Origin: Isoetes taiwanensis
Lineage: Eukaryota > Streptophyta > Lycopodiopsida > Isoetales > Isoetaceae
NCBI GenBank assembly: GCA_021234155.1
Contig: JAJEKV010000063.1
Span: forward strand, 2,016,947 to 2,080,946
Length of the DNA: 64,000 nucleotides
Direction of reading: 5' to 3'
A program made the position numbers and the translations under genes. Positions 1 to 64,000 of this stretch are shown in pieces; position 1 is the first letter of the stretch, and each line of letters starts with the position of its first letter. Below the pieces are notes generated by a model. That model did no database searches and was not told where the DNA came from. It saw only the letters and a program-made list of their open reading frames with translations.

Positions 1-23
1 TATTCAAAGAACGCACACCCATC

Positions 24-146
24 ATTTTCCTCAAAAACTGGACACGCCCCTTAATCCCAAGCAAGACCATTTTCGATTCTGAATTTTCATTTTCCTCAAA
101 AACTCGACACGCCCCTTAATCCGCCAAGACCATTTCGATTTCGGGC
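24..146 (+). repeat. ~58-bp direct repeat, two copies
   Basis: Two near-identical blocks (about 24-81 and 89-146) share TTTTCCTCAAAAACT, GACACGCCCCTTAATCC and CAAGACCATTT. They differ by a few single-base and short indel changes. The second copy runs into the reading frame annotated at 95-334. Confidence 0.75.
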
Positions 147-334
147 AAGAAGATCGATCACTTAAATGGCTCGATCATACCGGACTTGAATGCCACGGAT
201 ACACCTACAAGGAAATGTATGTGCAAAAAAAGCATTACGCCACACAAGAAGAAATCGAGTTTGTTTGGGGACCGAAAAGTATTAGGAAAATCCACTTACG
301 TGTGGGTTGCATTCTAGATTCGGGATGCCCATGA
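95..334 (+). CDS. ORF fragment of unknown function
   Basis: One frame is open from within the direct repeat to a TGA at 332-334, giving about 79 codons. The translation has a balanced, protein-like composition (for example WLDHTGLECHGYTYKEMY and EEIEFVWGPKSIRKIHL). No start codon is evident and the 5' part may lie in the upstream repeat, so this is probably an exon or the remnant of a mobile-element gene. I do not recognise the family. Confidence 0.3.
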   Translation, partial: LKNSTRPLIRQDHFDFGQEDRSLKWLDHTGLECHGYTYKEMYVQKKHYATQEEIEFVWGPKSIRKIHLRVGCILDSGCP

Positions 335-904
335 TTCTCTCGTTGTTTAGAATATTGTTTTGTTTCATCATGCAAAAGTTGAAGAATCTGAGCAAGGAGA
401 GGTATAATGAATATATGTGCCTTTACAAAAAAATCACAAAGTGTGAAGTGTGCCTGGGAGGCATGGCCTCACAGACTATGGTCAAGTATGCATTACCTTC
501 ACACAAAAGGAAAAGAAATAAACCGGGTTGAGTTTCCGCAACAGCTTAAGAGAAAAAGGGTCCAAGACTCTCCATCCCAACGAAGAGGAAGCATGCAAGC
601 ATTTCAAATAGTGTGGAAGCAGAGCAACCCGCCACGATGATGCTTCCTCTCTTGAAATGACTAGGCCACAATTCAAGCCTCCTCAAGTCAGAAGAAGAAT
701 CTCGGGAAAATCATCAAAAAATAGGTACTTTTCAATCCTCTTCTTCTCGAACCACCATATGATGCAATTTAATATTGAACCGTTATTTTCCAAAGAAGGT
801 CTAGCAAGCTTGAACAATCGTGTACACCACTTACTTCTTCATTTGGGTGTGTTGTGAGTTATGTGTAGGAAATTTGTGCCGCTAGTTTCGAAGTTGTGGT
901 AGAT
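335..904. other. No supported gene
   Basis: Only short overlapping frames on both strands and A/T-rich sequence. No motif, repeat or RNA gene was recognised. Confidence 0.5.
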
Positions 905-1560
905 AATTTCAGTTCACAAGAGTATGTAGCTCCAAATGTGTTACAGACGTCATATGGTGCCAATTATATGTTAATAATGTAGTTTGTAGCATATGTAGTG
1001 TCACATATAGTACCAAACAATGGTACCTTATCCTAATAGTGAATTGGCTTCCATATGTTTCTATACTTAGTGTCATATGTGATGTTAGATATGGTGATAC
1101 TTGTGAATGGTGGATTGTCCGCCATATGTGGTGCCAATCGCCGCGCTTAAATATTGCACCACGCCATCCGCCACATATGGGGTGGTGGATGCCCCGCCGG
1201 ATGTGGTGCCTTCTTTGCATTGTGGTGCCACATGTGGGTGTTTAATGTGGCACCACTATGGATCTGACATTTTGCACCACATGTGGTGTCTTTGACGCCA
1301 TTTGTGGTGCGGGCAATGGATTGCCATATGTGGTGCCTTGGGTGCATTGTGGTGCCATAGGTGGTGTGTCATGTGGCACCAGTTTGGTGCCACATGCCAC
1401 ACCACATGTGGTGAATATGACGCCCCCGGTGCCACATGCCACACCACATGTGGTGAATATGATGCCATTTGTGGTGCAAAGTTTGTCATGATGGAATTTG
1501 TGGTGTGTAAAGTGGTGCCCGTTGTGTCATGTGGTACTAACCTTGATTACTTTCCAGCTT
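905..1560 (+). repeat. TGTGGTG / CATATGTGGTGCC satellite
   Basis: About 25 degenerate copies of a short word built on CATATGTGGTGCC, ACATGTGGTG and CCACATGCCACACC are packed into this block. The word is partly palindromic (CACCACATGTGGTG), so the block reads similarly on both strands and opens spurious ORFs rich in H, C, W and P. Related TGTGGTG words recur near 3.5-4.2, 5.3, 7.5 and 9.7-10.3 kb. Confidence 0.75.
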
Positions 1561-1647
1561 GAATTCAACAGACACCGGGAGAATGGATCAACTCTACAAG
1601 ATCGAAGTGATTCAGTTGTAAGGCAAGATCGGTGATTCGCTGTAAGT

Positions 1648-2790
1648 CCGCCAGCCTTTGAGGTACTTCATAACAAAATTCCCGAAGTGCTTAGTATAAT
1701 TGTATTCTCATTGACAAATTTTATGCTCTCTTTGCGTGATTTGCAATCACCGTTGCATTGAGAATTGCTGTCATGAATTTTCTACAAAGATGGGTACAAG
1801 CCTTAGGTGTGAGTAGGGAGGATCAAAAGCAACTTCAAGCTACCGAGGCACTTACTGTGTGAGCACTTATAGGTAGCTTAGTTTACATGCTAAGGGCCTG
1901 ATGTAAGGGACGATGCCAATTAGGATTAGTGGACTTCCTAATCTTTTCACCCCGCTTAGTCTTTCGCTTGTCCCGCTTTGATGTGTCTAATTTGCCCCTA
2001 GGATGAGGTCGCCACTCATTTTAGGTGGCTTAATTAGATACATCAAGCAGAAACTCAAAAAAGAGAGTAAGTCTGGCTTAGTCTCCTTCGCTTTCTCGCT
2101 TGAGGTATCTAATTTGCCCCTAGGATGACATCGCCACTCGTGGCTTAATTAGATACATCAAGCAGAAACTCGAAAAGGAGTAAGCCCGACATAAAACAAG
2201 ATCCCGGCTGGCTTAGTCTCTTTTGCTTCTCCCCGCTTTGTGTATCTAAAGTGCCCCCGATTGCCTGAATGCGGATTGTGAATGCGCCACCAATACCATC
2301 TTCCATGTCCGCCAAATTTTGAGGTACTTCATAACAAAATTCCCGGTGCTTAGTATAATTGTATTCTCATTGACAAATTTATGCTCTTCTTTGCGTGATT
2401 TGCAATCACGTGCTGCATTGAGAATTGTTGTCATGAATTTTCTACAAAGATGGGTACAAGCCTTAGGTGTGAGTAGGGAGGATCAAAAGCAACTTCAAAA
2501 CCGAGGCATTTTTACTGTGTGAGCACTTATAGGTAGCTTAGTTTACATGCTAAGGGCCCGATAAGGGAGATACATCAAGGTGAAACTCGAAAAAGAGAGT
2601 AAGCCCCGGCTTAGTCTCCTTCGCTTTTTCGCTTGTTGTATCTAATTTGCCCCTAGGGATGACATCGCCACTGTGTGGCTTAATTAGATACATCAAGGTG
2701 AAACTCAAAAGGGAGTAAGCCCGACATAAAACAAGATCCCCGGCTGGCTTAGTCTCTTTTGCTTCTCCCCGCTTTGTGTATCTAAAGTGC
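1648..2790 (+). repeat. Direct duplication, ~600-bp unit, two copies
   Basis: Copy A (about 1648-2253) and copy B (about 2308-2790) share long blocks: TTGAGGTACTTCATAACAAA, GTACAAGCCTTAGGTGTGAG and CCGACATAAAACAAGATCCC. Copy B lacks about 115 bp that copy A carries near 1910-2025. Small indels sit at CAG/CTG/CG-type sites. There is no convincing coding potential; the conserved order suggests a tandemly duplicated mobile-element terminus. Confidence 0.8.
1976..2170 (+). repeat. Repeated inverted-repeat hairpins (GTATCTAATT ... AATTAGATAC)
   Basis: Within the duplication the pair GATGTGTCTAATT / AATTAGATACATC encloses a conserved centre TTGCCCCTAGGATGA. It occurs twice here and once more at about 2634-2697. 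Each unit could fold into a 10-13-bp stem with a loop of about 45 nt. A separate short hairpin, GTGATT-TGC-AATCAC, lies near 2396. Confidence 0.6.
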
Positions 2791-2815
2791 CAAGTCAAGT
2801 CAAGCTCCAAAGAGG

Positions 2816-3410
2816 GTGTCTAATCGACAACAACACCGCCGATCGCCAGATGCATTAAGTCATGCTCCACACCAATCGCCAAATCGCCAGATGCATCGTT
2901 ATGATCCAACAAATCGCTTGGTGAATGTAAGTCACAAGGTAACTTCCAACCTTTTGTGCCCGCTTCTTTTTAATTTGACCCATATAGTTACCGAACTGTT
3001 AAATTTTTGCAGCCGGAAGTGTCTCAGAAAAAGCAAGAGCAGTATTCCAAGCAAAAGACACCTCCAAGACATTTCAAGCATATATGTGTCTTGCTATATG
3101 TGTCTTTGTAAAGCATGTTGTGGCTGCGCAGAATAACGAGGCTTGGACATACTATCCCAATGCAAGGTGAGTTCAGAATTTGAAGGTATTACTCATCCAA
3201 TGTGAGGCCCGATATGTTTGTTGCGGTGGTGTACCAATTTCTAGTTGGCGAAGCCGCTGGACACGCTGTAATGATGATTGATGTTGTGAAGCACGCTTGT
3301 TTGAGAGTAATGAAGTCGAGGTTGATGATCAATAGATCTTTACTTGTAATCACATGTTTGTATTATTGTAACCAAAGAGGTTATTCTTGTAACCTATTCT
3401 TTCATTGACA
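2816..3410. other. No supported gene
   Basis: Short open frames occur on the plus strand (for example 2816-3136) without recognisable domains. A local repeat AATCGCCAGATGCAT appears near 2845 and 2885. Confidence 0.4.
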
Positions 3411-3535
3411 CTCTAATGTACATTGTTGTATACTATTGTATACAATAGACTTTTTTTTCGGGCTGATGTTGAAAGCAACACTGTGGAGTTCAAATCTCCA
3501 GAAGAAATTGATGTATTCAAAGATTCATGACAATG

Positions 3536-4250
3536 TGGTGTTACATGTCGTGATAGATGTGGTGATGCAAATGGTGCATGTGGTGAATCATGTGGTGCAT
3601 TTGGTGAACCATGTGGTGAATCATGTGGTGAATCATAGGTGGCATGCTGGAGCTTACGTGGCATGTTGGAGCCTAGGTGGCATGTTTGAGCCACCTTGGC
3701 ATGTTTGAGCCTAGGTGGCATATTTGAGCCACCTTGGCATGCTTGAGCCTTTACATGACCTTTGTTACATGTTTGACTTTCATTGACCAACATGTTTGGT
3801 GATGCAAATGGTGCATGTGGTGAATCATGTGGTGCATTTGGTGAATCATGTGGTGAATCATAGGTGGCATGTTGGAGCTTACGTGGCATGTTGGAGCCTA
3901 GGTGGCATGTTTGAGCCACCTTGGCATGTTGGAGCCTAGGTGGCATATTTGAGCCACCTTGGCATGCTTGAGCCTTTACATGACCTTTGTTACATGTTTG
4001 ACTTCCATTGACCAACATGTTTGGTGATGCAAATGGTGCATGTGGTGGATCATGTGGTGCATTTGGTGAATCATGTGGTGAATCATGTGGTGAATCATAG
4101 GTGGCATGTTGGGGCTTATGTGGCATGTTGGAGCCTAGGTGGCATGTTTGAGCCACCTTGGCATGTTGGAGCCTAGGTGGCATGCTTTCTGGCCTATGTG
4201 GCATGCTTGACCCTTTATCGCGGGCATGTTGGAGCCTAGGTGGCATGCAT
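3536..4250 (+). repeat. Compound minisatellite, ~240-bp higher-order unit x3
   Basis: A GTGGTGAATCAT / GTGGTGCATTTG run alternates with a GGTGGCATGTTGGAGCC / TTGAGCCACCTTGGCATG run, and the pair repeats three times (about 3560-3780, 3795-4020 and 4022-4200). The repeat has few stops on the minus strand, so a 306-codon frame (4333-3413) crosses it. That frame is a repetitive HDSPHDSP / MPPRLQHAKVA string and is more likely a by-product of the repeat than a gene. Confidence 0.8.
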
Positions 4251-4430
4251 GCAAACGCCCCTTTCCTCTTCTTTCTCGCCTTCATTCCTAAAATCGTATG
4301 GATGCCTACGATTTGCATCCCTTTTATTCCCAAAATTTGCCCCCGCAGCCTTCATTCCGCCCCCATCGCCTATTCCACCATCTCCTTCACTCCTTCCCCC
4401 CATTCCGGCCCATCTCCTTCACTTCCGCCA

Positions 4431-4735
4431 TGGCTAAGTTCAAGACTACACCAAGCAGAACACTATCCCGCCATTGTGCTCGCTTCCTTCGCAGCCAAAG
4501 ACGGCCAGAACCGTGGCTTCCTCAAGGGAGGATCCGCGGTCTTCCTCCACCGCAGGAGGCCGCCTAAGCATGCTGGTGGCTAAGTTCACCCACCGCAGGT
4601 GGAGAAGCTCATCATGGATCATCAAGCCGCCGCCTCGCTATGGGTGCTCGAAAGTGGGTGCATGCAAAGTTATGATGACGCAGGAGCCACTCTAAATGAA
4701 GATGTATGCTCATGGAGGACCACCTCCATATAGAG
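4431..4735 (+). CDS. Possible short ORF with good start context
   Basis: A pyrimidine-rich leader (4360-4428) ends in CTTCCGCCATGGCTAAG, a good plant initiation context. The frame from this ATG encodes about 45 basic residues (MAKFKTTPSRTLSRHCARFL) before a stop. Coding-like sequence continues to about 4735 in another frame, so one or more frameshifts are likely. The product is not recognised. Real gene, element ORF and artefact all remain possible. Confidence 0.3.
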
Positions 4736-4739
4736 CTCA

Positions 4740-5310
4740 AGATGGCCCCCACCGATTAGTTTAGATTTGTATTGTAATCCCCGGTTTCAATTTTTTTGGC
4801 AATAGTCCTTGTGACTATTCTTTGTAAAGGCTTTTCATTAATGACGTAACTTGTTTTGCAATAGTCCTTGTTTTGCAATAGAACTTGTTTTGCTTTTAAC
4901 GTTTCTCGAAGTTTCCATCGTTTTTTTCGCTTAGAATGAACTTTTTGTCATTAATTATAAAATGCAAACAAGGAATTTGAAGGTGCGTAATCTATGATCC
5001 GCGACACTAACAAAATATGGTAAACCAGCTCAACAAATAGGAAAATATGAGATGGGTGGCTCGGGTTCAAAAGAAATAGAGTTCAAAAGAAACCGAAAAG
5101 AAAACACGTAATTCCCCTCAAGCAAAAGTTAGTGGCCTTGCAAGAATCTTTGCACAAAGCGTAGCTCAATGAATTTTGGCCTCATATCAATTCAGTGGAC
5201 CTAATTTGGGATCCATATATTGTCGCCACCAAAATCACCAAGATACTATCAGAATCGAGAGCCATTCCATTTTCTCGACCGGTCAAAATGGTCAATGCCC
5301 CCGGCCGATT
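4740..5310. other. A/T-rich non-coding sequence
   Basis: Looks like 3'-UTR or intergenic DNA. A short repeat of CAATAGTCCTTGT / TTGTTTTGCAATAG lies near 4800-4890. No gene supported. Confidence 0.4.
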
Positions 5311-5317
5311 ATGGTGA

Positions 5318-5382
5318 AACTGTGGTGAAAGCTGTGGTGAAAAATGTGGTGAAAACTGTGGTGAAGCTGTGGTGATGCAAAC
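5318..5382 (+). repeat. GTGGTGAAA microsatellite
   Basis: Six copies of a degenerate 9-15-bp word GTGGTGAAA(A/G)(C/A)T. Same word family as the satellites at 0.9, 3.5 and 7.5 kb. Confidence 0.75.
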
Positions 5383-5559
5383 GTTGTTTTTATATTTCAA
5401 AGGGAGAAAAATACATATGGAAATCTACCACACCCGGTAGAATAGTTCATACTTCTTATGAAATGAAGTATGCGTAAAAATCGTGGAAAACTATAACCCC
5501 GAAGCTTCTAGTATTATCAAAATGCATTAGAGATATAATAATAGCTGTTTTGAAGAGGT

Positions 5560-6208
5560 TAATGATGACATACGCCATCGGGCCTCAATCGATCCCGTGA
5601 TTGTGAGATCTCAGAACTCTTCTTCTTCCAAGTATGTCCAAGATTTCATCAAGTTTTTTCTCGTTGAATAGTTGGTGAAATCCAAAGAACACTAAAACAT
5701 GAGCTTTCGCTTCTCGCCCCACTTATGATACAGATTCACAAAGTATTGTCTCAGGTTGTTGTGTCTCCATGCAGCTGGCCTGTTGAGCACTTTTTTAATG
5801 GCTGAAGCATGGATCATTTCCTGCTTTAGTTCGATGAACATATCCTCTTCCTCAAGCATGGGGAGAGAGCTAACTCATCCTCGTAATCATACGCCACCCC
5901 CGTAACCCCCCCGCCGGCCGCACCAGCCTCTAAGTCTCCCCGACCAGACCGTGGTAAAACAACATCATTAGTAATAAGAAAGGCAACCGCTTATCACCGC
6001 CTTTGGCTTCTAATTTTTAAGCCCATCAGAATTAACCTATGTTTTAAGCCTAGAATACCTCGAATTCATGGGTCCTCCGCCTCTAATATCCGCCTGCTCC
6101 TCGGGTTTATTTGCTCCAAAGATAGGTCTTACCGAGATGCGATCGCATTTGAACCGGGCGAAATTGTTTGTGCCCGTGTTCTCCTTCTCGCTTTCTTCCG
6201 CCATAGCC
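5560..6208 (-). CDS. Degenerate gene, unknown product
   Basis: On the minus strand an ATG at 6208 in good context (GCTATGGCGG) starts a frame MAEESEKENTG...KCDRISVRPIFG of about 57 codons. Downstream on the same strand another protein-like frame (about 5870-5690) reads MLEEEDMFIELKQEMIHAS and then KKVLNRPAAWRHNNLRQYF. The frames are broken but share strand and composition, so I treat them as one decayed gene, possibly the first ORF of a transposon. Family not recognised. Confidence 0.3.
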
Positions 6209-6299
6209 GGATCGGATAAGCCAATGTCCGCATGCAAAACTAGATTTAGGGTTTCCTCCAATCTTTCCCCGCATTTTTTGAATGATTGAACTTGCATTT

Positions 6300-7470
6300 G
6301 ATGTGACAGATTTCCAAAGTGGTGGGTTTCATCATGTGTTTCTCTCGTCCATTCCGCTCATCCTTAATGTAATTTTTTCAGGTGTCACTTTCACCCTCGG
6401 CCAATTAAACAAGAAAGATTGAAGAGTGAAGATTTATATTAAACATATAAAATGATTACATAAGGTTACATTTCAGATTATATACACTTGTTTTCATTCC
6501 CCGTGGGTCTATCAAAAAAGAGATCCGGGTCCAGCTCCTCCTCGCCATCTTCTATGATCACCGATCGCTGGCCACCGGGTCAGCTTTCCCAACCCTATTT
6601 GCTCCCATTCGAGGGAAAGCAAAACCATAATGGTGGAGTGTTACCAAACGTAATAGCATTTTCTCCATGTCCATCCCGCAAGGCCTTGTGATGATAGTAC
6701 ATATCCCCCAAGTGAAGGAATTGGTCCTCTCAGAAACAACCTATCATAACAAAAAAGAGGAACCTGTTTAGCGTGAAAGGCTTGGTAGCCATTAAGCGTA
6801 AAAGGTCTCAACCTTTGCGCATCCCGGTCAATAGTATGAGGAACGGGCCAAAGATGCCGGTGTGTAAAAATTTCTGGAGGCAGAGTAAGTTGAGAGGTCT
6901 GGGAGCTATGGTGTACAATTCAACCTCCTAGTGAGAGTTTTCAAAGATTTTCGCGGGTCATATTCTCATCCGTGAATAGAGTAATTTTCAGATCCCGAAA
7001 GCATGTCCATCCATTCTCGCATGGCTGAAAATCGGACAAAGACGCTTAGGTATTATGGGCTCTTCTTTTCTCGGGTCACATTGTCCCATTCCTAAGACTC
7101 CATCGTTTTGCAAAGATCCAAGAGGTGAAGTTGGCCATGTTCGCTGTAGTAGCCGCCAGAAGTCAGAAATCAGAACCGCTTCCCACCCACCAAATCAGAA
7201 TCAGTAAACCGCTTCCCAAGGACCCGCCGCCAGAACCGCTCGCCCCGAATCGCTGTAATAAATCAGAACTCGGCCGGGAGCAAGAAGAATGGCATCTCGG
7301 CCTTTTGGGTTGCCCGAGGTCATTAATTTTCGCCATCCCATAATGATTTTCGGCACGGCCGCCAGCCCAAAGGATGATGAGAGGAATTGATGGGACCGAG
7401 AGAATTTAAGGAAAAGGAAAGCATTTCAAGAGAAAAGCTATTCGTAAGGATCTATCCGTGGTCGGGAGAA
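6300..7470. other. No confident gene
   Basis: Short frames on both strands, no domain recognised. CGG/CCG-rich stretches (7140-7380) carry short repeats of CCGCCAGAACCGCT. Possibly decayed transposon sequence. Confidence 0.4.
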
Positions 7471-7477
7471 GAGACGT

Positions 7478-7575
7478 AAAGTGAAACACGGTGAAACATG
7501 TAGTGAAACATGTGTCACCACATGTGGTGTGGTGAAACACATGTGGTGAAACATGTGGTGAAACATGTGGTGAAC
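7478..7575 (+). repeat. GTGAAACATGTGGTG microsatellite
   Basis: Tandem copies of GTGAAACATGTG with one inverted stretch (CACCACATGTGGTGTGG). The opposite orientation, CACCACA, appears at 11,260-11,300. The two could be subterminal repeats of one element containing the minus-strand ORFs between them. Confidence 0.65.
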
Positions 7576-8024
7576 CCGGGGCATGTTACATCGTGGACAT
7601 CAAAATACAATTACATATTACATCAGAAGCAAAACATATTACATTGAAACAAGGGACATCAAAATACAATTGAGCATGGAATTGAGTTTTTATATTATTC
7701 CCAAACAAGGCAAGACACAACAACATATTCAAAATTTCTGAATCATTTCCTAACCCAGAAGAATGTGTTCGCCTATTCTTCATCGACATGCTATCTTCAT
7801 CGATCGGATAAAAACCCGGGCAAGTTTTCTAGAATCTTTTCCTCATCCGCCCGGGTCTAGCCTCAGAAACAGCTCGAAAGCACCTTTCTTGATCTCGGCC
7901 GCATGGGAACCGAATAGCACAAATTTGAGTAGAGAATACAAGTGACTTTGGCTCGCTTGTCAACAACTCATACATCACCTTTGACCGAGGCTTCTTTCTA
8001 TAGTAAATGCCCTCCACAACGGTT

Positions 8025-9300
8025 TCACCTCTCATAAACAAGTTTCCGCTCGCTTGAAGTCATTTTCAACTTCAAATTTTGGCTTGGTGCATAGCAACAT
8101 CCAAAATACGTAATCCTCCTCGCTCCCTTTAGGTGCAAAGAACCGCAAAGTCGTTTCCTTCTTCTAAGTGCTTCGCAAGTACATTTGCCAAGGTTGAGTA
8201 TAGTGGCCTGGTAGACTTTGCGGGTCTCTTCCACATCCGCATGAACATTGGAGGATGGTTCAACGACTACAAGGTCCCATTCATCTACATACAATTCATT
8301 CTCACACATGTCCCATTTTCCATCCAAACAATTGCCGCAAAAACATGATAGCTTTCTCGGTATGTAGTCGTGTTGGATTTCCCGCGGTCGAATCCATGGA
8401 CTAAATGAATTTGCCTCGGTTTCGAATTGTCTCTCGCACCCCAAGCCTTTTTCCCCGTTGATATCCTCGTGTTTTATTTCCCGTAAGTATCTCCGAACTT
8501 TTCTTCCATTTTCAGTCCACTCGATGTACCACATTGAAATTGTTTCTCTCCGCAATTTTCACCACATCATGGGCATTATCTAGTTTAATGTCGATGTTTA
8601 AGCCAGAGACCTCGTGATCCATCTTTTTCAATTTCTCGCGCCTTCCCATCATGTTCACCTTTTCCATGGTTTGATCCAAAGAAGTTCCACATCATGTTGA
8701 CCTCTCAGATCACAACCGTATCTTCCAACAAAATAAAATGATCCGGCCGCTTTGAATTGTGATGCAAAGACCATCCGAAAAATACATAGTGCCGTTTGGG
8801 GACATTGCCTTTTCGCTTTAAGTACTCAAAATGTTTCATAAAACAATGTTGAACAAAAAGTGTGTCATGTTCCCTATCATCCCACACATAGTAGTGTGTT
8901 TCCTTCTCAATGGTGTCTGCCTCGCGGATCAACCCGATAGGTTATTTGAACAAATATAGTTATCCGTTGTTGACCCAAAAGCATGGACCGAACTTCATTC
9001 TCGCTCCTTAAAAGTATAATTCTCGCTAAGTCAACCACGGATAGGTAAGCATCTCCGTGCAAGTTATCAAGGAGTTCTTTGTACGGCCTCGCCCGCCACT
9101 TATATCCGGTTGTGTAAAGGAAAATTTGGAAGCTTCTCCAACATTTTGTTCACCGCTGGAAGACTTGCGCTTTCATTGTGTTGGTGAACGAGCTTAGACT
9201 TCTTGCCGCCATCTCTCAATACGCTTTTTTCATAGTCTAGGTATTCCCACTTCACCATGCCACTATCACTAGATTGTTCATGTGGGCGCATAGGGAACTT
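8025..9300 (-). CDS. Transposase-like gene, degenerate
   Basis: Successive minus-strand frames look like one protein broken by frameshifts. Near 9290-9100 is MVKWEYLDYEKSV; near 8860-8705 is VPKRHYVF followed, in a shifted frame, by FSDG and then C, Q and FK-type residues reminiscent of DDE-like transposase 'SDG/SDNC-Q-K' boxes. Near 8555-8025 is a Cys-rich tail with LSCFCGNCLDGKWDMC. The metal-binding-like CxCxxC plus downstream Cys suggests a zinc finger. Calling it a transposase is inference from the SDG box and the setting. The breaks may be sequencing errors, because they fall at CAG/CG-like sites. Confidence 0.4.
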
Positions 9301-9699
9301 CTTAATCCCACACTCTTTACACTCACCCGTAATGCATTCCCTCTTATGGTAAGGTTGGAAGCTAGTTTTTCACATAAAATTCCCCGCCATGCACTTCTTG
9401 TGCTACTTATTTTGTATTCAGACGCCCAAGATTCACCATATATGTCCGACCTGCAAAGTCGACAAGTGTACTGCAGCCTTTTGGGTGCTTAGTTCTCATA
9501 CTATTGAAGCCATCTATTAGCATCAGATTCTAACATGGTATATATAAAGCAAAGAACTATTGAAGTCCTTTAATTTTACAACAAACCATGGTTTCAGCTT
9601 TTCAAACATCCTCTGCTTGATCATAACACTAGGATGTTCCGCCTTGAATTTCCCCGAACAATTGCAACCGCAAGGAAGATAACAAGGTGATCAAAGATA

Positions 9700-10260
9700 T
9701 TTATTGCACACTACATTTTCCACCACACTAGGCACCACATAGCATATATTATGTATATTCATCTTACACCTCCTTATTCACCACACTAGGCACCACAACG
9801 CATATATTACATAATTTATTGTACACCATATTTTTCACCACACTAGGCACCACATAGCATATATTATTATGTATATTCATCTTACACCTCGCTATTCACC
9901 ACACTAGGCACCACATAGAATAATTCATTCATTTTACACCATATTTTTCACCACACTAGGCACCACACTAGGCACACACACTAGACACCACACTAGGCAC
10001 ACACACCATGTTATTCACCACACTAGGGACCACATAGCATATATTACAAAGATTTATTTTACACCATGTTATTCACCACACTAGGCACCACATAGCATAT
10101 ATTACAAAGATGTATTTTACACCATGTTATTCACCACACTAGGCACCACAAAGCATATATTGACAAAGATTTATTTCACACCCGGCCTCACCACAAAGAA
10201 CCACATATCACAAGCAATCACTAACCACATACCACATACCACATTAACAATAAAAATGTG
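9700..10260 (+). repeat. CACCACACTAGGCACCACATAG minisatellite
   Basis: Roughly ten copies of a 50-70-bp unit: CACCACACTAGGCACCACA, then TAGCATATATTA, then a variable T-rich spacer (for example TTTATTTTACACCATGTT). It lies between minus-strand coding-like blocks (8.0-9.3 and 10.2-11.2 kb), so it may sit in an intron or between two ORFs of the same element. Confidence 0.8.
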
Positions 10261-11157
10261 GTGAAGATGAAGAAATGAAATAACCTCGCGGATTCTTCCA
10301 GATAGTGAGTGGCATGATCCCTCTTACATTTCGCTCCAATCTTCTCGAACTTAACATCCTTTTGCATTTGAGAGACCCCCACTGCTTTTGGGTCCAAAAT
10401 TGTCGCACAAGTTCTATGACGTAATTGGGAATTGCATCCGCTTCTTCTAACTCTTTTGTACAAAACCCATTTCCCCTTTGCAATCTATCTCTTCCTCTTC
10501 AATTTTGCTTTGGTAAGATTCCTAGGATGAACACCCGCCAGCTTTACCAAAACCCCGAAAGCACCCGACAGATTAGCACTTTCGGTATTAATGCTTCCTC
10601 TTACGCCATAGCAAGGCAACTACTCTTGGTCGCTAAACCGCCATTGCTGTTAGACTTCTTCACAAGTTGAATGGAAGCCCCGAGGTTGTCGACCACAATG
10701 CTCTTGGCTTGCAAATCTTTCAGCTTCTTCGCCAAGTACGCTGGTCCATTGTGTCATCCCGCAGATAATCTAGTAAAACCTCTTTCTTATCGCTGTTCAG
10801 ACAAGCCTTTAGTGGTGCTATGAAATGAAGATAACAATTTTAATACCATCCGACGCCTAGTAGAGGCCGCTCGTGGATCCTCCTCTCGCTGATGCAATTT
10901 TTGCTAATTCTTCTTTAGCTTCCCTTTGTCTTTTTCCTTTTACGCCTTTTATGATCCCGCTCTTGTTCTCGAGTTCTTTTCTTACCCGCGGTTCGGTTTG
11001 AGATTTTAGGCAGATTTGCTTCCAAATTAAATGATTGAAGGTATGAACGGATTGATCCACAACCGATTAAGCGCCATAGCCGTGCTTCGTGAAAGGCGCT
11101 GGTGGGTCGTGGGTTTAGAAATCGGTTCGGGTGGAGATTGGAATGGGACGGTGGCAT
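10244..11157 (-). CDS. Upstream part of minus-strand element gene
   Basis: Two minus-strand blocks are protein-like. At 11,000-10,915 is a basic segment rich in K/R (KKRTREQERDHKRRKRKK), a probable nuclear-localisation signal. At 10,483-10,260 is CTKELEEADAIPNYVIELVR and then FWTQKQWGSLKCKRM. They lie upstream of, and on the same strand as, the 8.0-9.3-kb gene, so they could be its N-terminal half. No family was recognised and frames are interrupted. Confidence 0.35.
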
Positions 11158-11365
11158 GAGGGAAATTGGAATGGGACGGGTGGCATGAGGGAATTGGGTT
11201 ATTGCAGCTCAAGAAATGATTGAACCGGGCAAGACATGCACTAGGCGCCAAACAAACATTTAAAATCGCACCACAAATTTGATATCTCCCACCACATTTT
11301 TAGGGGGGACAGGGGGGACACCCAGGGTGTTCCACTACAACATGCTTTCACCCTGAGGCAAAATT

Positions 11366-11775
11366 GTAATGTTTCTTAACTACCCCCGCCTAACCAATTG
11401 GCTAAAATATCTAGATGTTTATGGGAAATCTTATGGTGTGTCAGGGAATGGCATAACAAGATCTACCCAAGTGGTCTTCCATGGATCTGAGACAATCTTT
11501 ACCACTAGAGCTATGCTTATCCTTGAGCATCAGAAAACCATAAACCACACCATCCCCATGGTGTCGAAGACCAAGTCAAGTTTATCACGGTATCCAAGTC
11601 ATACATGGCTCCATGGAGACTCAAACTCGATCCCTCGCTCGAATACCAAATGTAATGTTTCTTAGTCACCATGTCTAACCAACTCTCCAAAACATCCAGG
11701 TGATTATGGGAAATTCGTCCGACCCTCTTACGGTGGTGTCAAGAAAGGGGTACTCGAGCGGTTTCCCATGGGTTT
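11366..11775 (-). mobile_element. Possible TRIM-type miniature LTR element
   Basis: Two related blocks of about 120 bp (about 11,366-11,490 and 11,650-11,775) share TGTAATGTTTCTTA, a CTAACCAA segment, TATGGGAAAT, GGTGTCA and CCATGG. On the minus strand the right-hand block ends in AAGAAACATTACA and is followed by TGGTATTCGAGC. This is one step away from TGGTATCAGAGC, the usual primer-binding site complementary to initiator tRNA-Met. The internal part is only about 150 bp with no ORF. Size, repeats and primer site fit a TRIM. No polypurine tract or target duplication was found; a tRNA-derived SINE is the alternative. Confidence 0.4.
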
Positions 11776-11928
11776 ATTATAAAAGCTACTTGATACACCA
11801 CAAGAAAGAGGAAGCAAACGAAGGGGCTGAAGGCCTAGCAATTTCCTCCTGTTTCTCTTGCACCTCCTGATTAGACAGTACAGGACAAATAATAGTCTAT
11901 GGGACGAAGCTAGAGAAATCATCTGCAA

Positions 11929-11957
11929 AAATAGAATAGAATAGAATAGAATACAGT
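11929..11957 (+). repeat. (AATAG)n microsatellite
   Basis: Five AATAG units. On the minus strand this is a (CTATT)n run, as expected for the 3' tail of a LINE lying at 11.96-12.5 kb. That link is inferred, not proved. Confidence 0.8.
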
Positions 11958-12409
11958 TATAGTCCTTAGTGCCATGAGGCCACTGGACTTATGTAGCATA
12001 TGTGAGCTCCCCTTTTGGGTCGTTACAAGCAGGACACACTGGTGTAATATAGCCCCTTTGTAGGCTTATCTTAGTCCTATATGATACCCGTACCCCGCTT
12101 ATATTTGGCTTCATGGCCATGCGAGAGTGCTTCGCTATCACCAGCTTTGAGCTGTACACATTGTGGGTTCCACTGTCCCCCCTTTAATAGTAGGTCAAAT
12201 TATGAATCCTTAGTTTTAGTGCACCAGAGCTCGAATATGGAGATGAGGCACCAGCCAGCAGGTTGTACCCGCTCTTTCCTGGTGGTCGGTCGGAGGTCCC
12301 CCTCACTGTCCCGACACTTAGCTCCTTTCCTTTTTCTACTATTAAGGCGCATAGTCTTGGTGCCCAATAATGATGTCCAGCGGCAACAAAGTCGCACTGA
12401 CCTGAACTA

Positions 12410-12498
12410 CATTAGTGAGCCGATTACTATCAGGATTAAACAACCCCGTCCCGAAGGGTTTTCGAGGCAAAACCTTAATAGTAATGGGCTCACTAATG
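12410..12498. repeat. 21-bp inverted repeat around a 47-bp centre
   Basis: The left arm (12,410-12,430) starts CATTAGTGAGCC. The right arm (12,478-12,498) is its reverse complement with one mismatch. The centre contains GGGTTTTCGAGGCAAAACC (12,456-12,474), which recurs with one change at 60,096-60,114 inside the 3' region of the LINE. The shared sequence suggests a LINE 3'-end structure. Confidence 0.7.
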
Positions 12499-12514
12499 CG
12501 TAATTATTATCAGA

Positions 12515-12665
12515 TCTTTTTTCCATCATTCTGGAGTTTGGATTTTTCTCGTCACCATTTATCCTTTTTCTATCATGTGGATTATGTGGATTTTGGATTT
12601 TTCTCGTTGGCACTCATCCTTTTCCCATCATTCTGGATTTTGAATTTTTCCCGATGCCACTTCCC
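12515..12665 (+). repeat. ~50-bp tandem repeat, three copies
   Basis: Three consecutive units share (T)TTTTC(C/T)ATCAT, then GGA(G/T)TTTGGATTTTTC, then CCA(T/C)T. Non-coding. Confidence 0.65.
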
Positions 12666-12669
12666 CCTT

Positions 12670-13848
12670 GTTTGTTTCCTTCCTATTGTGCAGTATTATG
12701 GCCCCTCTATTTGTGGAAGTAACAACTGAATCATTATCCTTTATTCCTTTATCCTTCTGTACCCGCTGCGAAAATCTTGCTTTCAAATATTTCCTCTTTA
12801 AGATGGGTTGCACATATCACTCACCAAACTCCACAACATCTCTCTTCACAACCCCCCTGCAATATTTGTGCAGCTATTTCATCGTTTTATTGTTCGCTGC
12901 ATATATTTCTAACTCGTTGATCATTTACTAGGATAGCTTCTCAACGGAGCTGCTCACTTAATCACAGACGAACAACCATATAGGGATGTCGCAAGTACTT
13001 CCTATTGATCGCATGAAAGTCCTGGAAGTCCTCCCGAATCCGATGCCAGTGCCAGGGCGGAGCAGAGCTAATGTATCAAAATAGAATTTCAATGTTCTGT
13101 GAAATGTTTGTTCCCCTGTTTATGAGGTGCAAAGTGATCTCTAGCCTTCAGCGAGGAATGGGGCCTTCTGAATCTGCGGTTCCCTACTCAGGTGGCCATA
13201 GCTGTAGGCGTTAATCTCATCTATAAGCTCTGCAAAAAATTCCAGGTAATGCGGTTAGAAGACCACTGAACCCCTTACCGGACCTGGAAACAGAGTGATT
13301 AATTGGCTCAGAGAAGGACTCCAAGTATCCGGGACAAGCAATCAGAGGTAAGGCCACAGAAAACCCTATCAACAAAGAGACATAACACAGAGCCGAACCA
13401 AGCTCTATGGATGGGCAAACAGACTAGACTCTACTGAAACGTATATCCTGCAAACTCAAGAATAACCACTTTGCATCCTATCAACATATATATAAACTTA
13501 AACATGGCCATTTCGAACTCTTAATCAGAGAGACAGAGAATCAAACCCTCCAAGGATCGATGCCTCTAACCTAAAACAGAGCTAGGGTACGAACTTATTG
13601 GAGCTCTTGACACCTTACTCGAAAACTTCATGGGATCCTCCCAAAGCTGGGGTTGGATTGTAGCTTAGAGTGTGCCGATTTCAAACAGCCTTACCACATA
13701 ATTTTCACAACAGTGCTAGCAGCATAGCTCGATGGAGCTGGGCTATGGCAGTCGGCCATGGAAATGGCATGGAAAGCCCTTTTTCCCCTAAACAATCGAA
13801 GACCCGCGCCCATCCTGCGCCCATAGTTATTTATGACCATGGGCATTA
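12670..13848. other. No supported gene
   Basis: Mixed-composition DNA with short frames on both strands. Nothing recognised. It ends at the Helitron insertion point (A at 13,848). Confidence 0.4.
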
Positions 13849-14848
13849 TCTATATATAATAATAAAGGCGTTTTATGATAGTTTGTGCGCGTTTTGGGCC
13901 CTTGATTTTTTGCATTTCAGAACTTCCATTTTAGAGCGTCCGATTTAAAATCAGTTAGAAAGGTTTGTCTTTTCATTATTATGTGCCAGGGCTCCATTCC
14001 GGCATTCCCTTCCATAGTAATGCGTTTTGGATTTATCTACTGTTTAAACTACAATCCTAATTTTGTTCATGTTTACGTTACATCGTGATTTTTTCCTTCT
14101 GTGCAGTCTTAACCGTTTTTCTTTGAAGTCTTTCAACTATCGAATTTGGACGCTTTGCTTTGATTAGGTTTTGAAGTTTAACTCGAAATCCGTATGGGAT
14201 AGCTAATTTTCAAGTCTTCAAGGCAAGAAAATCATAGCTAAATGTCGCTTATGAGTAAAGGTAAATTGACCCTCTTCCTCTAGATTTTGTGATCGGCTGG
14301 TTTTTGGGTTGTGCATGTGTTCAATTGAAAGGAGATCAATCCTTCACAATATGTCCTTCTATTGCGGTTCTGGTATTTTTTTTGATCTCATATTATTCAG
14401 CATTTATCTAGAAGGATGCTTGGCCCAAATGTGGATGCTTGTCGAAAATTTGAAGATTAGAGGTCCTGTTTGGGGAGCTATATTTTTGAAGCAATGCTGG
14501 TTGAAGGGTATGACTTCATTCACATAGGGAGTGGAACATAGAAGTCAGAATTAGAAAGATGCAGTCAGTTGCGTGCATTGGGTAGCTTGGACCATGGCTA
14601 ATGTAATCGACCGAGGCGTAGGACGACTCGACTGTGTTGCAAGCGTAAACACCTAAGTCCCCGGGCTCAATGGTACATTCTCAACTTCTTGCATTTCAAC
14701 ATTTATAATCAGATAATATTGATCTCATTTTGCCTATTTGTGTTAGCCCATAATATTTAGAAGTGAAGTCTAAATACTGATGCAGGATAAAGATTGTAAA
14801 CTGCTGTGGATGGCTGTACAGACAAATTGATCGACAGAGGTTGTTTAC

Positions 14849-15238
14849 CTTTGCGCCTTTAGCAGCCTTGATAATTACATAAGGTACACGATCCCTGACT
14901 GTTGGGGCCGTTGCAGCATCTCTCTGAGATAATGAAACCCGGAAGTCATAAGAGGTTCAACAGTGTGAAAAAGGTACCCTTTGTCCACTGCCACATGTTC
15001 CGCATTCTTTCTGCAAGTTCCACATGAGCAGCTTTCACGGCATAGTCATCCCCCGTCTTTGTCAAGCCCTGCAATAGTTTTGAAGCCCTGCAATAGTTTT
15101 GTCCATACCTTTGTAATAACAAGGAGCGACAAATCCATCCTATTCATTAGCAGGTCAGAAATTGTATTTTTTACATATTGGACTGTTGCAAGAATGTCAC
15201 GGTCCAACAGTATTTTGTATAGGCATTCAGTATATGCT
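14849..15238 (-). pseudogene. POLD1: DNA polymerase delta catalytic subunit fragment captured by Helitron
   Basis: Three minus-strand exons keep gene order and phase. Exon A (15,238-15,109) encodes TISDLLMNRMDLSLLVITK, a signature of the polymerase-delta catalytic subunit. Exon B (15,068-15,000) encodes GLTKTGDDYAVKAAHVELAE. Exon C (14,923-14,849) encodes RDAATAP...RVPYVIIKAAKGAK. Introns with GT-AG borders separate A from B (40 nt, containing a repeat of GGCTTCAAAACTATTGCAG) and precede C; a GT donor follows C. This is only about 65-70 residues of a protein of about 1,100, in the C-terminal part of the polymerase domain, so it cannot be functional by itself. Capture by the surrounding Helitron explains the fragment. 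Confidence 0.88.
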
Positions 15239-15662
15239 CTAAAAGAGACAAAGCTCATTTATGAAGGCCACACTTTTTTGAAGCGTAATTGTTCATGTAT
15301 GTTTCATGCATATATGGTTCATATCATGATCCGCTGTATATTTTGAAGATCTTGGTCCCTTGTATATGTTGACGATCATGCCTTTCATTTTCATTGACGA
15401 ATCCATCCTATTCATTAGCGTGTCGAATTGTATTTTTTACATATTGGACTGTTGCAAGAATGTCACGGTCCAACAGTATTTTGTATAGGCATTCAAGATA
15501 TGCTCTAAAAGAGACAAAGCTCATTTATGTGTTTTTTGAAGCGTAATTGTTCATGTATGTTTCATGCATATATGGTTCATATCATGATCCGCTGTATATT
15601 TTGAAGATCTTGGTCCCTTGTATATGTTGACGATCATGCCTTTCATTTTCATTGACGATCAT
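15125..15662 (+). repeat. ~268-bp tandem duplication inside the Helitron
   Basis: The stretch from about 15,127 to 15,394 is repeated at 15,396-15,662. Shared words include AATCCATCCTATTCATTAGC, TATTGGACTGTTGCAAGAAT and GATCATGCCTTTCATTTTC. Part of POLD1 exon A is thereby duplicated; the second copy is truncated and has indels. Confidence 0.85.
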
Positions 15663-15857
15663 GCCTTTGATGCCATACAAGAAGCTAAAAAAGGTCATTT
15701 AAACTCAATGCCCCCGGGTTGTATCATGTGCCACATTTTGGCTATAGAACAACAGTGAGATGCCGTTGTTCTTGTAAGCCATAACTTCTTGCAAGTGTTT
15801 TTGCTTCTCCATCTTTTTTATCTTGTTTATGTTTATCTCTATTCTTTACAGATCGGG

Positions 15858-16105
15858 GGTCCCGGGTTGGGATGTGCCAACAGAAGAAGAGATGGATTGG
15901 TTTCTAAAAAGCTTCCCTTGTAGCATAGGAAGACTACCATCCTTCTAATGGTGTTGACTATTTCCATCGCTTGCCCGTCAAAAGAATCGTTGCTTTTTTA
16001 CATTTTGGTCCACATATTTGTAGATAGACTAATGCAAGGCTCTCATACATGGTTGCCAAAGCACAAATACCCGAGCTTGATCCAAATCTCTGCCAAAGTA
16101 AGTAT
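15858..16105 (+). pseudogene. Possible captured exons of an unidentified gene
   Basis: After CTTTACAG, a plausible splice acceptor (ending near 15,850), comes an open stretch with GWDVPTEEEMDWFLKSFPC. A frame change near 15,947 leads to DYFHRLPVKRIVAFLHFG and NARLSYMVAKAQIPELDPNL, ending at a possible donor GTAAGT (16,099-16,104). Composition is protein-like but I do not recognise the family. It lies inside the Helitron, so transduplication is likely. Confidence 0.4.
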
Positions 16106-16849
16106 AATATTTATTGGCATGTATTTCTTCCTATAATTTATCCAAATCCCCCCCAAGGGATATGCTCTGCAGTAATGCCAAATGATGCTGGCCTTTGTCT
16201 CTGCGTTGCCTATTCGGGCATAAACATGTCTGATATTGAACAGTATCCCCAGTTTGTATATATTTGTATTCCCAATGTTTCCATTATCTTGTCAGGGCTT
16301 TTATGATTACGATATAGGATTGACATACTTGCTATATATCCTTGTTGTGTATCCTCTAATATGAATCCCTGAATCAATTACAAAAAACAATTACCATCAC
16401 GTTCTTGTCGAGAGTGCCTGCAAATTGTGGGACAACTGCAATGAAATCAAGACAAACTGGAGAGAACAATCATAATGTGTTTAACATGTAACTTAAGAAC
16501 AAAAAACTTACATATAACAGTTTTAAACCATATTTTCATTATTTTCATCGCAGAGGCTTCACGAGATATCGATTTCCTAGATAAATGATTGGATAAAGTG
16601 ATACAAAAGCTTATACAATTGGTTGCTCCTTTGATATTTAACTTATCAGCTCTTAAATCATGTTACATGCCAAACCTGAGACATGTAAGGAGTTTATCTT
16701 CCCTTTTGTTTGTTAAGCTATTATAATAAGTCTCAAACCCAACAAATAATAACTTATATAACTTTGTGATGTTTAAAAAGGGCAGTTTTTCCATGATGTA
16801 TGGGAGTCTATGTAGAAGATGCAGAATATATTTAAACTGCGTGTTTCGC

Positions 16850-17004
16850 ACAGTTCAGGACTAGCATATTGCCATGTCCTCTCCCCAGAGGAAGGATTTA
16901 CATGCAGTACATGGAGCCTTTTATGGTCTTCAAGAATTCAGACATCTTTCTCTGATCCCCAAGTACCAAATAATCCACCTTTCTCCCTATATATTGCATG
17001 CAAG
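16850..17004 (+). pseudogene. Possible captured exon, unknown gene
   Basis: An open frame SGLAYCHVLSPEEGFTCS...DPQVPNNPPFSLYIACK ends at AAG|GTATGA, a usable donor. It is located in the Helitron, downstream of the other captured pieces. No identification. Confidence 0.35.
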
Positions 17005-17845
17005 GTATGATTATTGTAAGCATTAGATACAACAAATATATGTATTTACTTTTAGTAGGGCATACACCTTTGTCATGCAAGTATCCAGCTCTTTGATAAT
17101 TAAAACAGAGATTGCAAGCAAGAGTTGTTCAAAGACCACATGATAGGTAGTTGCTGTACAAGGTCTATCTGTGATCTAGGATCAGATCAAAGATCTAATT
17201 TTGCAGCAGGGGAGCATTCTTGGATTAGGGACCATATGCAGATCATATATTTTATGGATTGAATTCCTCCATAGCATCCAAAGTTTATACAATTTATTTG
17301 AGTGTTGTGTTATTCAAACTTTTTGGAATGACATTTTAAATTATCATTGTACTAGGCTTTATCTAATAATAACAATGCTTGAGAGGTGCTTGCAGTTAAG
17401 CTCATTTGAGGTGTGGTTGACGGTGCATAATAGTACTTGAATGCCATAGATTTTTGGTAGTAATTCTTTTATTTGTATTGATCCACTCATAGCATGGAGT
17501 GCACTTGACTTTCTTCATTTGTTCATGACTCTGATTAAATAGAGCTTGTGGTGACTACATAACATTCTAACACTAACACGTGGGTTTTTGTACATTCATA
17601 TCTTTCTCTCAATCACCTGTGTTTGGGATTTTTAATATAAGATGGGAACTTATAAGATGAGTAAACATTATAGCGACTTAAAGTCCAGTCACGTTGAAAT
17701 ATCCTGCATGAGATGTCTATTCATGCAAGAAGTTTTCTGGAAATTGTGCGGTGGATTCAAACGATGTAGTGTTTGTCTAATCCCTGGGGTTGATTTATAT
17801 GCCTTGCATTCTCCATATATTCATATGTTGTTACGATATGTTATG

Positions 17846-17945
17846 GCAGTAGATGTAATAATAACCTGTGAATGTAGATGTAATAATAAGTTATGGCAGT
17901 AGATGTAATAATAACCTGTGAATGTAGATGTAATAATAACTTGTG
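17846..17945 (+). repeat. Short tandem repeat GTAGATGTAATAATAACCTG
   Basis: Four copies of TGTAGATGTAATAATAA / GCAGTAGATGTAATAATAA within 100 bp, inside the Helitron. Confidence 0.75.
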
Positions 17946-18332
17946 ACTACATTCTTCATGTGCTACATGCATGGAAATAGGGATGGTTTTTTGCTTGTTA
18001 ATAGTTCAACCACATTACCGATCTAATTTTGCATGCTAATTTTCTTAATATATTGCATCAAAAATAAATGGGCTCTTCTAAATACTTTCTAGGGTTTGTG
18101 GGAAATAGGTTTACTCGTAATTCACATTCTATATGTAACATAACTTTATTTACATGCGAATAACAAAGCCAAAGTCCATAATTTCAAGGCCAAATAAAAT
18201 GAAAACAATCAAGATGTAATGCGGCTCTCGCCATGCTCCACACAAATACCATGATTGTATCTTTCCATTAAATTGAGATTAAATAAAAAAACATGCAAAT
18301 ATACCCACAACACTCTAGATGCCCAATGAAAA

Positions 18333-18360
18333 GCCCAGCATCGCTGGGCACTTTTTCTAG
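18333..18360 (+). other. Helitron 3' terminus (hairpin + CTAG)
   Basis: 7-bp stem GCCCAGC/GCTGGGC with loop ATC, a 7-nt spacer and CTAG, then host T at 18,361. The same architecture occurs at 49,812-49,839. Confidence 0.8.
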
Positions 18361-18423
18361 TACAAATATAAAACAAAGAACAGTGGGCATTGACCATTGG
18401 GCATCTATATATATCTATATACA

Positions 18424-18906
18424 AGTTTTTGTACTTTAAATGGGTCTATGAACTATGGTTTACGAAATCTGGGAACAAAATCCAAGATTAAGAGTGACAG
18501 GAATGGTAGCATGCATCCAGTCCAAAGTCATGAAGTTTTAAGCTAAACCCTTTGCTTTATTCGAGGTGTCTTTGGCTCAACGAAATTAAATTGCATCTCC
18601 TCTAACAATGAGCATAGATATTTGGTAAACAGTCTACATGCATCCACACACGTCATTGATAAACAAACTCTGATAAATATTTTGTTCCCTGCTTATGAAC
18701 TTCATTTATTGTCTTATTCTTGATGCGTATCCAATTTTGCAAATTCAACAATCGTACCAAATGTACAAACAAAAAGCTTGTCCTTGACTCCTGGGTCACT
18801 CGATGATAGACATTTCTGTATAGTTATACACTATTTGTAGTTGGAAGGTGCATTTTGTACTATAAATGTGTCCATGAACTATACGAACATCTGGGAATAA
18901 AATCCT
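18424..18906 (+). repeat. Dispersed ~58-bp direct repeat, two copies
   Basis: TTTTGTACT(T/A)TAAATG, GAACTAT and ATCTGGGAA(C/T)AAAATCC occur at 18,426-18,484 and again at 18,850-18,906. Non-coding; probably from a repeat family. Confidence 0.6.
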
Positions 18907-19084
18907 CTACCTATATTAACATGCGTTGTAAGGCCCCAGAATATCATGCCTTACAATTTTGACAATGCTCTAATCCTTGCTTTATGATTACTCTACCACT
19001 GGGTCTTCTCAACCAAGTCCCTTCGCCATTATGCTTTTGATACCTCAAGCTCTTCCATATACCGACAATTCAATCCTCCCATCA

Positions 19085-19920
19085 TCTACCATGTGGGAAG
19101 GAAAGCCACCAACTGGCTAGACCAACCCAACAAGCAACCGTCCCGAGTAGCCGTCGAGCCGAGCAAGAGTGTTGGCCATGTTCACGGCTAAAAGTCTTGG
19201 TCAGACGCCAAGGCCCCGTCGAGCCAAAACGAATGCCAAGGACCAACACCACCCGACAAGGACCACCCACCTTGCCCAAAACCGCTTTCAGAAGTTCACC
19301 ATGTCTCCTCCGACTCGCGGAACCACTTCGGCCAAGACAAGGGGAAGCCGAGCAACCCGGTTGGGAAGCAAAACCACCAATTAGTACAAATCGCGGATCA
19401 CCGAGCCCGCCATCGGGTAACCAGCCGCACTCAGCCCTCCGCCTAAGATCATCGCCGGGCGATGGCGATCCTACCAAAAAGCCTTGAACCAACCGAAGCC
19501 GGCTACCAGCCATTTAGTTCAAACCAACAACCAGCCCAACTAGCCAAGGCTAAGCCGCGCCGATGCCGTCGCACCAACTATCCGCCCTGGGCTAACCGGG
19601 ACAAGCCACCAGCCAAACGTTCCCTCACACGACGTGCACATCACCAACCAACCAACAATGCGAGCCAAACAGACCCGAGCCAACCAACCGTGCCGAAGGA
19701 AGGAGCCAACCAGTCGGGCACAACCCAAGGAGGAACTTGAGTCAGTCACCGGGATGACCAAGCCAAGAAACCAGAGGTGACCAAACCGGTGGAGCCAGCC
19801 AAAACGACCAACGGAACCAACAGGTCGGCTGGGGAGCCGACTAACCGAAGGGACCGAGGGAAGGGGAACCGACCAGTCTTGACCAACCCAAGTTGGGATC
19901 TTAAGTGGGCTTTCTCTCAT
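19085..19920 (-). repeat. GC-rich strand-asymmetric block (no clear gene)
   Basis: About 830 bp dominated on the plus strand by GCCAAG, CCGAGC, ACCAAC and AACCGA words and poor in T. It has sharp borders with A/T-rich flanks and opens long frames on both strands (143 and 126 codons on minus). The translations are low-complexity P/T/N/Q or G/L/R/W strings without a domain, so I do not call a protein. It resembles a decayed satellite or the spacer of a retroelement. Confidence 0.5.
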
Positions 19921-20226
19921 AATTAATTAAAACTTTGTTCAAATATTACTTAAGCTTTGTGTAAACATTACCTCAACAATTTCTTAGAGTAAGATTCTTA
20001 AATATTCTATTCCTGCAAATAGAAAAATCTTTGATGATTTTTCATAGTCGATCGATTATATAAGCCATCATTTTTAAGGCCAATAACATTGCGTGGAAAG
20101 ATTCATTAGATTATCAACAATTTACTTCTCTATTTCACTATATTCCACAGAGGTTTGTTGAAGATTGATCAAAAGTCATTATATTGTATAGGATTGTATC
20201 AAGTTTTAGAGAAAAGAAGAAAGAGA

Positions 20227-20600
20227 CAATTGGTGTTGCACAATGCAAAGGCTTAAGTTACTCGAAACTATGTTCTAAAGGGTTGTATGAAACTATAACA
20301 AAAAGAAGAAATAAACATGAGACAATCGCGAAAATGCAAAGGCATAACTTACTCGAATTCATGATTTGAATGCACATCACCAAGTATGGATTCTAGCAAA
20401 GAAAATGCCATCTTGGTGTTGCACAATGCGAAGGCTTAACTTACTCGAAACCACGTTCCAATGACTATATGAAGCTATAGCGAAAGAAGAAAGAAAAATC
20501 TGACACAAAATGCAAATGCATAACTTACTCGAAATCATGTTCTAAATGCACACAAATTATCGGTTCTTGCAATGAAAATGCCAGCTTGAACAACTCATGC
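20227..20600 (+). repeat. ~185-bp tandem repeat, two copies
   Basis: Units of about 20,229-20,411 and 20,412-20,600 share TTGGTGTTGCACAATGC, AAGGCTTAA(G/C)TTACTCGAAA and GAAAATGCCA. Inside each unit the word GCATAACTTACTCGAA(A)TCATG is repeated again. Confidence 0.75.
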
Positions 20601-20844
20601 TACTGAATGATAATTATCTCAAATAGACCTCGACAAATGCCGGGTGAACTTTAAGTGCACTTTTTAGTAAAACAAAATCTCAAGAATTCAATTGCTAGCA
20701 TTCTAGTTTACATTTTCTTTTAGGACATATTCTTTTTAAGAGTTCTCTTTTCAACCGCAACCAAACAATAATGTAGTATAACCGCAAATTTTTTTCATGA
20801 ATGGAACATGCTCGATCTTACTTATCTTCCCCGTATATACCCCA

Positions 20845-21040
20845 ACATAGATTATCTCCATGTTACCTTTACTATATCCTATGGTGTGCAGTTTGCCACT
20901 AGTGTTACAGGAAAATTATATAAGTTCATCTCTTCAATGTGCTAAAGTGTTATATCCCAATACGGATTATCTCCATGTTACCTTTACTATATCCTATGGC
21001 GTGCAGTTTGCCACTAGTGTTAAAACGTTTGCCACTAGTG
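20845..21040 (+). repeat. ~65-bp direct repeat and GTTTGCCACTAGTGTT repeats
   Basis: GATTATCTCCATGTTACC...TGTGCAGTTTGCCACTAGTG is present at about 20,848-20,904 and 20,965-21,021. A third GTTTGCCACTAGTGTT follows directly. Confidence 0.75.
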
Positions 21041-23194
21041 TTCATACAACCTCCTCTTAGTGTGCTAAGTGTGTGCATGTTAGGATTATAGCTGGTTGAC
21101 ACACTCCCATCTTTTATCTAAGTTCAAAAATACAATACTTTTTTTAACCTAGACCTTATCATAAAACGACACCACTACACGATCACAATAAGTGTGCTCT
21201 CTTTTTTCTGAATGTTCCTTTTACAACACCAAGGCTATTAAGACCTTGGGCAGACTCATAGATAGTAAAAGAATGACTATCTATAAAGGAGACACATTCA
21301 CCAAAGGCAATTGGCATGGCCCGTCCTGTGGGCCAGGAGTGCTTCCTTAAACGTTCTGTTATCTTACTAATTTTGTCAAATATCTACATTACTGACCCTC
21401 GCAATTCCCCGCAGAACTTGAAATGGCACTTAGGTGAAATTAGGGCACATCATGGAACACTGAAGGAGCTCCATTAGCTTGTGTTTGTGCCTCATATCTG
21501 CCTTCATTATCATGTTGAAGATTGGATACATGTATTGTGAAGGTACATATGGATGTTGCCATCAATCCCAACTTTCAAACTTCTTCCAAACTAAGGAGAA
21601 TTATCACCAAAACGTAATTGAGCAAACTGCATAGGCAAAAAGTGGAATTCATGGTGCACATATGATGGATGGGTTGAACACCCGTTTTTTCATGTAAAAT
21701 CCACTGTTCTATAAGATATGAAGCTTGTTCATTTGCCAATATGGCACATCATTATCTCAACTAGTCAGGTCAAACCACAAATGTGTAAAATTATAGATCC
21801 AGAAAATAGATTGAAGTTGATAAAAAGACAACTACAAAGAAATTGTCTAGGAGCAAAGTGTGAAACAAAAGATGGCAAAAAGTCCAGATATGTTCTCTAT
21901 GCAGTCCCCAACAAATATAAGTAGTGTCTTCCTTTTCTCCAAATGATACCCCTATGAGCAAAAGGCATAAGCCACCTAGAGAATCTTACCCGCCCATTTG
22001 TCGGGCTGTCCATGCATTTGTGCCCTACTTCAGATTGGTTCAAGTTTCTTCTGAGCTGCCTGGATGAATGCAATCTATTAATATTATCCATATAAAATTT
22101 CCCTAAAATAATCTACCTACATGCTCTGTTTAACAACACTGTTTGTTGGCTCCAGCTCCAATGCTGCAAAAAAACAAAAGTCTTTCGCTTCCATTATGAG
22201 AGCAGCTGCAACTGCTTCCACCATATTTGGAGGCCATTAAAAACCACAGCTACAATATACCCAAGAAATCTTGCCTATTCTGCTTACAGATAACATATTG
22301 CACAGCCACGAAATAATCAGATATTAAAATCTTATAACCTGACATTTTTTCGCAGATGTGCAGTCTATAAAAGGTTGTGCTTTCTTACAATCCCCAATTG
22401 TTGCATAATAGTTCCTGGCGTTATGAAAGAAAAAGGATTGAAAGCTACTTGCCTTGAGTAGTATGAATTCTTACGTCAAACTATGTGATACCGTTTAGCC
22501 CAGATCCTATCCAAATACATGATATTGATCAAGAAATCCCGAGCAACGGCTTGAGCCCTTTCAGATACGGAAACAAAAACTCAAATTGTCTTTGCCATCA
22601 GGTCCTTACCCGAGGGATCTGCAAAACAGAGGTACAGAAGGTAAGAAAGCCTCGAATTGGAACAAAATAGCCCAGAAGCATGCAAATAGGCTTCACATCC
22701 CATCTGGAAAAACAATTTGAAAACGAAGGCAACAGGAAGATAACAGTCTATGGATTGTGATTGCTCCTCAATGGAGATTGTGAAAGCAAAATAAGGGTAT
22801 GACAAAATGGACGCAAAAATACAAAAAGGCTAGAAAATGCATTGAGCTCCAACGTCAAGATTGGCGCCGTCATGGGACTTCTAAACCTCATGGGACTTCT
22901 AAACCTGTATGAATGGGATATTTCTAAAATTCAGAATGCAAGTCGATGTTGCAAGGCAAATTTTAATTTTGGATTGAATGCAAACCTTTTGCCATAGCAC
23001 AGGTTTATCGTCCCCAGGACCTTGGCCATCTGGGATGTTGTGCGACTCCATTGGAATCCAAGTTCATTTGTCAATTGATGCGCCTTTAAGATAAATAGTT
23101 TCTGGCTGCTTCTGGTGCTAAACCAGAGTGACACACATGTTAAGATCAGCTTCCAGCCTCGATAATACTTGCTGCAAATTATCAAAGAAATAAC

Positions 23195-23482
23195 TTAGCA
23201 TAAAGTATAGCTTAAATACAATGAGAACATGGAAGAGCAAAGACAAACTAAACGAAATCTCACTACACAAAATAACCGCAAGAACAGTGAGCAAACACGG
23301 GCTTTGGCTAAAGGAGCAAGAATAAAAGCAGGTTTCGAGATATTCATCAGAAGACAGAGACCGCTTCTAATACCCTCTTCTCTGCTTTCGATCCGAACCG
23401 GTGGAACAGCCACCACCAAAGGAAAAAATCGTGGTAAAAAATTTGGAGGGTTTTTTGGTGTTTTTTTCTCTCCATCAACCAT
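23195..23482 (-). other. Open frame, unknown, present in both tandem copies
   Basis: 95 codons in copy 1 (MVDGEKKTPKNPPNFLPRF...); the corresponding frame in copy 2 is 31,638-31,351. No recognised domain. The frame contains differences between copies, which argues against strong selection. Confidence 0.2.
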
Positions 23483-24825
23483 TGCACGACACCTACCTCA
23501 TGTGTGACATTTAAGAAATTAAATGATTAGGCTTATTGCCACCGTTATCATTAAATAAAATTAGATATGACACCTTAGAGATCTCCTTTTGGAATTGTGC
23601 AATTCCCCGCATCAAATACAACAATTGATTTATTACCAAATGCAGAACTATCGACATAATGGGAAAATACAACGATAAATACCTTTAAAATAGTTTCGCC
23701 AAAGCTGGCCTCCCCCTTCTGCTATTATCTCGCTTATTTTCTTTTCGTTCTTTGATAGCTCGGGAAATACTTCGCCCATTATGGATACAACCACTCCAAC
23801 TAGCCTATTTAAAATAGCAATTAACATATAGTTCCATCCGACATAGTGTCTATCTATATTCGTATTGTATGTTTGCTTTGTTTTGCTTGGGCCAATAAAT
23901 AATAGAAATCACGCCACAATGCCATAATAGCAACATTTTTGCCTTTAAATACTTCCATGGGCAAGGGCAAATGAACAACCCATTCTCTCATAAGTCAAAA
24001 CAAAGGCACATGAACTGAATCATCCGATAAAAACTCGAATATGCTAGAAAATATGCATCCTCTGGCTGGAAAATAGCTTCACGTCGCCTTATTCTCTATT
24101 TTCAAAGGAGGTTCATCCTCAAACATGAAAGGATGAAGCGCAGACATGAAGCATAGGCAGATTCAATCACTTCTAACCGATGGTCACAGATCGGCGGTCT
24201 ACATGTCGGCATGGCCTTAAGTCAGCAAGGTTTAGCATGGCCTTAAGTCGCCAAGGTTTGATATAAGTATTTATTCATTCCATTTCGCGGTCATAACAGA
24301 AGCAAGCGCTTTGAAAACGTGGAAAGAGCCAACCCGGACTTTGTGATTCTTTTTGTTTCACCGGAAATGCCATGGAGCATCGATTTAAATACTCAAGTCC
24401 AAAGAGGGCTTCCAATCGCCATTGTACACAGTTTGCAAACAAATTTTAAAATAACAACGATATTTTGACGTAACAAATTACTATGGAAAAAACGAAAATT
24501 ACCCGGCCGTACGTAAAGCCACCATTTTCTCGAGCGCGCGCCCGCAACAATATTATAATCCGTGAGGCTGGCCTTTACTAGCAATGCATATCCTATACCA
24601 AAGGGGAAGAGCTTTTTTAGCTGAATTTCCAAGGAAAATTTGATAGCCGGAAGAATGTTGTTTATAAAGAATAGACGTTGCAGACTGAAATGGCAAGCAT
24701 TAATATAGCCATTCTTCCTTTCAAGGATGCCAATATCGTATTTTCTGTCATAAGATGAACGACCGGAAATCACCAAGCATGTGGTAGATATTTGACGATG
24801 AACTAGACATGTCACTTGTTTGCAC

Positions 24826-25855
24826 TATGAGAAGGTTACAGCCGTGGTTTTGGCTGGTGGATTTATTTGGGCATACCACATCCGATCATATGGATCGTCC
24901 CGAGTATCCGGAAAAACAGGGAAAAATTTCAAGTTCCATAAAAGAGATTATATATTGAACATTCAGAGCTTGTTAGAACTGAAAAAAAAAAAACGCATAC
25001 GTAACGCTACCGGATGAAAACCCAAATCGTAAAACGCACAAATCTATATATGTGTACCATGCTAAAAAACCCAAAACAGAGAACTAATAAAATGAGAAAT
25101 GCGAAATTCTTTCTTAGGTAGAAAACCTTTACCTCACATTAGATTTTGCAAAAATCCCTGCCCGTATTTCAAATATAAAGGATTGTTTCCAATCTCATTA
25201 TAGGAATAATTCCCCGGGGAAGGAGCCTTGATTCTAGAGCAGAAATGAAGGGCACATTAGATGGATTAGAGCCGCTTAGACATACGCTAATATTGCTTCC
25301 TTGAGAACCGACAATTGCTTCATAAACAGAGTAGTCGCTACTATTCTCCCGCAGACTGCCGGACACATTTTGCCAAAAACCCCATCGATTTGGAGCTGGA
25401 AAGAGGCCGGAAAGATTTGTTATCATAATTGCCATACTAAAAGGATGCCCTCAATAGATGCCTTCTGTTTATCATAGCATTTAGTGTGAAATATTGCAGA
25501 GTTTTTAAATATTTAGGAAGGGATGAATCCTTGAGAGTTGCATTCGCTCCTCGATGATATTAATCCCCATCATCGATATCCAAGAAATGCCCTTTTCTTT
25601 GTAGTCGCTACTCCCCGCCACAATCAAGGCTTGTGAATCCTAAAATCGGCAAAAAAAATGTTGAAAAGAAATCTCGGATCACATATTGAAGATCATTTTA
25701 GGATAGCCTAATGCAGCAGAGTTGAAACTTTTAACATATTTAGCTACATTGCAAAGGAAAAAGGAAGACGTAAACAGAGACATACCTTCCCGCGACAAAA
25801 CTAAGAGAAAGAAGGCGCAGAGAGTGAGGAGGAGGAGTTGCTGGGATGCCGCCAT
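24826..25855 (-). pseudogene. Malectin-like receptor kinase, extracellular exons (copy 1)
   Basis: Minus-strand exons with usable splice sites. Exon 1 (25,855-25,786) starts at ATG and encodes the signal peptide MAASQQLLLLTLCAFFLLVL, ending at AAG|GTATG. Another exon (25,436-25,133) follows TTTTAG and encodes YGNYDNKS, then in a shifted frame NISVCLSGS and VPFISALESRLL, then NEIGNNPLYLKY, all typical of malectin-like domains of plant LRR receptor kinases. A further block (about 24,978-24,826) contains DDPYDRMWYA, another malectin-like signature. No LRR, transmembrane or kinase exon was recognised. Exon order is not colinear with what I would expect for the full domain, so this is a rearranged or captured fragment. 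Confidence 0.65.
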
Positions 25856-27854
25856 AGCCAGAGCTTCAAGAAATGCTCTGCTTTTTGCATTATTCAAGAG
25901 TCGAGTTTGACAGCCTTTCTCGCCGTGCTTGCTTAACATTAGTTTGATATTCTTCTCGAATACCATCGCCAAACCATATTTGGGACTACCGTAAGGGAAA
26001 ATCCGCTATTGGGAACAACAAAGAAGCGGGCCACAAAGATGTGATCCGGGTGCATTTGCACACCGGCAAGATGCCGATTCATAGCCAAACTCGTTTCTAT
26101 CTCCGGATATACCCACCGAGATGAATCGATGTGCAAAGAACTGACCTGTGGATTGCTGGTTGCTCAAGATATATGCAAAGAAGATATTTAGCTGGAGATC
26201 AATCTCCGAATCGAAAAGCCCTGTCCGAATCAAGCCCTCGTCTGATTGCATAGCCAGCCAAGCGCCAAAACAAGAAAAGAAAAAGAAATCGTGAAAAAAA
26301 AATGTGAGATTCTCTCCTATCCTCAATGTGTGACACGTATTCACATGGCAATAATAGGCTTGTTAGAATTTTATTAGGAGTGAGCATTGCCACCTCACAC
26401 AAGACATAAATTTTCTATAATGTCATTTTATGGGTTATATTGCATCTTTCAATTCGGACCTTTGATTTGGCGAATATTCTATGTTGGATTGTAAATCAAA
26501 GCCTATTAGAATTTTGAAAAGAGAACTCCATTTCAGTGTCAATGGTGCAGATCGGACGTATGGTTGAAGCCAAAGAAAAAAGCCAAAAAAAAACCCAGCC
26601 GTGGCCTGCTGGAATGAATCCTGACAATCAGGAGCGGATAGCACTCTGCATAGTTTCCATTTTCAGTCTATTTTTAAACGACTACCGTTGATAGCAAAGA
26701 TGCAAAGCCAATCCATAAAAGCGGCAAATTTCTCATCCCCGGAAGGCGGCTATGGCGGAAAAGGATCCCCAATTAGCTGCTTCTACCACTAACAACTGCG
26801 ATTCTATTCCTTTGCCAGAATCCCCAATTGAAAATAATGAGCCACGCGGCTTTCGCAGCTTCCTCGCCATTTTAATTTGCCTTGGAGCTATGCATTTTAA
26901 TACTATGCATGGTTCATGAACGGATCTCAGCGCGGCCAGGAGTCTGGAGTGAATCCTGTGCCAGTCCTAGCGAGGAATCAAAGCACAGAGGAGATGGATG
27001 TGCTGTGCCTGGAGGATTTGAAGCCCAGTCCTTATGGGATTTGAACCCACCATCACCAACCGACAAACCGAAAGATTCAAGAAATACAAGAGCAATTTCT
27101 GAAATATGGAACAAAGAAAATATGCCCTAAGTTGCCTAATGTATGGCTTCTGTCCTAAATCGGATGATTCCGGCCAGAAGAACACAGCCCGGAACTCCAT
27201 GCTCGCTCCACCACCCCTACTAATGCCTGCAAATCGGCTTGCAAATCGGCTGCAAACCGGCCTGCTGGATCCCATTCTCTTCCTCCACACCAGAACCCCT
27301 CCTTGCTCGCCTGCCCCACTGAAACGCATTGCCGCCCCCGCTCAAAAAAGGAAAGCTCTAAATTTCCTTCCTCAGACCATTGAGTTCACTTAAACAAACA
27401 CACCACTGAAATAGAAACTTGCCCCTCAAAACAAAAAAGCAGCTCAAACATGCACAAACATACGATTCTCTATACAATACAATACAAGAATCATAGTTTC
27501 CACCATTGCGAGAATACCTTCCCCCAATACCAAACGAATTGGGTAAACGTAATGGATGGCTATGCATTAATGCTTTCCCATCATAGTTTGCACTATAAAA
27601 TTAATAATGGCCAGACTTTTTAAACGGTCTAGATTAAATCCCTTAGTTTGAAGGGCATAGATTAAATGCCCCAAAAATTGCATCTTCTATGCAATTTCCC
27701 TAAAACAATTGACGGCTCAGATTTCTCCTTCCCCCCTTGATCCGAGGGTCCAGAGGAATGGTGTATGCCCCATGCATGCCCATGCATGCCCCCCATGAAG
27801 ATCCAATGGCTATAAGTTTGCCACCTCACCTTCTTTCAAATAAACGGACCGTCT

Positions 27855-27958
27855 GGATTAAAAGCCCCAAATCAGGGGGATGCTTGGGGTAAAACCCTAA
27901 ATCTGATGGTCTAGATTAAAAGCCCCAAATCAGGGAGATGCTTGGGGTGTTACGAGGT
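27855..27958 (+). repeat. ~55-bp tandem pair near Helitron end (copy 1)
   Basis: Two units of GGATTAAAAGCCCCAAATCA...GATGCTTGGGGT, separated by AAAACCCTAAATCTGATGGT. The same pair is in copy 2 at about 35,990-36,082. Confidence 0.8.
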
Positions 27959-28083
27959 GGCACCGTTTGGACCGTCCATCTCACAGATGGACGGCCGAGA
28001 TCAATCTCTACCAACATTTTGTGGCATAATCTCTACACCATTTGAGACATCTACATCATTTGTGGCACAGACTATCACGCCTT

Positions 28084-28108
28084 TATTATTATATATTATA
28101 TATATAGA
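28084..28108 (-). other. Helitron 5' terminus on minus strand (copy 1)
   Basis: Read on the minus strand from 28,108: TCTATATATATAATATATAA followed by TAATAAAGGCG, preceded by A. It matches the 5' end of the Helitron at 13,849. The element would extend leftward over the malectin-like exons, which lie in the same orientation. I could not find its 3' hairpin. Confidence 0.55.
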
Positions 28109-31100
28109 TTATTACTAAAAAAAACCGGTTACAAAAGTGGCATTTTGGAATTAGCTTGTATTAAAGCAAAATCGCATTTGTTTAAGCCTGAATAAAATTT
28201 CGCCTGCCGTACCTTCTTTCACTGCCTATGCTTCCCCGTGTTGAATTCCTCCTGGAAACGCCGCCCTACCTACCCAGAAAAAACTATGGCGGTCACGTTA
28301 ACTTGAAGGCTCTAGCTAGCACTGAAGCCGTTCGCTATTCTTCAGTTTTTTTTGTAAACAGGTGCTTTTCTCATAATGTATGCATTACCTCTGCAAATGC
28401 CGAATCAAGACAAATACCTCTGTTGTGGCTATAGTCGAAAGATTTCCGCATGATTTCTTCAAAACCACAAATGCTAGATCCCTCTTTGACCGCAAGAAGA
28501 ACCTCTAAGAAGCCTCCTCGGACAGTGGGAAGGAATAAAGCAAGAAGCAAATTAAGCAATCAAAGATAGATGGGTCCTCAAAGGGGATGGATTTTTCTGC
28601 TGGAGTGCCGGATATCGACTTTCAAGCCCCTTTAGTTGCTACTCCACTAGATGGCGCGCCGAAGCCTGAGTAAACATACCTCTTTTTTGGAAAAGAATAG
28701 CCGCAGGCATGGTTTGAAGTCAGAACGACCATTTTCTTTGTGCTAGAGTTACCAGGGAGAGCAATCTTAAAACCCTAAAGATAAAAGAAACGGAGAAAAG
28801 ATATTTTGTGGCCCTAGCTTTTGCCTGTATGACCTCAAGGCATCCACCCGGCACCAAAGTTGAGCAGAGACTCCGCTGACCTGCAAATTTGTTGGAGCCT
28901 TAGACTTGAGCTATTTCGTGTAAACTTAATTAGGAGGCTTAATCAGGACAATCATATCCGGTGATCATGCTCGACACTGTAGCATGATGAACTATGATAG
29001 ATTTTATGGCAAGGTTCTGGATTTCCTAGGCACTTGCAGAGAGTAGGATACTCTTGCCGAAAGTGCAGCTGAAGCACTATAATCAGTTTGCAGGAACAAC
29101 TGTGAGGTGCCGACAATCTCCGCCATCACCGTTGAGCTGCCTGCTGAAGCACGAAGTGTTGTAACAATAAGCTTCTAAGCTCTAGCCTCTAAGCAAATTC
29201 GGTTCTTTCCCTTTTGTTTTACCACATTCAATCGCATGTTTCGTCTTGATCTTAGCTGGTTGACACACTCCCATCTTTTATCTAAGTTCAAAAATACAAT
29301 ACTTTTTTTAACCTAGACCTTATCATAAAACGACACCACTACACGATCACAATAAGTGTGCTCTCTTTTTTCTGAATGTTCCTTTTACAACACCAAGGCT
29401 ATTAAGACCTTGGGCAGACTCATAGATAGTAAAAGAATGACTATCTATAAAGGAGACACATTCACCAAAGGCAATTGGCATGGCCCGTCCTGTGGGCCAG
29501 GAGTGCTTCCTTAAACGTTCTGTTATCTTACTAATTTTGTCAAATATCTACATTACTGACCCTGCAATTCCTGCAACTTGAAATGGCACTTAGGTGAAAT
29601 TAGGGCACATCATGGAACACTGAAGGAGCTCCATTAGCTTGTGTTTGTGCCTCATATCTGCCTTCATTATCATGTTGAAGATTGGATACATGTATTGTGA
29701 AGGTACATATGGATGTTGCCATCAATCCCAACTTTCAAACTTCTTCCAAACTAAGGAGAATTATCACCAAAACGTAATTGAGCAAACTGCATAGGCAAAA
29801 AGTGGAATTCATGGTGCACATATGATGGATGGGTTGAACACCCGTTTTTTCATGTAAAATCCACTGTTCTATAAGATATGAAGCTTGTTCATTTGCCAAT
29901 ATGGCACATCATTATCTCAACTAGTCAGGTCAAACCACAAATGTGTAAAATTATAGATCCAGAAAATAGATTGGAAGTTGATAAAAAAAAGACAACTTCT
30001 GATAAAATTGTCTAGGAGCAAAGTGTGAAACAAAAAGATGGCAAAAAGTCTCTGCATATGTTCTCTATGCGGTCCCCAACAAATATAAGTAGTGTCTTCC
30101 TTTTCTCCAAATGATACCCCTATGAGCGATTGCATAAGCCACCTAGAGAATCTTACGCCCATTTCATTTGGCTGTCCATGCATTTGTGCCCTACGCCAGA
30201 TTGGTTCAAGTTTCTTCCGAGCTGCACGGATGAATGCAATCTATTAATATTATCCATATAAAATTTCCCTAAAATAATCTACCTACATGCTCTGTTTAAC
30301 AACTTTGTTTGTTGGCTCCGGCTCAATGCCGCCAAAAAAAAAAAGTCTTTTCGCTTCCATTATGAGAGCAACAAGAACTGCTTCCACCATATTTGGAGGC
30401 CATTAAAACCACAGCTACAATATACCCAAGAAATCTTGCCTATTACGCTTCACGGATAACATATTGCACTGCCACGAAATAATCGGATATTAAAATCTTA
30501 TAACCCGACATTTTTTCGCAGATGTGCGATCTATAAAGGTTGTGCTTTCTTACAATCCCCAATTGTTGCATAATAGTTCTGGCGTTATGAAAGAAAAAGG
30601 ATTGAAAGCTACTTGCCTTGAGTAGTATGAATTCTTACGATCAAACTATGTGATACCGATTTAGCCCGGATCCTATCCAAATACATGATATTGATCAAGA
30701 AATCCCGAGCAACGGCTTGAGCCCTTTCGGATCTGAGGAAACAAAAACTCAAATTGTCTTTGCCATCAGGTCCTTGCAGGGGATCTGCAAAACAGAGGTA
30801 AGGTAGGTAAGAAAGCCTCGAATTGGAACAAAATAGCCCGAAGCATGCAAATAGGCTTCACATCCCATCTGGAAAAACAATTTGAAAACGAAGGCAACGG
30901 GAAGATAACAATCTATGGATTGTGATTGCTCCTCAATGGAGATTGTGAAAGCAAAATAAGGGTATGACAAAATGGGACTTAAAAATACAAAAAGGCTAGA
31001 AAATGCATTGAGCTCCAACGTCAAGATTGGCGCCCGTCATGGGACTTCTAAACCTCATGGGACTTCTAAACTGTATGAATGGGATATTTCTAAAATTCAG

Positions 31101-32959
31101 AATGCAAAGTCGATGTTGCAAGGCAAATTTTAATTTTGGATTGAATGCAAACCTTTTGCCATAGCACGGGTTTATCGTCCCCGGGACCTTGGCCATCCGG
31201 GATGTTGTGCGACTCCATTGGAATCCAAGTTCATTTGTCAATTGATCGCCTTAAGATAAATAGTTTCTCCGGTGCTAAACCAGAGTGACACACATGTTAA
31301 GATCAGCTTCCAGCTCGATAATACTTGCTGCAAATTATCAAAGAAATAACTTAGCATAAAGTATAGCTTAAATACAATGAGAACATGGAAGAGCAGTACA
31401 AACTAAACGAAATCTCACTACACAAAATAACTGCAAGAACAATCGGAGCAAACCGGCGCCGGCTAAAGGAGCAAGAATAAAAAGCGGGTTTCGAGATATT
31501 CATCGGAAGACGAGACCGCTCTAATACCCTCTTTCTCTTTCGATCCGAACTGGTGGAACAGCCACCACCAAAGGAAAAAATCGTGGTAAAAAATTTGGAG
31601 GGTTTTTTGGTGTTTTTTCTCTCCATCAACCATTGCACGACACCTACCTCATGTGTGACATTTAAGAAATTAAATGATTAGGCTTATTGCCACCGTTATC
31701 ATTAAATAAAATTAGATATGACACCTTAGAGATCTCCTTTGGAATTGTGCAATTCCGCGCATCAAATACAATACTTGATTTATTACCAAATGCGGAACTA
31801 TCGACACACGAGGAAAATACACCGATAAATACCTTTAAAATAGTTCTCGCCAAAGCTGGCCTCCCCATACGCTATTATCTCGCTTTATTTTCTTTTTTCG
31901 TTCTTTGATAGCTCGGGAAATACTTAAGCCCATTATGGATACAACCACTCCAACTAGCCTATTTAAAATAGCAATTAACATATAGTTCCATCCGACATAG
32001 TGTCTATCTATATTCGTATTGTATGTTTGCTTTGTTTTGCTTGGGCCAATAAATAATAGAAATCACGTCACAATGCCATAATAGCAACATTTTTGCCTTA
32101 AATACTTCCATGGGCAAGGGCAAATGAACAACCCATTCTCTGCGAGAAGTCAAAGCAGTGCACATGAACCGAATCATCGATAAAACTTCGAATATGCTAG
32201 AAAATATGCATCCTCTGCTGGAAAATAGCTTCACGTCGACTTATTCTCTATTTTCAAAGGAGGTTCATCCTCAAACATGAAAGGATGAAGCCTTGAGACA
32301 TGAAGCATAGGCAGATTCAATCACTTCTAACCGATGGTCACAGGTCGGGCGGTCTACATGTCAAGATGGCCTTAAGTCAGCAAGGTTTAGCATGGCCTTA
32401 AGTCGACAAGGTTTGATATAAGTATTTATTCATTCCATTTCGTGTCATAACAGAAGCAAGTGCGTTTGAAAACGTGGAAAGAGCCAACCCGGACTTTGTG
32501 ATTCTTTGTTTCACGGAAATGCCATGGAGCACCGATTTAAATACTCAAGTCCATTAGGCTTCCAATCGCCATTGTACACGGTTTGCAAACAAATTTTAAA
32601 ATAACAACGATATTTTGTGAACAAATTACTATGGAAAAAACGAAAATTACACGGCCGGGCATGAAAGCCACCATTTTCTCGATCGCCTGCAACAATATTA
32701 TAATCCGTGAGGCTGGCCTTACTAGCAATGCATATCCTATACGGCGGGGAAGAGCTTTTTTAGCTGAATTTCCAAGGGAAAATTTGATAGCGGGAAGAAT
32801 GTTGTTTATAAAGAATAGGCGTTGGGACTGAAATGGCAAGCATTAATATAGCCATTCTTCCTTTCAAGGATGCCAATATCTGTATTTTTTACGTCATAAG
32901 ATGAGCGCGACCGAAATCACCAAGCATGTGGTAGATATTTGACGATGAACTAGACATGT

Positions 32960-33985
32960 CACTTGTTTGCACTATGAGAAGGTTCACAGCTGGTGGTTTT
33001 GGCTGGTGGATTTGGTGGGCATACCACATCGATCATATGGATCGCCCGAAAGTATCTGGAAAAACAGGGAAAAAAATTTCAAGTTCCATAAAAGAGATTA
33101 TATATTGAACATTGAGCTTGTTAGAACTGAAAAAACGCATACGTAACGTTACGGATGAAACCCAAATCGTAAACGCACAAATCTATATATGTGTACCATG
33201 CGAAAAACCCAAAACAGAGAACTAATAAAATGAGAAATGCAGAAATTCTTTCTTAGGTAGAAAACCTTTACCTCACATTAGATTTTGCAAAAATCCTGCC
33301 AGGTATTTCAAATATAAAGGATTGTTTCCAATCTCATTATAGGAATAATTCCCTGCGGGGAAGGAGCCTTGATTCTAGAGCAGAAATGAAGGGCACATTA
33401 GATGGATTAGAGCCGCTTAGACATACGCTAATATTGCTTCCTTGAGAACCGACAATTGCTTCATAAACAGAGTAGTCTGCTACTATTCTCCCCGCAGACC
33501 GGACACATTTTGCCAAAACCCCATCGATTTGGAGCTGGAAAGAGGCCGAAAAGATTTGTTATCATAATTGCCATACTAAAAGGATGCCCTCAATAGATGC
33601 CTTCGTTTATCATAGCATTTAGTGTGAAATATCGCAGAAGTTTTTAAATATTTAGGAAGGGATGAATCCTTGAGAGTTGCATTTCGTTCGATGATATTAA
33701 TCCCTCATCGATATCCAAGAAATGCCCTTTTCTTTGTAGCTGCTACTCCCGCCACAATCAAGGCTTGTGAATCCTAAAATCGGCAAAAAAATGTTGAAAA
33801 GAAATCTCGGATCACATATTGAAGATCATTTTAGGATAGCCTAATGCAACAGAGTTGAAACTTTTTAACATATTTAGCTACATTGCAAAGGAAAAAAAGG
33901 AAGACAAAAAGAGACATACCTTCCTGCGACAAAACTAAGAGAAAGAAGGTAGAGAGTGAGGAGGAGGAGTTTGGGATGCCGCCAT
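32960..33985 (-). pseudogene. Malectin-like receptor kinase exons (copy 2)
   Basis: Counterpart of 24,826-25,855. The signal-peptide exon is 33,985-33,920 and the malectin-like exon 33,575-33,272. The signal-peptide exon has lost bases relative to copy 1 (CAGCAACTC is reduced to AAACTC), breaking the frame. Whether this is mutation or consensus error is unclear. Confidence 0.6.
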
Positions 33986-36216
33986 AGCCGAGCTTCAAGA
34001 AATGCTCTGTTTTGCATTATTCAAGAGTCGAAGTTTGTGACCGCCGTAGTGCTTGCTTAACATTAGTTTGATATTCTTCTCGGAATACCATCGCCAAACC
34101 ATATTTGGGACTACTTTGTAAAGGAAAATCCGGCTATTGGGAACAACAAGTAGGCTGCCACATGTGATCCGGGTGCATTTGCACAATTGGGACAGATGCC
34201 GATTCATAGCCAAACTCGTTTCTATCTCCGGATATACCCAACCTGAGATGAATCGATGTGCAAAAGAAGCCCACCGAGGGATTGCTGGTTGCTCAAGATA
34301 TATGCAAAGAAGATATTTAGCTGGAGATCAATCTCTGGAATCGAAAGCCCTGTCCGGAATCTGAAGCCCTGTCTGATTGCATAGCCAGCCAAGCGCCAAA
34401 ACAAGAAAAGAAAAAGAAATCGTGAAAAAAAAATGTGAGATTCTCTCCTATCCTCAATGTGTGACACGTACTCACATGGCAATAATAGGCTTGTTAGAAT
34501 TTTATTAGGAGTGAGCATTGCCACCTCACACAAGACATAAATTTTCTATAATGTCATCTTTATGGGTTATATTGCATCTTTCAATTCGGACCTTTGATTT
34601 GGCGAATATTCTATGTTGGATTGTAAATCAAAGCCTATTAGAATTTTGAAAAGAGAACTCCATTTCAGTGTCAATGGTGCAGATCGGACGTATGGTTGAA
34701 GCCAAAGAAAAAAGCCAAAAAAAAACCCAGCCGTGGCCTGCTGGAATGAATCCTGACAATCAGGAGCGGATAGCACTCTGCATAGTTTCCATTTTCAGTC
34801 TATTTTCGAAACGACGGCTGTTGATAGCAGCATGCAGGCCAATCCATAAAAGCGGCAAATTTCTCATCCCCGGAGCTGCGGCTATGGCGGAAAAGGATCC
34901 CCAATTAGCTGCTTCTACCACTAACAACTGCGATTCTATTCCTTTGCCAGAATCCCCAATTGAAATAATGAGCCACGCGGCTTTCGCAGCTTCCTCGCCA
35001 TTTTAATTTGCCTTGGAGCTATGCATTTTAATACTATGCATGGTTCATGAACGAATCTCAGCGCGCCCAGGAGTCTGGAGTGAATCCTGTGCCAGTCCTA
35101 GCGAGGAATCAAAGCACAGAGGAGATGGATGTGCTCTGCCTGGAGGATTTGAAGCCCAGTCCTTATGGGATTTGAACCCACCATCACCAACCGACAAACC
35201 GAAAGATTCAAGAAATACAAGAGCAATTTCTGAAATATGGAACAAAGAAAATATGCCCTAAGTTGCCTAATGTATGGCTTCACGTCCCTAAATCGGATGA
35301 TTCGGCGGAAAGAACACGGCCCGAACTCCATGCTCGCGCTCCACCACCCCTACTAATGCCGCCCAAATCGACACAAATCGGGTGCAAACCCAGGCCTCTT
35401 TGGATCCCATTCTCTTCCTCCACACCAGAACCCCTCCTTGCTCGCCTGCCCCACTGAAACGCATTGCCGCCCCCGCTCAAAAAAGGAAAGCTCTAAATTT
35501 CCTTCCTCAGACCATTGAGTTCACTTAAACAAACACACCACTGAAATAGAAACTTGCCCCTCAAAACAAAAAAGCAGCTCAAACATGCACAAACATACGA
35601 TTCTCTATACAATACAATACAAGAATCATAGTTTCCACCATTTGAGAATACCTTCCCCAATACCAAGCGAATTGGGTAAGCGTAATGGATGGCTATGCAT
35701 TAATGCTTTCCCATCATAGTTTGCACTATAAAATTAATAATGGCGGACTTTTTAAAGCGGTCTAGATTAAATCCCTTAGTTTGAAGGGCATAGATTAAAT
35801 GCCCCAAAAATTGCATCTTCTATGCAATTTCCCTAAAACAATTGACGGCTCAGATTTCTCCTTCCCCCCTTGATCCAGGGTCCGGAGGAATGGTGCATGC
35901 CCCATGCATGCCCATGCATGCCCCCATGAAGATCCAATGGCTATAAGTTTGCCACCTCACCTTCTTTCAAATAAGCGGACCCGTCACGGATTAAAAGCCC
36001 CAAATCGGGGGATGCTTGGGGTAAAACCCTAAATCTGATGGTCTAGATTAAAAGCCCCAAATCGGGGAGATGCTTGGGGTGTTACGAGGTGGCACCGTTT
36101 GGACCGTCCATCTCCGCGGATGGGACGGCCGAGATCAATCTCTACCAACATTTTGTGGCATAATCTCTACACCATTTGAGACATCTACATCATTTGTGGC
36201 CTGAGACTATCGCCTT

Positions 36217-36241
36217 TATTATTATATATTATATATATAGA
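36217..36241 (-). other. Helitron 5' terminus on minus strand (copy 2)
   Basis: Same terminus as 28,084-28,108: reading leftward from 36,241 gives TCTATATATATAATATATAA, preceded by A. Confidence 0.55.
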
Positions 36242-37479
36242 TTATTAAAAAAAAACCGGTTACAAAAGTGGCATTTTGGAATTAGCTTGTATTAAAAGCA
36301 AAATCGCATTTGTTTAAGCCTGAATAAAATTTGCGCTCTTAGGTACCTTCTTTCAAGCGCCTATGCTTCCCGTGTTGAATTCCTCTGGGAAACGCGCCCT
36401 ACCTACCCCGAGAAAAACTATGGCGGTCGCGTTAACTTGAAGGCTCTAGCTAGCTTTGGAAGCCGTTCGCTATTCTTGAGTTTTTGTAAGCGAGGTGCTT
36501 TTCTCATAATGTATGCATTACCTGCGCAAATGCGAATCAAGACAAATACCTCTGCTTTGTGGCTATAGTCGAAAGATTTTCGCATGATTTCTTCAAAACC
36601 ACAAATGCTGGATCCCTCTTTGACCGACAAAGAAGAACCTCTAAGAAGCCTCCTCCGACAGTGGGAAGGAATAAAGCAAGAAGCAAATTAAGCAATCAAA
36701 GATAGATGGGTCCTCAAAGGGGATGGATTTTTCTGCTGGAGTGCCTTGGGATATCGACTTTCAAGCCCCTTTAGTTGCTACTCCACTAGATGGCGTAAAG
36801 AAGCCCTGAGTAAACATACCTCTTTTTTGAAAAGAATAGCCTTGAGGCATGGTTTGAAAGTCGGAAGCGACCATTTTCTTTGTGCTAGAGTTACCAGGGA
36901 GAGCAATCTTAAAACCCCAAAGATAAAAGAAGCGGAGAAAAGATATTTTGTGGCCCTAGCTTTTTTGCTGTATGACCTCAAGGCATCCACCCGCACCAAA
37001 GTTGGCGAGAGACTCCATTGACACACGCAAATTTGTTGGAGCCTTAGACTTGAGCTATTTCGTGTAAACTTAATTAGGAGGCTTAATCAGGACAATCATA
37101 TCCGGTGATCATGCTCGACACTGTAGCATGATGAACTATGATAGATTTTATGGCAAGGTTCTGGATTTCCTAGGCACTTGCAGAGAGTAGGATACTCTTG
37201 CCGAAAGTGCAGCTGAAGCACTATAATCAGTTTGCAGGAACAACTGTGAGGTGCCGACAATCTCCGCCATCACCGTTGAGCTGCCTGCTGAAGCACGAAG
37301 TGTTGTAACAATAAGCTTCTAAGCTCTAGCCTCTAAGCAAATTCGGTTCTTTCCCTTTTGTTTTACCACATTCAATCGCATGTTTCGTCTTGATCTTAGC
37401 TATTATGCATGTTGAACAATGAAAGGACAATTGGAGAAAGAGATCCCTAACATGCTGGTTTCTATAAAGGAGCTATGGA

Positions 37480-38020
37480 AAGATAATTTCAAGCCAGAAG
37501 GGATACTCCACTGTTGCCTTGGGAGCCTCCATACCAGGGGAGTGAGTAATCAAGTCCTCTGCCTCATCTAGCCATCCAACTTGACCAAAAAGATTGACCA
37601 TGCATCCAAGTTGCTCTCATATAGGTCTATGTGTTGTATTTTTTGACAAGGGAGAGGAAAGCATGGAAGCCCTGATCAACAATCAAGCCTGCATGGCTGC
37701 AAGGAAACATAATGCTGACATAAGACACACTATTTCGTCTTACGTGTTTAAACTGCATATCCTGAAAAAGATCAAAAGCATCTTCTACATGTCTATGTTG
37801 AGCAAATGCAACAATGATACACGTTAGTATCTGTTTTCTGCATTTTATTGAACAGTAAGCATGCCTTTCCTAGATTTCCACATTTTACATACGTGCTAAT
37901 AAGTGCCATCTTAATCATAGGATCTAATTGGTGACCATTGCAGATTATATGAGCATTAATTAGACGGGCCTCCGCCAATGCTGCAATGCCAGAACATGCA
38001 TCAAGAATGCGTCCTCATGA
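37480..38020 (-). pseudogene. Pentatricopeptide-repeat (PPR) protein fragment
   Basis: On the minus strand the blocks EARLINAHIICNGHQLD, ALISTYVKCGNLGKACLLFN, AFAQHRHVEDAFDLFQDMQ, VSYVSIMFPCSHAGLIVDQG and CMVNLFGQVGWLDEAEDL follow each other in the order and spacing of plant PLS-class PPR proteins. Those are organellar RNA-editing or processing factors with tandem helical repeats of about 35 residues. At least one stop and one frameshift (near 37,620) interrupt it, and both ends of the protein are missing. It lies just outside the 8.16-kb duplication. Confidence 0.75.
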
Positions 38021-38029
38021 GACTTGACG

Positions 38030-39100
38030 CCCTCGTTTTTGCATTTGGGCTGTTTTTATAGGTAGACCCTTTACTTTATTTTTGTCCTTTTGGTATACAA
38101 CTAAGTGTGCATATTTAAAAGTTTCGTCCTCTTAAATAACTTCTAAGAAAGATCAGAGCCAATGTGCTGATGAGCTGATGTCCCAATTTCAAAAATGGTT
38201 GATGTCCATAGCTGCTACTTGCCTTTGCAAAATGGAGCTTTGCTCTCTCAGATAGTCCATGGTTTGTCGTGCACCTTATGAGTTTTGCATACATTTGGCC
38301 TTTTGTTCTCAACTATGACAACAGATGAGCTATTCTGCCTATCAAAGAATCATAAGCTGGTGCAAAATATATAATGGAAGCCATAATAAGTTTATGCAGC
38401 CAATTGGAAAATGATTTCTTTAGTTTTCACCTATTTTTTGCAGACCCTAGCAAATGTTGAGGTCAGCTCGATGAATGCATGATGCATCATGGCTGGAGCT
38501 TGGCAAATTGACTTGCATTGGCAATGCCCTTGCCTCTAAAAACTTAAATCCTAGAGATATGGCAACATGAACATACTAATATATCCTGGCAGCTTTAGTG
38601 GTGCTAGATGTGTTTCATTGCATACCATTTCAAATTTGTTATTGCAGTATCATTAGAGTTTTTTTGAGATCAAATAAGGGCCCTTACTCGATGCCACGTC
38701 AAAAAGCTCGCGGCCAATGGGGAGCCGAGCTTGTACAGAACTTTTTCACCGAGCCTTGGTTTCGCGTTTCCAGGTGTCAACTGCACGTAGCTTCGGTAAT
38801 GTCCGTGCCTCTAGCTTCGGGTGTCAGATTACACACGTGGCAATTATAACCGTTAGCTCCCGCCCTCAATTCCATTTCGGTGTTTTCCACAACGAGTTTT
38901 TGGCGAAGATCGATTGCAGCGCCAAGGGAGCTTGGGTTCACTTTCGGGAAGCTGCCGACTGCGCTAAAGGGAGTTTCGACCCGCAGAAAAACTTCGATCA
39001 AGGTAAAATCGCGTAGCCTTTCCTAGTATTTCGATTCAGCTCCACATTCTGATTTGAATTACGTGACTAGATGGCTATAAGCTCTATCCGCGATCGGAAA
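38030..39100. other. No confident gene
   Basis: Short frames on both strands. The stretch 38,690-39,020 is CpG-rich and resembles a promoter or 5' leader, but no TATA box or start codon can be defended. Confidence 0.3.
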
Positions 39101-39384
39101 TGAGTTTGAAAGCCCGTGGTGTCGTAGGGGGCTTTGTTACACTCCAACCTGCAAATGCGAGGTGAATGGCGAGTCAAAAGATGCGAGGAGAAATGATGTT
39201 TACGCACATTGGAAGGCTTTGGTGGTCGGTTCGATCGGGCAAAGAGATATTTGTACAAGTAAGGCATGTATACACTCCAGCGGATATGGCAAAAGAAAAA
39301 ATAAAGCAAGCGGCGAACTTTCCCACGGTTAGAAGCAAATTGTGAGTATGTAATTCTATGCAATCCATATTCAAATTAGTTGAG

Positions 39385-39726
39385 TTACTTATCCGGTTCC
39401 TTCCCATTCTCTCGGGTTTGTGTATATCGATGTGGAGAACAACGTCTCTTCACACTTTCGATAGCGGTGTTTTCCATTGCTTTCACCAAGATATGGGCTG
39501 CTTGTTGTTCGAAGGTAGCACACGATGCATTTTCGAGAAAGGGGTATATGGTTACGGAGGTATGAATACTCTCCACGAAGATCCAAGCTAAGCGAGCTTC
39601 CATTGCCCGACTGTCCAGATTTATCTGCGAGGCCTCGGATGCCACTTCTATCTTATTAGCGCGGAGTAAGTTGTCGCGAGGAAATGTTCCGCGGCATTGA
39701 AGGAGAAGGGAGGAGTCTGCGGGCAT
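39385..39726 (-). CDS. Histone-fold ORF, H2B-like
   Basis: 113-codon minus-strand ORF. A stretch INLDSRAMEARLAWIF matches the start of H2B helix 2 (a ...S-K-A-M... box). About 30 residues later ATFEQQAAHILVKAMENTAI resembles the H2B loop-2/helix-3/C-terminal-helix pattern (E-x-Q-x-A-x-x-L-V-x-x-x-E-x-x-A). Identity is low, so an H3-like assignment is the alternative. It follows an H4-like ORF on the same strand with a gap of about 40 bp, so they may be one transcript or a doublet. If real, it would package DNA as a divergent nucleosome subunit. Confidence 0.45.
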   Translation of the reverse strand: MPADSSLLLQCRGTFPRDNLLRANKIEVASEASQINLDSRAMEARLAWIFVESIHTSVTIYPFLENASCATFEQQAAHILVKAMENTAIESVKRRCSPHRYTQTRENGKEPDK

Positions 39727-39766
39727 GTGAAGATAAATTTAGGAATTGATCTGTTCATTTCCATAT

Positions 39767-40183
39767 TCAAAGCCGCCGACAATGTAAAGAAGACCTTGAA
39801 GATGTTTCGGTTTTAACGGTCGGCCGGATTGTTTTTTTAGATAGTGTATTTCTTGAAGGTTGGAGTGCTTTCGACTTCGCGATGGAGCTGAATGTCTTGA
39901 ATGCGGGATAAGTCGAGACGGTTCGGTTCAGATATTGCATTAGGAAGCAAACTACGTATGTCACTTTTAAGTATAGGAGATGGCGAAATGTAAGTGAAGA
40001 AGAAAGAAATGCGTCACGGATTCTGTCGAACAAGATGACAATGATGGCACTCATTCCGTTGTCATAGACTTGAACATTCATAAGGATAATCAATTTGTTC
40101 AAAAGTCGAGGCGGAGGCGAGTGGTCTCTATTCGATGTTAAAGCCAATGGAGTTGAGGCGGACTTAAACTTCTTCCATTTCAT
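39767..40183 (-). CDS. Histone-fold ORF, H4-like
   Basis: 138-codon minus-strand ORF. VYDNGMSAIIVILFDRIRDA aligns without gaps with H4 helix 2 (I-Y-E-E-x6-I-F-L-E-N-V-I-R-D-A), and RDA is kept. In a different frame at about 39,890-39,820 the strand encodes RKHSNLQEIHYLKKQSGRPL, matching H4 loop 2/helix 3 (R-K-T-x5-V-x-Y-A-L-K-R-Q-G-R-T-L), followed by GLLYIVGGFE, similar to the H4 tail. About 35 extra residues, an intron or sequence error separate the two parts. The distant but ordered match makes H4-like the best call; the N-terminal tail and helix 1 are unclear. Confidence 0.55.
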   Translation of the reverse strand: MKWKKFKSASTPLALTSNRDHSPPPRLLNKLIILMNVQVYDNGMSAIIVILFDRIRDAFLSSSLTFRHLLYLKVTYVVCFLMQYLNRTVSTYPAFKTFSSIAKSKALQPSRNTLSKKTIRPTVKTETSSRSSLHCRRL

Positions 40184-40398
40184 GATAGATGGCGAGGAAG
40201 GTGGAAAGCCTTGAGAGAAGAATGCTATAAATTGGGGTCATGCATGCCCCCAAAGTCATATCGTATATGAATCTATCTAATATAAATATAAGTGATTGTT
40301 TAGCTTGTAGATCTATTGTATATTAATTGCAAACATTTGCTTTCATTGGGATATAAGACTTAAAGTAGCCATGTTATGTACAACTCGATTGTGGATGT

Positions 40399-40770
40399 GT
40401 TTTCACCGTACTTACGGTCGCGAAATTGTGGCTCTCATAAAATATGGAAGGGCCATTTTCACCGTAGCCCACGGTCTTGAAAATAATGCATAGCATAAAA
40501 AAGAAAGGGGTATATTATGCGAAGTAGCCCGCGGTGGGAGTTATACATACAATAAGATATTGAAGTGTTGTTTTCGCTGCGTAGCCCGCGATGCGAAAAT
40601 GTACCCTGAATAAAAAATGGAATGGGTATTTTCGCACCATAGCCCGCGGTGCGAAATTGTGAATAGAATAACTTATCGAAGTCTTGTTTTCGCACCCGTA
40701 GCCGCGGTCGCGAATTTGTCATATAGCATAAATTAAGGAAGTGTTATTTTTCGCATCGTTGCCGCGTTCT
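40399..40770 (+). repeat. Hairpin tandem array A1, ~58-bp period, 7 units
   Basis: Units begin near 40,399, 40,456, 40,518, 40,571, 40,629, 40,687 and 40,748. Each has a hairpin of type TTTCGCACC(G/A)TAGCCC followed by GCGGTGCGAAA, then an A/T-rich spacer with GAA(G)TGTT or GGGTATT. It lies about 200 bp upstream of the H4-like ORF. Confidence 0.85.
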
Positions 40771-40821
40771 TAGTCTCTATTGCAAATCAAAGCGCTACAA
40801 AAAGCTCACATTCTAAGTGTC

Positions 40822-42330
40822 ATAAATCGGTTTATTTGCTCCGCGAGAATGGCAAATAGCGGGTCGGATAAGGCATGGGGAATTTGTTTTAGCACATGGT
40901 ATGACAAAATAGTGGAGAAAGAAGCGGGATTTTAAAATCCGGAAACATCGAAGAGTTCGAGGAGGAGCTAGAGGGCGGTGGATGCAACCAGCGTGTATAA
41001 TAATTTTTACTGGCGTAGACATTATGGCGAGTGTAGCGAGGTTTCTTGATGCATATGGCGGCATCCTTCATAGCTTCATGGCTGGAGCTGGTCACGGCGT
41101 GAAACCATGTCCTGTGGTTGGTTTGCCTTCACTAAGCATCAAGCTTTTCTTAAGATGTTTCGAAACGATCATGACCCGAATAAGAAGGTTCTTGAAGAAA
41201 CTACCGCGAAGCTGTATGCGGGCAAGAGGGAAGGAAAGTTTTTGGCCTAGATATCATGTTCGGCACATACATGATTTACACTAAGCCAAAGCAAAGATGC
41301 GGTTCTTCTTCAAGTGCAGTCATTTGAAAGCAGAGCGCCCGCCTCACCGATGAGGAGGCCGATAGATCACGAGGAAGAAGCTTCGTCTTGGAAAATGAGG
41401 AGATCGAGGTTGTGGAACAAGAGGTCTCAGAAAAAAGTTATCTACTTGGGGGGCTATCAGAAGCATATCCCATCCATGTAGGTGGGAAACCATACTTGTT
41501 CTTTTGGGACATATCTCTGAAGTGGCAAGGGTTGAGAGAAGGCGAGATATTGGGCGGATATATGCCCATGTTGTAGGCACAGGAGGACTTATAGACTTTG
41601 AGGCTGATGTCCCCGGACAAATGATGGAGGCATGTGACTTATGATGGATCCTCAATACCTCGGAGGATGCATTTGAAATTGTCATGCAACAATTTGAAGG
41701 GGGTATGAAGCGGTGAAAGATGTCAAATTTGAAGCTGCTAGCTCTTCAAAACCGCTTACGAATTCATAGAACGTGGTTTGTCGAAGTCCGCTTTCAAAAT
41801 AACAAACCATTTGTTGTCGAGCGGGACAAAAGAGAGGTATTTATCTGGTTTCATTTTCTATTTCTTCTTGAATCGATGTTTCTTTTATGCGGGGAGTTAT
41901 TTATTGATGACTTACATTGCAAGGCATCGAAGAGTCACCCTAGGTAGGGGCCTTGATGTGCACATTATATGGGCTACCTTCACAAGGGGAAATTATTGTG
42001 TTTCACAATAAATATAGTCCATCGAGTATGAGGGAGGTCCTCAAGCTTAAGGCTCTGTCATTATCGGGCAAACCCGTGCCCCTAGCCTCAAACTATGATC
42101 AAGTGGTAGCGATAGATAGGGCTATCGCAATGTATGTCTTCGGGGCTTCAAAATGTACTTTGTCCTTGCAAATAAAAGCGACTCTAGGCTTGGGTGGAAG
42201 CGGACAAAGGAAACAACTAGCGCTTGTCACATTGCCTGAAGGACCACGACATATTGTATCATTAGATGCAATTGGGGCTGGAGTAAAAAGAAGAGGACTT
42301 AGAAGATTTTGATTCGGGTACTCTGAGGCC
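40822..42330 (+). CDS. Degenerate ORF module 1, unknown product
   Basis: Successive plus-strand frames look like one broken protein: MANSGSDKAWGICFSTWYDK (ATG at 40,859), then MFRNDHDPNKKVLEETTAKL (41,155), VEQEVSEKSYLLGGLSEAYP (41,411), GTGGLIDFEADVPGQMMEAC (41,577), and a 119-codon frame at 41,953-42,312 with PSQGEIIVFHNKYSPSSMRE. Hairpin arrays flank the module on both sides (A1, A2). I do not recognise any domain. Confidence 0.35.
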
Positions 42331-42540
42331 CGATGCCAAAAAAAAGGAAATGTACTTAAAAAAACTTATGTATGAATATAATGTCTTTTCTATAAATTGT
42401 CTTTTCTATAATGTATCAATTGTTTTCATATGACGAAATTGCTTTTGTATGAATGTTCATTTATGATATTCATTAATTGTTAGACTTCAATGTGAGCAAT
42501 AAATCCTTGTTAGATGTATATGTTAGGTATTCTTTAATGG

Positions 42541-43280
42541 TGGCTCTGTCGCGAAAGCGGGATGTCGGCGATTTTAGTGCAGGCGATTTACGCCTGCCGA
42601 GTAGCTCTGATCGCGAAAAGCAGTGATCGGCAATTTTTGGACTACCCTATGGGTAAAAGCATGTTAGGGTGTACCACTTTTGGAACCTGCAAAAGTACAT
42701 ACACTAGGTACTTCAGAACTGGGTACTTTCTCATTTTTCTTTTCATTAAAACTAATACAAAAATCCAAAATAAAAGTCAAGGACATGGTAATATTCAAAG
42801 TTAAGATAAAGATAATGCTATTGGAGACCAATATATATATAAAAAGTTCTAAAACATACCTTATATTGAGATATTATACAGGTACCCAGTACCCAGTCCT
42901 GGCTACCTTTTTAGGTACCTTTTTAGTCACTAAATAATACTTTTTAAGGGACACCCTAACATGCTTTTACCCCTATTTCGCACCGTGGCTACGGTGCGAA
43001 AACATGATGTCGGCAGTTTTTGGGTGCCGATTTCACCGCCGGCTCACGGTCGAAAGCAATTGTCTGCCGTTTTGGACTGCCCTATTTCGCACCGTGGCTA
43101 CGGTGCGAAAACAGGATGTCGGCAGTTTTTGGACTGCACGATTTCGCATCGTGGCTACTGGTCGAAAAACAGTATCTGCGATTTTGGACTGCCCTATTTC
43201 GCCTACCGTCTTACGGTCGCAAAGATGGCTATGTCGGCGATTTTATTTTGCCGATTTATACCGTGGCTACGAGAACATTT
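42541..43280 (+). repeat. Hairpin tandem array A2, ~55-bp period, interrupted by a MITE
   Basis: Units begin near 42,541, 42,588, 42,976, 43,031, 43,085, 43,142, 43,197 and 43,255. Two units are perfect palindromes with 11-bp arms TTTCGCACCGT / ACGGTGCGAAA around GGCT (42,976-43,001 and 43,085-43,110). The spacer is GATGTCGGCAGTTTTTGGAC plus TGCCCTA. The array is split between units 2 and 3 by the inserted MITE. Confidence 0.88.
42651..42972 (+). mobile_element. MITE, 322 bp, perfect 22-bp inverted ends
   Basis: The left end (42,651-42,672) begins GGGTAAAAGCATG; the right end (42,951-42,972) is its exact reverse complement. CTAT stands immediately before (42,647-42,650) and after (42,973-42,976), giving a 4-bp target duplication. 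The uninterrupted array unit shows the empty site (TGCCCTATTTCGC). The interior is A/T-rich with no ORF. A 4-bp duplication of CTAT is not the TA, TWA or 8-bp type of mariner, Harbinger or hAT; a Sola-like element is one option. Confidence 0.88.
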
Positions 43281-43392
43281 TTCGGTGTAGGGGTTTATGG
43301 GATCGGGGCGGGACAATATTGCTTAATTGAATTTCTTCTCCTTGCTAAAATCCGCTCATGTCCATGGAAGGCTAGCTCTGAAATCCCACAAA

Positions 43393-44185
43393 ATGAAACT
43401 TGACCCATAGCTTGAGAATGTTGATGAGGTCATTACTAGCGTAGAGAGACTTCTATTCAATCCACGAGAGGGAGGCGGTTATTCCCATCACAAGCCCGGT
43501 GAGATGGGCGTAGAGGAGGTTGTCCCTTCTGAAGACCGGGCAAACACTTGGAAATGTCGTCCACACTATTAGTAATAGTGTGGGCCGAATATTCGAAAAC
43601 CAGCCGTGCTTCCTAGTCGGGTCACCTTCTTTGGTGGTAAGGTTGTTGGGGAAGGAGTTTTCGTGGCCTTGCTATGCGCCACAATATTCGGTTCGGATGG
43701 CGTATTGTGGTAGCGGTGGAATGCGACTACGGATCAACGGCCCGACTGCCGTTCCCCACCACAGGAGGCGGAGACATTGGAGGAAGCCCGTCGGGTCATC
43801 ACGTCGTGTGGCCCGAGGTTGATGTCATCCATGTCGGACCGGAGTCGCGGCCATTCAGTTCTTGTGTAATGAGCTGGATTGCGTGTTGAAACCACCGGGG
43901 GTCTACGCGGCAGTGCTTTGGCGGTTGACCCGGGGCTATGGTGCGGCTCATGAATCGAGCTATCTCCTCGTCTCAGGGCGTTGGAACCACTATTGCATTC
44001 CCAAAGCGTTTGGCGGTGGTGGGGGAGGAAGAAGCTGCGGACTATGGAAGTGCGGCATGACCCGCATCGGCTGGTCCGGCATGATCGGCGGGGATCGGGC
44101 GGGCGGCAAAGATCGGCATCGGCTGGTCCGGCAAGATCAGCCGGATCAGCCGCCCGGCAAGATCATCAGGTGGACGGCATGTTGA
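43393..44185 (+). CDS. Histone-fold ORF(s): H2A-like with possible H2B-like part upstream
   Basis: Frame 2 from 43,853 encodes IQFLCNELDCVLK and GVYAAVLWRL, matching H2A helix 1 (L-Q-F-x5-I-x-x-x-L-K) and helix 2 (V-Y-L-A-A-V-L-E-Y-L). After a frameshift near 43,971, TTIAFPKRLAVVGEEEA matches H2A loop 2/helix 3 (R-I-I-P-R-H-I-Q-L-A-I-R-N-D-E-E-L). Upstream, in frame 1 (43,393-43,868, several stops), ETLEEARRVITSCGPRL at about 43,771 resembles the H2B C-terminal region. That order would be H2B-H2A, but the H2B part is weak. Stops and shifts could be sequence errors. Confidence 0.5.
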
Positions 44186-44296
44186 TCCGGGAACCCTAGT
44201 TCGAGTGGAAAAGGTTCTAGGAAGCCCCCGGAAAGCTGAAATCGGTAGAAGAAATCCAAGCCGACAAAGCCTCTAGGCTTGTTCCTAGTCTCTTGA

Positions 44297-44781
44297 GACA
44301 AATTTGAGAGAGATGCGAGGGCAAGGAGGCCGATAAGCTTGGTAATAAAGCGGAAGCCTAAGGAAGGGGAGCCTATTGTTAGATATGGTGGCCACGAGAA
44401 GATGAAGGGTGCTCCTCCGGCACTCGGGGCTTTGAGGGAGATCCGAATGTCTTGGCGGTGCACGCACCGGTCTACGATTCCCAAGCTTGCCTTCGCTAGA
44501 ATGGTCGAGTTTGAGATGCAGGAAATTATTGAGAGGAGGAAGGAAGCAAGAAGCAAGAGGAGGGGACAGAGCACGGACTTCGTCCGATGGTGGAGGAGGA
44601 GGTGAATAGAATCAGGCGAGGCCTTGGACATCTTGCAAAAAGCGTGAGAGGCTCATCTAATTAGCCTCTTTGAGGAAAGTGTCCTTTGTTGTGCACCCGA
44701 AGGGCGTGTTCTTGTCTTGAGGCCAACGATTATGCTTTAGCTAGATACTTAGTGGATGCCTCCCTTAGCATCCTTTTGTAA
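44297..44781 (+). CDS. Histone H3-like ORF, divergent
   Basis: Frame 2 from 44,297 encodes a basic stretch (RDARARRPISLVIKRKPKEG), then LGALREIR and TIPKLAFARMVEFEMQEI, matching H3 V-A-L-R-E-I-R and L-I-R-K-L-P-F-Q-R-L-V-R-E-I-A-Q-D. After an insertion of about 25 residues come ALDILQKA, a TGA (44,643-44,645) where H3 has the Cys of Q-E-A-C-E-A, EAHLISLFEE and VLCCA, like A-Y-L-V-G-L-F-E-D-T-N-L-C-A. A shift near 44,727 leads to DYALARYLVD, like D-I-Q-L-A-R-R-I-R-G. Motif order and spacing are those of an H3 fold. There are two in-frame stops and no clear ATG. It could be a viral-type, centromeric-type or element-borne H3. Confidence 0.62.
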
Positions 44782-44893
44782 CACTTTTGTTTCTTAATAT
44801 ATGAGTGTTTTAGTATTTATCGTCATGAGTGTTTTATATTTATGTAATTATTTGCAATTCTATTTATTTGCGGCCGGTGCATTTATATACTAG

Positions 44894-45100
44894 TGTTGAC
44901 CGTAGCCACGGTGCGAAAATGACTATTCCATATTACGTGGGAAGGTCTATTTAGCAGGTAATACCTATCTTAAAATGACTATTCCACATTCTTTGGGAAA
45001 GTCTATTTCGCACCAAATTAATGCAGTGCGAAAATAGTGGTTCCAAAGTTTTTTTAGAGAGCAATTTCATGCAAGAAGTGACTACGGATCGAAAGCGAAC
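44894..45100 (+). repeat. Hairpin tandem array A3, three units
   Basis: Hairpin GACCGTAGCC plus ACGGTGCGAAAA (44,899), TTTCGCACC...GCAGTGCGAAAA (45,006) and a decayed third unit (45,076), with spacer ATGACTATTCCA(C/T)ATT. Follows the H3-like ORF by about 110 bp. Confidence 0.75.
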
Positions 45101-45237
45101 TATTCCACACATTGCGAAGAGAATCTTTGAACGAATTTAGAATCTACGTAAGGAAAATGGCCAAGAGCTTTCCAAATTGAAAATGTGCGGTAAATAGGCC
45201 GGATCACATGTATCACTTATGGTTACATACTTATAAC

Positions 45238-45990
45238 TCATATAAGAGGCATAGCATGTACATAGAACTCATATAAGAGGCATAGCATACATGAATGAAG
45301 AAGCTTATTAGCGATCGGGATCATCATGAAAAGGTAGTTGGTGATGCGATTAATCTCATAGGCATGCGCTCTGGAACCCTCAAAGGTGGATAATAACACG
45401 ATAAAACCCTCAGGAAGAGCGATTTGCCCCTCTGCTACTCCTTCCAACCCGGGGATCAAGGGGATACCCCTCACGAGAACATCTATGAAGATCATTATAT
45501 GTCATAGTGCAAGTAATGGAGTCCATATCTTGGGACGAGGAGGCCGAGAGACATAGCAAATGGGGCATATACGCATTGAGTGGAACCCTACTTATATCGA
45601 ACAAAATTATTGACATGCCTTTGTAGCGGCATTATTGGTTATACATCGAGCATAATGTACAAAATACACATGTATATAATATGCATTATATAAGCGTATA
45701 TACATTGAGTATTGAGTTAGGGGGACTCTTCCGAGTCATTGTCACGAGCACCCGGTGATCTTTTCTATCATGTACATTTGATGCTCTCTATTCCATATTA
45801 GATGGATGATAACATCGAAGGGATCGGGATAATAGCGAGGATTGAAGCGGCGGTGGTCATCGATCTTCCATGGGTATTTCTCGCTCGCGACCTTTGCTTG
45901 AAATTTTAAGTGATTCATCTTGCGGTAATGGAATCACGTTCGGGACGAGAATGAGACCACATGGCTAGGCGGAGGCCAATATTGCTGCAC
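45238..45990 (-). CDS. Unassigned minus-strand ORFs
   Basis: Two protein-like minus-strand frames. 45,495-45,238 contains VLVRGIPLIPGLEGVAEGQI and ALPEGFIVLLSTFEGSR. About 45,925-45,730 contains KIDDHRRFNPRYYPDPFDVI and IHLIWNREHQMYM. No domain recognised. They lie between hairpin array A3 and unassigned DNA and may be further genes of the same inserted unit. Confidence 0.3.
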
Positions 45991-46021
45991 TTTCGGCAAT
46001 TTGATGTATATTTATACCCAG

Positions 46022-46117
46022 CAAAATTATTGATGGTATATACCCGGAAAATTATTATTGGTATATACATAGAAATTATTGATGGTATATACATACCAAA
46101 ATTATTATCATATACAT
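46022..46117 (+). repeat. Short tandem repeat ATTATTGATGGTATATAC
   Basis: About four degenerate units of (A)AAATTATTGATGGTATATAC with small variations. Confidence 0.7.
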
Positions 46118-46199
46118 ACTTGTATGGTTTTCGTATGCTTCGTGAGCTACAATATCTTATATTATAATGTTATTGTGTAAGTGTTGGACCCGACCCTAA

Positions 46200-47240
46200 T
46201 TTGGCGGTTGATTTGATGAAATCAATGGAAGAGATGATGCCACGTAAGATTCTTTAAAATAACATGGTTTTTGCTAGGGTTAGCGAGGCGGCGATTACCG
46301 GGGAAGTCAGGCATGCACCTTGATGGGCGTTTGAGGTTTTGATCTTTGCGGACTTCCTTTGATGTTCCCTTTAGTGCGAAAGTAGTCTTGGCGGTAGAGA
46401 TGTGCGAGTTTGAATACATTCCGGTCCATGCCTCACCCTCACGGCTTGGCCATCATATCGAACCGAACTTCGGATGGTTGGTATCGTGGCTACGATATCG
46501 CGGCGGCGGCGGAATTCCGCCTTCAAGGTAAGTGGATTTTGCCATTTTTTTGCTCTTCTTCTTGCTCTATGCGGTTTGATAGTCGGTTGCTCGGAGGCCA
46601 GTCTCTTGCCGATTTGCTTTCCTAAGGGGCTATGGAGGCGGCGAGAGGCTATGGCACTTGATCCGTTTAGGGAGCGAAAAGGAAGAAATTTGTATAGAAC
46701 TCCGTCTGGAGCATCATCTCCTGAGATCACCATGGGCAAACCCCCGCATCACGGAAACCTCTGTTATCATATCTGCGAGGAAGGAGAGGGCTTACAATAT
46801 TAACATACCACAGTTTGCAATGATTCGAGCAATAATACCACGGTTATCGTGCCACGGTAATATTAACATACCCGGTTATCGTATTAAGAGCTCTTTCAAA
46901 GGCGTACACGAAGGCCGAGGGAAGCCCGTCAAAACACTCAATGGATCGACCTTCTTTAGTTTTGGTATGCCACTTATCGTATCAGCGTCTATGATGTGGC
47001 AAAATAATTCTTCTTTTATTCCCTTGATGTCGTGGAGCAAAAGCGAAGCATACTCTTTGGATGTCTGCGGTCGAGGCGAGAACTTTTTGATTTTGTGTTG
47101 TCGATTCATTCGGCAATATTTCACAAAGCTTGATTTCGAACATGATTTGCCTCTTGCTATGATCTACCCAGATTCAAAGCCTTTGCCCAAGGATGGCTAA
47201 AAATGCGGTTCATAGCTTTGTCGGAGTTGAGTTCTTGAGG
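46200..47240. other. Overlapping open frames on both strands, unassigned
   Basis: Plus frame 46,658-47,200 (180 codons) and minus frames 46,371-46,739 and 46,876-47,124 overlap. Neither strand shows a recognised domain. The plus frame has protein-like pieces (FKGVHEGRGKPVKTLNGST), as does the minus frame (ADTISGIPKLKKVDPLSV). I cannot decide the coding strand. The local repeat AATATTAACATACC occurs near 46,797 and 46,859. Confidence 0.25.
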
Positions 47241-49811
47241 AGGATTTTTCGTTGGCGGGTAATTGCTACATGTAATTATTTTTACTATGAATTGTGCTTT
47301 AAAGCTGTAGTTGTTTTGATCTTAGCTAGCTTATAATATAGAGATCCACTCCACGAACATGTGCTTTTAGAGCTGGGTCTCTATCTACGTCGACTTATAG
47401 TTAGATATTGCCCTTAGAATTGAGTGCGATTGAAATAGGACATGGCGAGTTAGTTTGCGGATCATTATGTGTTTTCATTACGTCTAAAAGCGAGAATATA
47501 AAGATTTTGTCTTTAAGCTTTTAGGAATTCGGCTTGTGTCCAACGACCATGTACAAATGCACAAAAGGGATCGCCATTTCGTCAATTCTCTATTCCAAAT
47601 TGTTTTAAGCTTGGTGGGACAAAACTTGGTTAGAAACATTTGCATTGGTTGCTATTTTGATTGAATTTCTTTGGTATATGATTGTGAATTTTGCGGAGTC
47701 TTCAAGCGGCCATATGTTGACCTTCCATCGAGAATGTGCATGGCGTGAGACATGTTTTGTGATGAATACCATCACATCAAGCTAAAGATATGAGGTTATG
47801 TCTCGGCGTCCTCCGGAGATATATCGAAAATGTTTATTGTAATTCAACAAAGAATCTGTTGTTTTCAACAAAGGATATGTTTATTTGCTTTGGATTTGAT
47901 AGGGATTGAAATGTTTTTTTTGCTGCTAGAATAGTTGGGGCAGACATAGTCTTATTTCTTGCATGGTAGTCGAGGAGACCCAAGGTGTACAAGAATAAAA
48001 TCCTATTTGACTACATGTGTGCTACACGCAAAAGACCATTTCGTCCATGTCAAGAATCATATGAGGGATGCCTTTCGGTGATATTCAAGCAGGTAAGATA
48101 GCATGCAAAGTTTGAGATGATGCACGTAGACTAAATGTTCATTTTCTAACATTAAAGCACATCAGGCTTTGTCAGCATTTTAACATATTTAGCTTCATCG
48201 GATAAGGAGTTTCGGCCACACTTACAAATATTTACCTTCTACAATAGCAACATGACACAAATGTTTAGATGTCCCTAGTACATGTCAAATTCTGCAATGG
48301 ATTGCCCAATGTGACAGGGCATGTATAAAGAAACATAATACAAAGATTTACATTAACCCAAATGTGCCTTGCAGTGTCAATTTGTTGTATCATGTATAAA
48401 GATGCGCTATATTTGTCTAGATCCTTAAGCAGATTAGGTCTTTCTAAAGAACCTGTAAGCATATATCAGCATTGCCCTGTGCCAGAAGTGTAATTTATAT
48501 TTTTTCAAATAATCCTCTTATGGAGTATGCTGATCTATAAGAAAGACTCTAAGTTCATGTAACAAAGCTAGCATGACATGGAATATTGTGCAAAGACAAT
48601 GTCAAATGTAATTAAAATGTAATTACTGCATATATAAAATATACAGTAGTTGTTTCAAAAAATCATCTTTGCATATACAATAGTCATTTCAAAGAACTTG
48701 ATAAACCCAATAAACAAAGCTCAAAGGGCCCATCGGCTATAAAAAAAAATATGCAAACAGATAATTAATTAAGCTAGGCAAAAAAATGGCCGTTGAAATA
48801 GCTCAAAAAAGAAGTTGGGATACAAATTAAAGACAACATAAAATACGCTCCCACAAATAATTATATGGCCAACAAGTTTCCAACATTTATGGTTACCAAA
48901 TTACAATTATATGGCAGGCTTTGGGTAAATTTGTAAAATGCTCCAGTGATGTTTGGAGACAAAGGCTGTCATAGATTAATGGGATGCCCGGACTTTGTTT
49001 ACTTTGTGCACTTTTTGAGGAATGATTTTATATTTTGAAAAGACTTTGGTGTTTGTTCCTTTATATACTTACATAACTCTAATGCCATGTTCGTTTCCAA
49101 CAACTACAACTTTATACTTTAATAACTGTATTGCCATGTCCTTTTCTACAACTATGCGCCATGTCATTTTTCAACAACTACAATTTTATACTTAAATGAT
49201 TGTATTGTCATGTCCTTTTTTAACAACAACTACAAGGGTTATACGAAACGAAAGGGGTATGGTAAAATGGCGTGTGACGTGGATAAAAGGCCCTTTTTAA
49301 AGAACTTTCTCTTAAAATTCTCCCCTACAACGAAGATGGAAGACAATAAGGAACACACAACTTAGGTATCGAAAGATCTTGGCATTGTTATCAACCCTAG
49401 GATAAGACATAATATATCAATTAACGTCATGCTTTTTTGTTTCTGAGGGCATCGAGGAAAAATGTATCAATTAGCATCATGCTTTTGCTTCTGAGGCACC
49501 TACAAAAATGATCGCGGGGCGATGTGCTTTCGAACACATTGCTCATTTGGAGCAATCAACCAGATGATTTATATGGTTCAATGACGTTATTCGATGTGAA
49601 CTTGAATGAATGAGACATCACCCTCCTACAATTGAAGGTATTTCAAGCTATACTTTGCCAACATTTTAATGAACGAATCCAACAACATATTCTTGGCACC
49701 CGTTCATTTTTTATCCTTTGTACAGAAATTACGAGAAAAGAGTACAAATATTAAATTGATACTGTGTAATTTTCTCATTGCAGCTAGAACTTTCATAGGC
49801 TTCCAAATTAT
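47241..49811. other. A/T-rich DNA, probably Helitron body
   Basis: No confident gene. A minus-strand exon-like piece at about 48,455-48,355 follows CTTACAG and reads GSLERPNLLKDLDKY; it may be a captured exon. CAG/CTG words look more normal here, in contrast to the flanks. The stretch leads into the Helitron 3' end at 49,812-49,839; the matching 5' end was not found. Confidence 0.4.
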
Positions 49812-49839
49812 GCCCAGCAACGCTGGGCACCATTACTAG
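49812..49839 (+). other. Helitron 3' terminus
   Basis: Hairpin GCCCAGC-AAC-GCTGGGC (49,812-49,828), then ACCATTA and CTAG, followed by T (49,840). Same stem and spacing as 18,333-18,360, so same family. The element body lies to the left. Confidence 0.78.
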
Positions 49840-50089
49840 TGTAAATATAATGTACGTATATAGCATATATACCTGATTTCTCTTTAAATAGGCATCTATG
49901 CCTTGTCTTTGTCTGCTTCTTGTTTGCATGCTCCTTGCCTCCCTGTCCGCTTCTTGTTGCTCTTTGCCTGCCTGTCTGCTCCACTAGTTTCTTGCAAATG
50001 GTAACTTTACAAGAACATCCTCGCTGGGCTGATCCGGAATACCTGCAAGCGTGCGGTAGAGTTAATACATGCACTTTTGATGATTTTTA

Positions 50090-50540
50090 ACAACTTTTTG
50101 GGAGCATCGATGGCGTCGCGGTCCAACCACGAGCTTGCAAGGCCCCTGATCAACCGTTATCGTCGCTATACTCGTCATCTCCCTCCCTTTGGAGGAGATC
50201 AATTCGAGTCAAGCAAGGTTCCTCTAAGTGCTTTGGGACTTCTTGAACCCCCTCGGATTTAGAAGATAGGCTAGAGCGGTTGAAGGACATGCTTTTCCAT
50301 GGTTTCATGGCCTACTCTACGGATCGATTATGTGCCTCGGTCATTCCTACTAATGAGAAGAATAGGATTTATATCCTCATTGAACTTTCGACTTCCATTA
50401 CAAATCTTTTGTGGATATTGGTAAGCTCTATTAGTTCCCTTGACTTCAACATCCTGTGGTTCTTGTCTAGATTCCCCACACGGGATACAATTCCTTGGGA
50501 TACCGTGACCTATGGCTACATAGCACCTGACACATAATAC
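50090..50540 (+). CDS. Unassigned ORF before hairpin array A4
   Basis: ATG at 50,110 starts MASRSNHELARPLINRYRRY, then PPFGGDQFESSKVPLSALGL to a stop at 50,262. The neighbouring frame continues DLEDRLERLKDMLFHGFMAY and SVIPTNEKNRIYILIELSTS to 50,537. The join suggests one gene with a frameshift near 50,255. No domain recognised. The array A4 follows about 220 bp downstream. Confidence 0.35.
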
Positions 50541-50756
50541 ATTACATATCACGGTGAAGATACTCCAACTGGATTTGGTATAAAGATTTTCATAGAAATT
50601 AAGTATATAAGCAAGTGATTTCCGTGTAATTAAATGCTTGACCTCATATTATCATGTATTATGTTGGCAATCTTACACTTTTAGTGTAATTGAATGGTTT
50701 CTTCTACCATTTTCCTTGTATTTTCTCATGTGAATGTTTTATTTGTGGTCATATTA

Positions 50757-50850
50757 GGGACCGTGGCCCGCGATCTTGAAATCGCCTCACTTAAAAAATT
50801 ATTGAAGGGCCTATTTCGCTTGCAGTAGCTCACGATATTAGTACTTCAGC
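50757..50850 (+). repeat. Hairpin tandem array A4, two units
   Basis: GGACCGTGGCCCGCGATCTTG (first 20 bases meant) at about 50,758 and a decayed unit at about 50,815, with spacer AAATTATTGAAGGGCCTATT, the same spacer as array A5. Confidence 0.65.
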
Positions 50851-50984
50851 GGTATTCACAGCTCTTTGTGGTATTATACTTCAACGATATTAGTATTATA
50901 CTTCAACATTATTGGGTCGTAGCTATAAATTCTTTCACCTTGCTTTCACTTCCCACCTTTGTTCCATGTTTTCACATTGCTTTC

Positions 50985-51365
50985 ACTTCTCGTGTTCTCA
51001 CCTTGCTTTCGCCGCACCTTGTGTTAAAGGTGTTCTTTGCTAATTGATCTTGATCCTTGCTTCTTGCTCCTTCATCTTCGTGCTACTTCATGCTACTTGG
51101 TCTTGTTCCTTGCTCTTGATCTTGCTACTTGATCTTGTTCCTTGCTTCCTTGTTCCATGATCTTCCTTGTTCCTTGCTACTTCATCTACCTGGTTCTTGC
51201 TATTTGGTCTTCCTTAATCCTTGATCTTCTTGCTCCTTGATCTTCCTTGTTCCTTGCTTCTTCCTACTTGATCTTGATCCTTGTTCCTTGCTACTTGGTC
51301 CTCTTCCTTGCTTCTTGCTCCTTGTTCCTTGCTCTGCTCCTTGTTCCTTGCTTGCTTGTGCAAAT
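50985..51365 (+). repeat. CTTG(C/A)TCCTTG degenerate minisatellite
   Basis: About 350 bp made of CTTGTTCCTTGC, CTTGATCTTG and CTTGCTACTTG words. Minus-strand frames across it give low-complexity K/E/R/S/Q peptides. No gene inferred. Confidence 0.8.
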
Positions 51366-52050
51366 GATTGGACCCAATCCTCCCTGGGCTACTCCAGAAG
51401 GACTGCAAGCATGCCCCATGCATTCTGTGCGGCCTGGAATGGATGAGCTATGGGACCATTTCTTAGAGTGGAGGTTGCGCCACAGTCCCACCAAGGAGCT
51501 TACAATGGAGTTGATCAACTTCATTACAGGCGATTTGATTGTGGTCATGAGCCTTGAGGGAAATTAATCCATCGAGATGTTATAGGAGACTTGGAATGGG
51601 GAATGCTTGAACCCCCTCCTTATCTGGCCGAGATGCTCACGACAATTGAGGCCTCTTCTTCGTCTTTGGATATTTAGCACACTCACGGATGCATACATAT
51701 CGAGTTCATTCATGAAATTTGTAAAGGGACACATGTATGGCCTTATTAGGGTGTACTACAAGCGTGTACAGCGGTTTTGTGGAGTTGGGTCCGCTCTTCT
51801 TCCGTGAGTATCATCATCACGGAATTACTTTTTCTAATGACTAGGTACCCCATATGGTGGGAAGAATCGAAATTTTGGGATGGCGTGAGCTCTTGATTCC
51901 TAACCGGATGCATGGGTTACACCTCATGGGAAGGGGAAGGGAAGGGGAAGGGGAAGGGGTTAGGAACCTAGGGGAGGCGTTACTAGGGACATCTTTGCCG
52001 TGGTCTCTAGTAACCTTTGCTATCTATCATAAATATTTCATATGATACTG
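51361..52050 (+). CDS. Unassigned ORF before hairpin array A5
   Basis: Protein-like frames in succession: QMIGPNPPWATPEGLQACPM and GMDELWDHFLEWRLRHSPTK (to 51,567), WGMLEPPPYLAEMLTTIEAS (51,599) and VELGPLFFREYHHHGITF (51,783). Frames shift between blocks. No family recognised. It occupies the module between arrays A4 and A5. Confidence 0.3.
51929..51960 (+). repeat. (GGGAA)n microsatellite
   Basis: Five to six GGGAA/GGGGAA units. Confidence 0.85.
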
Positions 52051-52132
52051 GTGATAATATGTTCTATAAATATTCTCTAATATGTTAATATGTTCTCTAA
52101 TATGTTAATATTCTCTAATTCTTGGCCCATAT

Positions 52133-52435
52133 TTACCCGTAGCCCGCGATTAAATTATTTCAGTACAAATTATTGAAGGGCCTATTTGCACCGTATGCGC
52201 CCGCGAAAATCGGCAGTTACAAATTATTGAAGGGCCTATTTGCATGCGGTAGCCCGCGGTGCGAAATCACATTCGATTACAAAATTATTCAGGGCCTATT
52301 GGCCGTAGCCGCGGTGCGAAAATCACTCGATTACAAATTATTGAAGGGCCTATTTCTTGGTGGCTGCGGTTAAATCGATGGATCGGTTTGAATTCGGGCC
52401 CATATTTTCGCACCGTGGCCCACGATGCCAATACA
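52133..52435 (+). repeat. Hairpin tandem array A5, ~54-bp period, 6 units
   Basis: Units near 52,133, 52,188, 52,240, 52,296, 52,350 and 52,405. Hairpins of type GCACCGTAGCCCGCGGTGC with spacer TTACAAATTATTGAAGGGCC. Confidence 0.83.
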
Positions 52436-52531
52436 TCATCAATTTACTTACAACCACGACATTTGCTGCGCGAGCACTATCGGTGATAAATAAACCAACT
52501 CTTTACACGGTAGAGGCGTTATCGGGAGCTC

Positions 52532-54900
52532 TCAATCTGGACATAACCTTTGCCTTGCCACCATCTCATTGATCTCCACTCCCTTGATGCGGCTCAGCAT
52601 TTGCGGACTTATACCAAGCTGCCCTCTTTTTTCATTTGGGTTTTGTCTAAACAACTTAGCAAGTGTTGATTCACTCACGGTTCGTGATTTCTTCACCCAC
52701 TTGCACCACGATCCTACGTAAAACCATTGACACATCTGCTGCAAGGAATTCCCCAACTGAACCTCGTGTTGAGTGAAGCGGAAGAATGCATTCTTTGCTT
52801 GCTTATGGGACTTCTCCATTCCTGTGTATTCCAAATTCCGGGCTTCCATACTCACGACAAACCACCGCCATGTGCGAGCAGAATATGGATATAGTGAGTC
52901 AAATTGGCCTCACCCCCCATGCCGTCGGGGAAAGACTTAGTGAAGTTTGTATTTGCCTCACGGAATTTGGCAACATCATTTTCTGCACTACCTTTTTTGC
53001 ATTTCCTTTACCGGTCTGGAGAAATCACCGCCATGCCTTGATTTTCTTGGTGATCGCCACGATCATTTCGATCATCCTCGGCTGCAATAAGATCCTTGTA
53101 AGCTTCCCAAACACCGGATAAGTTCTCTTTCGCGGGAGGCAAAACCTCTTAGCCTTTGGACCACCCATCTTGGGTTTTGGGGAACCTTGCGGATACCTTT
53201 GGATCTTGAAGTATTTTGTAGTGCCCACCATGAAGTCCCACATTAGATAGCACCTTTTCAACTTCATGCATGGCAGCTTCCCTAGAGCTTTGGGGTGATT
53301 TATTCCAAGCAAGCGGGATACTCATGTAAACCATCTTGTCTATGATTCTCAAGAAAGCATGAAGGGTGCATATGTGTACTCTTCTTAGCGAATTGGAGAA
53401 TTGGCATCAAGGTTGTGTCCTTCTCCTCTCTATTTGGTGGCTCATCACGGACCGCGGTCTAATGTACTCTTGTCCAATCGGTGAATCTCTTCTTGCATAG
53501 AGGCGGTAGGGACAAGCATGAGTAGTCTTACCCGGCACCATGCTTCATTACGTACATGCATTTTATTGTCTTCAAATCTGCGACAAGATGCCATTCAACC
53601 TCGTACTCACCATATCCGGGAGGCGCAAGTTTTTCTCCGATTAGTGAGAGGCAATCATTGTGGGAATGGGTGTTTGATCAAAAACCCATTTTCAGATTAT
53701 CTTTGTGATTTTCCTCACGGTACTGAAATAAACCAACCCACCAAATGTGATCTTGATTTGGGCCGGAAAACTTATCATCTAGATTTGACTCTTCATTCCA
53801 CTGTATTCAAAGCTACGTTCATTAGACTCGAAACCCTCTCGTTACTTCTAGCCTTTCACCAATTCCATTTCATCCGGCTTCAAAACAATTCTTAGTTTGC
53901 GGTAGCACTCTTCTACCTTCATATCATAAAAAATCGAACCAAAAATTTTGAAGCATTCTAGTTAAGTCTATCCAGCAATTGTTATTTTCATTAAAAGGCG
54001 AAAGTATCACCAAACCGACTTCTTCTTACCTTTGGTATAGGATGCCAATGTATCAAGTTGATTGCTATTCGGTCGGTGATACATATCACCAAGCTCTTGC
54101 ACTTATGCGTTTCTCGATGACCTACAAGTCATCCGCTAGTCATCCTTGGTAGTAGAATAGTTTTGGTAATGCCTTGTTGTTTAAAGCCATCCTCAAACAT
54201 CACGAACAAAGCAATATAAGCTTGCCTACTTATTCGGACATTGTCACGGTTCTTTGCGATTAGAGGTTTATTTGTTTCCCCAACTCACACAGCTTGAGGT
54301 TGATGTACTACTGACTTTCCTAAGTTGAATGCTACGGGAAGCTTTAACATTCTCAATACATCATCTTTAGTAACTAATTTCTTTAATAAACCGGCAATAT
54401 TAGCGGGTTTTCTCTTATTACCTATTACGCAAGATTTGGATCAACAAGATTTTTAATAGCCATGACCCTTTTTTTGAGCCTCCACCCCGAGGGGGCTAAT
54501 ATATTTATGGGCTTCAGGTTTTGCCCTCTCCACGATCCCGGTGGAGTTCTTTTTAAGCGTTTGACCAGCTTGTGAAGGAATCATTTTCTTGCGCAACCCT
54601 CTTCATTCCTTGCTGCGGTGCATTCATCTCGATCACTAATTTCTGATTTTCTACCTCAATTCATTGAGCTTGCGGCATTGTTGAGGCAAAGTAGTTACTT
54701 TGTTGGGACTGATTAACATCGATAAAACTTTGCAATTGAATCCATACAAGTGGTTATACATGCGCATAAATGTGGATCGGTATTACCATTAACCAAATTA
54801 TTACGGTAACCTAGTAACCCTTGCTGTCCCTTACAAAAGCAAATTCAATAAGACCCGGATCGCAGTGGAAGTTTGGATGGGCTCAGTGAAAGGATCACAT
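52532..54900 (-). pseudogene. Degenerate minus-strand gene, unrecognised
   Basis: Many minus-strand blocks read as protein: KLVIEMNAPQQGMKR (about 54,620), FSGPNQDHIWWVGLFQYREE (about 53,760), LRIIDKMVYMSIPLAWNKSP (53,350), LSNVGLHGGHYKILQDPKVS and FPKTQDGWSKG (53,250-53,150), NAFFRFTQHEVQLGNSLQQM and FYVGSWCKWVKKSRTVSE (52,800-52,680). The broken frames occupy about 2.3 kb without a consistent intron pattern. The setting suggests a transposon-encoded gene, but I cannot name it. Confidence 0.4.
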
Positions 54901-55620
54901 GGATCTGATTGGCCTTTAGCGAGGTCTATATTCATGGCTCAAGCTTCGCGATGCATCTTCATCTATTGGTTGCTTCAAGTGAACTTATTCTGTAAGGCAG
55001 GCATTCTTTTGGCACTTGCACTCTAAATTGACCCTCGGAATTAGTTTGATCACGAAAGCAGTATTAGAAGGAAGAACACTCAAAGGAATGCAATGGCGAC
55101 TTCGGAAACCAAATACCTTTGCCATTGGCGTTGCAAAGACCGAGAAACCCGGGCGGAGATTAAATTAGGAAGATTCTTGCCAACAAAGCGGAGGCGAAAT
55201 TGAAAAATTTGCTCTATTCTGGCAAAAGAATCACCTCTGTCAAAATTCAAAAGCGCACAGGTGCGATGGCAAGATCGTTATTTCGATGAAGCGATGGCAA
55301 AAGGTCGATGGGCGAGGGCAAGCTCGATCGATGGTCTTTGGCTTCGATGGCATAAGCTCGAAGGTGGGAAAAGCGAAAATCCTAGATATAATCATCAAAT
55401 ATTCAGTCGTTAGGAAATAATGATTGTGGGGTTAGGTTCGGGGGTTAGGTTTGGAGGTTAGGTAGTTAGGTTAGGGGAGAGTGAAATTTAGGTATGGAGG
55501 GGGGAAGCTAGGTTCGGCATCCTACGTGGCGGCCCCCCTAATATATTCTTAGGAGGCCCTTATTTGACCTCAAAAAAACTCTAATGTGGTAGAGCTACAC
55601 GTGTTCGTGCTATTGGGTAG
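54900..55620. other. Non-coding, with simple repeats
   Basis: 55,255-55,370 has degenerate GCGATGGCAAGATCG / GATGGCATAAGCTCG repeats. 55,428-55,485 has GGTTAGGT repeats. No gene supported. Confidence 0.5.
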
Positions 55621-55629
55621 TGAATTCCA

Positions 55630-55854
55630 ATGCCACAGACCTTAATACATGTCCAACAACTTAAAATTGCGGGGGACAAAACGGTTGGAATAACAAAAAA
55701 GTTCGGCCACGTCTATGCCGTGAACTTTGGTATTTATGAGAAGATGGTCTATCAAATCAGTAAGAGAACTATCCCCACCACTACACATATTGCATTAAAT
55801 TTGACCTATCTAATATTCAACAACAAACATGCGTATTCTCCAAACAACCTATAG
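55630..55854 (+). CDS. Small ORF, unknown
   Basis: 74 codons starting MPQTLIHVQQLKIAGDKTVG. No recognised domain and no supporting neighbour. Could be chance. Confidence 0.15.
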   Translation: MPQTLIHVQQLKIAGDKTVGITKKFGHVYAVNFGIYEKMVYQISKRTIPTTTHIALNLTYLIFNNKHAYSPNNL

Positions 55855-56090
55855 TAACATGTTTATCAACGTATGAATAGTTATATACACTCCATATCCA
55901 AGCTGATAGGCTCAATAGGCTCAATATTGCATATCTGACCTAGGGAATTGACCAAATAATTGACCACTGATTTGACTAGGCTTCATAAGAGATATCACAT
56001 GCGAGCAGAATTTGGCAATGAAAAAACCAAGCAAGATATATGAAATCAACGTTTTCATTCCATATATATCTTCATAGATGCGATGCACAA

Positions 56091-56121
56091 GGCGCCGGCT
56101 CCGCCGGCGCCAAATTCTTGT
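56091..56121 (+). other. Helitron-like 3' hairpin, non-canonical end
   Basis: 9-bp arms GGCGCCGGC / GCCGGCGCC around TCC (56,091-56,111), then AAATT and CTTG before T. Architecture matches the two Helitron ends in this window, but CTTG replaces CTRR. It may be a mutated or mis-called terminus. Confidence 0.4.
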
Positions 56122-56269
56122 ATAGATATGTTATTATTATAGAATAGCGAAATTATGGAATTGTGGCTTTAAAAAAAGAAAAGAAAAACCCAAATCCTCG
56201 TGGGGAAAAAAAAAACCCCAAAACTTCCTTCCTCTGACCTTTTACCCTAACCACCGGTTTCGAGCCAAG

Positions 56270-56490
56270 AGGTCTGTCATCAGCTTCCAAGAGCCAAGAG
56301 CCAAGAGCCAAGAGGTCTGTCATCAAATGGGTCTGTCATCAGCATTTGAATGCTTTGATCGAATGCAACAATCAGCAACTATTTACATTTGTTTGTCTCT
56401 GTGTGCAGATTGCAAGTGGAGATAACTATTCTTACATCAGCTTTGCTCTTTGCTCTTGCTTCGAAGAGCCAAGAGCCAAGAGGTCTGTTA
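56270..56490 (+). repeat. GAGCCAAGA / GGTCTGTCATCAGC repeats
   Basis: Three GAGCCAAGA units at 56,290-56,316 and two more at 56,465-56,482, each followed by GGTCTGT(C/T)ATCAGCATTTGAATG. Local duplications, non-coding. Confidence 0.7.
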
Positions 56491-56611
56491 TCAGCATTTG
56501 AATGCAGCTTCGAATGCACAAAGTGAAAATGCTTCGGCATATGCATTGCTATCTCATATCTTTGTTGTGGGCAATATAGCAAAAACTGAGTAAACGTGCA
56601 TACAAGACAGC

Positions 56612-56893
56612 TTGTATGCACATGCTCTTGCACATACGAAAACTAGAAATAGACTAAAACCAGCACAACTTGAACGATTGGAATTTGTGCGAGAGAACTT
56701 AAGGCCCGTGCGCAAGTTTGAGACAGTGAATACATCTCCTATACAGGTATTGTCCTTTTTAGTTCTTATTTTTTTCTTCTTATTTTTGTGGTCATCGATT
56801 TTAGATGTACATTTATTGTGTGATTGTTTGTAGGTGAATCCAAATGAGATAGATGTCACAAAGACTCCTGATCTTCCACCTCCTAGCCATTGA
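56612..56893 (+). pseudogene. hAT transposase C-terminus (two exons)
   Basis: Exon 56,612-56,746 encodes HTKTRNRLKPAQLERLEFVR, matching the end of the hAT dimerisation region (I-H-T-K-x-R-N-R-L-x5-L-E-x-L-V). An intron with GT...AG (56,747-56,833) follows in phase 0, then VNPNEIDVTKTPDLPPPSH and a stop (56,893). BED finger and catalytic region are not visible upstream, so only the 3' end of the gene is present. Confidence 0.75.
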
Positions 56894-56933
56894 TAGAGAG
56901 ATTTATGAAACATATTTCCAAGAGACTATGAGC

Positions 56934-57175
56934 ATGAAAAGAAGGACGAGGAGTATGACAAGAGATGTAGCATCTTCATCACAAAGACCTTCTACAAGCC
57001 GAATAGGTAGGTGAAGACGAAGAAGAATTTCTACTCGTAGTAGACGTGTGACACGATCAATCTCAGCGGTGGGTCTACCAAATGAAGATGAGCTTGACAT
57101 GATTGAAGAAGAAGAGGTTGGGAGTGAGGATGAGCTTACGGAAGAAGAGCATTTATGGAACATCAGAAACAGAGT
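56934..57175 (+). other. Basic-then-acidic open frame, possible transposase tail
   Basis: Open stretch MKRRTRSMTRDVASSSQRPS and SAVGLPNEDELDMIEEEEVG, interrupted by one TAG. Ends in an acidic run. May be an out-of-frame extension of the hAT tail or an unrelated low-complexity frame. Confidence 0.25.
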
Positions 57176-57179
57176 CTGA

Positions 57180-57955
57180 TGATGAAGAGGACGAAGAAGA
57201 AGGGTGATTATTCATGGATTTCATTTATAAAATATTGTTGTTGTAAAACTCTTTATGTTTTTTATTTTGTGGTTGAAGTAAAACTAGAATTATGAGAAGA
57301 TTTAACTCTTAAATAGACATATTTCGATTTCAAAGCTTTGAGAAATACTTATTTTTCTAGAGTAATATATTTTGGTTCAATTATTTAAAACTTGAAGTTC
57401 TTCATATTAGTTGTTATTGCAACTATTTTAAATGCAATACAAGAATTTATAGTTTTAAAAATTACACGAAGTATTTAACGTACTATACGTATACATATTT
57501 TACGTATTTAATAAGTATTTATAATTTTAAAAAACGTATTTAAAGTACTTTTTAAATGAGAGGTATGCATACGGTATTAATACGTTAAGTATGTATAATA
57601 CCCGTCTGCGTGCCGCGTGCGACAACAACTTTGGAACTGGGGAAACCCACGTAGCATTTGTTGCTCCCGAAACTCTGTGTGAAGCCCTGTTAGGAAACCC
57701 ACTGTAGCCCAGCAGCAAAGACTCTTTTTGTAGCTGCGGAATCCACAGTAGCCAAGACTCTGTGCACATGCTGCGAGAATCTACGCCATGGCGGCCCGAA
57801 ACCCCTGTTGCTATCTGCTGTATCTCCGGGCTCTCATCAGACGACTCTGAATCCGACAGCCCCAGCCCATTTTTATTTGCAGCTATTGCTTTCTCTGCTT
57901 TTTTTTTAAGCTTCTTTTATCTTTTAAGTCTCCGGGCCCACATCCTTCACCTTTG
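57180..57955. other. A/T-rich to mixed non-coding DNA
   Basis: Includes A/T-rich 57,250-57,590 with repeated ACGTATTTA(A) words and 57,640-57,760 with repeated CCACTGTAGCC / CCACAGTAGCC. No gene. Confidence 0.4.
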
Positions 57956-58028
57956 TTCTTGACACGGAGGTTGATGAAGACCAGCCACCTCCCCTTCTTT
58001 GCCCCTTGTTTTATCATCGCCCGAGGAG

Positions 58029-58050
58029 AGAGAGAGGAGGAGAGAGCCCC

Positions 58051-58143
<93 letters not shown>
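58029..58143 (+). repeat. (GA)n microsatellite
   Basis: About 115 bp of GA repeats with a few interruptions. Ser/Leu-rich and Arg/Glu-rich frames crossing it are artefacts. Confidence 0.95.
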
Positions 58144-58146
<3 letters not shown>

Positions 58147-58515
58147 ATTGATATTTCCCACATGTTAGCTTTTTGTGGGAGATGATTAGAGATGATGAGA
58201 GTTCGCGAGAGGGGTGAGAGTGGAAAACCCACTCACCTTTTATAGCTCGAGAGGCAATATTTAAGCAAGCGGCCGGATGGGTCGTTTCCCATCGGGTTGT
58301 GCGATTAAGCTTCACCCTTAGGAATGTTTTTGCCTCCCTAATTTGGCCTTCCTTGAATCTCCCTGTTCTAGCTTGTGTTCTTTGATCTTCTTGGCACAAA
58401 CCCAAAGCTGGATCAAGGCGATTGAGGGCCAAGTAAGCATTATTGTTCAGAATTTCACATTCTTGCATTCCATTTTGCATAATTCAATTTTCTCTTTTGG
58501 AATGAAGAAGATTTC

Positions 58516-59620
58516 ATGAACCCGATTATCTTCATTTTGGCGGTCTTGTTAGATCCTAGACTTGCTAGTATGACAAAGGGCTTGGATCATTCGAAGGCCT
58601 TTGTTCCTCAAGGCGTGAAAAGGAATTTCAGCCAAAAAACCAAGGAAAATGACGGATCGATTATGCGCCCTGTAATTCAAGCACTTGTTGCTTCAAATGA
58701 ACCAAAGAGGACAAAGTAGATTAAATTCCTCGATAGTTTGTGCTAGAAGGACAAACTTTGAGGAGCAAGTAAGAAAGTACATTTACCGCGATGTCACATA
58801 GCGGCAAATTCATGTGGGCAAGGACTTACATGCTTTGCATGGAGCATGTGATATTAAGCATCTAATTACTACGGATAATAACAATTTGATGCAAAAATTG
58901 AAACATTTTGTGGTCTACTATGGAAGCGTGAAGGCTGCGCCTTTCATAAGCAATGAGGGAATATGTTGCACCACGGGGAAAAATTAATTTGTCCGACACA
59001 CAGGTGTTTCTTTTGAATACCGCTTTCATTTCTTTGGATCGTGTGAAAGTGACATGGAATATAATGTTGAACCAGAGTCGTGCAGATATAAAGGCGTTAA
59101 GATGGCTCTTTTGGGTTTTTGACTAGGAATTGTACCGTTGAGCGTGTTGGTCGAAGGAGGAAGAGACATTGGGATCGGTGACATTTATGAGGAGGAAATA
59201 GGGAGTGAAGAGAAGGAGTAGTGAGGATGACTTTCACGATTGTCGACTATGGATTGAAGAAGGCGTTCCCTGTAATGCAGAGCCTTTTAGTGATTTCATT
59301 TCTTTAAATATTTATGATGAAACTATGGATGCAGGTTTTTCGTAGTGCATGCAAAATACTGCTCTTATTTTAGCCATAGCTTAAAGCTTGCATCTGTTAT
59401 TACAATATCTGATTGTCATTCTCTTGTTATATTCTTGTAGAATTTGTACAAACTGGTGTAAGCAATGTGGAGCAGCAAAACCGTCTTATTGGTGCTCCAG
59501 AATTCGTAATTATTGATGAGAGTAGCGAAGATGGTGACAATGCTGCCACAATCATTAGAAGAATGCTCGACATACATAAGGGACAGATAGCTCAGACTTG
59601 ACCGATTTAGAATTGATGTG
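58516..59620 (+). CDS. Unassigned degenerate ORF
   Basis: 58,516-58,719 encodes MNPIIFILAVLLDPRLASMT; the LLDPRL motif is weakly like the L-D-P-R-Y box of hAT transposases. Later blocks include ITTDNNNLMQKLKHFVVYYG (58,870) and GASEFV-type residues near 59,480 (RLIGAPEFVIIDESSEDGDN). Frames are interrupted. A decayed element gene is likely; the family is not established. Confidence 0.3.
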
Positions 59621-59971
59621 GTGAACCGTTTTCGTGCAGTGCCGCAACTAACACATTAAGTATCCCGCCTGGGGAGTACGTTCGCAGTTTAGGGTCCATT
59701 CTTTTTCACATAGTTTATGGTCCATTGTGGGCTATCATGAGCTTCATACTTGAAGTTTGAAATTAGGTAGCAATGAAAAATTGTTGTAACAATTTTCTCA
59801 AACTTGTGTTCCATTGTCTTGTATCCCTTTAGGATTATTCTAAAGATGGCGCTTCCCTTAACGGTTGTCAATGATTCTAACATGCGCTTGTTTGGATTAG
59901 CTGCAACTAAGTAGACCATTTGCTACTATGCCCACATATCAAGATCAACAAACATGTTGATGGACATTACT

Positions 59972-60001
59972 TAGAATAAGAATAAGAATAAGAATAAGAA
60001 T
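59972..60001 (+). repeat. (AATAAG)n, probable LINE 3' tail
   Basis: Four to five AATAAG units. On the minus strand this is a (CTTATT)n run directly at the 3' end of the LINE, as expected for a repeat-tailed LINE. Confidence 0.8.
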
Positions 60002-60782
60002 GATTTTTTATCGTCCACTGAGGCCAATCGGCCTATGGGACCCATAAGGGCCTTGACAAACTTATTCTTGTATGGGTTAAAAACCCAGCCAGAAAGGGTT
60101 TTCGAGGAAAAACCAGTGGCGATAATAAGAATGTTGTCAAAAGCTGTACAAAGTATACATCAATGTATATATACATGTCAAGTGTGTGTGCAGGGACATA
60201 GCTGATCTCGCATGTCCATAACCTCACGAAGATATGATCCGACATCCGATACGGATCTTTGTGCTCAATGTCACATGTAGCGGTGGCTGAGGGCTGACCA
60301 ACTCGACATATCGTGTCGAATTTGATCATATCTTTGGGCAACTTTGAAGGGTATGAGATTCATCCTCAATGACTCCCATTTGGCGACATTAGCCGAGCAC
60401 GTCTGGCGTGGCTCACCAATCCATCTGCCGTCTCAATTCGAAGAAGATGATGTGCCTTTGTGGCGAATGGAGGCAATGAGTGCGCCTTTTCATGGGCAAG
60501 TGGAGTGCCTGCGGTAGCATTGCGGGCCTCGTTCAATGTGGGATTTATGTGTAGAATTTGGTAGTGTCTTTGTCTTGACTTTGTTCAAGGGCATTGGCAT
60601 CCCAAAGCTTCTTTGAGGAAGCAAAAGCGTCAAGATATTACCTCAAGCTATGGCGATCTGCCTCTGTTTGCACATGTATGCTGTGCTCTGCACATTCCAT
60701 CTAGCCAACCATTGAGCTCTCTTTTCCCTCCAGCCCGAGGGCCTTGGTGGCTGCGGCTTTCGCTACCATGATATAAGCTAGT

Positions 60783-61058
60783 TTAGGGAGAGAGCATAGT
60801 CCATATTGACCACCCTCTAAAATAGACAATGTGGCGATCAAGGGCAGCCCTCACGAAGAGGCAGAATCCGTCTCTGTAGTAGAATTTGATATGGAATTTT
60901 GTGGACTTCACCCTAGTGCTCGTACTAAGAGGCTTTACGGACTGCTCCAAGTCATTCAAGTAGCAAGTGATACTCTTGGGCCCCATACTTCCACCCATAT
61001 AAAGGACATGCTCCACTAAGACCTTGAGCAGGGTGTGGTGATGGGCCCAATCATACAA
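60783..61058 (-). pseudogene. LINE C-terminal region
   Basis: 91-codon frame with MYDWAHHHTLLKVLVEHVLY and LNDLEQSVKPLSTSTRVKST, continuous in position with the RT domain. No zinc knuckle seen. Assigned by position. Confidence 0.5.
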
Positions 61059-62191
61059 CTCCAGCTCTATGACTATTGTTTTTGCATTGCATATAGTGCC
61101 TTCCGACTGCCGTCACTTCGTGGCTGTATGGATATGTCCCGGTGCATAGTAGAAGGAAACTCCACTCCCAAATATTTGTATGTGGATGCAACTTCCACAT
61201 TTTGGCCTCGATAGCGGAAGGAGGGACCCTCGGTTGGCGTGAAGATGATATGAAAACCACCTTAGTCTTGGCGGGTTGGCGCGCATATCGGTCGCTTGGC
61301 GAGAATGTGTCGGGGGCATCGAGATAATGCGTTGCATATGCGCTGGTGTGTAAGCTAGGAGGTCCACATCATCGGCATATATTAAGCTGTCGATGATCGA
61401 TAGAAAGGTGAGCTCCATCGCCCCATTATCAACAAGCTAGCTCTCCAATTGATCAATGTAAAGCCCAAACAATGTTGGGGGGAGGGGCATCCACTGGCGA
61501 ACAGATACTACTATCAAATGGTTGGCTTATGCTTACCGGCCCGAGCATCTTTCATTATAGCACATGCCTTTGCATTGCGCAAATCTGGGAGCGCCGGTAT
61601 TGCGGTCTTGCCCATAGTTTTTCGAGAGTACGGTGTCAAAGCGCCCGCCAAAATCCACAAAGCAACAATATAGATCACGGCCGGTTCTGCTTTCTTCAAT
61701 CGAGTTAAGCAATGTGAAGATGTGGTCAATGGTTGAGTCTTGGGAATTGCGAATCTGCACGGGTGAGGGCCGCACCTCTCTTTGCCTCTGCCCGACACAT
61801 CAGCTGCTGCTTTCGAGAATCGGCAAGCAATTTTGCAAACTTGAAGCCCCGACCATGATTGTTGGTGGTGGCTAAGGCGGTGTGGGTCACGCCTTATATA
61901 TGGGAACAACTCTGCTATTAGTCCCGCTGCGGGGAAACCTTCTGTAATGCCTTGTTGAACAAAGGCGTCGGCCTTAGTATTATGGGCGGCCACGCCCACT
62001 TAAGCAATTACGCGCATACCATCCAAGTCACGGGGCTTTCCCATTGGCAAGGCAATTTGCAAGCCTTGTTCCGCGTCAGAATCTGTGATTTCCGCCTTTG
62101 GGCCTTCTTGCAAGGGTAATCTTTGCATGTGCACCGAGGGGTCGTTATTTATTGCAAAGTATTGTCTCCACTTTCGGGAGTGATATTCCAT
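61040..62191 (-). pseudogene. LINE reverse transcriptase domain
   Basis: Minus-strand blocks in order: LQIALPMGKPRDLDGMRVIA (62,050), like the G-K-x-x-G-x-D-G region; RNSQDSTIDHIFTLLNSIEE (61,745), like the ...x-x-S-T-x-D-H-I-x-x-L... box; LYCCFVDFGGRFDTVL, the catalytic F-x-D-F-x-x-x-F-D motif; and IYADDVDLLAYTPAHMQR (61,380), the Y-A-D-D active site. A downstream block (about 61,220-61,140) matches the K-T-K-x-x-x-F / Y-L-G thumb region. Several frames are used. Synthesises cDNA on nicked target DNA. Confidence 0.85.
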
Positions 62192-62829
62192 ATAGGAACA
62201 TCGCGGCTTTCTAAGAACCCTTTGCTAGAAAGGTTTTGGGATGGCGTTCGGGAGGTAAAACATTTCCCTTTGATCTTGTTGCAATGTACACGGCTTTCTT
62301 AGCTTTAAGGAAGATCGCGTGTCTTCATTTACATGTGGGCGTAAAAGCGAGTGCGTGACTTGGCGAAACCCGGCGTTTGTGTTCCTTGCACTCGCATCAA
62401 ACCATTGATTACGTGGGAAGGTTGTGTTCACGGAGGTCCGTCGGCGAGCTTATCCCAAAGCACCTCTGCTTGCTTGATCCCTAAGCACATCGGTCGGTAG
62501 GCACATGCATTTGCTCTAGTGTAGGATATTGTAAAATTTCTGCCGGGTCATCTATAAGCATCACGGGCATAAGCCCCTGCATGTTCATAATCTAATCTTG
62601 GTGAGGGCATGTGAGGAGTTGTTTGCAGGGGTTAAGCACAACTTGCCAAGCCAACTTCAAGTAAAAGTGGTAAGTGGTGCGAGTCGATCTCTTCATCCCT
62701 ATTAGTTTCCCACACGAAAGTGCTTGGCGACATGCATATCTGCTTTCGGGCACTAGCACATAGTCCACCACACTAGATCAGCCCCACGGTTTTCACGCCT
62801 ACAAGTGCTCTTGCGGGTGGAAGGCCAGC

Positions 62830-63430
62830 GTGCTGCTAGTCCATTGCAGATTACGGGTCAAAGATCTTTGCGAGCAAAAGCAGCTGTCGACCATGGCGTG
62901 TGACCTGATTGTCATCGATGTAAAGGTGGCCAAGCTCCTTACTGCGGGGATGCAAGCGCAATATATCATCGGTCAAGGGATCAAATCTCATGGGTTGTTC
63001 TACCCGGTGCGGCGCATTGAAGTCTCCAAAGTATGACCTTTGCAAGCTGCTTATCTTTCTTTGTATGTCATCATATAGATCGACATAGGGGGTCCAGCCT
63101 ATCCACATCAGAGTGGGTGTGATAGAAGTTGCTTTACGCATGTGGAAAGTAGCGGGCTGCCACAAAAGGGGTTTGCTACTGCCCGGTTTTGCTGCGCACC
63201 CACAGTGCAGGTTGTGCTTGCTGTCTTGAACAAGGAGATTGATTGTGCCAAGGTTGTTCGGTAGTAGCGGGCAACCCCCATGCCCCAGCTTTCTGTGCAA
63301 TCATTGAAGATTGAGTAGTCTTTGGTATCGGCAAGTCCCGGGTATCTGTGTCTGCATGCTCCCATGTTTCCATGAGGAAGATGAGATCCATGTCTGCGGC
63401 AAGCCCGAGTTGAGACTATCTCCCTTACGC
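62830..63430 (-). pseudogene. LINE endonuclease domain (EEP family)
   Basis: Read on the minus strand: MDLIFLMETWEHADTD (63,391), matching the apurinic-like endonuclease box with E-T; later YVDLYDDIQRKISSLQ, GDFNAPHRVEQ (the G-D-F-N box) and RHGRQLLLLAKIFD (about 62,870), where the N-x-x-G-R-x-L-L pattern of LINEs is expected. Blocks are spread over three frames, requiring at least two shifts. This domain nicks target DNA. Confidence 0.82.
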
Positions 63431-63440
63431 CATGGGAAGC

Positions 63441-64000
63441 CCGACAATTCGGGGAGACCATGCGGAGGCACAATTCCTATTTGTTGGTAGGCGGCGGTGG
63501 AAGATGGCCGGTGGGGGTGTGGCGGAAGTGGAAGCGGCGAGATGTCGCGAGCAAGCGAAGGTGAAGGCAACTTGGGCGTGTGGCTGTAGCGAAGCCGAAG
63601 CCGGTGCTTTGGCGGAGAGCTGCTGGAGGGTTAGCAAAGATTAAGTAGCGGCATTGGCTGAAGATTTGCATCTTGCCCGAATCCGATCCTGCGGCTCCTC
63701 CTGTGCTGCGAATGCTTTTAACTTTGGTCAACTTCGTGCTGCGGTCATCTTGTTGGGCGGGGTCGAGGTCTCGGTCAACATACAGGGCGGTTCCTTTAGG
63801 CGCCTACCAGCGGCGCGAGGATGGCTGCTTTCACTAGCATCTCAAATGCGTGAGCGTGACCACCCGTGGGCGTGCGGGTCTTTGGGCGCCATGGCATCTC
63901 GCCCTAATAATGTTTACCGGCATGGGGAAAGTCATTCGAGCAGAATCAACACTTGGAGCGGTTAATGAGGGTCCTCCCCTGCCTCTTCGATAGGGGCCAC
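63441..64000. other. GC-rich sequence upstream of the LINE
   Basis: Open frames on both strands (for example plus 63,432-63,644, minus 63,731-63,477) with biased composition. No domain recognised. Could be LINE 5' UTR/ORF1 or flanking DNA. Confidence 0.3.

Follow-up and report, generated by a model that had tools for sequence, protein, structure and literature searches.

A decayed, strongly divergent histone H3 in a repeated inverted-repeat element of the Isoetes taiwanensis genome

Hosts inscribe the silencing of mobile DNA on their histones, and virus-borne histones are known from marseilleviruses and medusaviruses and, in the form of an H4, from a bracovirus. A preliminary description of a 64,000-nucleotide stretch of the Isoetes taiwanensis genome (the whole of which is called the window here) placed four divergent core histones in one small region, and attributed them to an endogenised large DNA virus or to an unclassified mobile element that packages its own DNA. 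Which of these histones are present, and what carries them?

Histone content of the window

With host H3 as the query, a single-frame match containing two in-frame stops was recovered at 44387-44737 of the plus strand (E 2.4e-6, 37.7 bits), whereas the top scores were 27.7 bits in 400 dinucleotide shuffles of the window, 28.1 bits with 1000 shuffled H3 proteins and 27.3 bits in 341 kb of reversed sequence. LARYLVD, the final H3 motif, sits in a different frame from the rest. The relic and the other segments that had been proposed as histones are:

44387-44757, plus strand: decayed, strongly divergent histone H3 (core at 44387-44737; last motif at 44737-44757, in another frame)
39829-40024, minus strand: claimed H4-like pieces, at chance level
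39601-39612, minus strand: claimed H2B-like SRAM box, at chance level
43853-44033, plus strand: claimed H2A-like segment, at chance level

Of the 60 PDB sequences shown as matches, all are named H3 or H3 variant except one, a histone domain-containing protein, and the relic was not found by any of the H4, H2A and H2B queries. It is thus an H3 rather than another histone. All ten peptide strings quoted in the preliminary description are present close to the positions given there. For the other three histones, the top tblastn scores over the whole window were 17.3 bits (H4), 20.0 bits (H2A) and 18.5 bits (H2B), the shuffle medians being 18.1, 18.9 and 18.9 bits, with query sequences entered by hand. 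Frame-tolerant search, which had been proposed as a check, upholds H3, with a score of 91 against a mean of 45.9 (s.d. 5.2) and a maximum of 66 in 60 shuffles, but not H4, H2A or H2B, whose maxima in the claimed region were 40, 35 and 45 as against shuffle means of 43.1, 43.2 and 44.2. Likewise, those portions that were read of a related copy of the surrounding element (C1034) gave best scores of 18.1 bits for H4 and 18.5 bits for H2B, with no H2A among the matches listed. H4, H2A and H2B are therefore rejected as histones of the window, their scores being no higher than those of shuffles. Since only H3 stands and the other three were not confirmed, the histone content of the window appears to be one histone, the H3 relic, rather than a set of four.

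The inverted-repeat element and its copies

The relic lies in a large repeated element, of which the following parts were delineated in a search of the 1.658-Gb genome and by comparison of copies:

38651-55586, plus strand: the whole element in a decayed copy, bounded by terminal inverted repeats and placed by its inverted ends and repeat boundaries
38651-38682, plus strand: left terminal inverted repeat of 32 bases, 31 of them identical to the inverted right end
55555-55586, minus strand: right terminal inverted repeat, an inverted match to the left end
46171-49841, no strand: about 3.7 kb present in the window copy and missing from the C1034 copy
42651-42970, no strand: about 320 bases without a match in the other copies listed by the genome search

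In the genome search, those long rows that extend to the left end start near 38651, and the C1034 copy, read without the 2.9-kb stretch 20138501-20141399, aligns from 38651, shares the right end and matches at 90% over 54786-55586. Terminal inverted repeats are common to both ends of the window and C1034 copies. Positions 43700-45000 recur nearly in full in at least 38 other copies, at 81-89% identity, 40 of 285 first-look candidates having been scored. As neither the window copy nor the C1034 copy has a target-site duplication longer than one base, we describe the element as transposon-like, without a superfamily. No transposase was recognised in the ORFs scanned, the C1034 copy being scanned outside that 2.9-kb stretch. 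Neither an Rfam nor a tRNA scan gave a hit in the window.

Among 20 copies read, 17 match H3 at E <= 1e-3, a result that refutes chance resemblance, and three (L058, L068 and L073) have no H3 match. The whole H3 frame is broken in 18 and open in two, L065 and L066, which match H3 at E 2e-20 with 37-41% identity. At 65.5 and 64.9 bits, the predicted products of L065 and L066 match the core histone profile of Pfam above its curated cut-off of 26.4. The Pfam check suggested earlier thus succeeds with the open copies, at about 65 bits, but not in the window: with its stops read as X the relic reaches 22.2 bits (E 1.7e-4), under the cut-off, 10 separate ORFs gave no match, and none of the 47 ORFs of the claimed region has a Histone match at E <= 1. 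Because two of the 20 other copies retain an open frame, the broken frames of the window probably reflect, as far as can be told, decay of this copy rather than sequencing error. Two points of the preliminary description hold: this H3 is too divergent for an ordinary host histone, and its location in a repeated element with inverted ends agrees with an unclassified mobile element.

The H3 of the element has about 23 extra residues, situated between helices 1 and 2. In L066 the open frame has 174 codons and no ARTKQTARKS-like tail, and its first Met directly precedes the core. The pN/pS ratio is 0.71 over 210 pairs of 21 sequences, which is not far from neutral, and ranges from 0.44 to 0.92 in ten pairs of better copies, seven of them below 0.6. 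Compared by sequence features, this H3 resembles CENH3 in its divergence, changed tail and longer region after helix 1, but differs in being element-borne and repeated.

Gypsy retrotransposons with an H3 core

A second element of the same genome is a Ty3/Gypsy chromovirus, with gag to chromodomain between LTRs, whose first ORF has at its end an H3 core with 84-90% identity to host H3. Its H3-fusion ORF is followed by ORF-B, ORF-C and then gag-pol, with Ty3 capsid, protease, RT, RNase H, integrase and chromodomain, and it has a primer-binding site, a polypurine tract and 5-bp target duplications. The L036/L037 repeat, considered as LTRs, proved to be two LINE copies. Some Ty3/Gypsy chromoviruses are known to carry an additional ORF upstream of gag; the present element is like them in gag-pol order, chromodomain, LTRs and an initiator-Met-type primer site, but differs in the conserved H3 core at the end of its extra ORF, and in a second extra ORF without a known relative except the protein P0121.

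The dN/dS of the Gypsy H3 core is about 0.03 (0.03-0.06 where dS exceeds 0.15), below the values for the gag-pol, ORF-B and N-terminal extension of the same elements; the copies were picked because they match the Pfam histone model, a choice that itself lowers dN. The median silent-site divergence of the cores, which are under strong selection, is about 0.8. In place of the H3 tail there is a long extension. We read 42 distinct places from the 150 top-scoring Pfam Histone matches, and these comprise 9 host H3 genes and 33 transposon H3 cores. A search of 5.8 billion proteins with the fusion protein gave 3963 matches; the 120 listed cover 23-39% of it, as would be expected of the H3 core alone, and the N-terminal extension had no relative among 1830 candidates. 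ORF-B found one relative, P0121, at 40% identity (7997 candidates scored), while its profile retrieved nothing from PDB and no relative from IMG/VR; a fold prediction of P0121 alone was unusable (pLDDT 34.6).

Origin and possible role of the element-borne H3

The H3 relic beyond chance, the repeat family, the inverted ends and the open copies L065 and L066 together point to an H3 borne by the element. We consider it fairly likely that an inverted-repeat element of about 13 kb, presumably of the DNA-transposon type, with 32-bp terminal inverted repeats, captured an H3 gene long ago, that this H3 then diverged while still protein-coding, acquiring a new tail and about 23 extra residues, and that most copies read later broke, with decay of the window copy.

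The chief alternative for this element, possible but clearly less probable, is passive capture, by which a non-autonomous Pack-type inverted-repeat element would carry a piece of H3 that was never functional for it. Pack-type transposons (Pack-MULE, Pack-CACTA) have inverted ends, a host-derived gene inside and many copies, and the window's element is like them in all three respects; it differs in the wide distance of its H3 from the host gene, in having copies that are still open, and in its target duplication of at most one base in both copies compared. The points that favour passive capture also count against capture followed by coding divergence: a transposase was not recognised, 18 of the 20 copies read are broken and two open, pN/pS over all pairs is 0.71, and the first Met adjoins the core. 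The target duplication of no more than one base and the three copies that give no H3 match likewise weigh against capture with coding divergence. Against passive capture, an H3 of 37-41% identity still retains its core motifs together with a long insertion that keeps the frame, which despite the drift suggests a long coding history, and pN/pS falls below 0.6 in seven of the ten better-copy pairs. Such a history could also predate capture, in a host gene.

An endogenised large DNA virus carrying four core histones of its own is very improbable and largely refuted. The H3 is divergent, the element is long, and a mobile or viral genome with its own histone recalls the virus-borne cases; but it has a single H3 and no doublet, H4, H2A and H2B are at shuffle level, and the many dispersed copies have short inverted ends. 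Among 65 of the window's 82 ORFs (>=95 codons), the general Pfam library gave one sub-threshold match (E 0.009) and no recognisable virus gene, and neither the full core histones or doublets nor the capsid and polymerase genes of a nucleocytovirus were found. Packaging by the element of its own DNA is not supported either. Just as improbable is a decayed ordinary host H3 gene, a processed pseudogene or a chance resemblance located here: the relic scores 35.0 bits with host H3 and at most 31.2 bits with Gypsy cores, but its frame belongs to a repeat that occurs in at least 38 further copies, which refutes a lone pseudogene, and the open copies match H3 far better than the relic does, yet share only 37-41% identity with host H3. 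Least probable of all, and rejected, is an eroded fragment of the Gypsy element, which is common in the genome, but whose other ORFs have no match in the window at E <= 0.01, whose H3 cores fit the relic worse than host H3 does, and which shares no profile similarity, and no protein besides H3, with the inverted-repeat element in eight comparisons of their ORFs, the latter having inverted ends and no LTRs.

If the H3 was indeed captured and diverged while coding, its product might, as a tentative proposal, pair with host H4, since no H4 was found in the element, and enter nucleosomes over the element, altering its chromatin or opposing silencing. An H3 without the usual tail would deny the host the sites used by plants to silence mobile DNA; alternatively, it may mark the chromatin of the element for the element's own enzymes. 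The Gypsy elements could represent a better-preserved case of the same trick, with the core strictly kept and the tail replaced. One Gypsy lineage, L020, retains an ARKS-like motif, which makes it less likely that silencing sites were lost completely. It is conceivable, if still doubtful, that two unrelated classes of mobile elements each captured H3, with the tail-replaced histone building silencing-resistant or self-addressed chromatin, and that the Gypsy H3 could also be an address for the element's own chromodomain integrase.

An element with its own H3 under strong selection (median silent-site divergence about 0.8) could bypass host silencing directly. If so, transposon escape from chromatin silencing, an old question, would become testable with a single protein, and element-borne H3 would supply histone variants that evolve apart from the host gene family. 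Counts of histone genes in plant genomes call for caution, given that 33 of the 42 places read are transposon H3 cores.

Histone matches in the window

The preliminary description proposed a candidate set of four divergent core histones (H3, H4, H2A and H2B) at window positions 39385-44781. All ten peptide strings quoted for them are found in the sequence; however, only H3 beats chance controls, whereas H4, H2A and H2B score at or near shuffle level, both in shuffle controls and under frame-tolerant scoring. Host H3 matches 44387-44737 on the plus strand with 37.7 bits (E 2.4e-6), against top scores of 27.7 in the dinucleotide-shuffled window (n=400), 28.1 with shuffled H3 proteins (n=1000) and 27.3 in 341 kb of reversed sequence. 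Frame-tolerant scoring of the window for H3 gives 91, whereas 60 shuffles reach at most 66. A Pfam scan of the window's separate ORFs found no histone, and the H3 relic with stops replaced by X gave a sub-threshold Pfam Histone score (22.2 bits; cut-off 26.4). Among its best 60 of 194 PDB matches, all are named as H3 or an H3 variant with one exception, named only histone domain-containing protein. The window's features are:

38651-55586: inverted-repeat, DNA-transposon-like element
44387-44757, plus strand: decayed H3 (relic) in this element
21089-37401: tandem duplication of ~8.2 kb (21089-29257 and 29253-37401), 94.3% identical; ORFs scanned gave no Pfam match
59972-62808, minus strand: LINE remnant, related (about 65-91% in pieces) to the LINE copies of three other genomic pieces (L035, L036, L037), of which one sits inside a Gypsy H3 element
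3560-4275: local tandem repeat, unit ~225 bases
9690-10210: local tandem repeat, unit ~118 bases

A mobile, divergent H3

We searched the genome (1,658,258,908 bases, 1110 contigs; the published Isoetes taiwanensis assembly is given as 1658.30 Mb in 204 scaffolds and 909 contigs; Wickell et al. 2021, PMC8566536) with window 43700-45000, scoring 40 of 285 first-look candidates. This stretch is a repeat, its 42 matches comprising the window itself, 38 other nearly full-length copies at 81-89% and a remainder. The stretch left of 43700 is also common to the copies, and long rows reaching the left end start at ~38651. The first 32 bases of the element recur in inverse at 55555-55586 (31/32 identical). 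A related copy on another contig (C1034), delimited by inverted ends, spans 20129148-20142209, about 13.1 kb (read except 20138501-20141399); in it the equivalent of window 46170 is directly joined to that of 49842, and the window's copy therefore carries ~3.7 kb extra. Neither of these two copies has a target-site duplication longer than 1 base. In the inverted-repeat element, the piece L079 has two plus-strand ORFs (1500-1955 and 3007-3513) that are mutually related (hhalign probability 99.5), with no Pfam match at E <= 0.5.

Twenty of the 38 copies were read across window 44290-44800, and 17 of them match H3 at E <= 1e-3, the exceptions being L058, L068 and L073. The H3 frame is fully open in L066 and L065 (E about 2e-20; 41% and 37% identity to H3; Pfam Histone 64.9 and 65.5 bits, respectively). 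The protein of these open copies retains the helix motifs (ALREIR, PLIPKLAFARMVR, ALDILQE, EAHLISLFEDS, RVTV, DYALAR), with partial deviation in L065; its tail differs, and it is ~23 residues longer than H3 after helix 1, going by the usual H3 helix positions. In L066 the open frame has 174 codons with the first Met directly ahead of the core, so the region preceding it may undergo splicing or go untranslated. Across 210 pairs (21 sequences) pN/pS is 0.71; in the ten pairs of five better copies it ranges from 0.44 to 0.92, lying below 0.6 in seven. What the window preserves is therefore a decayed copy of an H3 that is mobile and has diverged strongly, and that the element may have used. That H3 simply hitchhikes in this element is a serious rival explanation.

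A Gypsy retrotransposon with a constrained H3 core

A Pfam Histone search of the genome gave 8705 first-look candidates, of which 150 were scored, all over the cut-off. Among these we read 42 distinct places: nine host H3 genes (L001-L008, L021) and 33 others that we picked from the list (L009-L020, L022, L023 and L038-L057, minus L040, a duplicate of L022). The pieces L009-L020 and L022-L057 (L021 excluded) belong to Ty3/Gypsy chromovirus retrotransposons. Their H3-fusion ORF carries an H3 core under strong constraint, and Pfam recognises in the element Ty3 capsid, protease, RT, RNase H, integrase and chromodomain. In six copies read more widely, the order, where intact, is H3-fusion ORF, ORF-B, ORF-C, gag and pol with chromodomain, with an LTR on each side in those copies for which the two could be located. 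A LINE lies within one of these six. The frame preceding the core is long in some copies (up to 485 codons) and broken in others (down to 111). A long repeat, taken as LTRs, occurs in 4/7 pairs of pieces, and a partial one in a fifth. Three measured copies span 13.13-13.24 kb, two of them with 5-bp duplications (AAAGT and GCCAC), and the LTR ends are TGTGACG..CGTCACA. L026 has TGGTATCAGAGC downstream of its 5' LTR, the plant initiator-Met site. As side observations, in L044 (1760-3546) gag shortly follows the H3-fusion ORF, apparently without ORF-B; L033 has an additional H3 match (7443-7616) close to a Gypsy copy; and the sole protein found related to ORF-B is P0121 (471 aa, on a 2953-base contig), 40% identical across 99% of the stretch.

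All 33 copies have one kind of core, 84-90% identical to host H3, with 58/88 positions identical to the host's throughout; S86, S87, E105 and T107 are altered in 33/33 (T107A in every copy), and six copies combine H87 with L90, the plant H3.3 pattern. Silent sites are unsaturated in 365/528 core pairs (median dS 0.80, dN 0.026), with a median dN/dS of 0.033 (362 pairs), and saturated in 297/297 element-host pairs. At dS 0.5-1, dN/dS is 0.035 for the core (31 sequences, three of them host), 0.066 for gag-pol, 0.117 for ORF-B and 0.186 for the N-terminal extension; at dS <0.15 the core gives 0.125 (9 pairs). Choosing copies by histone score pulls dN of the core downward, a choice that did not apply to the other parts. 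Hitchhiking is a less serious rival here, given the strong constraint on the core.

Two H3-carrying elements in one genome

In their main texts, the genome papers of Isoetes taiwanensis (PMC8566536) and Isoetes sinensis (PMC10541799) do not contain the word "histone". Open-licence literature listings name no mobile element with its own H3, which is weak evidence of absence, as coverage is of open-licence papers only. One genome holds two element types with H3, sharing no other protein in the comparisons made. The chromatin logic that we consider likeliest is that the element H3 would act as a partner of host H4, and its tail would not allow the usual marking by the host.
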